Assembly: GCF_021018805.1 (NCBI RefSeq)
Contig: NW_026960612.1
Coordinates: forward strand, 372,001-436,000
DNA: 64,000 bases
Reading direction: 5' to 3'
Source of the DNA: Prinia subflava
Lineage: Eukaryota > Chordata > Aves > Passeriformes > Cisticolidae
Position 1 is the first letter of the stretch, and each line of letters begins with the position of its first letter. Made by a program: the position numbers and the translations under genes. Shown here piece by piece: positions 1 through 64,000 of this stretch. The notes below the pieces were generated by a model. It saw only the letters and a program-made list of their open reading frames with translations. It did not search any database and was not told where the DNA came from.

Positions 1-3000
1 TTTGGTTCTCTTGCATTTGAGTGTATTCATACCATAAGAAAACATTCTATGCACATGTTTGCAAACTACAATTTGAAGTCCCTGATGCTTTCAGTATATG
101 CATCAACACCATCCTACTCCGGAGAGGTTTCAGTTGATGTGCAGTCTACAAAAAACTACACAGCTTCATTGACTCTACACACTAAAAGGCTGAAATATAT
201 TCTTTTTCTTTTAAAAATACATTCCTGTTTAAAGAGAGTAGACAGAAATGTATGTAAAGTGTAAGAATGATGTTTAGTTTTACTTTTTGTATTAATGGCT
301 TGATGTTACCTACAATTGTTAGCAGAGTGATCCAAACTTCCTTCTCTAACACTGCGAGGACAAGGCTGGGTCTCACAGCCAAAGCCAGGTTTCTGACAAT
401 CTTTTCTCATTTGGGGCTGTCCATTCAAAAAGTTATAGGGTCAGATTCACCAGTACCCTCTGGCTGTTTTGTGCAGTTCTGCTGACACAGCAGCCATAAA
501 CCTAAGTTAACTGGCCTGTCACGGCTACTCTGTGTTACTGAAGTGTATCTGAGAATCTCCTGATCGGTATAAATCCTCTTAGGAAGAATCTAATGCATGT
601 TTTGCTTTCTTCTATTTTGCAGAAAGAGATATGAAGAAGAGTAAGTACTATTTTTTACATATAAAATAATCTTTAAAATATCCTTAATTTATCTTTAGTA
701 TGTTTAAAGCTGTACAGGTGGAACTTTTAAGAACACAAGCCTTTTGTGTCAGTATAACCTGGAGAATTTTCCAGGACATATGCAGAATGCTTTGAGGTTT
801 GCAAGAGTGTTTGTCAACAACATAATATCAGTCTTTGAAATCCAATTTCCAGCTACAATTCAGGCAGGCCTTCAGGTAAAGCTATTTCTAAGCTTACAAC
901 CTCTTCAGTAGCCCTATATGAGAAGCCCACCTTTGGATCTTCCCCCAATAGTGGCTGGAAAAACATCAGAAAAGAACTAGCGCATTGCAACTCAGCCAGA
1001 AAACTCCCCCAGCCAGTGATGAATTGTGGTCAAGGGACTTCTGTGCCAAATGTGACATCTTTGAAAAGCTGTAAAGGAGAATTTATCACAGCTGCAGTTT
1101 CTGGGCATCCAGCAGGTTGGGTCCATTGAAATGCAGCACTGCCTGTAGTTACCTGCAGTGAGAGGTCAGAGGAGGGGTTGTCTGAACTGAAGAGAAAGAT
1201 TACAACCCCAGACAAAATGTTAGGAGAAAGGAGGAGCAAGTGTGGTCTATACTGGCAGGACAGGACAGACCTGTAAAGTCAGAGAATTTGTTAATCAGTC
1301 AGTCAATTGCATGTTATAACTATGATCTGCATAAAATATACTTTGAAAAACTTGCATGTTGAAACTCTACTTTTGGGGGTTTCAAGCTTTTGTCTGTGAT
1401 AGGAAACAGTTTTTCTGCACTTTGTTTTCATAAGGGATATTCCTGTGTACTCCTGTCCCACAAGGAGAGGGACTCCAAGAGGTAAAAATATCCAGAGGGT
1501 CACAGTATGATCATGTAAGACAGCAACACATAGAAATCACACAAGATTGGCTGTTCTGCCTTGTGTAACCCTAATAGATATGAATGTCTGGTTTTCTCCT
1601 TCAAACAGTTTCCAGTGGAGTGTAGGAGACAACTCACTTTCTGAGTTTAAAAGGACTCTTACAAAGCTGTGCAGAGTGCAATGAGCAGTTTAGCTGTGGG
1701 ACCCTCCCTGAGCTTGTCTACCTCACTTGCAGGGCACTCAAGAAGTCCCATCACCTGCAAATCAGAGGTTGCAGAGTTGCAACAGCCCTTGGGCAGGACT
1801 GCACCCAAAAATCTGATTACTGTTGAACTGGAAAATACAGCATAACTCCCCCCAAATGATCTATGATGTTGCTGCTCTCAGACTGCTTTTCATTTAAGCA
1901 TGATCAAGAAAACAATTACATAAATACCAGACAGTGCTGCCCTTTGCTAGCAGCTCAATAGGTTAAATTCTGCTTGGCTTAACAACTGTGCAGCCTCAGT
2001 GAATTCCCTGTGTTTACTTGAGAGACTTACGGCACAGGGAATTATCTGCCCTGCATGTCTTGTACTAAAATAAAGCCATGCATAGTAGACCAGAAAGCCC
2101 AAGATTCTGAGTCCTGCTACAGCCTGATTCCTGCACACCATTTCAGAATTGTCAGCTGCATAGCACCCCAGCCTCAGCCCGGCTGTACCATACTGGCTGT
2201 CGTGTTTGCCACTGGATAAAGCTGCTTTGCAGTGAGAGCAAATGAAACTAAATCCTGCCTCACCTGCCTTTGTGTAGCTCACTACCACGGGCTTTTTAAA
2301 CAAGTGGGAATGTGCCTGTATCAGTGACTGTTTTGTTGGGAGGCAGGAGGGAGGCTGTGCAGTGAAGCTCACTGCATTTTGCCAGCTGCATGTACTGCAG
2401 CACTATGGTAATAATTTGCTGTGAGATTAGTACAGTTACATGTGACTTATAACACTTGCTAAATTCAAAATAGCATGGGGGAAAGGCTGAAGTAGCATCA
2501 CAAATGAATTACCAACCTTATTTTCTGCACAATAGACGTCACAAGGCGTGTTACTCTCCTGCTTGAGTCGTGTGGCAAGGCCACGTCCTGCCCAGCGGCT
2601 GGTTGGTCCTAACAGGGTGCATTGCAAATGGGACTCTCCAGGGAGAGTGGCTATCTCAGCTAATCTTGCTGGGGGGAATTAGATGAGTCGAACTTTGTGG
2701 CATTTAGTGCCCCAGGGAGTCATTATCTTAAACCTGCTATCTCTCACAGCATATTGCAAGACTGTGTCATGCAGATACTGAACAGAGGGCTGTTTATCAC
2801 TTGGGCAGCTGTCCAAAGTGCAACTATATAAAGAGAAGACACTTGAAGATTTTTCCATTCATGAGGCAGCTTTTATAGATTTGCATTCATAGGGCTTTTC
2901 AGAGAAAACAATAACAATTTAAGATTTTTTTTCATTATTGCTGCCAGGAGCTGAAAGAAGGAAAAACAGCTCTCTAATGTAAGATACAGGGGAAATGAGG

Positions 3001-4616
3001 GGGATTGAAATGATGAGAAGGTTTTGGGACATGAAGAAGCCTTAAAAGGCATCTACTGTTAATTTTTTTTATGCAGAACTTTTTTACAGATAATGCCTAT
3101 TTGAAAGAGATGTTTTAAATATGCAGATGTCTCTTCCCAAAGGCATTCAAATTGTTAGTTAATTAGTCAGCAAGTAAGGATTGGCTTTTGTACTTTTTAC
3201 ACATATAAAAGTAGGAATGAAGGGGTTTTTTTTCTTTTATGCTTTCTGTTGCACAAAACAATAGATGTCAGCCTGCAAAAATATGTGGCTGTTCCCTATA
3301 TTTTGTACTTCTACATTGTGTTATTTCATCTTTCCATATGCAGAAATCCTTCTTTGTCTACCCTTAACTCTTGCATAGTTAATGTCAGAAAACCTTTTCT
3401 GCTCCAAAAGAGCCTTTTTGGGCATGCAAATGGAAAGCTTGCTCTGCTTTATTACCTTCCACACTTACCAGCGGCTCATGTTTAGTTTCAGTGGGGAGGT
3501 GCCAGGTAGCTGGTGCTGGAACTGTGCCTTGTTTGCTGAGGAGTGTGCTGTCATGAGGGGAGGCCATGGACATGTCTGTCCTGCTGCTGGAACCTCAGCA
3601 GTTCCTGGCCCTGGTCTTGGCCACTGGGTGTTACCCATTCTGGGGAGACCCCATGTTTCTACCAGCCACATGGAAGGTAATGAAGGCACATGTGGTTCAG
3701 TCCTTTCATGTTTCTTTCGAGGCTGTTGCGACAGCCCACAAACTGCACAGCCCCTCCCATTCCAACCTGGAGAGTGTAAGCAAAGGCTTTTGTCTGGAGA
3801 AGGGCTGGAGTTGAGTTCAGCTGGCTGGGGCCCAAGAGCTCAGGGGAGCCTTCATGGCCTGAGCCACTTGAATGCCTGGGGATGCTGCTCTGCTGCCCCT
3901 GCCCAGCCAGTGGGGATTGAGCCTAGAGCCCCAGAGCATCCCTGTGCCCATGCTGGACGCCGAGACTGTCCTACTCTCATCCTTCTGCCACCCTGGCCAG
4001 TTGCCTGCTTTGCCTTTATGTAAAGGAGCCTTCCAGCATGTTGGATCAAGCCTGTGTGAATATCCTGTGTGCTCAACATTTCCCCAGGCCAGATTTGGTA
4101 CCCTTTGGAAGCTGAGGCATCATTAGAAGTAACTGACTGGCAGCCAGCAGAGAAAAACCACAGGTGAAAGGCAGTAAAGCTTAAGTGTCACTGTGCCAAG
4201 TCAGGCATGTTGTGAGAAGGGATGCACTGTGAACAGGCATCCAATTACTCACAGCATGGAGATGTTGCAATTTTAAGCCTGAGGGCCCAAAGCAGGATGC
4301 AACAGCCCTGCTTACATGCATTTCTCAAACTTCCTGTTATTTGTTCTTCCACCTACATCTCCCTTCCTGGGTATTGTGATGTGTAAGTTATTCCACAAAT
4401 ACCTTTAAACTGAGTGGGACAGTTTCAGAGCTAATGCTTAAGCAAAGTTCTGAAAACAGAAAATTCAGGGTGTTTTTCACTGAGGGGGCGACAGGAGGGT
4501 TTACTTTACACCACCTCTGTTCCCTCACAGATGTATTTTTTGACTTGAGTGGTAATTGCAATTCAAGGAATTTCTAATTTTGTGATAATAATTTTGGTGT
4601 AAATTACGGAGGAAAG
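1..4616. other. Intronic or upstream sequence of ARHGEF38, no exon identified
   Basis: I see no convincing exon here. The sequence is AT-rich with T-runs near 2930 and 3225 and a moderately GC-richer part at about 3480-4030. The open frames in that part lack splice context and resemble no known domain. The DH exons that must precede the exon at about 4617 are therefore either left of the window or unrecognised. Confidence 0.5.
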
Positions 4617-4809
4617 CCAAATTTAATGGACCTGGGATCTCTGTTGATTAAACCAGTGCAATGGCTAATGAAATATCCCTTGTTACTCCAGGAGCTCTTG
4701 AACTCAACTCCTTCTTCTCACTGTGACCACAAGGCGCTACAAGATGCCCTTTTTGCTATGAAAAACATTAATGTGAACATCAATGAACTTAAAAGGAAGA
4801 AAGATTTAG
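4617..4809 (+). CDS. ARHGEF38: ARHGEF38 exon: C-terminal part of the DH (RhoGEF) domain
   Basis: This exon encodes the end of a Dbl-homology domain, which catalyses nucleotide exchange on Rho GTPases. The translation contains [20 protein letters not shown], the helix that is the most conserved DH signature, then a helical tail ([21 protein letters not shown]). The family has Arg after PVQ; here codon 4662-4664 is TGG (Trp). The start is not firmly fixed; AG at 4615-4616 is a weak acceptor. The next exon needs one carried nucleotide, which puts the true end at 4809, but the bases after it are TT and not GT. Nearby GTs at 4809-4810 (GTTAAG) and 4826-4827 (GTAAGT) give other phases and would run into stops. 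Identity rests on domain order and on INTS12 as neighbour. Confidence 0.8.
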
Positions 4810-4825
4810 TTAAGAAAAGAGCACA

Positions 4826-5309
4826 GTAAGTTTGCTCTTTGTAGGTTTGGGCTGGCCATTACAAGACATGTTTCAGCTCCAGATATTTCACTACATCAAT
4901 TTTGGCTGGTGCTACCCAAGTTGCGTAACACATTGAGTTTCAAGAGCGTAACAGTGCCTTAATGTCCCTTGTCCTCAGCCAACTATCTTACCTGACTGGT
5001 AACTCCAGTATGAAAACAGGGAAAGAATTCATGTTATAGCATCTGTAATGCAGTTGCAAACACTGATAATAATTAAGATGCAGTAGTAGCAATATTTGTT
5101 TTTAAGCTTGCCAGGTCAAAGCCCTAACTTCACTCTTCCCAAGGTTAGTGTTGATAATGGGGTTTTCATCTTCTTGAGCATTTTCACACAAGATTATAGC
5201 AAATGGCATCAAAATATCTTCTCTCAAATGGTTTCATATTTGTGTGCCTATCCCTGTGAAAAGTCCTGTGAATACAGACTACTGATGTAATGAAATTCTC
5301 TGTCTGCAG
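4826..5309. other. ARHGEF38 intron
   Basis: Short intron between the DH exon and the linker exon. Apart from splice signals at its ends I see nothing in it. Confidence 0.6.
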
Positions 5310-5443
5310 TGCTGAAGTATAGGAAGAATGATGATGATGAAACCCTTAAAGAAAAGTTTTCCCGATTGAATATTCACTCCATTAGCAAGAAATCCAAGAG
5401 GGTCACCAGCCATCTGAAAATACTGATGAGGGGAAAACCTCAG
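5310..5443 (+). CDS. ARHGEF38: ARHGEF38 exon: DH-to-BAR linker
   Basis: The exon is bounded by a good acceptor (tgtctgcag, 5301-5309) and a donor gtactt at 5444. In the frame beginning CTG AAG TAT it reads LKYRKNDDDETLKEKFSRL, then NIHSISKKSKRVTSHLKILM, then RGKPQ. It is a basic, charged segment typical of the region after the DH domain in the Tuba/ARHGEF38 group. It needs one base from the preceding exon (phase 1) and ends in phase 0. The following exon should encode the first BAR helix, but I did not find it between here and 12538. Confidence 0.8.
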
Positions 5444-5586
5444 GTACTTACTCCTCCAACTGCAGATTTGCATTGGCAGCTTCAGTTCTGCTTTTGCATG
5501 GGGTGTTTTTCAAAACATGTTGGAAATGTGTGGGGAGACAGTGCTAAAAGCAATCTTGCCTCTGATATATTGCAGCTGTGTTAATT

Positions 5587-5684
5587 ACTCAAGAGTGGGA
5601 ACAGCCTTGCCCTCACAGCTATGGGTGTGATAAAAACTCAAGAGTGGGAACAGCCTTGCCCTCACAGCTATGGGTGTGATAAAA
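5587..5684. repeat. Perfect tandem duplication of a 49-bp unit
   Basis: Two adjacent 49-bp copies (5587-5635 and 5636-5684), beginning ACTCAAGAGTGGG and ending GTGATAAAA, are identical. They lie in an ARHGEF38 intron. A recent replication slip or an assembly artefact would both explain it. Confidence 0.95.
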
Positions 5685-8050
5685 GAGTGAGTTAGCTGGT
5701 TGGAGTCAGTTGGAGTTTGCTGGCTATGCTGTGAGGAGGAAGGGATGGGAGGTCATGCAAGGGACAGGAAGGAGTGAATTGGAACTGCTGAAGGAAGAGA
5801 GAAGGAGAGAAAGAGCCAGAGCTGTCTAGAGCTGCCCATGGGAGGCTACATAGAAAAGGTATGAAAGACTTTTAGATAACAAGGAGCTGATGCTTGAAGC
5901 CTTCTGAGATTTTACCAAAGCACTCTGAGTGTCGTGGCCATCTCTACAACCACAGAAACTGAGTTTGTGATGCTGCTTTTTTTCCTGCCTAATTTATAAA
6001 GTCATTTTCTGACTGTCACATAAGACAGGAAAGATCTTTGGGATTGAAATAGAAAATAATGTAATGTGTTCTCCACCTTTTCCTTTTTTACACAAGAGTT
6101 TCTTAAACTTCTGGTCTTCAGCAGAGAGGAAGTGAGTGGTGGTTTTGTGAACCTCAGCCAGAGGTCAGCATTTTGCAGATACCCTAGCAACAGTTATTGT
6201 TAGGGCTGAGAACACGTTTAGTCCATCTTGCTCATGTAACATTAAGGTTTGTGAAGCCAGGGTCTCTATTAACTATATGGAAGCTGGACAGAGAAACGCA
6301 GAACACAACCAATATGGTCTAATCATATGTTCTCCTCCTTATTCTTGAAATGGCCAGTTATATACAGTTTCAAATAGTTTACAGTTGCAGGTGTTTTCTA
6401 ACTGGCACTCAGTGTGAAAAGGAATGCAAACAATCTCAGTTTAAGGTAGCTACCATGATTCTACTCTAACTATCATATCTAATCCATACACACACCTTAA
6501 CCTAAATTCTAACTGCGCCACAGGCTCGTCTACTTCTACACAGGCCCAGAACTGAGGCCCAGCAGGCCCAAACCTGAGGCCCAGTTTGGGATAGCTCAAA
6601 CTTCAATCCATAATACATCATGTCCATGTTCTTTAAGAAATCCTGTTACAGGTTTGGAATCCACCAAGGAAGATGAGCAGTGTTTCTAATTAGGAAAAGC
6701 CACAGGGTTTGCCTCTACATGTGCAAGACCTGGAACCATCAAAACTACAGAAACAAAGAACTCTGTTGTTATAAATGAAATGGCCAATTAAAATTATTAA
6801 TAATAATTTTATTTAAAAAATCAATTGGACAGAATTTTGGGTAAGCACACAATCAAAGATTCAGTGTCGAGTCCCGGGATTGGCACTGGGTGAACCTTAG
6901 CTTCGGCCTCTATCGCACCGGAGCTCCCTTGTTCACGAATTTGGTTTCTGCGGGCTCTGCTTATACACAGTTTCTTCAGCGGGACAGTGTTGCTTCATAC
7001 TTTTTTTTGTCTCTTTTGTTTCTTTCTATATTCATGTAGTCCTCTTTTCACCGTCCTGTCAGTTCAATAGGTTTTTCTGAGGAGAGATGAATACTTGATT
7101 CTATTTTGGGAACCAGGTATTGGGATGTATAGTTCTGAGGGTGCGGCGAGATTCATATCGGCTGATCATTTGGGATGAGCACTCTAGATGGGGGGATGAG
7201 ATCCATATATCATCCTGATCGCTGGGTCATTCACACTCCCACCGGGATGGCACATCTGCTGCTGGAGTTGCCCTCTTTTCTGTTGTAAATTACTGCTGCT
7301 CTCAAAGGTATCTGATTCCCGTGCTCATCTCATTCCCAGACCTGAATGATTTTAACCAGTTATTAATAAAACAACTTGAATTATATTACATATATATAAA
7401 ACAGGAATTATCCTACATCATTTATTGTTACATTCTCCTGTGGGAATGGTCTCTCCCCCCTCAGGGACCCCTAGAGCTTGTACCATGTAGTTTGACCCTT
7501 CCTTCCCTTTCTGACCCCATTGGCTGTGTCCCAAATTGCCCCTCCCTGGCAAGAGCTGAGAAAAGACCCTGTTCCTCTGTGCATGCCCTCTTTCCCTCTG
7601 GAGACCACCTGGAATAAGCATCTTGATCTGCAGCTGAGGGTCAGAGCCTCTTTTGGGTTCTTTTTCCTGTCTATGAAATATTCCTCCAAAGCCTGAGAAG
7701 GCCTCAGCTAGCTTGGAACTTCGGAGGGGTTAAAAAGGAGGATTTATTTTCAATTTATTACATCTGTGATGAGTCTGATGGATGTTGGGCCACCAGAAGT
7801 AAAATGCTCCTTCATAATTTCAAAGTTGTAATTCAAAACCTAGCAGGATAAACATTTTCAGGAAAACCTAAATTGAAACCTCAAAGAAAATCAATTAAAA
7901 TGGCCTTGAAAGTGATATCCAGTGCACTTCACTGCATGAGATGGCTGATTACACAAGGTCACTTGCCTTTCCAGATGTGACTTTACAAGATACATGCCAT
8001 TTGTTCCTGGTTTGTTTTTTATCAGTGTTTCCCCTCTTTTTCTGATCCAA
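5685..8050. other. ARHGEF38 intron with possible old LTR remnants
   Basis: No exon is seen. The reverse strand of about 6780-7770 has a composition typical of retroviral LTRs: a CG-rich block at 6866-6960, a TATA-like GTATAAGC near 6960 and AATAAA near 6810 and 7420. I cannot place ends or target duplications, so this stays a weak call. The section 5685-5960 is purine-rich and unassigned. Confidence 0.3.
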
Positions 8051-8720
8051 ACTGAAACATGAGATTGGAAACTAGAGGTTATTAGCCATAGAAATTAGAA
8101 GATATTTATTAGAAATAGGCATTAAGATGATGCGTGTTGCTTAGTACTTGCTGCTCTTTGTGCTGTATCAGTTGCCTAAGGAGGGAAAAGATAGATGTGC
8201 GAGACCAGTATTGAGGAATGCAAGGATGTCTGACAAGGGGAAGGATGTTCACCAGAACAGGAGACAAGAATCCAAGATTACCAGAAATACTGAGATAACG
8301 AGACTTCTCAGGCCCCAGGACCAGATAAAGACTGGTTTCATAGCTTGGACTATGACCAGAGGATCAGTGAGCATGCGCAAGGCAATGGGGTCAGAAGTTC
8401 ATCTTGAGAGGAAGACTCCTTCCTTCATCTCTTAGACCCCCGAGACGACCACCAGAGACAACTGAGCAGGCGCAAAGAACTGATAAGCTAATTAGCATAA
8501 GAAGCGGAGAGGGGGGGAGCCAAAGGATTAATATGAGTGGCAGTATTGTGAAATTTGCTGCATATGTCACATTCTATAGGATAAAAGAAAACGCGAGTGA
8601 GCGGGGGGTGCGCATGCTTTTGGGAACTATCCCGCATTGCGTCCAGCACTGAATAAACTACATACCTACTTTAAAACTCACTTTGGCTCTGAGTTTTAGA
8701 CTTTTTCTTTTGGTCAAAAC
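8050..8720 (+). repeat. Probable solo LTR (family unknown, ends approximate)
   Basis: This block has LTR organisation: a purine-rich U3-like part, a TATA-like GGATAAAAG near 8580, AATAAA at 8652-8657, and a T-rich tail ending in a CTCTGAG / TTTTGGTC region. No second copy or coding interior is near, so it would be a solo LTR in the ARHGEF38 intron in sense orientation. The ends are estimates, and I could not define TG...CA termini or a target duplication. Confidence 0.45.
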
Positions 8721-9976
8721 CACCTGCATATTTTTTTTTCTCTTAGTTCATTTATTTATACGGTGGAAATTTCTGTATTCAGAATGTGATGGACACCAGC
8801 AAGGCTATAAAATCAGAGGAAAAGGGAATTAAATTTGATAAGGAGGATATGTGATTTTTCTTTTCCTTTTTTTTTCATTTAGAATCTCCTGGTTTATGTA
8901 TCTTGGGGTTTATTTCTTATTAAGCTTAAAACATTTGAGGATCATTTTAGTATCAGAATGCATCCGTTAGAGATTCAGCCATCTCTCCTGGTTAATTAGA
9001 CTGAGAAAGTTCCCAACTCACGTCTTGGAACATGCTGAGACCCTCATGGCAAAACCACTAAGACGTGACTCGAGATTTCTGGAAGCCCTGCAGGAAAAGA
9101 CGGGCAGAAATGACCACGTTTTCAGGGTGTTCCCAGTCGGCATAAAGAAGTTTCCCGAGGCCATTCCCGGCTGCCAGCGTTTCAAGAGGGAAGGCTGGCA
9201 CGGCTCTGGGATAACAGCTCCATCTACAGCCGGCCTGCGGGAGAGTGCCCTGGCCCTGAAATATCCAGCACATCCCGCCTTTTCCTCCCTCCTTCCCTCA
9301 TGCGGGGCAACAGCACACAGGAAAGTGAAGCGTTTTGTCGGCACACGCCAGTGGGCTTGTAGTCAAGCAACTCCCTGCTTCCACAAGGATTAAAGATTAA
9401 ATTCTCTGCCACGTTGCCCAGTGGTGTTCAGTTTTCTTGAATTAGAGCTGGAGCTTGGGAGAATTAAGGGTTGATCTGTTTTCAAAGGGAGGAGTTCAGG
9501 GATTTTTCTAGCAGTACTCTGGATGTTTCTTTCATTAGCCAGGCTCTTTTGGGCTGCCAAAATGACTGTGCAAATGTCTACTTTAGGTGAAAGATTGAAC
9601 ATTTAATAAGGAAGAAAAGTTGTTTCAAAGTCTAGAGAAGACTGTGAAATTGTGTGAAGACCATTTCACTCTGTTCGCAATATCTCCAGGTGGGTACAGG
9701 TCTTTTTCCTGTCTATAACAAGTTTGGCACACATTTCTGCCACTGGTTGGGCAACACCAAATTATTTATAATCAGGCTGTTTACATCAGAATATCAAACA
9801 AATAGGCTATGCTGCCACTGCATTACTGAGCCCATGGCAAAACAGTTTTAAAGCCCACACTTTTGTGATTTTCCCCTGACAGAATCAGGTTCTGTGGAGA
9901 CCCAAAGGTGCAGAGAAGAAGGTGCTGTCTGGAGGCATGGTTAGGACTTTGAATCTCTGTGTGAAGCTGTCACCCC
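8721..9976. other. ARHGEF38 intron, no gene recognised
   Basis: A GC-richer stretch at 9020-9390 is open on both strands (122 codons +, 108 codons -), but neither translation resembles a domain and neither has splice context. It could be conserved non-coding DNA or chance. I see nothing else. Confidence 0.4.
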
Positions 9977-10545
9977 TGTCCTGGGTTGAAAAATGTAACC
10001 AAAAATGTGTATTCTATTTTCATCTGTTGAAACCAATTGGGACATATTGTTCTTTATCTCTTGTAACTCTAGGGGGCAGAAGAGGGCAGATGCCTTCTGT
10101 TAATGGGACAACTGATAACACCAGACAAGGCAGTGCCTTCTTATCTCTTCCTCCACCCATCCTCCTCCGAGGGATATCACCTGTGAATGGGCCATTTAAG
10201 GCCTCTCACATGACTGATAAGGTTACTTCATTCCATTGTGAGATGCTCCACTCAGTGGGAGGAGCCAAAGCCTTTCCACTGGGATAAAACCAGCACTCCC
10301 AAACACCAAGATAGCCTGTTTCCACTGGATTCACAGAAGACTGGACCCTTTCTTGAGGATCATCTCTACTCCAATGGAGCCACATCTGTCACTCCAGGAG
10401 GACTTACTTCAGACTGATTCCAACACCCTGACCAACAGGGTGTTAGGTTTGCATTCTGACTCTGTCAGTGGTCCTTTGTATTATTGCATTTATTTTATTT
10501 TTACCCCTTTTTTTGTTGTTTTTTCTCTCTCTATTAAATTGTGTT
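9977..10545 (+). repeat. ERV-L-family LTR, solo or truncated
   Basis: It begins TGTCCTGGGTTG and follows the LTRs of the ERV-L provirus at 45179-51864 closely for more than 400 bp. Shared parts include the GTAACTCTAGGGGGCAGA block, the CACATGACTGATAAGG block and the CTCCACTCAGTGGGAGGAGC block. Toward the 3' end it diverges, with TATTAAATTG where the others have the AGTAAAGAAAT block, so the right end is approximate. It is either a subfamily variant or truncated. It lies in sense in an ARHGEF38 intron. Confidence 0.8.
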
Positions 10546-10559
10546 TCTGTTATGAACGA

Positions 10560-10980
10560 ATTCTCAGTGGGTGTAGGTGCTCTAGGGGCTGCCCCTGTGT
10601 AGCTGCCGTGGCCCAAGATGTGGCGTGGTTATGTCTTCTGCTGCCGCTGCCAGACCCCTGCCACCATAGGCGGGACTCTGCCCTGGGAGGATGCCTTGGC
10701 GGCCACCGGAGCCACTGCGGCTGCTGGTGTGGCAGCCCCTGCCTCCAGGCAGCAGTGGCCCCGCCACCTGGTCCTGTTGCTGTTGACAGGAGCTGTGGCT
10801 AGGCAGGTGGTTCCACAGGGTTCTGGATGGGGCAATGGGAGGCGCCAGGGCCCCAGCGCCTCAAGGACAGGTGACCCCCATCCCTGGTGGGATGTGGCAG
10901 GGCTGTCCCGCCGTCCTCATGGAGGCTGTAGTGCCCTGCTGGGCAGCAGCTATCCTACCGGTCCTGCATTTCTGAATTAG
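10560..10980. other. GC-rich unassigned block beside the ERV-L LTR
   Basis: About 420 bp rich in GCC/GGC, much higher in GC than its surroundings, joined directly to the ERV-L-type LTR on its left and to a probable LTR on its right. Reading frames are open on both strands, as expected from composition. No motif was recognised. It may be interior sequence of a deleted element; it does not look like an ARHGEF38 exon. Confidence 0.35.
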
Positions 10981-10982
10981 CA

Positions 10983-11630
10983 TGTTAAAAGCTAGTGATT
11001 GTCCTGATTGTATCTACTGTAATCGGAGCTCACCCAGCCCCCCCCCTCACTGCCTACTCAAGGAAGGCATATGCAAATAAGACGAACACACAGCAAGCTT
11101 GGAGAGAGTTCTTTGGAGATGAAGGGCACCCCAAGATGAAAGACTGGACACAGTAAAAGAGCCAGGCGATGCTCTCACCGAGGAGGAGGTGGACGCACCC
11201 CCTGGCCTGGTTTGAGAACTCGCCATGATCTATTAAGAGTCTGATGGGCATGGGGACTGGGCCAGCTCGAGTGACAGATTCGGAGAGAAACTCTCAAGGT
11301 TTTTCCATGAGGGTAAAGAGCTGACGTCTGCTGCTTTGCACTTCAGCAACCAGACCTCCACTGCTCTGCCTTCTGATGGTTGACCAGAGAGAGCTTCTAG
11401 CTGTTCCCATGGGAACAAGGACTCGGCACCTACTGCTTATGAACTGGGACATTTCCTGCTCCTTCGGATTGCTACAGCAGCGTGAAAAACTCTGTCGAGC
11501 TCTACCACCCAGCTGATCACTTTAATAAAGAGCTGATCACTTTAATAAAGAGCTGAATATTAATAAAGGCATTAGCCCTGTTCATTTCATTTCTGACTTG
11601 GAGTCTCACTGGTTTTGTTTTCAAACCAGT
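10983..11630 (+). repeat. Probable solo LTR with duplicated polyadenylation signal
   Basis: It starts TGTTAAAAGC and ends with a T-rich tail. Three AATAAA signals lie at 11524, 11544 and 11562, the first two inside a directly repeated 20-bp unit (AGCTGATCACTTTAATAAAG). AATAAAGGCATTA is shared with the probable LTR at 44365. The right end and target duplication are not resolved. Confidence 0.5.
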
Positions 11631-12537
11631 ACAACCCCCATCTGCTGCAGTGGAGGATCAACTGCTTCTCATTAAAGATTGGATAACTGAGCTGCAGCCA
11701 CATGAATTAAAATGTCCTAAAATACATATTCTGGATGGAAGGACTCCTTCCCTTTTCCCATGTTTAGGTTGTGTTGAGGGCTAGCATTAGATGTATAGAG
11801 TGCTTGAGTTCTCTAAAATGCCTTTGCTTCATTCCTGCTCTCCAGAGATGAAGGTTAGCTTGTGATTTATCAATCTGCCCCTCCCATCGACTACTTGCCA
11901 GCTTTGTAGATGGCATGAGGCCTGGAAAAGTGTAAGTGTGCCCTAACCAGGCATGGATGTTGTTTGAGAGAGAGGCAAGATCAGTAACCAGCTGGCTGGA
12001 GCTTATCACAAATGTACCTTGTTTGGTTCTGCAGACAGGGAAAGGCCAGGGAGCTCAGCCAACAAGGGCTGTTGCCTGGAATGGTGCTGACAGCTCCTTA
12101 TCCAAACGGATCTGCACTTCATTAAGATTTAAATTCTGAGCAACTGAAATACACCACTGTAGTCCTATTTAGTCCCCCAAAAGAGACTTTTGAGGGTGTA
12201 TGGTAAGCTGTCTTCTTGCTGAGGAGTAGCTGACTTCCAGTGGGATATCATTATATCCAGTGTGATATCATATTCTTTAGTTTAGGGCATAGTTCTTTCA
12301 GTTGAACATTAACAGCTTGATTCTTAAATAGTTTACATTGAAAATAGACAAAGTACAGGAAAATATTATCACAGTAAGCAACCTCACAATGACTGGAAAC
12401 TGCACAGCAGCTGCACAGGTGTCAGAGATGGAAAACATTTCTGATTCCATCAGTATTATTGCAATAGCTGCATGAGTGAATGCAGCATATTAAAACAGAT
12501 TGTAATAGTTTCATCTTCCTACCATCTTTTCACTTAG
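11631..12537. other. ARHGEF38 intron, nothing recognised
   Basis: No repeat family or exon was identified. The expected exon for the first BAR helix was sought here and not found. Confidence 0.5.
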
Positions 12538-12660
12538 GATTCTTTACATCTGGCTGCCCAGAATATAATTGGGTTTCAGGAAATCCTGCAAGACAAAGAT
12601 GACAAAGTCAATGACTGTTCAGAAGAATGGACCAACATTGCAAATCTATGTGAAGACTTA
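12538..12660 (+). CDS. ARHGEF38: ARHGEF38 exon: BAR-domain helix
   Basis: This is a 123-nt exon (41 codons, phase 0 at both ends) between acceptor ttttcacttag and donor gtaagt. It reads DSLHLAAQNIIGFQEILQDK, then DDKVNDCSEEWTNIANLCEDL, an amphipathic helical segment expected in the BAR domain after the DH domain. BAR domains form curved dimers that bind membranes. The frame is intact, and it is followed within 80 bp by a pentanucleotide microsatellite. Confidence 0.8.
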
Positions 12661-12740
12661 GTAAGTTAATGCAATGTCCAGTCTGACACAGCTATCTGTA
12701 TGTCTGAAAAAACAGCTGTATGTGAGGAAGACTAGGACAG

Positions 12741-12889
12741 AGACGAGACGAGACGAGACGAGACGAGACGAGACGAGACGAGACGAGACGAGACGAGACG
12801 AGACGAGACGAGAAGAGAAGAGAAGAGAAGAGAAGAGAAGAGAAGAGAAGAGAAGAGAAGAGAAGAGAAGAGAAGAGAAGAGAAGAGAA
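12741..12889. repeat. Two-phase pentanucleotide microsatellite (AGACG)14 (AGAAG)15
   Basis: Fourteen perfect AGACG units (12741-12810) change abruptly to fifteen AGAAG units (12811-12885), ending AGAAA. The Arg/Glu/Asp-rich open frame across it is only a shadow of the repeat. Confidence 0.97.
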
Positions 12890-13196
12890 AACTAGTTTAG
12901 GAATCTCTTGGGCAAGATAAGTGGGAGGTTTGGTTGAATTTCTGTAAGAACTAAGATAAAATACAATATAAATGCATTGTGTTTTCCTTAGAAGAACTAA
13001 AGAAAACTTGTCAAGCTAAATTCCTGGGTTTATACTGAAATCGTTGTGTTAAATTTGTATCATCTGAACAATCCTGTATTTATGTCACCTGAACTTCAGA
13101 AAAGAGCAGCAAATTGTTGCCTTGCTGCTTTTGTTACCAGCACTTGCAGTTTGAGTGACTTTTGTGATTGATATTGTGCTTATGTACTGTTAGCTC

Positions 13197-13300
13197 CTGG
13201 AATCACAGATCTGTAAAAATCTCAGATTTATTAACTGGAAAAAGGCCTCTCGGAACATCAAGTCCAGATATTAACATAGTGCTGTCAAATCCTTCATATA
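13197..13300 (-). mobile_element. Degraded CR1 LINE 3' fragment
   Basis: GGAATCACAGATCTG, then an AAAAGGCCTCTCGGAACATCAAG-like stretch, fits the 3' end of an avian CR1 element in reverse orientation, heavily diverged. Confidence 0.4.
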
Positions 13301-13509
13301 GGGAAACCTTGAAAAATCCAAATATAGCCCATAGTAATTAATAAAGCAATTTAAAAAATAGTAATAGTTTTCCAACTAGTCTTCTGCTTTCAGAATTAAA
13401 ATGAAGTCTAATGCCTGGCTCTAATAAGAGACTTAAATGTCTCTTCAAAATGGGACAGACTGCTTCTTCAAACAGCTGCTCAAGCTGGAAAAATTCAGAG
13501 GTGGAGGTT
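13301..13509. other. ARHGEF38 intron
   Basis: Short AT-rich intron sequence with no feature recognised. Confidence 0.5.
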
Positions 13510-14106
13510 TGTGGCGGAGCATTATTTTAGGTTTATTATGATTTCATATTTGTTGTAATAACTCAGTTTTGTGTACCCCATTTTCCTTCATGTGCCCTCA
13601 ATTCAGTTCTGTGTATCCCTACCCCCCTCATTAATATTCCTTTGTCTCCTTCAGTTGCTTTAATTTAAGCATGCACCTGTTATGTTATGTGACTTTCAGT
13701 TATCTGTCTATTATCTTTCCCGCCTTATGTAAACCCATCCCACACATCCTGGATTGGTTTCTGCTAGCTTTACCCACTGATGCAACACCCTAGATACAGA
13801 CCCTAATTGGTTGCTGTAATTTTACCGCTCCCTTTACCCCTCCCCTAAGCTTGTTGTATAAAACCCACTGCCCAAGCCCTGCTCGGGGCTTCTTGGGGTT
13901 TTGCTTTTCAGTTGCTCATCTCCTTAATAAACCTCTTCAGTTCACCCCAAGACCCGTCTCGTCTCCACTCCATCTCTGCGTCCGAAATAGACACTGCCGA
14001 GAACATCGGAGTCCCTAGGTGGGGAGGTGAGAGCTCCCCAGGGGGAAGGTGTTACACCCCTGGTCGCTGTGTGCCCTGGGACAGGAGAGAGTCACACACC
14101 GCGACA
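13510..14106 (+). mobile_element. Solo LTR (597 bp) with 6-bp target duplication GAGGTT
   Basis: The element runs from TGTGGCGG to CCGCGACA (near-complementary ends) and is flanked by GAGGTT at 13504-13509 and 14107-14112. It has TATAAA at 13857-13862 and AATAAA at 13926-13931. The R/U5 part (CCCCAAGACCCGTCTCG) matches the reverse strand of the LTR at 21710-22240, so both belong to one family. A 6-bp duplication suits an alpha/betaretrovirus-like integrase. It is in sense orientation to ARHGEF38. Confidence 0.92.
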
Positions 14107-14112
14107 GAGGTT

Positions 14113-15855
14113 TTCTTACACTTTCCTAGTTTAGTGCTGACTCAAATATAGTCATTAGGTCCTTTCCAAAATATTGAAAGCAGAGTCTGCCAAGAAACAG
14201 AAGGCTCTTTGACAGACTACAACCTCCAGGATAATGACAAGGAAGTAAGGTGATGTATTTCCTTTCCTTTGAAATTCCCACATGTGAAAAGTATCTCAAA
14301 AATTAATCTCAGTAATCAAAACAATATTTTCAATGTCTTTACAATGAATGGTTGCACAAAGTGCAAAATAACACCTCCATATCATTGCAGTGGTGAGTGT
14401 GTCCAATATGGAAGCTGCCCCCATATTCAGAACCATAAAAGTAGAAGTAATTCCACAACAGATGAAACAGAAAACTTTTTAGGAAAAAAAATTTAACAGC
14501 TATTGTTTCATGACCTAGCTACTCTGAAGGTCTATGTAATGAAAACAAACAAAACCCAACAACTTGATTTTATTTATTTTAACTGTGGACATTTTTATTA
14601 ATGATTGCTAATTTATACCTAATATCTGTTTATTTCTGTGACTTGGATGTACAAAATTACAAGGATTCCCTATCCTGTGCATACAGGTTTTTTTAAAACA
14701 CTCTTGGCTTGACATTGCAAAATGAGATGTTCTCACTGAACAACCCATAGTGTTCCTCACATGTTTTCCTGAAAGGTTATTATCAAGGGAAATCTCAGCA
14801 ATGGACTCAGGTTGATAGTTTGGGGTTTTTTCCCTTGGTGCATTTGTCAATAATGTATACCTTCCTCTCTCATTAGATTTTTTTGAAAATTTTCAGGGCA
14901 GAAATTCCCAGTAGCCTCATTTTCAAAAATCAAGTTCAGCAGTTTGGAAGAATTGTTTTCTTAATGCATCAAAAATTGGTTTGCTAAACAGCCCCGTTTT
15001 TCAGGTGGAAATAAAATAGTAGCAATTTAGCCAGCATATATCATCTTGGCCTTGGAGAGCAACTCTGGGGCTAAAATGGATCTCTCCTCAACTCTAGTTT
15101 GTTTTCGAGAATGCAGAAGCAGCTGCTTTTTTATTCTCACTTCCAACCCAACAACTTAATTCACACAGAATGTCCAAGAGCTTTAATATGATGATGAATT
15201 TCACTCACTACAAGCCTGTGCTATATTTGAACAAATGACTTACAAAAATTTTATTTCATGCAATATTAATCCCTTGAGACAATTAGAGACTAATGGAAAA
15301 GTCTGAGGAAGACTGGTTTTTTACCACGTGTCTAATTTTGTTGATTACTAGATATAAAACCAACAAGCATAGCCTAATTTAATCAAATCAAGTGATTGTG
15401 TTTGCTTAAACAGGAATTGAGTTACAGTTGTTTCCAGGAGAGAAAAAAAATAAAAGCAGCTTTGAGAGAATTCAAGACTGCCACTTAATAAGACCTCATT
15501 TGCTTTAGACTGTATATTGGTGTGGGCCTTCAAGCTAAGGAAACCCCAGTTTTATTTGATTGCTTGACCAATCCTTGCTGTTTTCCCTCAGTGGCAGCTC
15601 CCTAGGGGCAGAGGCTGCATGCTCCAAGGGACCACTGCCATTAGCAGACACTGTAAGCTGAAAAAGTGATACCTTTCCTGTTATGAAGGAGATTCTGAGT
15701 TGTGCTGGACCCTGCTTGAAACTGCCTCTGGCAGCAGTGCTTTGGGAAGAGTGATTAACAGATTGCTTGATGGTCTGCCATCAGGCTCAACCCCTTATGG
15801 CATCTGAAGGACTGTGTGAATAAGGTAATGAGTAGGTCTGGCTTATACCTTCCAG
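14113..15855. other. ARHGEF38 intron, nothing recognised
   Basis: AT-rich intron without a recognisable repeat or exon. It ends at the acceptor ttataccttccag before the next BAR exon. Confidence 0.5.
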
Positions 15856-16176
15856 ATGACTCAGCTGGACAAGCTTGTCTTGATTCCTCTCTCAGCACTG
15901 CAAGCCCTGTTTCCAGGCCCTCAGAAGCTCATCCAGAAACGCTATGACAAGTTGTTGGACTACAACAGCTACCTTCACAGAGGTCAGCTGGAGAAGAGCT
16001 GGACCTGGCAAAGAAAGGCTATGAGGCTCTAAATGCACAGCTAGTGGAAGAACTTCTGGTATTCAACAGAGAAGTTAAAAAGATTGTGTTTAACTGTCTA
16101 CATTGCTTCATCACCCTCCTCAGGAATATTATGTTTGCAGCACTTCAATCAAACTGCTGCTGTGGTGCCTATTCTA
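15856..16176 (+). CDS. ARHGEF38: ARHGEF38 exon: C-terminal BAR helices, frame disrupted
   Basis: The exon is 321 nt (107 codons), phase 0 at both splice sites (acceptor ccttccag, donor gtaagt at 16177). The first part reads FPGPQKLIQKRYDKLLDYNS, the BAR signature shared with Tuba. From about 15972 the plausible protein continues in another frame (ELDLAKKGYEALNAQLVEEL, then LVFNREVKKIVFNCL and ITLLRNIMFAALQ). Near 16150 it returns to the first frame (QTAAVVPIL), which is the one that fits the next exon. Read without a frame change, the exon meets TAA at 16030-16032. Either two compensating indels are real or the assembly has errors. Both flanks look conserved, so the exon identity is firm. Confidence 0.82.
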
Positions 16177-16365
16177 GTAAGTACATTAGAAACAGATGTA
16201 GCTGTGCCTTAATTTGTCTTTTTTCATTCTGTATGCTTTGCCTAAAATTATGTAGGACACATATCTACAAAGCTACACTGATTTACTGATTTTGTGATTT
16301 TGTTTGTTCTGCTGAGCACAGTCAGATTTGGGTTTTTTCCTTTGCAAGCTCAGTAAAGATTAAGT

Positions 16366-16712
16366 TCATAGAATCAAAATGGTTTGGTTGGAAGGGACAT
16401 TAAGGACCATCTAGTTCCAATTCCCCTGCCATTAACAGGGATACCTTCCACTAGACCAAGTTGCTTAAAGCCCCATCCAACCCAACCTGTAAAGCTTCCA
16501 GGGATAAGGAACCCACAGCTTCCTTGCAGAAGCCTTTTAAGTGCCTCATCAGGGTCACAGTAAACTACTGTAAACCTGCCTTCATTCAGTTTAAAGCCAT
16601 TCGCCCTAGTCCTGTCACTACATGCCCTTGTAAAATGTCCCTCTCCACCTTTCCTGTAGGCCCCTTTTACATACTGAAGACCACAGTAAGGTCACTCAAG
16701 AGCGGGTTTTGA
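16366..16712 (-). mobile_element. CR1 LINE 3' fragment, reverse orientation
   Basis: CATAGAATCAAAATGGTTTG, then the AAGGGACATTAAGGACCATCTAG-type block and CCCCATCCAACCCAACCTG, are the reverse complement of the avian CR1 3' end. The element is 5'-truncated and has no ORF. Confidence 0.9.
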
Positions 16713-17467
16713 GCAACTTGCATTCTGAACTTTTGTCAGACCTGGGCTTTTCATTGAGAATAATCCTAATGGAACTGTTCCCACTGTTGCAGTGATAGTA
16801 ATGGCAAGAATATTACAGGAAGGCAAAAAGAAGACAGCTGCTAGCATTTCTTAGCATGTACCCTGACTAGCCCAGAAAACACAGGAAATTATAAGAAAGT
16901 ACATGAACACCTCCTTTGCTGCTAGACCTGCAGATGACTGCAAAAGAGAAACAAGTTAGGAGATCCGATAAAATAATTTTTATGAAAATCAAGTTGCTTT
17001 AAACCCCAAATATGATGCAGAAGCTCCTGCAGATATCTCTCGGCGGTAATGAATAGCCTTGCCTGGAGGACTTGAACCCCCTGAGAAACACAGCTGCAAC
17101 AATGCCTTCCACACATACAAATCCACTCACCTGAAGAGAAGCAAGGCTGCTTGGGAAATACACTCTAGTAAGGCAATTCTGGAGTGTTCCTTTCCATCAA
17201 GGCTGGAACAGAGCACATTGTAGTAAGGGGCTGCTGAAAAATTAAGCAAACAATGTCAGGATCAAAACAGAGCTATGGTGTTGAATGGGAAAATGAAAGC
17301 TTTTTCTGCATGAAGAAATTTTATCCCTGTAATTTGATGTTTTCATGTCTTGCAAGCTGTTGTATTGGGCATTGTTTTCTGTGAGGGTCTGGCTACAAAA
17401 TTATCTTATTTTTCTTTTATTTCTGTTTACATCAGCAAATGTATTTGGTATTAGGCATAGATGAAAA
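16713..17467. other. ARHGEF38 intron, nothing recognised
   Basis: I see nothing beyond AT-rich intron sequence. Confidence 0.5.
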
Positions 17468-17473
17468 GCACTT

Positions 17474-17799
17474 TGTTGCCATGAGTTTTTCCTGGTTTGG
17501 CTGAGCGTTCATATTAAAGAAGTCTGTATCTTCTCATGCTCTTTTAATGTAAACACCAGCTATGTTCTATAAACATAGCCATTGTTTGTACATTCCCTGC
17601 TGGGACAAACAAGACTGTGTGACGGTCTCCTTAACCAATGTGGTGGGGAGGTGGGAATTCCTTCCTCCAATCCACAGGCCTCATAGGAAAAGTATAAAAG
17701 TAGGCTTTTGTAAATAAACCGGGGCTTCTGCCCTGCATGCTCTGTTGCACCCAGATCTGTGTCCCCAGTCTGTTTTCTGGCTAGGCCTGCACAGTGATA
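17474..17799 (+). repeat. 5' LTR of the gag-only element
   Basis: TGTTGCC...GTGATA, with TATAAAAG at 17693-17700 and AATAAA at 17713-17718 only 20 bp downstream. This implies a very short R region with the polyadenylation signal in U3. The ends TG...TA are set by the target duplication. Confidence 0.9.
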
Positions 17800-17801
17800 A
17801 C

Positions 17802-17819
17802 TGGTGCCCAACGTGGTCA
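17802..17819 (+). promoter_or_regulatory. Primer-binding site, tRNA-Lys type
   Basis: TGGTGCCCAACGTGGTCA matches the site for tRNA-Lys(CTT) at 14 of 18 bases; all but one of the first 15 agree. Lys primers are common in betaretrovirus-like elements. Confidence 0.75.
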
Positions 17820-17921
17820 AGTTGCAAGCTAGTGAGGCAAGAAAAAAGAAGAAAAAAAAAAAAAAAAAAAAGAAGAAGAAAAAAATCTGCCTTCTACAGC
17901 TGCAAAAAGAAGAAACCCACG

Positions 17922-20312
17922 ATGTTCTCAGAGGAACGACTGATGATGGAACTGCTCCACTCCTTTTTGTTGTCCCGTGATGCTGACCTGACCAGGAAAC
18001 ATGTGAGAGAACTGTTTAGCTGGGGAAAGAAACTTGGAATTTTTTATAGTGCTGAAAAAACACTCTCAATCGGCCCATGGCGAACCCTGGGGAAAAGCCT
18101 TTTCTCATCCGTCCTTGACGGAAACTCTAAGGCAGGCACTCTTTTACGGGCATGGACCACAGTTTTCCTGCTTTTAAAAGAGGCTGGAGAGGAATTCGAA
18201 GCTGATTCTGGGCTTTCGACAGGAACCAGGACTGGTTCCCCTGTGATCTCCGTCTCTTATGACGATGATTGCTCTGATGCAGAGTTCGAGCCCATGCAGG
18301 AGACCCCCACCCCCATGTCGGGTGTTGGGCGTGGCCAGCGCGGGGTTGTTGGAAGGGCTGCGGGACTTTTGTGAGCCTTTTTGCTGGGTCACTGTGCCCG
18401 GGTGGTGCCGCTGGCGTGCGTGCGCTGCCTCCGCCCGTGTCGCGCTGAGCCAGAGCGGTTCAACGCCGCTCCCGCCGTGGCCGCCGCTCCGCCGGCCCTG
18501 CTCCCCGCCCCTCACGGGCCCGGCATGCCGCGGCGACCCCCCCGCTGCCCGCCGCCGCTGCGGGGTCCACCCTGCAGCTGCCGCGCGGAGCCGCGCCGCC
18601 TCGCCCGCCCCCTGCCGCCGCCTCCCCACTCTGCCCCGCCCCGCCGCGACCTGCTCCGCGCAGGATTCGGCAGGCGAGCCTGGCGGGGACAGCCCCTCCT
18701 TGCCCCATCCCCCCGCCGCGCCAAATGCTGTGCGTGGGGTCGCCGCCAGTGGCAGCCCGTGCGGCGCCCACAGCGGAGCCGCCGCCGCCGCCCACTGCGC
18801 CACGCCCTGCCCCACGCGTCCGGTGCTGGTCTGGCGCCTCGGGGGGAGGGCTGGGTGCAATGCTGCCCTCCGCTGCCCGGCGCCCCGTGCCGTGCGACCC
18901 CCCCCGCGCCACCGCGCGGCACCGCCGCGCATCCCCTCCCTGCCGCTCAGAGAATGCCCCCCCGCACCGAGCAGGAGGGGCTGTCGGCTGCCGCTGCTGC
19001 CGCCGACCCGCCCACCGACCCATCAGCTGACGGAACAGGAGCTGAGAGCAGTGGCCCGTCGGCCACGCCCCCCTGCCCAGCACGACGATCACCCCCCCGC
19101 ACAGAGCAGGGGCTGAGTGAGTCACTGTCCCCCGCCCACCCCCCCTACGGGGCCGGGTCGACTGTGGGAGATGATAACGGGGCAAAAGCATTGTCTGATG
19201 TACACGCTTTTCCTGTCATGAAATCGGATGAGGTTTTTAGTCCTGCATCCCAGCCAAATCAGGCTGCTAAGCTAACAGAGCTGCTGCCTGCAGATGCAGC
19301 TTTGCCCGAGCCAGTTCAGGGACCTGTGGGTTTGGTTCCACAGCATCATAGCCATGATGACCCATCATGGGCAGTCCCGTTTCCCTTATTAAGGGATGTG
19401 GCAAAAAATAATACAAGCTTTACTGAGGCAATTCAATGGATAACTGCAGAATTTGAGAATCTCATATTTCCTTATGAAATAAGAGGTTTTGCATCAGTGA
19501 TGTTTGAACTTCAACAGGTTTTTACCTTTGGGAGAAGTTGGAAATTCCTAGCTGGAGAAATGGCTGTCAGAAATAGCCACCTGCCTCGAGACGATCCCTT
19601 GTTTGGGATCGGAGCTGATCTACTTACTGGAAGGAGTGAATATGCTTGCCCTGATGTGCAAACTGGTCTTTCTCGCACTGTCTTAGATTCGTGCAGATAC
19701 ATAGGGATATCTGCATTGATAAAAACCATGTTATCCTTCTCCCCAAAGCCAGACTTCTCAGATATAGCACAGAAGCCAGGTGAACCTTTTCATCGACTTA
19801 TAGTGCGTCTGATGAATTTTATAGAGGTGAGAGTCAAGGATAGCACCTTAAGAATGATATTGCTGGAGCAATTAGCACGGAGCCATGCTAATTCTGCTTG
19901 CCATAGGCTCCTGGAAACCATTCAAGAGACTTCTAATGTCCTGGAAATGATCCAGACCTGTGCAGTTCTGAACACCTGTGAGTCTATGGTGATTACCCCA
20001 ACAGCTGCTTCACAGCCGGCTGATATGGGGCAGAATGCTGGACATGAGACACAGGCAGATATTCAGCCTAGTGGAGAACAGGAAAAGGAGGCACAGAAAG
20101 TGACTCCCTTGTTTTTCTGCGCACAATGTGGGGGTCCAGACCATACTGCAGAAACTTGCAAAGCAATGGGTCATGCCGAGCCCTTGCCAAGCCTGAAAAG
20201 TCGGGGGCGAAGAAGAAAAAGCCGAAGACATCAGGGGGACGAAACAGTTTCCCAAGCTCTAGAACAAGAGCAAAATTCTCTGGCTGGTTTACAGCCATCA
20301 TCTCAAGTGTAG
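17922..20312 (+). pseudogene. gag: Betaretrovirus-like gag with one in-frame stop
   Basis: A single frame runs from ATG 17922 to TAG 20312, interrupted only by TGA at 18372-18374. The N-terminus (MFSEERLMMELLHSFL) resembles a betaretroviral matrix. Codons from about 18380 to 19140 are extremely GC-rich and encode Pro/Arg/Ala low-complexity sequence. The capsid begins near 19350 (WAVPFPLLRDVAKNNTSFTE, QWITAEFENLIFP) and includes a major-homology-like region near 19760-19810 (PGEPFHRLIVRLMNFIEVRV). One zinc knuckle CAQCGGPDHTAETC (CX2CX4HX4C) lies near the end. Gag would build the particle and package RNA. The capsid half is fully open. No pol frame follows. Confidence 0.85.
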
Positions 20313-21170
20313 GAAGTGTTGATGTTGCCACATAGTATGGTCAAATTTTCCTTGGACCTCTGCAGTGGTTTCTACGTCCACATCCTATATATCATGCATT
20401 CTTTGAGAAAAAATTCAATTGCTCAATTTGTGTTTTCTGAGTTCTCTATCCTCAGGTTCTGGGATCTTTGCCATGAAGGCCGCTGAAAGTCTGCTGAGCT
20501 GCCTCAGGTGCATTGGACTGATCCTGTTTGATCCTGACCTGTGCCACCCTAGTGCCACCCATCACAGAAGCCTCTTCGAGATCTGATTAACATGGACACG
20601 GACTGGCATCCTCTCTTTTCCTATATGGCCTCCATAGAGACTTTGGATCCTGTGGAGCTGCTGGACAAGGACTGACTGAAGCAGTGTGATGCTGAGAGCC
20701 AGCGGACTGTTAATCATGGACTCAGAGGAATTGTTTGCTATGGTTCAGTTTTATGTATGGTAGCCATTGTGACCTCTGTGGGGAAAGTGCACGTTGTTTG
20801 GGGGTTGTGGTTTTGGGACAGAACTTTTGGGGTTCAGAATTTTGAATTGAGTAGTAAAATTTTCTTGGAATGCTCCTGCCTTTTGCACCGTATATTCCCT
20901 TGTATCTTATAAAAATTTAAAAATATGAGGGTGTTGGTTAAATTATGTTAGACTATACTCGAGATATTTTGAGCAGGTTATTGCAAGGGATTCAGGGTGA
21001 AACCCTGAGTAGCAAAGGCAGAATCAGACCAACATGTAGCCCTCACACCGTTACCTAAATGAAGGTCGGTGAACTTTATACAGGGGGGTTTTTTCTTTCT
21101 TTTTTCCTGTCATAGAATTGTTCATTTTTCTTTTTTTGTTTTCTTTTTTAATATACTTAAAAGGGTGAGA
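20313..21170 (+). other. Unassigned 3' interior of the gag-only element
   Basis: This 858-bp stretch between gag and the 3' LTR contains no long frame and no recognisable pol or env motif. It ends in a T-rich stretch and the polypurine tract before 21171. It may hold packaging or export signals, or scrambled remains of env or 3' sequence of the parent virus. Confidence 0.6.
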
Positions 21171-21495
21171 TGTTGCCATGAGTTTTTCCTGGTTTGCTGA
21201 GCGTTCATATTAAAGAAGTCCGTACCTTCTCACGCTCTTTTAATGTAAACACCAGCTATGTTCTATAAACATAGCCATTGTTTTTACATTCCCTGCCGGG
21301 ACAAACAAGACTGTGTGACAGTCTCCTTAACCAATGTGGTGGGGAGGTGGGAATTCCTTCCTCCAATCCACAGGCCTCATAGGAAAAGTATAAAAGTAGG
21401 CTTTTGTAAATAAACCGGGGCTTCTGCCCTGCATGCTCTGTTGCACCCAGATCTGTGTCCCCAGTCTGTTTTCTGGCTAGGCCTGCACGGCGATA
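21171..21495 (+). repeat. 3' LTR of the gag-only element
   Basis: 325 bp, TGTTGCC...GGCGATA, the partner of 17474-17799, directly followed by target duplication GCACTT. Confidence 0.92.
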
Positions 21496-21709
21496 GCACT
21501 TATCCAGTGCCACAGAGAGAGACTCAGTTACCCAACAATTTTTAACCTGTTGGCAGCTCTCAGTTGCACAGACACATGGCTGTGGGGTAAACTATTACAA
21601 GCCTTGCTGCACATTGGCTACTCTGATAGCTGCTGAGATGCCCATTTGCATCTGAAACCAGGTGGCTCAGTAGCATAAATGCAAGGCTCTTAATTTTTAT
21701 CACTATTTT

Positions 21710-22240
21710 TGTCGCGGTGTGTGTTTCCCAGGACGCACAAGGCAGCATTGTGGTGCGACACATTCCCCCCGGAGAGACTCTTCCTCCCCGCTCGGGGACT
21801 CCGATGTTCTCAGCGAGTGCTTTTAGGGTGCAGAGATGAAGCAGAGGCGAGACGGGTCTTGGGGTAAACTGAGGAGATTTATTAAAGGTACAACTGAAGA
21901 ATAAAGCCTAAAAGCTGAACCCCAAGAACCGGGAACACGCTTCCAGACGTGGGTTTTAAAGACAGGGCAATACAAAGCAAACAACCAATGAGAGTGCACT
22001 CAGGGAGGAGTCTAAAGCGGGAATACAGAACTAAATCCAATGGGAATAGCAAAAGCAGTGTAATGATACAAAATAGCAAATGATACATCGAGCTAGGGAA
22101 GATTGGCAAGGAAGGTTCTAAAAACAGAGGCAGGGATACAGAGAACTGACACATAATGATATGCATAATTTAAATCATAACACACAAATGAAATAGAAAG
22201 CTAGCCTGAAAACTCAAAGCAGAAAACCCACACCACAACA
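21710..22240 (-). mobile_element. Solo LTR, reverse orientation, same family as 13510-14106
   Basis: On the reverse strand it reads TGTTGTGGTG ... ACCGCGACA, with AATAAA in the TTTAATAAATCTCC context and the same CCCCAAGACCCGTCTCG R/U5 block as the LTR at 13510. U3 differs considerably between the two. No convincing target duplication is visible. It is antisense to ARHGEF38. Confidence 0.85.
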
Positions 22241-22503
22241 CATTTAGAATTTTTTTAATGATTTAACTTCAATTGCTGTCTCTTAAATGTAATAGCATCT
22301 ATTAGAAACTTTCTTTAAGCAAAGACCTTTCTTCTCTTTACATCTCAATACATAGAGAGTGCACTGCTTATGGGCGCTGCAGAAAATAGGCATAACTTGT
22401 CAGATTTCCTGACTCCTAGCATTCAGCCAATTAAATTAAATCTGCTCTCTCCAATCTCCCTACCATTTTGTACATGAGATCTAGCCCACATTTGTGTTTG
22501 CAG

Positions 22504-22644
22504 CTGTCCTCCTCAAGCATCTGTGAAGTGCAAAATCAATTGATAGAGGAGGTTCACAAGCTGAATTTTGTAAAAGAAAACAGCAGTGTAACCTTTATTG
22601 AGAGAAAATTGAGCTTGGAAAAAAAGAAACCGGTTCCTTCTCCG
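22504..22644 (+). CDS. ARHGEF38: ARHGEF38 exon: BAR-to-SH3 linker
   Basis: This is a 141-nt exon (47 codons, phase 0 to phase 0) between acceptor tttgtgtttgcag and donor gtatca. It encodes LSSSSICEVQNQLIEEVHKL, then NFVKENSSVTFIERKLSLEK and KKPVPSP. The EEVHKLNFVKEN...FIERKLS pattern is typical of the segment after the BAR domain in the Tuba/ARHGEF38 group. The frame is intact and agrees with the phase-0 ends of the exons on either side. Confidence 0.85.
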
Positions 22645-23791
22645 GTATCATACATCCAAATTGTGTCCTCTTTCAAAGCATACTCTTTCAATCATTTTTG
22701 AAACAAATCCATCTTTATGCTACCTAAAGGTTTGGGCTTTGTCTCGTCTCCGTGACTGAATCAGGTTGTTGGAGTGAAGTTTTCATTGACCAGTAACTTC
22801 TGAAAATTTTTCACTTTTTTCATGTTAATATTGAAAATCCACTTGAAATTACCTCTGTTTGCCCTTAGGCCTTTAAGCACATGGTAAGGCTAAGGTATAT
22901 GTAAACTTTGGTCACTTCTTTAATTAAATACTCTTATAGTGCATCTTACTCTTCTAATTCAGATTTTTTCCTTGTGCTCAGCTGTGGTTATGTGTACTGG
23001 TGTTTACATGTATATGCACAAACATACACACCCACAGCAGAAGATTCAGAAAGCCCACCAGGAAATCTGTGTTCCCAATCTCATCAGATGTTTCTGGAGG
23101 TTTTTAGGAGTTTAGTTTACAGTAAAATAAGGACTCAGGTGCAGGTTTACACGAGAAGCAGGGGCAGTTGTAGAATTCCTTTCAGCATCAGTGAAAGCAC
23201 AGGTGCTCTTGCTTCTGTGGTATGTTAAGATCCCATTGATGTGCAGTACCCCCCTCCCTGCCCTCTAACCAAACCCTGAAATGAGTATGCTTCCAGCAGT
23301 TAATGACATCTTGCCCTCATTTAGAGATGTAATTTCACACAAAAAGCATCCAGTTTGGGTACCACTGATTTTTTTGCCTAATGCCTTATCATGCAAGTTG
23401 TTATGTGGTCTTAGCACACTTCAGCCCATTTTTTGATTATGCTTTTTTTGTGATATTACATAGGAATACAAAGGTCATGGCTACAGAAAAGCAATTAAGT
23501 AGGAGACAGTTCACATACAGAACATCACCTTTTTGAGAGCAGAGGACAGACTAAGAGGTCTTTAATGAAATTCCTACATTTCTTTAAAATCTGCCCTTTA
23601 CTGCTCACCTGTTAATATAGCAGTGGAACAGGTTCTTCCCACATATGCAGAGGAGCTTTGGTTCCCGTGTAAGTAACTCCTTGGTCTGTGTGTAAAAACA
23701 CTGGGTCAGTTGCCACATGCAGCATACACAGATTTTTATCTGGAAATGGCCCCAGCATTACTGAGGACAAATATTATTTGTTTGTTTCCAG
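22645..23791. other. ARHGEF38 intron, nothing recognised
   Basis: I see no repeat or additional exon. The acceptor at the end is tttgtttccag. Confidence 0.5.
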
Positions 23792-23990
23792 CTGGAGTCC
23801 CCATGCCAAACAGAGGACCACAGGTCCAAGCTGTTGTCCACGTACAGCACCGAGTCGCTGTACCAGGCTAAGTGCAAGTGCAATGCCACGCAGGAATTCA
23901 ATATTGACTTGCATGAAGGAGAACTGGTGACTGTTGTGGAGCGAAAGGACCCCTTTGGAAGCACAAACAGATGGCTTGTTGACACAGCAA
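23792..23990 (+). CDS. ARHGEF38: ARHGEF38 exon: first SH3 domain, N-terminal part
   Basis: 199 nt, phase 0 to phase 1. It begins LESPCQTEDHRSKLLSTYST and continues ESLYQAKCKCNATQEFNIDL, HEGELVTVVERKDPFGSTN and RWLVDTA. This is the first two-thirds of an SH3 fold: the ALYDY-like strand is replaced by YQAKCKCNA, followed by the acidic EFNIDLHEGE loop and the conserved Trp. SH3 domains bind proline-rich partners. The frame is open and both splice sites are canonical (donor gtatgt). Confidence 0.9.
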
Positions 23991-24163
23991 GTATGTTCTC
24001 TGCACAAATATCCAAATAACAGCTTCCCTTTGGCATATCGATTTCTTTTCATTCTGGCCCCATCTGTTTGCCTCTGTCATACTGACAGCTGCATAAAACA
24101 GTTGGTTTTGAAATTATTTTACCAATGTTTTGCTGTTTATTTTCTGTCTATTCTGGTTTCTAG

Positions 24164-24387
24164 TCCTCACAGGGTACATGCATTCCTCCTTCCTGAGGCC
24201 TTACAATCCAGCCAAAGTACAGAAGGATGTAGCAGAAAATGGCTTTGGTGATGATGATTTTGATGACATCAACCTCTTTGTCTCTTTATGGCCCCCTACT
24301 GACAGCAGCTCACCTTTTCACTTCTGTGAAAATCCTGCAATTAATGGCTCAGGGACTGGTGCTCTTCAGGGTATGGATGGTCAGCAT
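24164..24387 (+). CDS. ARHGEF38: ARHGEF38 exon: end of first SH3 domain and inter-SH3 linker
   Basis: 224 nt, phase 1 to phase 0, acceptor ttctggtttctag, donor gtatga. It completes the SH3 domain with GYMHSSFLRPYNP (the usual G-Y-[IV]-P-S-[NS]-Y/F-[LV] end) and adds an acidic linker (GFGDDDFDDINLFVSLWPP). The frame is intact. Confidence 0.88.
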
Positions 24388-25052
24388 GTATGATACACAC
24401 TGTGCCTGTCTTCTTGTTGTTTCTATTAAAAATCTAAAATTATACTGTTAGTAATTTAAATGCTTTCCTTTCACACCAATCTGTCAGTGTGACATAGGAA
24501 TTCGTTATTCTCTGCTCTTAAATAGCTGTGAGGTGCAGTCCTGTGTCACAGAAAACGCACTTGCATCATCCCACCCCATGTATGCCTCAAGGTTCTCATA
24601 AGGAACAGGAACTTGCAAAATAGCTCAGTTGGGGGGATTTTTCAACTTACTGTTGACAAGAAAGCTGTGACAAGAATGCTGATCAGCAAGGCACAGAAGT
24701 GACCCATGTGCCACATTTGAGTATAGGAGCTTTAGAAAAGGTGATTCTCCATGAGGAAACCTTACTGAAAAGTTCTTCATCCAATCCATGGCCACTTGGT
24801 GTGAGCTGAAAACCTTACCAGTGTTGTAAGTTGATGAGGTCTTGGAGCTTGGTTAGTTCATCATGCAGAACTCCCCAGATGCTTCAATTCTACTTTTTAT
24901 TTTGGCCCTGTCTATAAATTGCACACCATGTTGGTTTGTACATGTTATTACATGTTTTCTGTATAAGAACTCCTACTGATACACAGCTACACAGTAACAT
25001 GTGGCTACACTTTTCAATTCTGATTTTTGTTTATGTGGCTTTCCTTTTTCAG
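24388..25052. other. ARHGEF38 last intron
   Basis: No features are seen. It ends with the acceptor ttcctttttcag. Confidence 0.6.
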
Positions 25053-25322
25053 ATCTTCTATGCTGTTTATACATTTCAAGCTAGAAGTGACCAAGAACTC
25101 AGCCTTCAGGAGTACCAGAGGGTGAGGATACTTCGCTTTTCTGACCTGAGTGACAATAAGGAATGCTGGTTAGCTGAAGCAAAAGGTCAGAAGGGATATG
25201 TACCATCTAATTATCTAGGGAAGATGACATGCTTAGGAGGGGAAGGGCCTGTTGAGCCAGACTCTGAAGCAGACAGAATAATCATGTTAGGTTTGCTGCA
25301 AGCAAAGCAAGCTCACAAGTGA
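25053..25322 (+). CDS. ARHGEF38: ARHGEF38 terminal exon: second SH3 domain and stop
   Basis: The exon begins in phase 0 and ends at TGA 25320-25322. It encodes IFYAVYTFQARSDQELSLQE, YQRVRILRFSDLSDNKECW and LAEAKGQKGYVPSNYLGKM, a complete canonical SH3 domain with ALYDY-like YAVYTF, the Trp, and GYVPSNYL. An acidic C-terminal tail follows. The gene ends here and converges on INTS12, the same arrangement as in other vertebrates. The domain is intact despite lesions upstream. Confidence 0.92.
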   Translation: MFYAVYTFQARSDQELSLQEYQRVRILRFSDLSDNKECWLAEAKGQKGYVPSNYLGKMTCLGGEGPVEPDSEADRIIMLGLLQAKQAHK

Positions 25323-26544
25323 TTGACAGAAGACATGGTATCCAGCACATAGATGATACTGAGAAACTCCATTCTCCAAAAGTCATCACCTTGTCAAGAC
25401 CTGAGGGAGGAAACATTTAACAGGAAGAGTGTTTCTGATTAACATGCTGAAGAGCTTGCTTTTCTATTACCCCATAATTATCTCTTTTGTCAAAGCGTCG
25501 TACATCAAGACTCAACCTACAAGTACAAATCACAGATGAAATTACATTTTTCTTCCATGATATTTAGCAAATAATATTCAAGATGAAGAGAATTAGCCTT
25601 GAAAAAGGACAAATTCAGTCATCAGGGATAGTGTAGGCTGAGTTGTTCCTGAACTGTTATCTCAGTGAACACAGACACATCTTAAAACTTGAGCTTTTTT
25701 GATTGTTTTTATCCTCAGCTGCTTTTGTGAAGAACCTTTTTTCTCAGTGGAGATTATTGGATTGGTGTTGCATTTCTGTGAAATGGTATGCTCTGTGTCA
25801 CCCCTCGAAAGTGTACGGTTTATTCCAAATCTGTAACCCTCCCCTGAAGCATCATGTATCTGTAATTCCATTGGCCCAAGTCTTTTTCCACACCCATTTT
25901 GAATCTCCCTCTTAAGCTGTGCAGGGAGACGAGAAGTTCTCTTGCTCTTGGGCTCTTGCTCTCTGGCTCTCTGGCTCTTGCTCCTGCTCCCTTGCTCCCT
26001 AGCCTCTCCCTCTCTTCCTCTCCCTCCCCTTTCTTCCCCTTCCCCTTTTCCCTCAGAAACCATGCTGCTGCCTGGTGTGGGATCCCCAAGAAATCCTCCT
26101 CTAACTAGCACCCTCAGAAGCCGTCTGGAGTCTCCTTGCCTGCCTGCTGCCACCTACGAACATACAGCCTAGGGGGCCCCCGGGGAACCCCCCTTAATGC
26201 AATGCAACAGATTGGGAAAAGAAAAATCGCTTAATTTTTAAGGAAACATTTCAACTTAAAACATACCAGATGTGGTGGTACCAGTGACTAGTCCCAGGGA
26301 AGAAGGTATGTTTAGATAAATATGGAAATGCAGGAAGGAAAAGAGGGGACATTAGAAACAGGTACTGTGACATAAAGAAGTTAAATTTTTCAATTAATTA
26401 CACAACTGATTCATATGGTAGAAACAGTTTGAAGCAATATGGAAGTGCCCCAGGTTTGAAATTCACGTCTCCACACTTACTGCTTTAGTGCAAGATCTGT
26501 GTAGTGAAATGAAACCTGTGTTATTAGTCTTGGGAAATTTACTG

Positions 26545-26548
<4 letters not shown>

Positions 26549-26578
<30 letters not shown>

Positions 26579-26590
26579 AAAAAAAAAGAA
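26549..26590. repeat. Poly(A) tract
   Basis: A run of about 28 A, then GG and AAAAAAAG. It could be a retroposon tail or a simple repeat. Confidence 0.9.
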
Positions 26591-29500
26591 AAGTCAAGTG
26601 GCACCTCTCAATGAATATTTAGTGCCTCTCTGATTCCTTAAGTCAGATGCAGAGATCATAATATCTAGTGAATAGGTGTCTTTAGGTTCACGGACTGCAG
26701 TGATTCCTATGTCAGGCTAGTGCCCTGCACTTGAAATAGACTGAATGGTGACAGCAAACAGAAAACACCTCCTTGTGATTCTCACTGATACCCAAGTGCT
26801 CATCACAAGGTATTTCACCACATCAATGCCAAGGTGCTCTAGCGATTAGTGAAGACCTGGTGCAAAAAGGAAACAAAAAAGTGATTATGCCTGCTGCAAA
26901 TAGTGTAAGTGAAAGTAAACTCCTGTCAGGTATTTTCTGTATTGCATAATTGCATGTACTGATGACTAAAATGACAATACTGTTAAAATCAAGGGCAGGG
27001 GGCAGGTAGTGTTGCTGATAGAGGGTATACAGATATTGTTCTAAAGCTTTTGTCTGAGTTGCTACTTCCCATAGTTTGAAGAGTCAGCAAAGAAAGGATG
27101 AGAAAAGTTAGGGCAGTTGCTACACACAGTAGTTTCTGCTATGCTAATGAACCTGGTTTCATTTTCTTTAATGTCCTCAATTTTCAGATTATTTTCATAA
27201 AAGGGTAGAGAAAGTTGTCAGTCTTGCTCAGAGACTGAATGCAGGGGATCACAGAGATGAAACCTGAAATTTGTGCTGGATTAAATCATATGATAGAGAA
27301 ACTTTTAGAGTTCTCAGAGATAGATATCCAGAATCTGGTGTGGGAATCTGTGAATTGCTATTCAGTGAGCATTATTTTGCCTTATTGTACATCACCTCAG
27401 GCACTTAAATCTTGCTGTCCCCATAGTAAGCAAAAAGGGTTCTCAACCATTTTATGAATGGATTTAGCTTCTTTTATGGAAGGCTTCACCTTTAGTTAAA
27501 TGTAATATGCAGAGGGAGTATCAGCTTGGAAGAATGGACTGAAAGACTCACCCCTACCCTTCTAGTGCTTTGACTTTTGTATTTTGAGATTATGGGCAAG
27601 ATACACACAAGAAAGTTTTCAGCTCTGTCTTACAATTTAAAATATTTTATTTGGAGATGATCTATACTTTGCAATAGTTGAAACAGTTTTAGAAATGACC
27701 GAATTGTACTTAATAAGCTTAATGCAGTCATGTAAGCACAATGATGAAGTTTTGCATTTCAGACAGCGGAATTAATCAAGGGAAAGAGTCAGAAAAAAAA
27801 GATTTCTGAAGTCTTAGCACTGAAAACTCAGACTGAGTCACAGGGAGAGCTCCAATTTTGAGTGTTAGGTACATTCCTCATGAAAAATCAGACTCTGTGA
27901 AGGTGCCTCAAAGCGTACTCAAATGCTGTTCTCCAAAATATTCGCTAGGTACCCTGATCCTGAAGTAACAAGGAATGAAGGATGATAATACTGGAGTAGA
28001 CCACCTAAATTTCTTTGAATTTCTGGGGGACCTGGCAACTCCTAGTAGGCCAAATGAAATCCCAGTGTAGGATTAGGATCCGTAATAATTTTCATATTGT
28101 GGGATAATTATGACTTTATTATAGCCTCAGAACTTGGGATCCATTAAAAGTAAAGGTTACAGTATTCTAAGAGCTTCCTTAATCTCATTAATGACAAAAC
28201 AAATTTATTTTGATTGAAGCAGGGACAGGCAGTTTACTGAATTGATCTTGCATTTGTTCAAATGTGTGTTTTACTTGAGCTGTTGTCACAATAAATATGT
28301 ACAACTACTTCCAAGATTGGGTCCACTCAAACTGAAGTGTTTCTCCAGGGAATATTTTTACATGATGCCATTGATAACCTGGAACCCAGAAAATGTCCAA
28401 GCCAGTACACAGCAGAGTCCTAGGCTCTGACCTTTGGTGCCTCTGTGCTTCACCATCTTCCCTTTGGCTGGATGGTGCATGTGCTCTGTTCTTTTCCAGC
28501 TGCTCCTGAGATTGTGACCACTATGAGCTGCAGTAGATAAAAGTTTGTAAATCACAGAGCCTTGTGTTAGACGTTTCTTTTTAGATGCAGGTATCACCAG
28601 CATCCCCTAGTCCAGCCAGAGGGAGTACTCATGGAACCAGAGTAACCTATCATTTCACATTATTGACGATATCAGAAGATGGGCATCTATGAAAAAACCA
28701 TCATATTTAAGTGGAAGTAAAATACTACCACACCAATTTCTAAAACATTTAAGAAAAGTCAGGTAGCTATTTTTATAGTAAATCACAGAGCAATTTGGTT
28801 TGGGGATAGAAAAATCACAGGACTATTTTTGTTATTTTTACTAAATAGGAGGCATGCTTCTCAAATTTCAGATGGGCATTCCCTCTTCCTGCCCTACACT
28901 ACATTCCTCAATCTGAAACACGACTTCAGTCAAACAAGCCTGTAGAACAGACTCCTTTCCTGAAAATACAATTGTTAATTCCATCCTAACTATAATATCA
29001 AAGCAGAAAGCAAGTGTTCCCTTCAATCTTCTCCATTTTTCAGCAGAGCCTATCTAACATATTCAAGCTAAACACTTGATTTAAAAGACCTGGTTTGTGC
29101 TATAAATCCTTTCTGATATAATACTTCAAAGAATCACAATCCTAACTGACATTTTTATACCAACAGAAGATGACTTTGTATTCCATTTAGGAGGCTGGGG
29201 AAGTTGCAGTGGAAGTCTTTTGCTGATGCAAACTGTACCTGTATTGCAGATTTTGCTAATGCAATGCTATCGACAAATGCAGCCAGACTTGGCCTTACTA
29301 GAGGGAAAAGAGAGGCACTCACAAAAAGCACAGCGTCATTTATTTTATTCTGAATGAAGGGACCCTACAGTCAATCCATACCAGAGTTATAGATGCAAAG
29401 ACATCAGGGCACACTTGAATCAGGACTCAGGAGTATTCTAAAGGGCACTGGCTACCACAATTTAAAAACAAGGATCATTCTTTTTCTGCCTGTGTTCACC

Positions 29501-30173
29501 CCATTGGTGGTACCTAAAGTAATTGGCACAGTTGAGATGTAAGGTCCTACACTCACAAGCAAAGCTTTATGTATGTTAAGAGGCAAGACAGAGGCAGCTA
29601 GCATGTTGAACACTCCTCTGGGAGCAGGTTTAACTACTGGAATGAACACTTCACATAGGAGCACTTGGCCATTTAAAGAATCTATCTTTACACTACTTCT
29701 TAGTGTAGGCAACAGTCTTCTGATGAACACTTAGGAAGAAAAGATGCCTTCTGTTTGCTAATGGAAACGGTGCCAGTGTCTTTTCCTACTATGCTACCAT
29801 TAAAAATCCTCTGTGCTGGAAAGGCAGAAGGATGGGCTGATCAAAAAGCAGTAAAAGTTCTGGATTCCTCCTCCTCATGCTGTTATTTTTACATAGTCCT
29901 GGAAGCTGCAGGCACTACAAAGATAAAACCTTGCACTTTTTTCCCTCCACAGGAAATAATAGCTGAAAAAATATGCAAATTTTCCAGGCAGCTGAGGCAA
30001 TCTTGAGTAAATGAAACTATTCCTTTGGCTGTTTAAGGAAATTTAGCCTAAATCTTAATTGTGGAGAAAGGAAATGAGGTATGGGAAATAGCTGCTATAT
30101 ATCAAGCTTTACATATACTTAAATTACAGGATGGCAAAGAAAAACAGTAGCTTTCACCTACCTATGCCAGTCT

Positions 30174-30660
30174 GTGTGGTGGGTTTACCATGGACAGATG
30201 TCAGATGCCCACCCCAGCTGCTCTGTCACTCGCTCCCCTCCTCAGCTGGGTGGGGAGGATAGAAAACAAGATGGAAGGGTCATAGGTCAAATAAGGGGAG
30301 TGAGAGATCACTCACCAATTACCATCATGGACAAGACTCGGCTTTGGGAAGATTAATGTGACTTACTACCCATCAAATCAGAGCATGATGAGAAAATAAA
30401 ACTGGCCATGCAAACCCAATACAGTCCAAGATGTTTTCATGTTTAGTGATGCTCCCCTCATCACTGAAGGAATGGAGGGAAATTGCCATGTGCTGATCAC
30501 AGAAAGCAAGACTCAAGGTCATTTTCCAGTGCCTACCTTGAGCCAATTCTCAGCTGAACATAACCTGGAGCAGTTGGGATGAAGAGAGGGAGCGCAAACA
30601 GCTCAGGGGTAAGAGTGGAGAGCTGGAGTGCCTGATATTTCTCAAAACCAGGACGGTTCT
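30174..30660. repeat. Probable old interspersed repeat
   Basis: The composition and motifs (TGTGTGGTGGGTTTACCATGG, CTGCTCTGTCACTC, GATCACTCACCAATTACC) have the look of an old avian LTR-type repeat. Ends were not determined and family assignment is from memory, so confidence is low. Confidence 0.35.
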
Positions 30661-31175
30661 CTACATTTTAAGATAACTTGAAGACAGTTTTGACTCTCTT
30701 CTGTTCCTTTCAGTTGAAGTTTCTCACAGTATAAAACCAAAGTAGGCCAATTTAGCAAACTGCCAAACCAAAAATCTCAATTTAAATACACTGTTGTTGA
30801 ACAGTTAAATTTTGAAATTAAAAGAAAGTATTTTTCCCCTAACAAGCTTTGTAATTTGAGGTAATAAACTCTGCATAATATAGACAGCCTTGAACATCTG
30901 AAGCATTTTAAGTATTGAAATATGGGATGAAAGAAAAGTGGCAATGACTTCCCAGATTAATAATCCTTTTATTATTAACATTTAAGAATGACAGTTTCAG
31001 AAAGTTCAATTTATTAAGTATCTACACAAATGTGGGGGTTTTAATATTAAAAAATACCCAACTTTTGCAATTTCAAGTTTCAGTGCTTTGAGCTACAAAA
31101 CCAGGAGCTTGTAATAATGAATTCCTCCAACATATTTAATTCACAGATTTGCAAAGGCAGAAGGAATACCAGAAT

Positions 31176-31443
31176 TGTGAAAAATGTGAAACGATTAATT
31201 CGTGTTCTTATGGTAAATTGAAAAACTATAAAATTGTATAAATGTGTATTGGGTAAAGTCTATGTTTTAGGAGACCTTGTAGCAGATGGTGAAACTAACA
31301 ACCCTGAAAAAGCAGGCGCCACCATTCAGAAAGGAACAAAGGATTTATGGGAAAGCCTGCAGCCTTCTCAAGTACCGGGAGGAGACTCATCAAGATAAGG
31401 TGGCCCAGCGATCTACACCTTGGTTGACACCCTCACAAACTAT
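31176..31443 (+). mobile_element. Old solo LTR, left part (interrupted by provirus)
   Basis: It begins TGTGAAAAATGTG after the duplication AGAAT (31171-31175) and is cut at CTAT by the young provirus. It continues at 42333, so the intact element would have been about 669 bp. Confidence 0.8.
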
Positions 31444-32129
31444 TGTGAAAAAGGCTTGTTGTGTGTGTGTGGCTCTACGCAGATATTTACTATATGCAAT
31501 ATGCTAGGTAGAAAAGTTATGCTATATTAACATTTGAATAATATAGTAAATGTAGTTTTTAACATTAAGTTTTAGTAATAAAAGAATTGTGTGTAAGATA
31601 TTCTCTTTAGCTCAAGAAAAGAAAAAAAAAAGGGAGAGGCCCGGAGGTGTTTCTCAATAGAGATAACAGTTACAACAAGAAGAAGAGAACCCCCCCTTAG
31701 AATTTTCAGAAGAAAAGATGCATATCTCCCTGAATCCACAGGAGCCACCTGGTCAAGACAGACTGAATCCACACAAACCACCTGGTCAAGCCCAACTCCT
31801 GGACGCCAAGGATTAGAAGGGGGACTCTGGGCAAACGGGTCTGTCTTAAGATAAAGATTGCATAATTTTGAAATTTTTGTCTTCAAAAAGGGGACATTCC
31901 TCCCGAAGAGGGCCCTTCTCTTTCCTAGCCTTTGTCTGGGAGGGAGGGGGGACGACAGTCCGGACTGCCTTTTTTTTTTTTTTTCTTTGCTCTTAGTGTC
32001 TCATTATTTGTCCTGTCTCTGAAAACTTTTTTGAACTTTTATTATTGTATTATTTTTTTTTGTAACCAATTTTTATTCTTTATTAAATTTTCATAAATTT
32101 CAAAAAGCGAGTGATTGGCATTTATCACA
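31444..32129 (+). repeat. 5' LTR (686 bp)
   Basis: TGTGA...TCACA inverted ends. A CT/GA-rich U3, a G-rich block (GGGAGGGAGGGGGG-like) at about 31938-31955, a 15-T run, then TATTAAATTTTCATAAATTT near the end. I could not place an unambiguous TATA box. Confidence 0.95.
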
Positions 32130-32132
32130 ATT

Positions 32133-32150
32133 TGGTAGCAGAGGATGGTT
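32133..32150 (+). promoter_or_regulatory. Primer-binding site for initiator methionine tRNA
   Basis: TGGTAGCAGAGGATGGTT is exactly complementary to the last 18 nt (with CCA) of vertebrate initiator tRNA-Met. It lies 3 bp after the LTR. It would prime minus-strand DNA synthesis. This primer is unusual for a vertebrate retrovirus of this class. Confidence 0.85.
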
Positions 32151-33142
32151 AAATTACCCCACTGCTAAGAATAGAAAAGGGGAGACGCGTCCCGCCTGCA
32201 TTAGGCGGCCTCGGCTCTGTTCCTAGCAGAGTATCCCAGAAAGGGGTAAGATCCAAGGACAAAGGAGAGACAATAAGGCAAAGAGAAGGGAAAGAATTCC
32301 CTAAAATTCCGCGGTAGCTAGCTCATAACATCAACGTGTACACGAAGAATAAAGAACCAAGGACAACGGAGTGAGTAAGTAATTGCAGAGATTGAGGGGG
32401 TGGTTCTTGGCGCGGAACGGGGGCTGAAAGTGTGTGACTGAGAGGCGGGCTGGGGTAAAACCTGGACCTTCCAAGCGAGAGCGGAGTCTTCTATGCTGCG
32501 TTTTCGTTTTCCCGAGAGGGAGGTGGCCAGTACAAGGACGAAAGTGAATGGTAAAAAGGAGTGAGAGAACCCCCCCAGGGAGAAGGTAAAGTGTGTGAAA
32601 AGGGGACCCTAAAAACATAGGGTGGGTTGAAGAAAAATTCCAAGAGCACCCAGAATTTTAGCCGGGTTGAGGAAAATTCTGAGAGCACCCAGAGTTGTTT
32701 AATAACCAGCTGGATTGAATAATATCCAGAGAACACCCAGGGGTTTAGCTGGGTTAAGGGTATTCTAAGACATCCAGGGTTATATTAAATTCTGCAGAGT
32801 TTAGGGATATCCCTGAGAAACCTGGAGTATTGCCAGGTTGAGGGGGTGTCTGAAAAAAAATAGGAGCTGGCCAGGTACTCTTAAAGAGTGTACAAAGTTG
32901 TGTGGAACATAAAAGGTACCTTGTGGTTGTGATTGTCTTGTTGAATGTGAGACTGAGTGAAAAATAAAGTGGAGTGAATGTGGATGAATGATTTTTATTT
33001 TTTTAAGCTTTATTATAGCCTCTTGGAGGAAGTAAATCGTATTAAGAAGTAGTGTGAGAGAAAGGGAAAAAAGTAGCTTTTGAGGAGGTAAAGGGAAGCT
33101 GAACAGAGGCAAGGGGGGGTGGAGGAGAGAGAAAATTGAAAA
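32151..33142 (+). other. Proviral leader with candidate splice donor
   Basis: This is a 1-kb untranslated leader between primer site and gag. GGGGTAAGAT at about 32243-32252 (GT at 32246) is a possible major splice donor for env or accessory mRNAs. The 3' part is purine-rich up to the gag ATG. The packaging signal would be expected here. Confidence 0.55.
32619..32850 (+). repeat. Degenerate tandem repeats in the proviral leader
   Basis: Four to five units of about 40-50 bp share GGGTTGA-GG-AAATTC, then a GAGAGCACCCAG core. Cores begin near 32622, 32664, 32710, 32748 and 32833. CCAG/CTGG arms within and between units could form stem-loops. Confidence 0.7.
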
Positions 33143-35629
33143 ATGGGACAGAAATCCAGTAAGGAGAAGACAGGGAAGAAAAGAAAAAGTAAAAGACCAT
33201 TCACAGAAATTCCTCCAGATAGCGCGCTAGGAATCATGATAAATAATTGGGAAGAAAACCCTTGTACAAGAAAAAAGGATAAAATAAAGATGATACAATT
33301 TTGTATGCTAGAATGGCCAAGAGAGAAAATAAGATCTGATCACGTTTATTGGCCTAGATATGGTTCCTTTGAAAAATGGATTTGTCAGGCTTTAAATGAA
33401 TTTGTAAATTCAAAGGAAGAGAGTAATTTAGAAGAAAGAGATTATGCAACCTGTTGGACGGGTGAGTATAGGAAAATAAAAATATTTAAAATAACAGAAA
33501 CCCCTGGGACAAAACAGGGAAAGAAAACAGGGAAAGGGAAGGAAGGAAAACAGGAGAAAAAAGGAGAGAAGGAATGGGACCCTCTACAGTTTTTACCCCC
33601 TCCTTTTCAAAGCACACCTGCATTGCCAGAGTTAGGACCCGGTGAGAGTTCTCCCTCGGCCCCAATGTCGGAGCGGGTCCCTGCCCCAGCATACACCGCA
33701 GATACCTGCTTGACGTATAGTCTAGCCCCGGTTCCCCTCCCGGGCGCGGGTCCGCTTGGGATGGCAGCCCCAGCGGTGCCGGGTTCCTTCCCTCCCCCCC
33801 CGGTAACGGTCTCCTGTCTGCCTGAGGCGGCAGCGGGGGGAGGGGTCTCCACCCTTTCTCAACTGGCAGGGCTGGCTGGTTCGTCCTCTGCGATGGCGGC
33901 GGCAGCGGCGGGAAAGGTCCCTGTCCCGTCTCAGCTGGCGGGGGTGGCGGGTTCGCTCCCGCTTGCAGCAGCCGCTCGGTTCTTGCCCCCTTCACCCGCT
34001 ACCGGGGGTCCCCAAACTTTTCACCCAGCCACAGTAGTAGTGTCGCCAGCGGCGGCGGCTCCCGGCCCTCCTGGGATGGCGGCGGCAGCGGCGGCCTTTC
34101 CGCCCGCTGCGGTGGTGATGCCGCCGGCGGTGGCTGTTCCCCCCTCCCGTGCAGCAGCCGTGGGCCTTTTCCCTCCCCTTCTCCCTCCCGGCGGGGGCGG
34201 TGGGACCTTCCTCCCTTCCCCTCCCCCGGCGGCGGGGTCCTCGCTGCTGGCGTGCGGCGGGTGCCCGCCGGTCCCGTCCCTGGTGGCGTTGGCAGCGGTC
34301 CCGGCTCCTGCAATGCTGGATGCTGCCGCCACGGCCCCATCTTTGCCGGAGATGGCGGCCCCGGTCGCCATGGGCCGCGCTGGTGACCTAACCACATGGA
34401 GAAGACAGGAAATGACTTCCCCTTCAGAAGTTCTGGTGGCAAGCCCTGCCCATGCCCCACCTTTGGAGGACCAAAACTCAATAGTCAATCCTCCAAGGTT
34501 CCCACTTCCTGTTATGGGAACTGTTTCTATGGAAACCACGGCCGCTATGGTTAAAAAGAGCTTGTCGTCTCTGCCAGATGCCCCTTATAAAAATACTAGA
34601 AATGCAGTTAGGAAACAACTTTCTCCTGATTATTACTCACCACATGAAAACAAAACTAAAGAAAAGGAATGGGAAAAAGAAATCGGGCTATTTCCCCTAC
34701 GAGAGGTGCCCATGGGAGGGGGAGGAACGGGGTTCGTGAATGCTCCCCTGACCTCCTCTGAGGTTAGGAGTTTTAAAAAAGAAATAAAAGGGATTCTGGA
34801 AGACCCCATAGGTACAGCTGAACAGCTTGACCAATTCCTGGGACCAAATATCTATACTTGGGAGGAATTGCAGTCCATAACTAAGATATTATTCTCTCAT
34901 GAGGAAAGGCAAATGATCCGAGCAGCAGGAGTAAAAATATGGAATAGAGAACATCCCCAGGGACCCCCTGGAGAAGACATAATGCCAACAGAACCCCCAG
35001 AGTGGGGTCAGAATAATGAGGAAGGGAGGAAACGTATGAATGATTATCGCAATACATTAATCAAGGGAATAAAAGAGGCAGCCCCTCGAGGAGTAAATGC
35101 TAAAAAGGCCTTTGAAATACAACAGGGAAAAGAAGAGACCCCAACTGAATGGTTAGATCGACTTAGGAGAAATATAAAACAATATTCTGGAATAGATCCT
35201 GAAACTGAAGTGGGAAAAGCTTTATTGAGAATAAATTTTGTTACAAATGCTTGGCCAGATATTAGAAAAAAATTAGAAAAGATTGACGATTGGCATGGAA
35301 AACCATTAGATGATTTACTGAAGGAAGCTCAAAAAGTCTATGTTCGAAGGGATGAAGAACAAACTAAGCTACAGGCAAAAATTATGGCAGTTACTATGAG
35401 GGAAAACAATTCCCGGAGAAATAAAAGACACACAGGCACTGCTCCTAAATATGATGGTCATAGAGACAGGAGAATGGAAAAAAATAAAACCCCAACACAA
35501 ACAAAGCCACAAGGGCATCCCAGAAATGTCTGTTTTTTCTGTCAAGGTGAAGGACATTATAGAAGGGACTGTCCTAAACGGGCAAAAGATCTAAAAATCT
35601 TCAAAGAGATGAATACAGAGAGTGACTAG
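33143..35629 (+). CDS. gag: Gag polyprotein, 828 codons, gammaretrovirus-like
   Basis: ATG 33143 starts MGQKSSKEK, with Gly2 suitable for myristoylation. Residues 1-130 are a basic matrix (WPREKIRSDHVYWPRYGSFE). Residues about 150-420 form an Ala/Pro/Gly/Val-rich low-complexity insert coded by GC-rich DNA. Capsid follows at about 500-750 (LREVPMGGGGTGFVNAPLTS; major-homology-like TPTEWLDRLRRNIKQYSGID). One zinc knuckle CFFCQGEGHYRRDC starts at residue 797. The length exceeds the roughly 500-540 residues usual for gammaretroviruses, mostly through the insert. The frame is fully open and ends in TAG 35627-35629, with pro continuing in the same frame. No PTAP or PPxY late motif was obvious. Confidence 0.93.
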   Translation: MGQKSSKEKTGKKRKSKRPFTEIPPDSALGIMINNWEENPCTRKKDKIKMIQFCMLEWPREKIRSDHVYWPRYGSFEKWICQALNEFVNSKEESNLEERDYATCWTGEYRKIKIFKITETPGTKQGKKTGKGKEGKQEKKGEKEWDPLQFLPPPFQSTPALPELGPGESSPSAPMSERVPAPAYTADTCLTYSLAPVPLPGAGPLGMAAPAVPGSFPPPPVTVSCLPEAAAGGGVSTLSQLAGLAGSSSAMAAAAAGKVPVPSQLAGVAGSLPLAAAARFLPPSPATGGPQTFHPATVVVSPAAAAPGPPGMAAAAAAFPPAAVVMPPAVAVPPSRAAAVGLFPPLLPPGGGGGTFLPSPPPAAGSSLLACGGCPPVPSLVALAAVPAPAMLDAAATAPSLPEMAAPVAMGRAGDLTTWRRQEMTSPSEVLVASPAHAPPLEDQNSIVNPPRFPLPVMGTVSMETTAAMVKKSLSSLPDAPYKNTRNAVRKQLSPDYYSPHENKTKEKEWEKEIGLFPLREVPMGGGGTGFVNAPLTSSEVRSFKKEIKGILEDPIGTAEQLDQFLGPNIYTWEELQSITKILFSHEERQMIRAAGVKIWNREHPQGPPGEDIMPTEPPEWGQNNEEGRKRMNDYRNTLIKGIKEAAPRGVNAKKAFEIQQGKEETPTEWLDRLRRNIKQYSGIDPETEVGKALLRINFVTNAWPDIRKKLEKIDDWHGKPLDDLLKEAQKVYVRRDEEQTKLQAKIMAVTMRENNSRRNKRHTGTAPKYDGHRDRRMEKNKTPTQTKPQGHPRNVCFFCQGEGHYRRDCPKRAKDLKIFKEMNTESD
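35627..35629 (+). promoter_or_regulatory. gag UAG stop in a probable readthrough context
   Basis: GAC TAG GGA: TAG is followed by GG and the same frame stays open into protease. This is the gammaretroviral arrangement in which a fraction of ribosomes read UAG to make Gag-Pol. A downstream pseudoknot would be expected; I did not fold it. Confidence 0.7.
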
Positions 35630-35944
35630 GGAAGTCTCAGGCTCCATTTTCTAGGGGACAAATACCATCAAGAGCCTGTGATAACCCTAAAAGTGGGTCC
35701 CCAACCAGAAGAATTGATGTTTGTAGCAGACACGGGAGCAGAACGAACGTGTGTGATAAATATTCCCAAAGGTTATAAAGTAAGTAAAGAGACTGTAAAG
35801 GTAGTGGGTGCCAAAGGAGAAGGTTTTTCTGCTCCAATCATCAAAAATCTATTAATAGAGGGAGAAACTAGATTCTGGGTAGGAGATGTTTTGCTGGTCC
35901 CGGGGGCAGGCAGTAATTTATTGGGACGAGACTTCCAAATATAA
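35630..35944 (+). CDS. pro: Retroviral aspartic protease
   Basis: In the gag frame after UAG. It reads ELMFVADTGAERTCVINIPK, with active-site triad DTG, and ends with the conserved LLGRDF near 35925. The protease acts as a dimer to cleave Gag and Gag-Pol. TAA at 35942-35944 stops the frame directly after LGRDFQI, where family members read on into reverse transcriptase, so this is a lesion between protease and RT. The protease domain itself looks complete. Confidence 0.88.
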   Translation, partial: GSLRLHFLGDKYHQEPVITLKVGPQPEELMFVADTGAERTCVINIPKGYKVSKETVKVVGAKGEGFSAPIIKNLLIEGETRFWVGDVLLVPGAGSNLLGRDFQI

Positions 35945-38900
35945 TTAGGAATAGGAGTTATACCAGAAAATGGGAAGATGACAGCTAAAATATTAAAATT
36001 AGAACAGGAGGATGAAAAGAAAATTAAGAAGGAGGTATGGGCTGCTGAAGGAAATAGGGGAGGATTGAATATTGATCCCATAAAAGTTACAATTGAGAGA
36101 GAAGATTGTCCCATACGGGTGCGTCAGTATCCTATCTCATTAGAAGGACGGGAAGGTTTGAAGCCGGTAATAGAAGGACTGATAAGGGATGGTACACTAG
36201 AACCCTGTATGTCTCCTCATAATACCCCCATTCTTCCAGTAAAAAAGTCTGATGGAAGTTACAGGCTGGTACAAGATTTAAGGGAGGTAAACAAGAGAAC
36301 TCGGACTAGATATCCAGTTGTACCAAACCCCTATACTCTCCTAAGTAAGGTCCCTCCCCAGCATCAGTGGTTTAGTGTGGTGGACCTTAAAGACGCCTTT
36401 TGGGCTTGCCCATTAGCTGAGGAGAGCCAAGATATCTTTGCTTTTGAATGGGAGGACCCACAAACTGGGAGAAAGCAGCAATTGAGATGGACGAAATTGC
36501 CGCAAGGGTTTACTGAATCTCCGAACTTATTTGGGCAAGCTTTAGAAACCATATTACAAACTTTCCCCACTCCTCCTGGGATACAAGTCATTCAATATGT
36601 AGATGATCTCTTGCTATCAGGAGAAGTTGAAGCTGAAGTCAGAGAGGCTACTATAAAGCTTTTAAATTTTCTTGGAGAAAAAGGATTGAGGGTATCAAAA
36701 GGGAAACTGCAATTTGTGGAACCAGAGGTAAAATATCTTGGACACTTAATAAGTAAGGGAAATCGGAGGCTAAGCCCCGAAAGAATTGTGGGAATATTAG
36801 CCCTTCCCTCTCCCTCTTCTAAAAAGGAGATCAGAAAACTACTTGGGTTATTGGGATATTGTAGATTATGGATTGAAGGATACACACAGGCTGTAAAATT
36901 TTTATATAAAAAATTGACGGAGGGAGATGATATAAGATGGAACAAGGAAGATGAGGATAAATTAGGAAAACTGAAGTCAAAACTGGCCTCGATACCAGCT
37001 TTAAGCTTACCTTCACTAGCGAAACCCTTCTATCTGTATGTAAATACAGAAAAGGGGGTGGCTTATGGAGTTTTAGCTCAGGAGTGGGGAAGAGTAAAGA
37101 AACCAGTGGCTTATCTATCAAAAATGTTGGATCCAGTAAGCCACGGCTGGCCCGTATGTATCCAAGCTATAGCAGCTACTGCAATCCTAGTTGAAGAAAG
37201 TCGTAAACTGACTTTTGGAGGTAAACTAATTGTGTGCACGCCTCATGCAGTTCGAAATGTGTTAAACCAAAAGGCTGAAAAATGGTTGACAGACTCTCGG
37301 ATGCTAAAATATGAAGCGATCTTGATAGACAGTGATGATTTGACATTAGAAGTAAATAAAAGCCTGAACCCAGCTCAATTTTTATATGGGGAACCAACAG
37401 ATAACTTAATACATGATTGTCTAGAAATTATCCAATACCAGACAAAGATTCGAGAAGACCTTGAGGACCAGGCCCTTCTAGAAGGAGAAATAATTTATGT
37501 GGATGGATCCTCCAGATGCCTACAAGGGAAAAGAATGTCAGGATATGCAGTAATTGATGGGAAGAACATGCAAACTATTGAAAAAGGGAAATTACCTTCA
37601 AACTGGTCAGCTCAAACCTGTGAATTATATGCTCTAAAAAGGGCACTGGAACACTTAGCACGTAAAAGGGGTACAATTTACACTGACAGCATGTATTGCT
37701 TTGGAGTGGTACATACCTTTGGAAAAATTTGGGAAGAAAGAGGTTTGCTGAATTCAAGAGGAAAAGGATTAGTACATGAGGGGCTCATTTTAGAAGTCCT
37801 AGAAGCCTTAAAATTACCTGAAGAGATAGCTGTAGTACATATTAGAGGTCACCAAAAGGGAGTAACTCCAGAAGTAAGGGGAAATAATTTGGCAGATCAG
37901 GAAGCAAGGGATGCAGCAGAGAATGGAGTGGAAAAAGTAATGTTGGTATTAACTACCAATGAGGAGATGTTGGAAATTCCAAAATTTAGTGAAACAGAAG
38001 AAAAAGAATTGAAAGAGATAGGCAGTGAACAAGATGAATCAGGGAAGTGGAGACTTCCGGATGGAAGGCAAATACTCAATAAAATACTCACTAGAAGAAT
38101 ATTAGAAGACATGCATCAGAAAACTCATTGGGGCACTCAAGCTTTGTGTGATCATTTCTTAAGAAACTATGGGTGCATTGGGATTTATGGGGTAGCAAAG
38201 AAAATCACTGAAAGATGCATAACTTGTCAAAGGGTAAACAAGAAGGTAATGAGGAAAACCACATGGGGAGGTCGGGAATTAGCCTTAAGGCCATTTCAAA
38301 GTATTCAAGTAGATTTTACAGAACTCCCTCAAGTTCAAAGATGGAAATATCTATTAGTAATAACAGACCATCTAACTCATTGGGTGGAGGCAGTTCCCAC
38401 TACCAAAGCTACTGCTAACGTGGTAAGTAAAACCCTTTTGGAACAAATTATTCCAAGATATGGAATGATTAATAGAATAGATTCAGACAGAGGAACACAT
38501 TTTACGTCAAAAGTGTTACAACAATTAATTCAAGCTTTGGGGATAAAGTGGGAACTACACACCCCATGGCACCCACAAAGTTCAGGCCGAGTAGAGAGGA
38601 TGAACCAAACTTTAAAAAGAACTTTAACCAAATTAATAGTTGAAACCCGAATGTCATGGGTACAATGCTTGCCTTTAGCATTACTGAGAATTCAAACACA
38701 ACCCAGATCAGATCTGGGAGTGTCACCATATGAAATGATGTTTGGGTTACCTTTTCTGACCACCAAACATGAAAATGCTACTTATGAAGTAGGGGAAAGG
38801 AGTGTTAAGGGATATATTAACACAATTGCAAAAACTCTTGAGAATTTAAGACTAAAAGGAATAATCCCTCAAACCACCCCTTTAGACTTTAAAATCCATA

Positions 38901-39127
38901 ATATTCATCCAGGGGAGTGGGTATTAGTAAAGACATGGAAAGAACAATCTTTAACCCCACAATGGGAAGGTCCTTTTCAGGTATTGCTGACGACCGAGAC
39001 GGCAATCCGAACCAGAGAATGAGGGTGGATTCACGCCAACAGAATCAAAGGACCTGTGGAAAAGCCAAAGGAGTGGACGATATCCTCGGAGCCGGGTGAT
39101 ACGAAATTAACTTTTAAGCGAAAATGA
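35945..39127 (+). CDS. pol: Pol: reverse transcriptase, RNase H, integrase (two stops)
   Basis: It continues in the gag/pro frame after TAA 35942-35944. RT has the LPQGFTESPNLFGQAL block and catalytic YVDD at 36596-36607. RNase H has an Asp/Glu/Asp set (VDGSSRCLQGK, AQTCELYALKRAL, YTDSMYCFG). Integrase has the HHCC zinc region (DMHQKTHWG ... CITC), the DDE set (VDFTELP, IDSDRGTHF, SSGRVERMNQ) and a C-terminal GPF/Y-type motif (WEGPFQVLLTT). TGA at 39020-39022 cuts the last 35 codons; the original terminator is TGA 39125-39127. Everything between 35945 and 39019 is open. Function is lost or reduced unless the stops are bypassed. Confidence 0.93.
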
Positions 39128-39133
39128 GTAATA

Positions 39134-39694
39134 ATGAACTGGGAGGATCCGAATGATCCAAGAAACATACGCAGGGTTGAACCTGATTGGGGAGTTAAAC
39201 CGAACTTGCATCAGTGGTTTCAAATACCGCCCGGACAAACTTTGAGACACCTCCGGTACCCTCCCTGGGGAGGAGTACTGCCGCCACAAACAGGAGGATC
39301 GGGACTGTTTCGGACAGAAAACCCCTGTGTTTTGGCCTTAGCCTGTGATTTATATAAGGAGGGGGGTGAATTACAACCTTATTCATTGCCATGCCAAATA
39401 CCCTGTTTGATTCACCCGAATGCTAGACATGCTAGTTGGTTTAAATGTAAGTGTTTGAGCTGTGGAAAAAATTGGTACTGTAGTTCACACAAACGACGTT
39501 CTCGTTGCATAAAGTGTAGATTGTCACCTGAGCCCCCTATCCAAACAGAACTTGAAGCAACTGAAATAATAACTTGGTTGTGTGGATGGGAATTATTAGT
39601 GCCTGTTGAACGGGAGATAGCTGAGGAAAAGTGGGAGACCACTGTTAAGGAGTGTCAGAAACGATTTGCCTGGAAATTAGCTAAAAGAAAGTGA
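39134..39694 (+). CDS. Unknown Cys-rich accessory ORF between pol and env
   Basis: This is a 186-codon ORF, ATG 39134 to TGA 39692-39694. It starts 6 nt after the pol terminator, in the pol frame, and overlaps the open frame of env. I recognise no family. Residues 1-64 are Trp/Pro-rich and acidic, then basic. Residues 65-128 hold ten Cys, with C87-x3-C91, C105-x-C107-x2-C110, C116-x2-H119 and C125-x2-C128, a pattern suggesting one or two zinc sites. A basic patch lies at 120-124 (KRRSR), and the C-terminus is helical, charged and ends KRK. There is no signal peptide or membrane segment. The position matches that of accessory genes in complex retroviruses. A short ATG frame (39124-39156) precedes it, and a possible splice acceptor (ttaacttttaag) ends at 39119. 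It could instead be captured host sequence. Confidence 0.75.
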   Translation: MNWEDPNDPRNIRRVEPDWGVKPNLHQWFQIPPGQTLRHLRYPPWGGVLPPQTGGSGLFRTENPCVLALACDLYKEGGELQPYSLPCQIPCLIHPNARHASWFKCKCLSCGKNWYCSSHKRRSRCIKCRLSPEPPIQTELEATEIITWLCGWELLVPVEREIAEEKWETTVKECQKRFAWKLAKRK

Positions 39695-39783
39695 CAATAG
39701 CCGAGAGGGCAAGACCAGATTGGCCCCTATATTCGCCACCAAGAAGATCACATACACCTGCTGTGGGCTGCAACCCCATAGGC

Positions 39784-41598
39784 ATGGGAGGTGGGAGTAT
39801 AAGCCATACTGGACCTCTGCTGGTTCTGTCACTCATTTTCTGGCTCTTCCCATTTGGAGAATTGACCAGGCCATGCTACAGGTGTCACCGAACACTGTAT
39901 ATGCAAAGACACCGAGGCTCCTTCTTTATTTCTCACACTCATGTCAACAGTCACTGTTATCACCTTTCCACATTAGGACACTGCAAGCACAATGGAAAAA
40001 ATTACTGGGTTGCAGAAAATTTAGGGGGACGTGAATGCCCAGAAGGAGAGAAATGGATGTGTTTCACATACATTACTGGGAATAAAGCAAAGGATTTGGT
40101 AAAAGAACAATTGATAGACAAAAAAATTAGGCCAACACCACCACCTAAACCTGTACCAATCTCACTTGATGGTTTGTATAAGAAATTGGAACAACAATTA
40201 GAGAAAGAAATAGATATTTCTCAGGTGGGTAAAAATCTGTTTGTAGAACTGGGAGAAAGAATAAGCAAGGAACTTAACGTAACCAATTGTTGGGTCTGTG
40301 GAGGGGCTTTGATGTCAGAAGAATGGCCGTGGAAAGGCAGCAGCTTAGGCCCAATTGAGCTTCTTAAGTGGAACCAAACAAGTATAAGGGGAGAAAATCG
40401 GCCAGGGGGATGGATTTTAAGTTCAGTAGTCATAGGGGAAGAATGTCTTTGGCATAAAGGGAAAAAGTTCACCCATGAAGTAGGAAAAACTCCCTGTAAA
40501 AGATATAAGGTTAGTAATGGAACCTCTGTATGGTGGATCCCAGAAGAACCTACTATGTATTGGATCCAGAAAAAAGAAAAAGGAAATTGTAAATATAATA
40601 ATAAAATCAGGCTTTTTCAATGTAATGATACAGGAAAAAATCCCTATGTTGGCATCCCAGAGATTTCTAAATTTTGGGAAAATATGGATGAGCAAAAATT
40701 GGGTTACTGGAAAGCTCCAGACGGTTTGTTCTGGATATGTGGGAAAAGGGCATATCCAGAACTTCCCCCCAAGTGGAAAGGGAGCTGTACTCTGGGTGTC
40801 ATACAACCAGGATTTTTTCTTTTGCCCGGACCTGAAGGGGACCACTTAGGGATACCAGTTTATGAGAATCTAAAAAGAAGCAAGAGAGATGTAATTGGAG
40901 GATTCCAAAAATGGGGAGATGATGAGTGGCCCCCTGAACGCATACTGGCAACATATGGACCAGCCACCTGGGCACAAGATGGGAGTTGGGGATATCGAAC
41001 TCCCATTTATATGTTAAATCGTATCATAAGGCTTCAGGCGGTTGTAGAGATAATAACAAACAAAACTGGTCGGGCAATAGAACTAATATCCAGACAACAA
41101 ACTCAAATCAGAGCAGCTGTGTATCAAAATAGATTAGCCCTGGATTACCTGTTAGCTGAAGAAGGGGGCGTTTGTGGAAAATTCAATACATCGGATTGTT
41201 GTTTAAAAATAGATGACAATGGAGATGCTGTCCTGGATATAGTCAATGATATTAGAAAAATCGCCCATGTACCAGTTCAGAAGTGGGAATCCATGTTAAG
41301 TACCAGCTGGTGGGATAATGTACTAGGAATAGAATGGTGGAAGAAACTAGGTTTTTTCCTCTTATGTGCTACAGCTGGTTTAATATTCCTCCCTTGTTTG
41401 ATCCCTTGTTTCATTCGACTTATCACTAGTGTAGTTCAAGGAATGCAATTAGTGACCATGGATCAAAGGATGGATACAACAAAAACGGTGCAAAGGATTA
41501 TGGTATTAAAGAAACAAGATAGAGTAGAAGATCCCCTCCAGGAAGCTAGACTGATTTATGAAAAAAATGAATGTAGAATAGATGCAGGAAAGCAGTAA
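39784..41598 (+). CDS. env: Envelope glycoprotein, open, 604 codons
   Basis: The first ATG in frame is 39784, although the frame is open from 39691. A signal peptide follows (LLVLSLIFWLF). The surface subunit carries a CWVC (CxxC) motif at 40289-40300, typical of gamma-type Env with isomerisable SU-TM disulfide. A furin-type site RSKR is at residues 365-368 (40876-40887). The transmembrane subunit starts DVIGGFQKWGDDEW, without the usual long hydrophobic fusion peptide. It has heptad-repeat helices, QNRLALDYLLAEEGGVC and a C-x7-CC motif (C at residue 464). A Trp-rich membrane-proximal part (WWDNVLGIEWWKKL), one membrane span (FFLLCATAGLIFL) and a cytoplasmic tail follow. No stop or frameshift is seen. 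It would mediate receptor binding and fusion. Confidence 0.92.
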   Translation: MGGGSISHTGPLLVLSLIFWLFPFGELTRPCYRCHRTLYMQRHRGSFFISHTHVNSHCYHLSTLGHCKHNGKNYWVAENLGGRECPEGEKWMCFTYITGNKAKDLVKEQLIDKKIRPTPPPKPVPISLDGLYKKLEQQLEKEIDISQVGKNLFVELGERISKELNVTNCWVCGGALMSEEWPWKGSSLGPIELLKWNQTSIRGENRPGGWILSSVVIGEECLWHKGKKFTHEVGKTPCKRYKVSNGTSVWWIPEEPTMYWIQKKEKGNCKYNNKIRLFQCNDTGKNPYVGIPEISKFWENMDEQKLGYWKAPDGLFWICGKRAYPELPPKWKGSCTLGVIQPGFFLLPGPEGDHLGIPVYENLKRSKRDVIGGFQKWGDDEWPPERILATYGPATWAQDGSWGYRTPIYMLNRIIRLQAVVEIITNKTGRAIELISRQQTQIRAAVYQNRLALDYLLAEEGGVCGKFNTSDCCLKIDDNGDAVLDIVNDIRKIAHVPVQKWESMLSTSWWDNVLGIEWWKKLGFFLLCATAGLIFLPCLIPCFIRLITSVVQGMQLVTMDQRMDTTKTVQRIMVLKKQDRVEDPLQEARLIYEKNECRIDAGKQ

Positions 41599-41630
41599 AT
41601 ACTGCTCGAGCCAAAATTATTATAAAAAGC

Positions 41631-41642
41631 AAGAGGAGGGAT
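41631..41642 (+). promoter_or_regulatory. Polypurine tract
   Basis: AAGAGGAGGGAT directly before the 3' LTR, the plus-strand primer for reverse transcription. Confidence 0.85.
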
Positions 41643-42328
41643 TGTGAAAAAGGCTTGTTGTGTGTGTGTAGCTCTACGCAGATATTTACTATATGCAATA
41701 TGCTAGGTAGAAAAGTTATGCTATATTAACATTTGAATAATATAGTAAATGTAGTTTTTAACATTAAGTTTTAGTAATAAAAGAATTGTGTGTAAGATAT
41801 TCTCTTTAGCTCAAGAAAAGAAAAAAAAAAGGGAGAGGCCCGGAGGTGTTTCTCAATAGAGATAACAGTTACAACAAGAAGAAGAGAACCCCCCCTTAGA
41901 ATTTTCAGAAGAAAAGATGCATATCTCCCTGAATCCACAGGAGCCACCTGGTCAAGACAGACTGAATCCACACAAACCACCTGGTCAAGCCCAACTCCTG
42001 GACGCCAAGGATTAGAAGGGGGACTCTGGGCAAACGGGTCTGTCTTAAGATAAAGATTGCATAATTTTGAAATTTTTGTCTTCAAAAAGGGGACATTCCT
42101 CCCGAAGAGGGCCCTTCTCTTTCCTAGCCTTTGTCTGGGAGGGAGGGGGGACGACAGTCCGGACTGCCTTTTTTTTTTTTTTTCTTTGCTCTTAGTGTCT
42201 CATTATTTGTCCTGTCTCTGAAAACTTTTTTGAACTTTTATTATTGTATTATTTTTTTTTGTAACCAATTTTTATTCTTTATTAAATTTTCATAAATTTC
42301 AAAAAGCGAGTGATTGGCATTTATCACA
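41643..42328 (+). repeat. 3' LTR (686 bp)
   Basis: Identical to the 5' LTR over 686 bp except for one base (A instead of G after the TGTGTGTGT run, at about 41670). Followed by CTAT. Confidence 0.95.
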
Positions 42329-42332
42329 CTAT

Positions 42333-42733
42333 CAAGCAATATCATCTATATCTCGATTATTCATCAACCATAAGGATCTATAGAAATTGGACATTAACAT
42401 ATGAACTGAGAAAAGAACTCTTTTCAGCCTGGTCGGGGAAACTCCTGAATTTGTATAGCTAGTCGGGAAACAAAGGGAAATATGAGGAAATATTGCCGAG
42501 GACAGAATAAAGTGTATAAAAACCAAGCCCCGAACCGGGCAAATTTGTGAACCGTTGGGGGAGATAGCAGACTGCCAGGTTCTGTATCTCACAGTTCACC
42601 CTTGGCATTTTCCCGGGAAAAAGACTGTCAAGTGTCTCCGCTGTTGGTGGGTTTATCGAAATTCTGTAATTCGATCTTTATTAATAAATCAAATTATTAT
42701 TTTAGTTGGAATATCGTATTGGCATTTATAACA
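42333..42733 (+). mobile_element. Old solo LTR, right part
   Basis: The continuation of 31176-31443. It contains AATAAAGTGTATAAAAACC at about 42507-42525 and a second AATAAA near 42683, and ends TGGCATTTATAACA, followed by the duplication AGAAT (42734-42738). Its ends resemble those of the provirus inside it (TGGCATTTATCACA), so it is a distant relative. It lies about 150 bp downstream of the INTS12 stop codon, antisense to that gene. Confidence 0.82.
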
Positions 42734-42884
42734 AGAATTATTAAAGTTTGACCTTCTCTATAACATAGGGTTTGGGCTTCCGATTTAACCTCTTTCAGTC
42801 CAGTACCTGGGGGATTTTCTTTAAGAAAAACACCATTGCCGCTGTCTCACGGGATGCAACCGACAACATCAGCAAGCAGCCAGA
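42734..42884 (-). other. INTS12: Residual INTS12 3'UTR
   Basis: Only 151 bp separate the INTS12 stop from the old LTR. I see no AATAAA on the minus strand here; the first one downstream is inside the LTR (42682-42677). Confidence 0.6.
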
Positions 42885-43466
42885 CTACTTCTTGAGTTTC
42901 TTTTGAGCAGCTTTCTTCTTGACCATTTGTAGCCTTTTCATGGCGCTGAGCTGGGATTCCTGTGAGGTGGGGCCCTTCACGGATGCTGGCTGGTTGCTGG
43001 TGTCAGCCACGGCTTTGCCGTCGCCGCCCGCACTGCTCCCCACAGAGCCACCGCTGCCGTTGCTGCCGCCGGCCTGGCTGCTGGTGCTGGGGGCGGCGCT
43101 GCTGGGGCTGGGCAGCCCGGCCTTGCTCAAGTTGTCGCTGCTCACCGAGTGGCTCAGTGTCGTCTTCCCCAGGGTCGGCGGCGGGGGAGGCTTCAGCTGA
43201 ACGGGGTTTGTGCTGTTGTTGGCAGAAGCTATTTTGGCCCCCAGTCCTGTTTTTGAAGTTGCCAGGCCTGATAAACCCACGGGTTTCTGGTTATTTGAAG
43301 AACCTGCAGGTTTCCCGCCGGCACTCTGTACTGTCGATACCAGTTTGGCAGTTGATGGGTTGGCAGAGGAGGTTTTGGCTGCAAATGCAACCCATCCTGT
43401 AAGGCCACTCGTTGCTGAAGAGGAAACACTTGCACTGGCAGAGTTCCCCGAAAGTGCTGCTAAGGT
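42885..43466 (-). CDS. INTS12: INTS12 last coding exon: Ser-rich C-terminus
   Basis: On the minus strand, acceptor ttatttattttag precedes 43466, and the exon is 582 nt (194 codons, phase 0), ending TAG 42887-42885. It encodes the Ser/Thr/Pro/Gly-rich tail of Integrator subunit 12, including [40 protein letters not shown], and the conserved end [24 protein letters not shown]12 is a nuclear PHD-finger subunit of the Integrator complex, which cleaves nascent RNAs at snRNA and other genes. The frame is intact. The GC-rich CpG-containing middle gives shadow frames on the other strand. Confidence 0.97.
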
Positions 43467-44364
43467 CTAAAATAAATAAGCATTCTTATTATAGCAGCAT
43501 CTATTTGTGTAACACACCCCAGCAGGAACACACTGAGCCTCTGATTCAGTTCATTTGCCAGGAACACCCAGTGGACAATATTTCATCACTGGTCACCACA
43601 GTTGAAAAGTACTAACATTAACAGGAAAGGATGCCAGGTGCAGCCAACTTTTAATCTCCCAGGCACACAGAACAAATAATACCTTTTGTCCCCTTTCTTC
43701 TGTACATTTAGCAGACTACCACACAGCACTGTGATCCCTCCATAAACAATAAAAACCCAAATTTGTGAACTATATAAAAGGTGGTGGCTTGCCTTCTTTT
43801 TTGTTTACTGTTGTTCCCAGGTGTCACTTTTTAACAAGCTGACAGATGCTCAGACAAAAATCAGACACTGAGCAATTAGGTATTACATTTATTACAGTCT
43901 TAATGTCAAAGTAGCAGTATCTAAACTGTTTCCTTTGTTCTTGGTTCTTAGCAGCTTGTACCACAGATAGAATTAAAAAAAAAAAAAAAGTACTATCCTA
44001 TAGTCTCTTCCCATTCAGGTACTGCAAAAGACAAACTTTCTGCACACATGGGTTCCCTTTGGCTGTGGAGTACTGTGCTATCCACACTGAGTTCCCACAC
44101 CTTAAACCCTAGAATCCCCAGGCTACAGGTGAGGATATGTTGATTTAAATAAGAGTTACACCAAATGGCAGAGTGAAAAGAAAAACTAAACCTCTCTATT
44201 CAAGTAATACTCCTTTTATAGTATACCCAGACAGCTTCTAAACAGTAAAGCTGATGGAAGAAATCAGGCCCCGGTTCTTACAACCTGTTCAGGCAGATAA
44301 AAAACTCTGCTGAAGTGAAAAAAGTAATTCACAAGTATAAGTGCTACAGCAATACCCATCCTGG
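43467..44364. other. INTS12 intron, nothing recognised
   Basis: Ordinary intron sequence with a 13-A run at about 43977. No other feature. Confidence 0.5.
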
Positions 44365-44970
44365 TGTTATGAACAAGTTTATAAGTGGATCAATTGTTAC
44401 CATGTTCAGTTAATTGTTCATTGTTCCCATGTCAAATGTTGATCACCAAGATGAATGCATAGACTCTGTTAATCACCCATATTGTTAATTACCCTAACCA
44501 ACAGTCCCTTACCTGTATCCTTTTTCCATCGGGTATAGCCTCTGCTCCCCAAAATGGCACACAATATGCAAATGAAAGGACACTGAGACACTGGGTACTA
44601 CTCAGAGATAAAGAACCCTTAAGACAATGAGCCAGTGCAAAATCCAAGACTAGAAACAGTACCCCTAGACTGGCGTAGCAGTGGAGAAGATAAAACCACC
44701 AAGCAAAGCATCTCCACTATGTCACCATGACCTAAACAGCTTTTCATCTGCAGGACCCTACCCTCCCCCGACAAAGAGCTCAACAGGACTTCCCAGGTAC
44801 GCCTGTGAGGACGGAAGCCCCAGCTCTGCTGTGTAGCAAAGCTGCCCACCTCCTCTTCCATGTCGCCAAAGGGAGCAGCAGTGGTGTGTGCGACCCCGTG
44901 GGCCCCCACCCAGACCTGATTTTTTAATAAAGGCATTAAAAAGGAGCAGATCTCCTTGTCATTTTATTTG
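44365..44970 (+). repeat. Probable solo LTR (ends approximate)
   Basis: It starts TGTTATGAAC. A CpG-bearing body is followed by TTTAATAAAGGCATTAAAA (AATAAA at 44926-44931) and a short U5-like end near CTCCTTGTCA. AATAAAGGCATTA is shared with the probable LTR at 10983-11630. No target duplication was found. It is antisense to INTS12. Confidence 0.5.
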
Positions 44971-45178
44971 AATAGTATCCATGATGGTTTGCATGCAGGC
45001 AGAGTAACGGCAAACAACTTTGAGAACATGAATAATTGCTTTGATTTTGAGTCAAAGTTGTGTTTTCCTAAGAAAGGGTAATGCTTTATTAGACTACTCT
45101 GTTATTTATTACACTGCTTCTGGTTTACCACCTTTAAAAAATTTGACCTTTTGAAAATATTTTAACTAGGAAAAACAG

Positions 45179-45931
45179 TGTCTTTGGTTGAAAAATGTAA
45201 CCAAAAATGTGTATTCTGTTTTGATCTGTTGAAACCAGTTGGGAGATATTGTTCTTTATCTCTTGTAACTCTAGGGGGCAGAAGAGGGCAGATGCCTTCT
45301 GTTAATGGGACAACTGATAACACCAGATAAGGCAGTGCCTTCTTATCTCTTCCTCCACCCATCCTCCTCCGAAGGACATCACCTGTGAATGGGCCATTTA
45401 AGGCCTCTCACATGACTGATAAGGTTACTTCATTCCATTGTGAGATGCTCCACTCAGTGGGAGGAGCCAAAGCCTTTCCACTAGCATAAAACCTGCAATC
45501 CCAAACACCAATATAGCCGGTTTTCCACTGAATTCTCAGAGGAAGACTGGACCCATCTCGCCAGCACTGGACCCTTTTTTCTACAGGATCATCTTTACTT
45601 CACAGAACAACATCTGTCACTCCAGGACTTAGTTCAGACTGCTTCCAACACCCTGACAACAGGGTGTCAGGTCATATCCCTGACTCTGTCAGGGTTTTCT
45701 AGGACCTTTGTTTTTTTGCTTGTTTGGGGTTTTTTTTTTGGTACTACTGCATTTGTATATATTTTTTTTATATTCCTAGTAAAGAAATTGCTATTCCTAT
45801 TCCCATATTTTTGTCTGAAAGCTCCTAATTGCAAAATTGTAATAATTTGGAGGGAGGGGGCTTTTACATTCTCAATTCCAAGGGAAACTCCAGTTTTCCC
45901 TGACAGATACCTGTCTTTCCAAACCAAGTCA
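45179..45931 (+). repeat. 5' LTR of ERV-L
   Basis: TGTCTTTGG...CCAAGTCA; 753 bp. Homologous to 51113-51864 and to the copy at 9977. Confidence 0.9.
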
Positions 45932-45936
45932 TAATT

Positions 45937-45954
45937 TGGTGTCCAAGGTGGGGT
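45937..45954 (+). promoter_or_regulatory. Primer-binding site, Leu-tRNA type
   Basis: TGGTGTCCAAGGTGGGGT begins 5 bp after the LTR. TGGTGTC and the GTGGG core fit tRNA-Leu sites, the primer after which ERV-L is named; the match is imperfect. Confidence 0.6.
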
Positions 45955-46039
45955 ATGAGGGCATTGAGAAAAGGAGTAACAGTTCTTGGGTGACTTAGGT
46001 TTTTGTGTACTAGATATAGAGGCCTTGTTGGACAGCATC

Positions 46040-47880
46040 ATGTCGTCTAGTTTGCCCTGGTTTGGGTGGCATGTGGTTGTGGCTGTGTTTCTGCCATTTG
46101 CAGGCCCTTATCTAAACATGGGCCCTATAACTAAGGCTACTATGGCTGTTATCCAGTTTATTTTATGGGTTAATAAGGTGAGGAATTAATGGATTTTTAA
46201 CTTCCTCTGGAAGGCAGGCACATGGATTCAGAGCTATCACACCCTAACTGTGTGTTTTGGGGGTTACTTTAACAATGGTACCCACTGTGAGGAAATGACA
46301 CCGGGGGAAATTTTTTCCCAACCCTTCACCCAGCTCTTTAGGTCTACCCTACCAGTTTTTGAATGGTTTAAATCTTCTCTGAATGCTAATGATATCATAC
46401 AATGGCTGGTATTGCTTAGAGGCCACTTAATCTATTTTGCATTCAGAGATAAGGGGAGATTGACCTGGATAACCACCCTGATACTTACCCCAGAGAATAA
46501 GGATACTACCCCAGAGCCTGACCCTGCCCAACAGCCCGCCTCAGAGATAAACCACCTGGACTGGGTGAAGGAGATAGGTGAGACGGGCCAGATGCTAAGG
46601 GAGTACATTTCCCCTGTGGTAGCCTCATTAGCCCCAGCTGATGGGAAACCCTACCCCTGCCCTGACAAAGGAGAGTCTGATGGTGCAGCAGTGGAACCCA
46701 CAGACTTTACAACCATCCAGGTTCCAGCTGAACCACGGGGGCAGTCACAGCCAGCAGCAGTCGCCCCTGTGGAAACAAAGAAGTCTAAGGTGAAATCGGC
46801 AAACTTAGGTAATAAGGATAAGAAAGGAGGGCCCTCACAACCCACAGGGGAGCCTCAGGTTGAGATCATCACCGAGTCCCTGTCGTATGAAAGTCTCAGT
46901 AATCTGCAAAAAGATATTGGACAACGGGGACATGAGGCTTATACAGCCTGGTTACTTTGGGTCTGGGACCTTATGGGTCTAGTGTGTGACTAGATAGTGG
47001 TGAGGCAAGGAATTTGGGACCCTTGACCCAGGACTCAGGTTTGAATCAGGTATTTTTAAGGGAGCCAGGGCCAGGGCCCCTTTCCTTTGGGAGCGCCTTT
47101 TGATGAGTGTAAGGGAGAAGTTTGTCCACAGAGAAAGAATGCAGGTACACCACCATAGAATGCGCTGGAAGACTCTTGTGGAAGGGATCCAACCGCTGAG
47201 GGAAATAACGGTATTAGAAGTACTTTTTGGGAGGAGCAGACAGCACGATAATGACCCCAATAAGGTTAGGTGCACTGGGCAAATGTTGTGGAATCTGGCA
47301 ACTCTAGGACCATCTCAATACACCACATTCATTGCATCAATTAATGCTGAGGACAACCGACAGAGTGGGTTCTGTAGCCAACAAGCTCAGAAATTATGAG
47401 AGTATGATCAATGGCCCAATGCAGGCTCATGTCTCTGCCTTGGTTAAGAAACTTAAAGAGGAGATGAGGGAGCTGAGGGAGGAGATGAGGAGGAACAGTT
47501 CCCACGTGGCACCGGTGTGAGTTACAGGCCCCAAAATCAGAGCCCAACGTCCCCCAGCTAGAGAGAGAGGGTACACGCCATGAGCTGACCTGTGGTTTTT
47601 TCTGCGCGACCATTGGGAAGACATGGGAGTGTGGCATGGGAAACCCACTTCTGTCCTAGCAGCACGGGTGTGTGAGCTTAAGGAGAGAAACACTAACCGA
47701 GGGGGTTCCGCTAGAATGAAGGTAGCCTCAGCCTCCCATGACCAAACCACCAGGTATTACAAAAGTGAGGATGCTGTGTTGGATCCCCTTGAAGGAAGCT
47801 CTACTATGTATGCACATGAAGGGAATAGTAACCAGTGCTCGAGGGGCCCTGCCTCTAGCCAGGAAGAGGCACAGGAAAAC
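46040..47880 (+). pseudogene. gag: ERV-L gag, degraded
   Basis: ATG 46040 starts a hydrophobic N-terminal segment (WFGWHVVVAVFLPFAG), stopped by TAA 46187-46189. The same frame continues to 46993 with FAFRDKGRLTWITTLILTPE, a Pro/Glu-rich linker, and ESLSYESLSNLQKDIGQRGH, a motif typical of ERV-L Gag. From about 47000 to 47880 the frame is broken, with capsid-like pieces such as RMRWKTLVEGIQPLREITVL at 47160. The hydrophobic N-terminus recalls membrane association of class III Gag but could be part of the leader. It cannot make a full protein. Confidence 0.7.
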
Positions 47881-47929
47881 TGAGTCTTTTGGACTGTGTG
47901 GATTTGATGGCCTGGCACATCAGAGCCAC

Positions 47930-48180
47930 AGAAATATGAAGCTTTGGTTGATACTGGTTCGCAGTGTACCCTAATGCCGTCAGAACATGAGGGAACAGAA
48001 CCTATTTCCATTGCTGGGGTAACAGGGGGATCACAAGAATTTACTCTGTTGGAAGCCGAGGTGAGCCTGACTAGGAAGGAGTAGCAGAAACATCTGATTG
48101 TGACTGGCCCAAAGTCTCTGAGTATTCTGGGCATAGACTTTCTCAGGAATGGCTATTACAGAGACCCTAAGGGACTCAGG
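47930..48180 (+). pseudogene. pro: ERV-L protease, degraded
   Basis: LVDTGSQCTLMP with the DTG triad at 47950-47958, and SILGIDFLRNGYY near 48120 as the C-terminal protease motif. Stops at about 48082 and 48181 break the frame. Confidence 0.75.
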
Positions 48181-49560
48181 TAGACTTTTGGAATAGCTGC
48201 CGTGGAGGCAGAGGACATTAAGAAATTGAACACCTTGCCTGGACTATCAGAGAACCCATCTGCAGTAGGACTCCTGAAGGTAGAAGAGCAACGAGTACCT
48301 GTTGCCACCTCGACGGTGCATCGCCGGCAGTATCAGACGAATCGAGATGCCGTGATCCCCATTCACAAGATGATCCGAGAGCTGGAGAGCCTAGGGGTGG
48401 TCAGCAAAACCCACTCACCCTTCAATAGCCCCATTTGGCCTGTGCACAAGTCTGACGGAGAATGGAGACTGACTGTGGACTATCGGGCCTTGAATGAAGT
48501 GACACCACCACTGAGCGCTGCCATGCCGGATATGCTGGAACTTCAGTATGAGTTGGAGTCCAAGGCGGCAAAGTGGTACGCCACAACTGACATTGCTAAC
48601 ATGTTTTTCTCCATTCCTTTGGTAGTAGAATTCAGGCCTCAGTTTGCTTTCACCTGGAGGGGAGTGCAGTACACCTGGAACTGATTGTCCTATGGGTGGA
48701 AACACAGCCCCACCATCTGCCATGGACTATCTCATGCTGCACTGGAAAAGGGTGAGGCTCCGGAACATCTACAGTACATCGATGACATCATTGTGGGGGG
48801 GAATACGGCAAGAGAAGTGTTTGAGAAAGGAGAGAAGATCATCCAGATTCTCCTGGAAGCCAGTTTTGCCATCAAGAAGAGCAAAGTCAAGGGACCTGCC
48901 AAAGAGATCCAGTTCCTGGGATTAAAGTGGCAAGACGGACGGCATCAGATTCCCACTGAGGTCATCAACAAGATCACCGCAATCTCTCTACTGACCAGCA
49001 AGAAGGAAACACAAGCTTTCCTAGGTGCCATAGGCTTTTGGAGAATGCACATTCCTGAGTACAGCCAGATTGTGAGCCCTCTCTACCTGGTTACCTGCAA
49101 GGAGAACGATTTCCAATGGGGCCCTGAACAGCAGCAAGCCTTTGCCCAGATCAAGCAGGAGATTACTCATGCTGTAGCCCTTGGCCCAGTCAGGACAGGA
49201 CCAGATGTGAAGAACGTGCTCTACTCTGCAGCTGGGAACCACGGTCTGTTCTGGAGCCTTTGGCAGAAGGTGCCTGGTGAGACTCGAGGCCGACCACTGG
49301 GATTCTGGAGGTGAAGTTACAGAGAGTCCGAAGCCAACTGCACTCCCACAGAGAAGGAAATCTTCGCTGCTTACGAAGGAGTTCAAGCTGCCTCGGAAGT
49401 GACTAGCATGGAAGCACAACTCCTCCTGGAACCCTGACTATGGGTGGATGTTCAAAGGAAAGGTTCCCTCTACCCACCACGCCACCAATGCCACATGGAG
49501 CAAATGAATTGCTCTCATCACTCAGCATGCCCGTATTCAAAACCCGAACTGCCCTGGGAT
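48181..49560 (+). pseudogene. pol: ERV-L reverse transcriptase, degraded
   Basis: The RT fingers and palm read SPFNSPIWPVHKSDGEWRLT, VDYRALNEVTPPL and WYATTDIANMFFSIPL. The catalytic motif is YIDD at 48775-48786, then the connection region (FLGLKWQDGRHQIPTEVINK, FLGAIGFWRMHIPEYSQIV). TGA 48682-48684 interrupts the palm, and another stop at about 49312 is followed by further damage. The spuma/ERV-L character is clear from VDYRALNEVTPP and YIDD. Confidence 0.88.
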
Positions 49561-51027
49561 TTTGGAAGTAATTACCAACTGGCCAGAAAGTGAAAACTTT
49601 GATCTCACCAATGAAGAGGAACAAGAGCAAGTGACACATGCTGAAGAAGCTCCACCGTATAATCAGCTGCCAGCAGAAGAAACACGCTATGCACTTTTCA
49701 CTGATGGTTCTTGTCGCTCCGTAGGGATGAACCGGAAGTGGAAAGCTGCCGTATGGAGCCCCACACAACAGGGTGCATAAGCCACTGAAGGAGAAGGTGG
49801 ATCGAGTCAACTTGCGGAACTCAAGGCTATTCAGTTGGCCCTGGACATTGCTGAAAGAGAGAAGTGGCCAAAGCTCTACCTATACACTGATTTGTAGATG
49901 GTAGCCAATGCTCTGTAGGGTTGGCTGGAAAAGTGGAAAAAGGCGAACTGGCAGCGTAGGGGAAAAGCAATCTGGGCTGCTGATGAGTGGAAAGACATTG
50001 CTGCTCGGGTAGAGAAGCTACCTGTAAAAGTCCGCCATGTAGATGCCCACGTCCCCAAGAGTTGGGCTAATGAGGAGCACCAAAACAATGAGCAAGTAGA
50101 TCAAGCTGCGAAGGTAGAAGTGTCAAAGATAGACCTAGATTGGCAACACAAGGGAGAGTTGTTCCTAGCACGATGGGCCCATGATGCCTCAGGTTATCAG
50201 GGCAGAGGTGCCACCTATAAGTGGGCACGTGACCGAGGGGTGGATCTAACCATGGACAGCATTTCTCAGGTTATCCATGACTGCGAGACGTGTGCTGCAA
50301 TCAAGCAGGCCAAGCAAGTGAAGCCCCTATGGTATGGCAGGCGGTGGTCCAAATATAGGTATGGGGAAGCCTGGCAAATTGACTACATCACCCTTCCCCA
50401 AACCTGCCAAGGCAACCGCTACATACTGACCATGGTGGAAGCCACCACTGGATGGCTGGAAACCTACCCTGTGCCTCACGCTACTGCCCGGAACACCATC
50501 CTGGGTCTGGAAAAGCAAGTCCTGTGGAGACATGGCACCCCTGAGAGAATCGAGTCAGACAATGGGACCCATTTCTAGAACAGCCTCATAAACACCTGGG
50601 CCAGAGAACATGGCATTGAATGGATATATCACATCCCTTATCATGCACCAGCTGCTGGGAAAGTTGAACGGTGCAATGGACTACTTAAGACTACCCTGAA
50701 GGCACTTGGCAGAGGGACCTTCAAGGATTGGGAAATGAACTTAGCGAAAGCCACCTGGATGGTCAACACCCGAGGCTCCATCAATAAAGCTGGTCCTGCC
50801 CAGTCTGAACCCTAGCACACAGTGGATGGAGATAAAGTCCTTCTGGTACACATGAAAGGTATTTTAGGAAAGACTGTTTGGATAAACCCCACCTCAGGCA
50901 AGGGCAAACCCATCTGTGGGATTGTTTTTGCTCAAGGACCTGATTATGCTTGGTGGGTAATGCAGAAAGATGGAGAAACCTGTTGTGTGCCACAGGGAAA
51001 CCTAATCTTAATTGAGAATTGTGTATA
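49561..51027 (+). pseudogene. pol: ERV-L RNase H and integrase, degraded
   Basis: RNase H has YALFTDGSCRSVGMNRKW, ELKAIQLALDIAEREKW and a truncated YLYTDL, with stops near 49778, 49897 and 49916. Integrase has a zinc region (DCETC at about 50279), catalytic Asp in YGEAWQIDYITLPQTC, SDNGTHF at 50560-50575 followed at once by TAG, and AAGKVERCNGLL with the Glu. The C-terminus ends at TAA 51025-51027. No dUTPase or env follows; the polypurine-like AAGGGGTGGATAA precedes the 3' LTR. Confidence 0.85.
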
Positions 51028-51112
51028 AGGTTTCATTGTGTATGTATATATATAAAATAGAGTTTATTGATTTGGATATGATACAAATGATAATAGAATA
51101 AGGGGTGGATAA

Positions 51113-51864
51113 TGTCTTGGGTTGAAAAATGTAACCAAAAATGTGTATTCTATTTTCATCTGTTGGAACCGGTTGGGACATATTGTTCTTTATCTCTTGT
51201 AACTCTAGGGGGGGAAGAGAGCAGATGCCTTCTGTTAATGGGACAACTGATAACACCAGATAAGGCAGTGCCTTCTTATCTCTTCCTCCACCCATCCTCC
51301 TCCGAAGGACATCACCTGTGAATGGGCCATTTAAGGCCTCTCACATGACTGATAAGGTTACTTCATTCCATTGTGAGATGCTCCACTCAGTGGGAGGAGC
51401 CAAAGCCTTTCCACCAGCATAAAACCTGCAATCCCAAACACCAGTATAGCCGGTTTTCCACTGAATTCTCGGAGGAAGACCGGACACATCTTGCCAGCAC
51501 TGGACCCTTTTTTTCTACAGGATCATCTTTACTTCACAGAACCACATCTGTTACTCCAGGAGGACTTATTTGGACTGCTTCCAACACCCTGACAACAGGG
51601 TGTCAGGTCATATCTCTGACTCTGTCAGGGTTTTCTAGGACCTTTGTTTTTTTGCTTGTTTGGGGTTTTTTTTTTTGTACTACTGCATTTGTATATTTTT
51701 TTATATTCCTAGTAAAGAAATTTCTATTCCTATTCCCATATTTTTGTCTGAAAGCTCCTAATTGCAAAATTGTAATAATTTGGAGGGAGGGGGCTTTTAC
51801 ATTCTCAATTCCAAGGGAAACTCCAGTTTTCCCTGACAGATACCTGTCTTTCCAAACCAAGACA
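51113..51864 (+). repeat. 3' LTR of ERV-L
   Basis: TGTCTTGGG...CCAAGACA; 752 bp, with perfect 8-bp inverted ends. Confidence 0.92.
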
Positions 51865-51908
51865 GACAGAAACATGAGGCAACACAGAATTGCAGAAGAG
51901 AATCATTG

Positions 51909-52371
51909 AAGAGATTCACAGAATGGTGTGGGCAGGAAGGGACCCTAAAGATCATCGTGTTCCAACCCTCCTAGTATGGGCAAGAATGCCACCTCCTAGA
52001 TAAGATTATATTTAAGAAGCTCCTAAATTAAATTTCACAGAGTCAGGAACACTTCCCCTACTGTGAAATCATAGAACCATCTAGCCAGAAAAGACCTTCA
52101 AGATCATTAAATCCAAGGCCACTTTTGCCATGAGAAAAAGCCTTCCAAGTGTCAAAATACATCTAAGTTACTTGAGGAGAGAGAGCAAATAATGTATTTC
52201 ATATGATTCATAGAATCATAGAATGGTTCAGGTTCTGGAAAGGACTTTAAAGATCATCTAGTTTCAACCCCCTGCCATAGGCAGGGATGACTTCCACTAG
52301 ACCAGATTGTTCACAGCCCCACCCAGCCTGGTCTTGAACTCTTCCAGGGATGGGGCATTCACATGTGAAGT
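51909..52371 (-). mobile_element. CR1 LINE fragments in reverse orientation
   Basis: Three CR1 3'-end pieces start near 51915 (TTCACAGAATGG), 52070 (AAATCATAGAACC) and 52208 (TTCATAGAATCATAGAATGG). Each has the AAGG(A/G)AC...AAAGATCAT block. The last is interrupted at 52372 by a solo LTR. Three starts in 300 bp imply separate insertions or rearrangement. Confidence 0.88.
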
Positions 52372-52764
52372 TGTTGGTGGAGGGTTAAAAAAATATAATT
52401 TCTGGATTGAGTAATGTGTAGGGGGAGGAAAGTAGAGAACGTACAACTGGAACTTGACGCAGCTAGCTGGGAACAAGCGTCAGCTTCTGTAAACAGCTCC
52501 ATGCTATTGTTTTAACCAAATCAAGTGTGGATCAGGGTAGAAGCGTAGGTATGATTTAAGATAGTAACTAAGGAATAGGATAATCAGTATCTAGGGGTGG
52601 GGGTTAGTTAACATGTGTATAATTTAAACTATAAAAATCACGAATCGACTCTGTATCCTTTGGACATCAGATTTGGGTGTATTATCACCCCTGTGTCCCA
52701 CGCGCTGGAATAAAGAACCGCATATGATCGCCTTTGTGTGGTTATATGTTTTCCTACGCTAACA
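52372..52764 (+). mobile_element. Solo LTR (393 bp) of the same family as the provirus at 53605
   Basis: TGTTGGTGG...GCTAACA, flanked by AAGT at 52368-52371 and 52765-52768. It is nearly identical to the LTRs of the provirus 0.84 kb away, but its own 4-bp duplication shows an independent insertion later reduced by LTR-LTR recombination. Confidence 0.95.
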
Positions 52765-52955
52765 AAGTGAGGTGTTTTCCCCATTCTTTCAGTGCTCATG
52801 CAAAGCCACTATGCTGTGGTACTACTCAGTCCACACGGTGTAGGAGACTATTTTCAATTATGGTTCTTATGTGAAAAGATTGGTGTAGTTGAGAAAAACC
52901 CTATTATCTGTGCAGTGAAACAAACTCTTCCTCTGGTAAATTTAAATTACATTAC

Positions 52956-53108
52956 CTTGACTTCTGTTCTCTTGAATGCCAGAAAAGCTGGTGGGGTCTC
53001 AGGTTTTAACTTCATTTCTGGTTTCTTGACCAATGGATCTTGCAAAGCTGGTGCAACTGAAACCACCACAGGAGCTGGTTTTTGAGGTGGTTTTTTTGTT
53101 TTCTGAGC
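52956..53108 (-). CDS. INTS12: INTS12 exon following the PHD exon
   Basis: On the minus strand, acceptor tacttatacag precedes 53108 and donor gtaatg follows 52956; 153 nt, 51 codons, phase 0. It encodes [40 protein letters not shown] and [11 protein letters not shown], a basic, Pro-rich linker between the PHD finger and the Ser-rich tail. It joins in phase to 42885-43466. Its flanking introns are expanded by the ERV-L and class I proviruses. Confidence 0.95.
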
Positions 53109-53604
53109 CTGTATAAGTAGTAGGAAAAAAACCCCCTGAATTACTTATGGGACACATAACATGAACTGTTGTGACTGTTAACAAAAAGCACGAGCATTTT
53201 AAGATTGCAATCTAGACTTTATAATTTCAGCTTTAATGGTCCCTAAAATGAGGTAATAGGGGATGTGGAGATATGCTGGCTATGGTACTGGGGGCAGGGT
53301 CCAGCCAAAAAGCATCCTGAATAGAACTTTCTAGTTCAGCATGGAAAGAGTGTCAGTGTTGATGCTTGGAGAGCAGGAAAGCACTGGGCCTTTACAGGAA
53401 AAAGGCAAAGACAGGTGAACTTGCAGAAGACAAGGACATAGTCCAGCAGTACTGGGATGTAGGCTGTAAGTCTGCTAAAAAGTGGCAGGCAAAATGGCAG
53501 AATTCATGCCGAAACAAAACAAAGAAAGGTCATACTGAAGGCAACTGCTCAACAGCTAAATTGGCTACCCTGTGCAGGAACTGACCTCAAGCAAACACTC
53601 TTCT
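53109..53604. other. INTS12 intron
   Basis: Nothing recognised besides ordinary intron sequence. The target duplication TTCT (53601-53604) marks the provirus on the right. Confidence 0.6.
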
Positions 53605-53996
53605 TGTTGGTGGAGGGTTAAAAAATGTAATTTCTGGATTGAGTAATGTGTAGGGGGAGGAAAGTAGAGAACGTACAACTGGAACTTGACGCAGCTAGCT
53701 GGGAACAAGCGTCAGCTTCTGTAAACAGCTCCATGCTATTGTTTTAACCAAATCAAGTGTGGATCAGGGTAGAAGCGTAGGTATGATTTAAGATAGTAAC
53801 TAAGGAATAGGATAATCAGTATCTAGGGGTGGGGGTTAGTTAACATGTGTATAATTTAAACTATAAAAATCACGAATCGACTCCGTATCCTTTGGACATC
53901 AGATTTGGGTGTATTATCACCCCTGTGTCCCGCGCGCTGGAATAAAGAACCGCATATGATCGCCTCTGTGTGGTTATATGTTTTCCTACGCTAACA
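53605..53996 (+). repeat. 5' LTR of the hypermutated provirus
   Basis: TATAAAAA at 53862-53869, AATAAA at 53941-53946, ends TGTTGGTGG...GCTAACA. Confidence 0.95.
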
Positions 53997-54000
53997 TTTT

Positions 54001-54018
54001 TGGCGACCCAGATGGGAC
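54001..54018 (+). promoter_or_regulatory. Primer-binding site, possibly tRNA-Arg
   Basis: TGGCGACCCAGATGGGAC starts 4 bp after the LTR. It resembles Arg-type sites, but I cannot confirm an exact tRNA. Confidence 0.6.
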
Positions 54019-54300
54019 CTTGTGGGCGCAGCCAGGACCCCGCGACCCGATCACGCTCCAGCCGGCACCGGGTGATTTCTCGGGGAGCCCATCGGAGCCG
54101 CGACCCTCGCCGCTCACAACGACCCCTGGTGAGAGGTAAGGTTCTTTATTCTCTGGTCTGGGGGCCTGCCATTAAGACGCAGCGAAAGCTACGCTTGGTT
54201 GGGCAAAAGGAATTCCTGGTGGTATTGCCTAGGCAGCCGTCTGTCAGACATCGCAAAAGCGTTGCAGGTTCGGCATCTGTGGTTTTTATGTATCTGTAAT

Positions 54301-55530
54301 ATGGAGAAACTAAAAGGGTTAAAAGAGGTTTTGAGCAGCAATAATGCCTCTATACCAAGTTCTTCTCCGTTGGGTTGTTTGTTGGCACATTGGAAAGAGG
54401 GGAACTTCGGTCAGGAATTACGAAAAGATAAGTTGATTGAATATTGTAATGTTCACTGGCCAAAATACGCTTTGCCTGAAAATCAGAGGTGGCCGAAAAA
54501 CGGGTCTTTTGATGTGAAGGTTATTATGCAACTTAGATCGCTTTGTACACAAGATGGAAGGGTAGAACAATTACCATATATTGACTTATTTCTGTGCTTG
54601 CTTGAGAAACCGGTTTTGTGGCTTGACAAAATGAAAGCAATGAAGCTTGAGAATAATAAGTGTCTGGCTTGCGTCCAAAATAAGCATTGTATGGAACATG
54701 CAGTTTTAAGTGAAATTTTAGGGGAAAAAAGAGATGAACTGGAATCGGAATTATTGGTATCTCCCATGGCTCCCGGAACCACCACGGCCCCCTCAACACC
54801 AAGTTCTACCCCGCTCACCCTGACCCCACCTGATTCTCTTACACCCCCCTCGCTTGCGCCAGCACAATATGTTTCACCCCCACCTTTGTCTGCTGAAGGT
54901 AATTATCCTCCTCTGCCTGTGCCAGCCGCTCCTCCGCTTGCCCCTCCTCCGCCTGCCCAGGTGCCTGTCCCTCCTCCGCCTGCTCAGAGAACCCCCCCTT
55001 CTCCACATACACCTGCTCAAAGCTATCCTGCTCCCCCGCCCACACCCGCTGAAAGAAGATATACTGATCTTCAAGTAGACAGTGAGCAAGGAAGAACTCA
55101 GCTTGCCTTTATTTTCCTGGGCCAGGCACAAGAAGATATTAGGAAAAAGGTACAGAAACTGGAAGGGGAAGAGTTAAGAAACTTAGATAAACTCCTAGAA
55201 GTTGCCTGGAAAGTTTATAATAAGAGGGACAGAGAAATTGTCAAGAAACAGGGGCAAAGCCTTATAGCAGTTTTACAGAGACAGGGGCAGAGACGTAGTA
55301 AAAGTGGTCGTGGCGTTAATAGAGGTAGCTTTGGCAGAGGTTCTAGTCATGGTAGATTAAGTCTGAATCAGTGTGCATATTGTCGGATGGAGGGACACTG
55401 GAAAAGGGAGTGTCCAAACCAGTTTAGCCAGAATGGTCAGCCTCAGTTAGACAGTATGTTTAATCAAAGTAGTGAGCATCAGCTGGATGGTGTAGCCAGG
55501 GTCATGGTTTTACATGAGAGGGAGCCAGGA
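54301..55530 (+). pseudogene. gag: gag with internal capsid deletion
   Basis: ATG 54301 starts MEKLKGLKEVLSSNNASIPS. The matrix (HWPKYALPENQRWPKNGSFD) is followed by a Pro-rich domain rich in PPPPAQ-type repeats (about 54770-55050). The sequence then jumps to ERRYTDLQ/VDSEQGRTQLAF, which corresponds to the very end of capsid, so nearly all of capsid including most of the major homology region is missing. A zinc knuckle CAYCRMEGHWKREC lies at about 55372-55415. The frame is open, and no stop separates gag from pro. A protein could be made but could not assemble a normal core. Confidence 0.85.
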
Positions 55531-55941
55531 TCAAGAGAGCCCATGGTGACTTTGCATTTAGAAGGAAAAGACGTAGATTTTCTCATTGACACGAGGGCCA
55601 CACATTCTGTACTAAATTATCTTGAGGGGCAAATCGGGAACAAGTCAGCAGCAGTCATTGGAGCCACAGGGAAGGAGGAGGTACGGCCATTCTTGCAACC
55701 CCTAGAATTGAGCTTTGAAGATAAGATCTTGACCCATGAATTCTTATACATGCCAGACTGCCCAACTCCGCTCTTAGGGCGCAATCTACTGGCAGCACTG
55801 GAGGCAGTAATTACTTTTGAGAATAGTGAACTCGTAATGAAAATTCCGGAGTCTAAGACAGAAAAGATTTTGATGATAAAAGAAAAACCAATTTCTAATA
55901 TTCCTAAAGAAGTAGAAGATGCAGTAATTCCCTCTGTCTGA
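55531..55941 (+). pseudogene. pro: Protease with altered active site
   Basis: In frame with gag. The catalytic triad reads DTR (LIDTRATHSVLN, about 55586-55620) where aspartic proteases have DTG; GGG to AGG is itself a G-to-A change in GG context. TPLLGRNLLAAL near 55770 is the C-terminal motif. TGA 55939-55941 follows. Confidence 0.85.
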
Positions 55942-58920
55942 GAAACAGATGTACCTGGAAAATCTAAATTGGCACAACCGGTACATGTAGAGTTAAAAGA
56001 AGGAGCAAAAGCTGTACGAATCAAACAATACCCTATAAAACCAGAAGCACGACAGGGAATAGCAAAGACCAGTGATAAATTTTTAAAATATCGAATTCTA
56101 GAGGAATGTAAATCAGAATACAACACCCCAATTTTCCCAGTGAAGAAACCCAATGGTGAGTATAGAATTGTACAGGATTTAAGAGGTATAAATGAAATAA
56201 CAAAAGACATTCATCCAGTAGTTGCCAATCCCTATACATTGTTAGCATCCGTAAAAGAGATATATAAATGGTTTACTGTAATTGACTTAAAAGATGCTTT
56301 CTTCTGTATACCCCTTGACCAAGAAAGTAGGAAACTATTTGCCTTTGAGTGAGAACATCCAGAAAGTAGAAGAAAAACTCAGCTCACCTGGACTCGATTA
56401 CCGATGGGGTACAAGGAGTCCCCCACTCTCTTTGGAAGTCAAATGGCCAAAGAACTGGAAATCTGGACCAGAGAAGGGCAAGTACCAAGAGACCAATATT
56501 TATTACTCCAGTATGTAGATGACATTTTGATTGCAACAAAAGAAGAAATGACCTGCATAAAGGTAACCATTGAGATCTTAAATTCATTAAGAATGAGAGG
56601 GTATAAAGTATCCAGAGAAAAAGCACAAATTGCCCAACAGACTGTGATTTACCTGGGATGTGAAATCTCACAAGGGCAGAGAAAACTAGGTACTAATCGT
56701 ATTCAAGCTATCTGTGCTATTCCAGAGCCCCAGAATCTACACGAGCTGCGAATCTTCCTCGGAATGACAGGGTGGTGTCGCCTGTGGATCATGGACTATG
56801 GACTGATTGCAAAACCCTTGTACGAGGCTCAGAAGACGCAGCCGTTCACCTGGGGCAAACCACAGAAAGAGGCCTTCCAGAAGTTAAAGGAAGCACTGAC
56901 AACTGCTCCTGCTTTAGAGTTACCTGATCTGTCTAAAGACTTTCAGCTGTACGTGCATGAAAGGCAGCGACTGGCACTGGGAGTCCTGACCCAACGACTG
57001 GGAAGCTGGAAAAGGCCGGTGGGTTACTTTTCCAAACAACTCGACAATGTAAGTGCCGGATAGCCTTCATGTCTGCGGGCAGTGGCAGCTACCGTGCTGC
57101 TGATACAAGAAGCCAGGAAGCTCACAATGAGAAGACACATAGATGTCTATGTGCCACACATAGTAACTACAGTCCTAGAACAAAAGGGGGGCCATTAGCT
57201 CTCTCCAAGCCAGATGATGAAGTTTCAGGTAACCCTGACTGAGCAAGATGATGTTGCACTAAAAACAACTAACCTCTTAAATCCAGCTCTATTTCTAGGT
57301 GCCACAGCTGAGGAAGGTCCATTAGAGCATGACTGTCTAGAAGTCATCGAGCACACTTATTCAGCAAGAACAGATCTGAAGGATGTCCCCCTGGAGCAAC
57401 CAGAGTAGGAACTCTTTACAGATAGAAGCAGCTTCATGGAGAATGGAGCCAGATACGCGGAATATGCGGTAACTACAATTGATGTAGTAATAGAGGCAAA
57501 ATCACTACCACCTAACACGTCTGCACAAAGGGCAGAACTAATCGCATTAACCAGAGCACTCGAGCTGAGTGAAGAGAAGACAGTGAATATCTAGACTGAC
57601 TCCAAATATGCCTTTGGAGTAGTGCATGTACACGGAGCTTTATGGAAAGAAAGAGGACTGCTGTCCTCTCAAGGGACAAATATTAAACATCAAGATGCAG
57701 TCCTACAATTGATAGATGCAGTGCAAAAACCTGAACAAGTAGCAATCATGCACTGCAAGGCACATCAATCAGGCAACTCCAAAATTTGTGAAAGAAATCG
57801 AAAAGCAGATTAGGCAGCCCGTCAAGTAGCGCGAGAGGTGCAGAAAACAATGGCGTTGATACCATCAAGACTTAATATCTCTCAATTTAATTTGCCTCCG
57901 AAGCCAAACTATACAATTGAAGATGACAGACTAGCACAACTGCTGAAAGCACAGAAGAACGCAGAAGGGTAGTATGTAACCGCACAAGGGCAAATAGTGG
58001 TACCTCCTTTGGTAATGAGAGAAATTTTACAGGTAAAACATAATGAGTGTCACTGGGGTGCAGAGGCGTTAGTAAAGTGGTTAAGACAATACCTAATCTC
58101 AGTACGGATGCAAACAATGGCCAAGTCAGTAATGTCTAAATGTGAAATCTGTCTGAAAAACAATCCCGTAGCTAGACGACAGGCACAGTTAGACAGAATT
58201 CGGATAGGAATAGAACCAGGAGACTATTAGCAAGTAGATTTTGCAGAACTGCCAAAAACTCGAAGATACAAATACCTGTTAGTAGGAGTTGACACGTTTT
58301 CTAGATGGCCAGAAGCCCTTCCCTGTCGCACAAACCAAGCAAAGGAAACAGTTAAGTGGTTATTACAAGAAATCATTCCCAAGTTTGGGGTGCCCCTAGG
58401 GATATCATCAGACAGAGGCCCACACTTCATAGCCACGGTAGTACAAGAGGTAAGCAAGTTATTAAGATTATCTCTTGGGACCTCCACACACCATGGAGAC
58501 CCCAGTCAAGTAGGCAAATAAAAAAAATGAACCAGACACTGAAGAAGCAGATCAGTAAAATATGCCAGGAAGCCAAACTGCAGTGGCCACAAGCTTTGCC
58601 GATCGCATTGCTGAGGGTTCAGATAAAGCCTAGGAGTAAGATGTCAGTTAGTCCTTATGAAATATTGTATGAGAAACCATATGAATCTCCTAACCCCAAT
58701 CCAAATGTTCATGTCACAGAGAAACAAGATGTGTATAATTATGTTCTGTCCCTCGGGAAAACTCTAGCTCGGCTTCGAAGTGTTCTCGTGTGGAACAGAC
58801 CACTGGCCCTGGAAAATCCAGTCCACAATATCGAACCAAGAGATGAGGTATACATCAAAACCTAGAACGAAGAACCACTAAAAGAGAAGTAGACTAGTCC
58901 CCATCAGGTACTGCTAACCA
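55942..58920 (+). pseudogene. pol: pol with many TAG/TGA stops and one frameshift
   Basis: RT motifs: IFPVKKPNGEYRIVQDLRGI, VIDLKDAFFCIPL, YVDD near 56512-56523 (LLQYVDDILIATKEE). RNase H: ELFTDRSSF (altered Gly), AQRAELIALTRAL. Integrase: HNECHWG, CEICLKN, VDFAELPK, SSDRGPHF. Stops in the single frame lie at 56350, 57061, 57196, 57406, 57592, 57811, 57970 and 58228; none is TAA. Near 58455 the frame shifts, after which the integrase tail continues to TAG 58863. Most stops fall where a Trp codon would fit. Confidence 0.9.
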
Positions 58921-59044
58921 CCTTTACAGCAGTCAAAGTAGCTAGAGTAGAACCCTGGATACACTACACGCGTGTGAAGAAGGTCCCTCGTGGAATCCAG
59001 ACGTGGGCTGTAGAAACTTTTGGACCAACAAAGCTGAAGCTGAA

Positions 59045-60725
59045 ATGTCTGTAACTGTTCAAATAGTATTGGTAACTGTGCTCATGCTCTTCCTGTGGGT
59101 AATGTTAATTTCATGGATACTAATGTCACCAGTAGAGATTGCTGTTACTTTAAGATATAGGATACAGAAGAGTCAACTAACAACTCTTCATTCTAGAATG
59201 AAGAGAGAGATACAGGCAAAACCACAAGTAATAGAAATTTCTAATGAAATTCGGGCTGAGAATGTAATGATTAGATTAGTCAGAGACTTTGCCAAAATGC
59301 ATAATACCAGCAGAATAACAGCCTGCCTGCCAATACCAAAGGCAGCAGGGGACCCAGTAAGCTAAGGAATAATAACGTCAAAATTACCTGAAATCGGAGG
59401 GAACAAAACAATTAACTGTAAACAAGTACCAGAGTCAAAGGTAGTAGTCAGAGAATACTAGAAAATAACAGAAGATTCCTATATGCAACCCATGAGAAAG
59501 AGTGCATTCTTAGTAATAGCAAATTAGGACAAATCATAGAGTAGTGGGTTAAAGACCAAGACCTTGCAAAATAGCAATGTTGGTTTCTACACTATCAAAA
59601 GATCAGGGACAATGCTACAGAAAGTGTTGTAGTGTAGAAATGTGAAGAGAAAGATTAGAAAGGACTGGAACCTTAAGACAGTGCATAGTCTGTGAGCATC
59701 CTCCAGAAATTCCAATATATGGAAAGCACACCCTAGTGCATTAAATAGAAAAGCTCTGAAAATGAGACAGATCCCACAGTGACGAATACTGATACTAGTA
59801 GTCAGAAAGAGGCAAATAAGGTAAGTTAGTAGGTATGTAAGAAAATTTATAATTGCACCTCTGATAATCTAGAAATGAAACAGTGGTCACCATTGGCAAT
59901 AGCCTTACAAATTGGTTGTGCCTGCAGGAAAATTAAACACAAACAAGGCAAAATAGATTCTAAGATTATAGTAAGATGTAGCAAGAGTACAATTCGAAGT
60001 CCAAGACCATTTGTATGGGCAATGAGTGATGGCACATAGACAACACACTTGCCTATGGACGAAGAGGTAAGAGAAATCACCCTGGGCCTTCCCACTTTAT
60101 GTCCAATTTAAAAGAAATCCCCATTTAACAGGAGCGGTGAAGCCTTGCAAATAAAAGCAAAGCGAGATGTCTCAGAAGACAAGAACCCAGATGACACTTA
60201 GAAGGAACCCTCTAGTGGAGTAAAGATTAAGTAGGCCCTAGAATCCTTGTTTAGTCCCATTGCAAATTATCGAAATAGAGAAATGCTATATAGACTCACA
60301 GGTCAGGTAGACAGATTAACAAGAATCACACGAGAGAGATTTAGAGAACTCAATGTGCAGTTACAAGCCACCACCAAAATGACCCTGCAAAATCGTTTGG
60401 CTTTAGATATGTTACTTTTGAAAGAACACGGAGTGTGTAGATATTTAAAGGGACAAATCGACCATTGCTGCATCCACATCCCAAATGTAACTGCAGATGT
60501 AGAACATGACATCAGTCAGTTAAAACAAATAGAGCATGAGGCACAAAAAGAACAAAAAGATTTAGCTACTAGCTAGTTGAGTAAAATCTTTGAAAGATTA
60601 GGATGGAATGTGAGTTCATGAATAAAGTCTATCCTTGAAAATCTGATAATTTTACTGATTATATTTTTAGTAATTTGGTTAGTTTACAGAATCCTGAAGA
60701 GAGAGATACAGAAAAAGGCATCTTA
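59045..60725 (+). pseudogene. env: env, heavily degraded
   Basis: ATG 59045 begins a segment with a hydrophobic stretch (VLVTVLMLFLWVMLISWILM), a likely signal or anchor, and is open to 59365. The surface-subunit region 59366-60150 is full of stops. A basic AKRD resembling the SU/TM cleavage site is near 60160. TM sequence at 60247-60576 holds QNRLALDMLLLKEHGVC, then C-x9-CC (VCRYLKGQIDHCC). A membrane span (ILLIIFLVIWLVYRIL) lies near 60645-60690. Confidence 0.8.
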
Positions 60726-60918
60726 GAACAGAACCATAATGAAAGCATTGGCACGGGACCCAGCACCTTCAATCCGCAACAACATCCCAGACAAAGCCTA
60801 TGACAACAGAAGATTTAAAAATGAACATCCAGTATGAACTCTAAAGCCTAATAGACTGTTTTAAGTGAAAGCATTTACACTTAGTATATTAGAGTGAAAA
60901 TACTTTCAAAGGGGGGAA

Positions 60919-61310
60919 TGTTGGTGGAGGGTTAAAAAATGTAATTTCTGGATTGAGTAATGTGTAGGGGGAGGAAAGTAGAGAACGTACAACTGGAACT
61001 TGACGCAGCTAGCTGAGAACAAGCGTCAGCTTCTGTAAACAGCTCCATGCTATTGTTTTAACCAAATCAAGTGTAGATCAGAGTAGAAGCGTAAGTATGA
61101 TTTAAGATAGTAACTAAGGAATAGGATAATCAGTATCTAGGGGTGGGGGTTAGTTAACATGTGTATAATTTAAACTATAAAAATCACGAATCGACTCTGT
61201 ATCCTTTGGACATCAGATTTGGGTGTATTATCACCTCTGTGTCCCGCACGCTGGAATAAAGAACCGCATATGATCGCCTCTGTGTAGTTATATGTTTTCC
61301 TACGCTAACA
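60919..61310 (+). repeat. 3' LTR of the hypermutated provirus
   Basis: 392 bp, preceded by the polypurine tract CAAAGGGGGGAA. It differs from the 5' LTR at eight sites. Confidence 0.95.
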
Positions 61311-61314
61311 TTCT

Positions 61315-62113
61315 GAGTTCAAAAGCCTGATGATCACCAGAATAATCATGTATTTCAGTCTATGTTGGTACATCCTAGGCCAGGATCTTACTTTGCCTTT
61401 TTTCCCTTTTTCTTAGTGTAGCCATTTCAACAGATAACACTTGCTAAGTTATCGCAGAACAGTTTCAAAACACATTTTCTGCTGTATCTTTCTGTATTCT
61501 GGGTGTGATCTTAAAACATCAAAACTAAAGTCACTAACATTGCATGCACCCAAAGGTGCTGTCTTATATTTCTTTTTCATAGTGAGATGAGTGGGATTCT
61601 GGTAGGATACTGTTCAGTCATACAGATAAATCAAAATAAAGGCATATATATATATATATGTATATTTACTGGAATGTGCTACCCTCAGCTCATTTTTGAC
61701 CCTGAGAATATTCAACACGTCAGATTGAAATTTGCAGTCTTGTCCTACAGGAAAAAAACACATTCATATCCAAAGCTGAGAAGAAAACTTAAACTGCAGG
61801 GCTATTACTAAAGGCTGAGTATCACCTGAAATAAAAAAAAAAAAGGTTTTAACTTCTGCTTGCCAAGCAGGGAACAATCTCTTCTTCACTCACCTTCTGA
61901 TTTTTAAAAAGCTTTGTTTAAGAAGTGCTTTACAGAATACTCTTTGAGATGCTATATTAAAAACCACAGCTGCAGCAAGGGAAGCACTGCTGAGAAAAAT
62001 GGTTCTCCAGTGTGCTTCCTAAGACTTGTCTAACCCAGGAAATATTCTCACACAGTAGAAACAGCCTGCTGTATTCAAATAGTGCTCACACGAGACAAAA
62101 GACTGACTCCTAC
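61315..62113. other. INTS12 intron
   Basis: Contains a short (TA)n run near 61647-61660 and a 12-A run near 61833. No other feature. Confidence 0.6.
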
Positions 62114-62273
62114 CATTCTCTTCATCTGCCTGGTACAGCGGGCACAATACCAGACAAGTCGAGGATCATTCACTTCCTTGTCTGTCACCTGAGGTTTATG
62201 GCAATCCTGGTGGTAGAGATTATGGCACTCCTGACACTCCACTAGCTGATTCACAAAAGTAACTGTCATTTGC
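62114..62273 (-). CDS. INTS12: INTS12 exon: PHD finger
   Basis: On the minus strand, acceptor ttgctctgcag precedes 62273 and donor gtagga follows 62114; 160 nt, phase 2 to phase 0. It encodes [40 protein letters not shown] and [13 protein letters not shown]. This is the larger part of a C4HC3 PHD zinc finger: CQEC, H and C in HQDCH, and the final CARC after the conserved Trp. The first Cys pair must lie in the preceding exon, outside the window to the right. It joins in phase to the exon at 52956-53108. Confidence 0.96.
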
Positions 62274-64000
62274 CTGCAGAGCAAATAGTTAAGAACAGAT
62301 TATGGGAGAAAGCACTTAGAGGATTATCCAATTGTTGAAAATTTTGCAAGGCTTAAGATAAAAAATAAAAATATTTTTCCTTTCACATATATTTTCTACC
62401 TGTGGCAAATCAAATGTATTCCTTTTCTTCCTGTATCAGTTCTTCCTAACCAGTATTTTAGAAATTTGGTATTTTTTCAAGGTAATGTCTTTCAAGAAAT
62501 TTGAAGACTTTCATTCTATTATACATGTGTATATGACAGTCTTGATTTTCCTGTTTGATTTTTAGCTTAGAGATCTAAGTCTTGCCCACTTTGGTTCACC
62601 CGGGCATTTTATGGATACATCACAGTATGCCAATTACAACTTCCTTATTATAATAGCATATGAGGGCCTGGTCTCCATTTGGGTAATTTTGCTGTCAGTT
62701 GCAGAGCAATACAGTTAAAGAACAAGTAATTTCTCAGTGACAAGCATGTAGGAGTGCTTTCTGCTAAAGGATTCAAAAGCATCATCACCCAACCTCTATG
62801 CTGCTTTGAAGATATTTTATTAGCCATCCCTTTGGTCCCTACCACATAAACAAACACGAGGAGTTTGAGATAATACCAGAATCACAGAGAGATGGAATAG
62901 AAAGGATTAATTGTGCAGTCCTGCCTTGAAGCAAACATGCAAGCTGGTGATGAGGGCTTCATTTTGCGTGGGTCTTGCTGAAAGTAATCACACTGTATAA
63001 ATGACACATTAGTGATATATACATGGCTGGGAGTCTGCCTGTGAATTACCCAAATACCATTTTCCTAACGATTCCTTCTTTTAGATGACAAATCAATCTA
63101 TTTTATTACTAAGCTGCTTTTGCTGATATCCCCGAGGAGCAGGTACCCAGGTAACCATGGAAACTCTATTTGCAGATACATGGGTAAAGGTAATCCCTTA
63201 TTTCTTTATATAACAGAAAAACAAAGTCTGAAGGTATTGTCCATATAAGTACTGGAACATTTTCTAAGAAAGATTTCTCTTTCAAACAGGCTACTTAAAA
63301 ACAGAAAGGGAAACCTTTCTAAAATTCTAGGGGCCATTATTTTACATTCAGGATATTTAAAAGATGTTTTGTTTGTTTTTTAATTCCTAAATAAACTGGA
63401 TCAGAACAAATAGTCTCAAGGAGGGAGACTCACCCTATTTTAAAATTACAAAAACCAATCCCCGACTGATTAGAACCCCATGAACTCTTCATGCTCAGAA
63501 GCACGTTAAATCACTTACTTTTAAATTATAAGATAACTAAGAAACAAACCTAATGATTTTTTTACCTTCAAAACCAACCAACCAAACAACTATTCACAGA
63601 AAATTAGGTTGTTATTTCCAAATCAGTCTTTTAAAAATATTTTTTGGGGAGGAAGACTTTGCTATCATCTACAAACTGCATGTACTATTTCCTCTTTGTA
63701 CAAGTGAGGAGCCAGTGAGGAGCCTCCATAACTGGTGAGTTGTCCTGTTTTCCCAAGGCCTACAGGTACTGGAGAGGATGAAGTTATTTTAATACTCCCT
63801 CCCTCCTTATGCCTAACTTAGTAAAAAGAACAACTAACTTGATATAAAAGAACAAGAAGAAAAACACCACAGGCATCAATATTACTCCTAATAGCTATGA
63901 AAATACATTTGACACCTGGCAAATCTTGAAGAAACATTTCATGCCTCTGCTTTAGTTTTAACATCTATAAAAAGGAATAGTTCATATTCAAAAGCACTTT
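62274..64000. other. INTS12 intron toward upstream exons
   Basis: AT-rich, with no exon or well-defined repeat recognised. A weak CR1-like ATCACAGAGAGATGGAATAG at 62880 was not pursued. The exons for the N-terminal half of INTS12 must lie beyond 64000. Confidence 0.5.

Follow-up and report, generated by a model that had tools for sequence, protein, structure and literature searches.

Gammaretroviruses are the textbook simple retroviruses, and the locus examined here raises the question of whether an open frame found between pol and env of a gamma-like provirus of Prinia subflava is a gene and, if so, of what kind. The window, which is the whole 64,000-nucleotide stretch of DNA that was analysed (contig NW_026960612.1, positions 372,001 to 436,000), was found to contain this provirus with the following features.

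31440..31443 (5' copy) and 42329-42332 (3' copy), no strand: target-site duplication CTAT at the LTR flanks
31444..32129, plus strand: 5' LTR, TG...CA, aligned over 31442-32129 with 41641-42328, 687 of 688 positions being identical
32133..32150, plus strand: primer-binding site, read from the sequence
33143..35629, plus strand: gag, 828 aa, ending in UAG followed by G; Gag_p30 match (Pfam, 5.5e-28) and one zf-CCHC stretch
35678..39127, plus strand: pro-pol in the gag frame, with its natural end at TGA 39125-39127; RVP, RVT_1, RNase_H, rve and MLVIN_C matched on separate open pieces
39134..39694, plus strand: extra ORF, 186 aa, with its own ATG; basis, the open-frame list, translation, simulations and codon usage
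39784..41598, plus strand: env from its first ATG, with a CX7CC motif in TM; TLV_coat match (Pfam, 1.6e-10)
41643..42328, plus strand: 3' LTR, from the alignment with the 5' LTR

All parts of the provirus are present in order, and it belongs to class I (gamma-like). Gag and pol share one frame with a UAG-G stop between them, there is one NC zinc knuckle, the TG...CA LTRs are bordered by a 4-bp duplication (CTAT), and the matches to Gag_p30, the MLV-type integrase end and the TLV-type env all exceed the curated Pfam cut-offs. The exception among the class I characters is the TM motif, which is CX7CC rather than the CX6CC that is typical of gamma-type env, and the name gamma-like was therefore chosen over gammaretrovirus. 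The primer-binding site resembles the complement of the 3' end of initiator tRNA-Met. The last piece of pol (34 aa), searched alone, had no match in Pfam. A leader of ~1 kb (32130-33142), in which imperfect short repeats were noticed by eye, separates the LTR from gag, and gag includes a long Pro/Ala/Gly-rich stretch (33600-34500) in which both strands carry open frames.

With 1 difference in 688 LTR positions, the provirus is young and its insertion recent. Two in-frame stops were nevertheless confirmed in pol (35942-35944 and 39020-39022), which is unexpected at the LTR age, as 0.115 nonsense codons are expected and the probability of at least two is 0.006, rising to 0.14 at 5.57 LTR differences (the upper Poisson bound). 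One or both stops may have been present already in the parent copy, which would then have been mobilised in trans by the proteins of other copies; an assembly error is another possible source.

The 186-codon frame of the extra ORF was confirmed, as was the position of its ATG 6 nt past the pol terminator. The original prediction had also placed it against env, and this holds for the env reading frame, which is open from 39691 and overlaps the ORF by 4 nt, but not for the env start, as the first env ATG lies 89 nt beyond the end of the ORF. The ORF fills most of the 656 nt that separate the pol stop from the env ATG, and is a separate intact frame outside gag, pol and env that is in the frame of gag and pol and in a different frame from env. 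Its ATG has A at -3, and the sole other ATG in 39104-39133 is at 39124. The open state of the frame had been taken as a sign that the ORF mattered until recently, an argument that fails because the insertion is too young for decay. The single LTR difference translates into an expectation for the ORF of ~0.41 substitutions and 0.025 nonsense changes after insertion, so its openness is silent on selection after that event and tells only that the parent copy carried the frame open.

For comparison, the window offered another gamma-like provirus.

52371-61312 (52.4-61.3 kb): second gamma-like provirus, comprising pieces of gag, of pol and of an env-like frame, recognised from Pfam matches and from identity to the provirus with the ORF
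39124..39156, plus strand: 10-codon frame of the ORF provirus, in the env frame, about where the env-like frame of the sister has its first ATG

The gag frame of this sister provirus matched Gag_MA at the cut-off and RVP, with Gag_p30 under the cut-off, and the two proviruses share 48% identity in the reverse transcriptase piece and 51% in the aligned integrase piece, although the sister integrase piece alone was assigned neither rve nor MLVIN_C by Pfam. Its TM piece matched TLV_coat slightly below the cut-off (6.2e-05) and has a CX9CC motif, compared with CX7CC in the ORF provirus. An LTR-like repeat occurs three times in this element (52371, 53604 and 60919), the copies being 97-99% alike. 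Sister pol has stops at 58863 and 58890 and ends at 59052 with a tail that, by eye, is comparable to that of the ORF provirus, and an env-like open frame (59003-59365, ATG 59045) overlaps this last stop. The frame had no Pfam match and is called env-like from its position and a hydrophobic stretch. In the ORF provirus, the ATG at 39124, next to the pol stop at 39125, opens just 10 codons, and the ORF starts 10 nt further on in another frame. As the env-like frame of the sister overlaps its pol stop, the segment between pol and env is extra relative to the sister, which, its pol tail compared by eye, seems to be without it.

The reading that we favour, with confidence that is about evenly balanced, is that a class I (gamma-like) retrovirus has here a true accessory gene specific to its lineage, namely the ORF, which would be expressed from a spliced RNA and possibly encodes a zinc-stabilised regulator. 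No significant relative of the ORF was found in Pfam, NCBIfam or PDB. The searches returned no animal retrovirus, hence the missing homologues are weak evidence of novelty; the product would probably be a small accessory protein of no family recognised in these three databases.

The segment might instead be a host coding fragment captured between pol and env that has drifted or was uncharacterised from the start, and such a location has been published before: the crocodilian ERV CrocERV29 is described as carrying a KIT ligand ORF at this position, acquired while its ERV domains were all kept (PMC4299795). The provirus studied here is like CrocERV29 in having an additional ORF there. However, the CrocERV29 ORF is a recognisable host cytokine (in copies with the consensus SFV1-21_Gav; PMC4299795), whereas no host parent was recognised here and the provirus is of class I; Pfam, NCBIfam and PDB gave no significant match and no host domain. 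In base composition, the stretch 39234-39419 has an A content of 0.25, the second lowest of 32 windows between 35700 and 41651, which would suit capture, but the lowest (0.23) is at the start of env and a further low value (0.27) falls in pol. Capture of a host fragment is considered unlikely.

It was also considered that the ORF is a chance opening in an untranslated spacer or in decayed coding sequence, such as what remains of an earlier env start. The ORF is known here from one copy and has no homologue in the databases searched, and its three-base composition periodicity was not significant (1,267 of 4,000 simulations), all of which would suit a spacer. Against this, the interval 39128-39783 has an open run of up to 188 codons, and only 1 of 20,000 dinucleotide-Markov simulations with the composition of that interval reached at least 187 codons in any plus frame. 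Against a table built from gag, pol and env, the codon-usage score of the ORF (0.197) was the highest of the six frames; it was equalled or beaten in 18 of 4,000 stop-free simulated sequences, and the margin over the other two plus frames was reached in 45 of 4,000. Codon usage did not rank the ORF frame best in the middle third, and the test is of limited power, as it picked the true frame over the other plus frames in just 13 of 21 held-out gag, pol and env windows; it speaks only partly against a spacer. The difference in frame from env also speaks against an env remnant. Overall, the codon usage resembles that of gag, pol and env and the frame is probably coding, and a chance spacer is regarded as quite unlikely. 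The accessory-gene reading is preferred because 19,999 of the 20,000 simulations fell below 187 open codons, because of the codon usage, the own ATG of the ORF and the sister provirus apparently without the segment.

As the ORF is in the pol frame and open from the first codon past the stop, it could be a C-terminal extension of Pol, made when the TGA at 39125 is read through, or severed from pol by a recent nonsense change there. MuERV-L provides a parallel, with a dUTPase domain described C-terminal of integrase (PMC1224870), and is like the present provirus in having an additional domain after integrase. However, that domain is a known enzyme, whereas the ORF is split from pol by a TGA and has no dUTPase match in Pfam. 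The sister Pol ends at the comparable place noted above, and the ORF has its own start. No notable fold was predicted after the pol TGA (z -0.13, with 87 of 200 shuffles as good; nested folding only), and the fold after the gag UAG used for comparison was itself not strong (z -1.20, 23 of 200 shuffles), so that the fold test is weak either way. An extension of Pol is improbable. Additional ORFs near the end of pol are also described for XtERV-S, which has one in another frame of the integrase region, and for JSRV, where orf-x lies there too (PMC8278194). These resemble the ORF in their location near the end of pol and in that their role is not known, but they are inside the integrase region (PMC8278194), while the ORF is downstream of pol.

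The accessory-gene reading includes a possible role for zinc, which was put forward in the original prediction on the basis of a Cys-rich centre with a basic patch. The Cys and His spacings given there were exact.

39446..39517, plus strand: Cys/His core, residues C105 to C128, with C107-x2-C110-x14-C125-x2-C128 and a KRRSR patch, from residue positions

Cys residues are at positions 65, 71, 87, 91, 105, 107, 110, 116, 125 and 128, and also at 150 and 174; His residues are at 94, 99 and 119, and also at 26 and 39. The clustering of Cys is modest, 8 Cys in 45 aa being reached by 598 of 20,000 permutations. The zinc-ribbon spacing CxxC-x(about 14)-CxxC is formed by C107, C110, C125 and C128, with two CxxC motifs reached by 2,952 of 20,000 permutations, which is not above chance given the Cys content. 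Ribosomal_S27 in Pfam aligned with the core at 13.2 bits (E 0.084), under the curated cut-off of 22.3 bits. Among the 10 PDB matches listed for the core, 4 were eS27, 2 were eS31 and 1 was labelled ubiquitin-L40 (E 0.25-0.65), and 2 others were zinc fingers. In the alignments, the ribosomal zinc ribbons of eS27 and eS31 share with the core CxxC-like knuckles that enclose His and basic residues, but E values of 0.25-0.65 are no evidence of kinship. Residues 81-186 were modelled from the single sequence, with low confidence, as two helices and strands that surround the core; in a fold comparison this model had no match at E 0.001. The product is thus possibly zinc-binding, a reading that stands on the one C-x2-C-x14-C-x2-C spacing and the sub-threshold ribosomal zinc-ribbon matches, which together with the single-sequence model also contribute to the accessory-gene reading.

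The vif, vpr, tat and rev genes of lentiviruses lie between pol and env, and the ORF is similar to these in position, in small size and in an expected spliced expression; however, no sequence match to them was found and gag, pol and env are gamma-like here. An RNA export factor of the Rev/Rex type or a transactivator of the Tat type, with the basic patch for RNA, a zinc core and a hydrophobic stretch at residues ~144-154 as export signal, would fit this gene position and the KRRSR patch adjoining the Cys core, but is as improbable as an extension of Pol, since short motifs of that kind are common, the export signal was read by eye, and neither a sequence match (Pfam, NCBIfam) nor a fold match (ORF model) was found.

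As an accessory protein, the product would have a Pro/Trp-rich N-terminus, the Cys/His core with the basic patch beside it and two predicted C-terminal helices. The core could bind one zinc as a ribbon via C107, C110, C125 and C128, and the most likely role would be that of a small regulatory or host-interacting protein binding nucleic acid or a host factor. A fuller version, tentative and on balance doubtful, is that this is a complex gamma-like retrovirus with recent activity in its host, of a class I lineage in which pol and env are separated by a regulatory gene for a basic two-helix protein that has a zinc ribbon and is outside known families. If true, the presence of such a dedicated gene in a young provirus of class I would mean that this group also acquired regulatory or host-interacting genes, and the protein would found a new family whose role in retrovirus-host conflict is open to direct testing. 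The insertion is recent enough that more copies may exist in the host or its kin.

Expression of an accessory gene at this position would be expected to involve splicing, and the 796 AG sites of the provirus interior were ranked with a simple matrix.

38895..38912, plus strand: candidate splice acceptor upstream of the ORF, rank 13 of 796 and top score in 38300-39800
39324..39341, plus strand: candidate splice acceptor within the ORF that would serve env, rank 22 of 796

The acceptor anticipated near 39119 is poor by this measure, as the site at 39118 ranks 306 of 796. The ORF would be translated from a subgenomic spliced RNA, on which an acceptor in the 3' end of integrase, such as 38912, would put it before env; env alone could be made via a splice site within the ORF, for which 39341 is a candidate, and leaky scanning would be an alternative route to env. 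Four ATGs (38935, 38962, 39019 and 39124) lie between 38912 and 39134. A 54-codon ATG frame with three ATGs (38935-39099) overlaps the pol 3' end in a different frame, and is a possible obstacle to scanning should the acceptor at 38912 be used.

On the minus strand, ~560 bp away from the 3' LTR and oppositely oriented, an open frame (42885-43280) looks like the C-terminal exon of a host gene, possibly INTS12, and had no match in Pfam or PDB. A third element (45179-51861) has LTR-like repeats that are 96% alike and RVT_1 and rve pieces, and the related repeat at 9977-10472 is a possible solo LTR.
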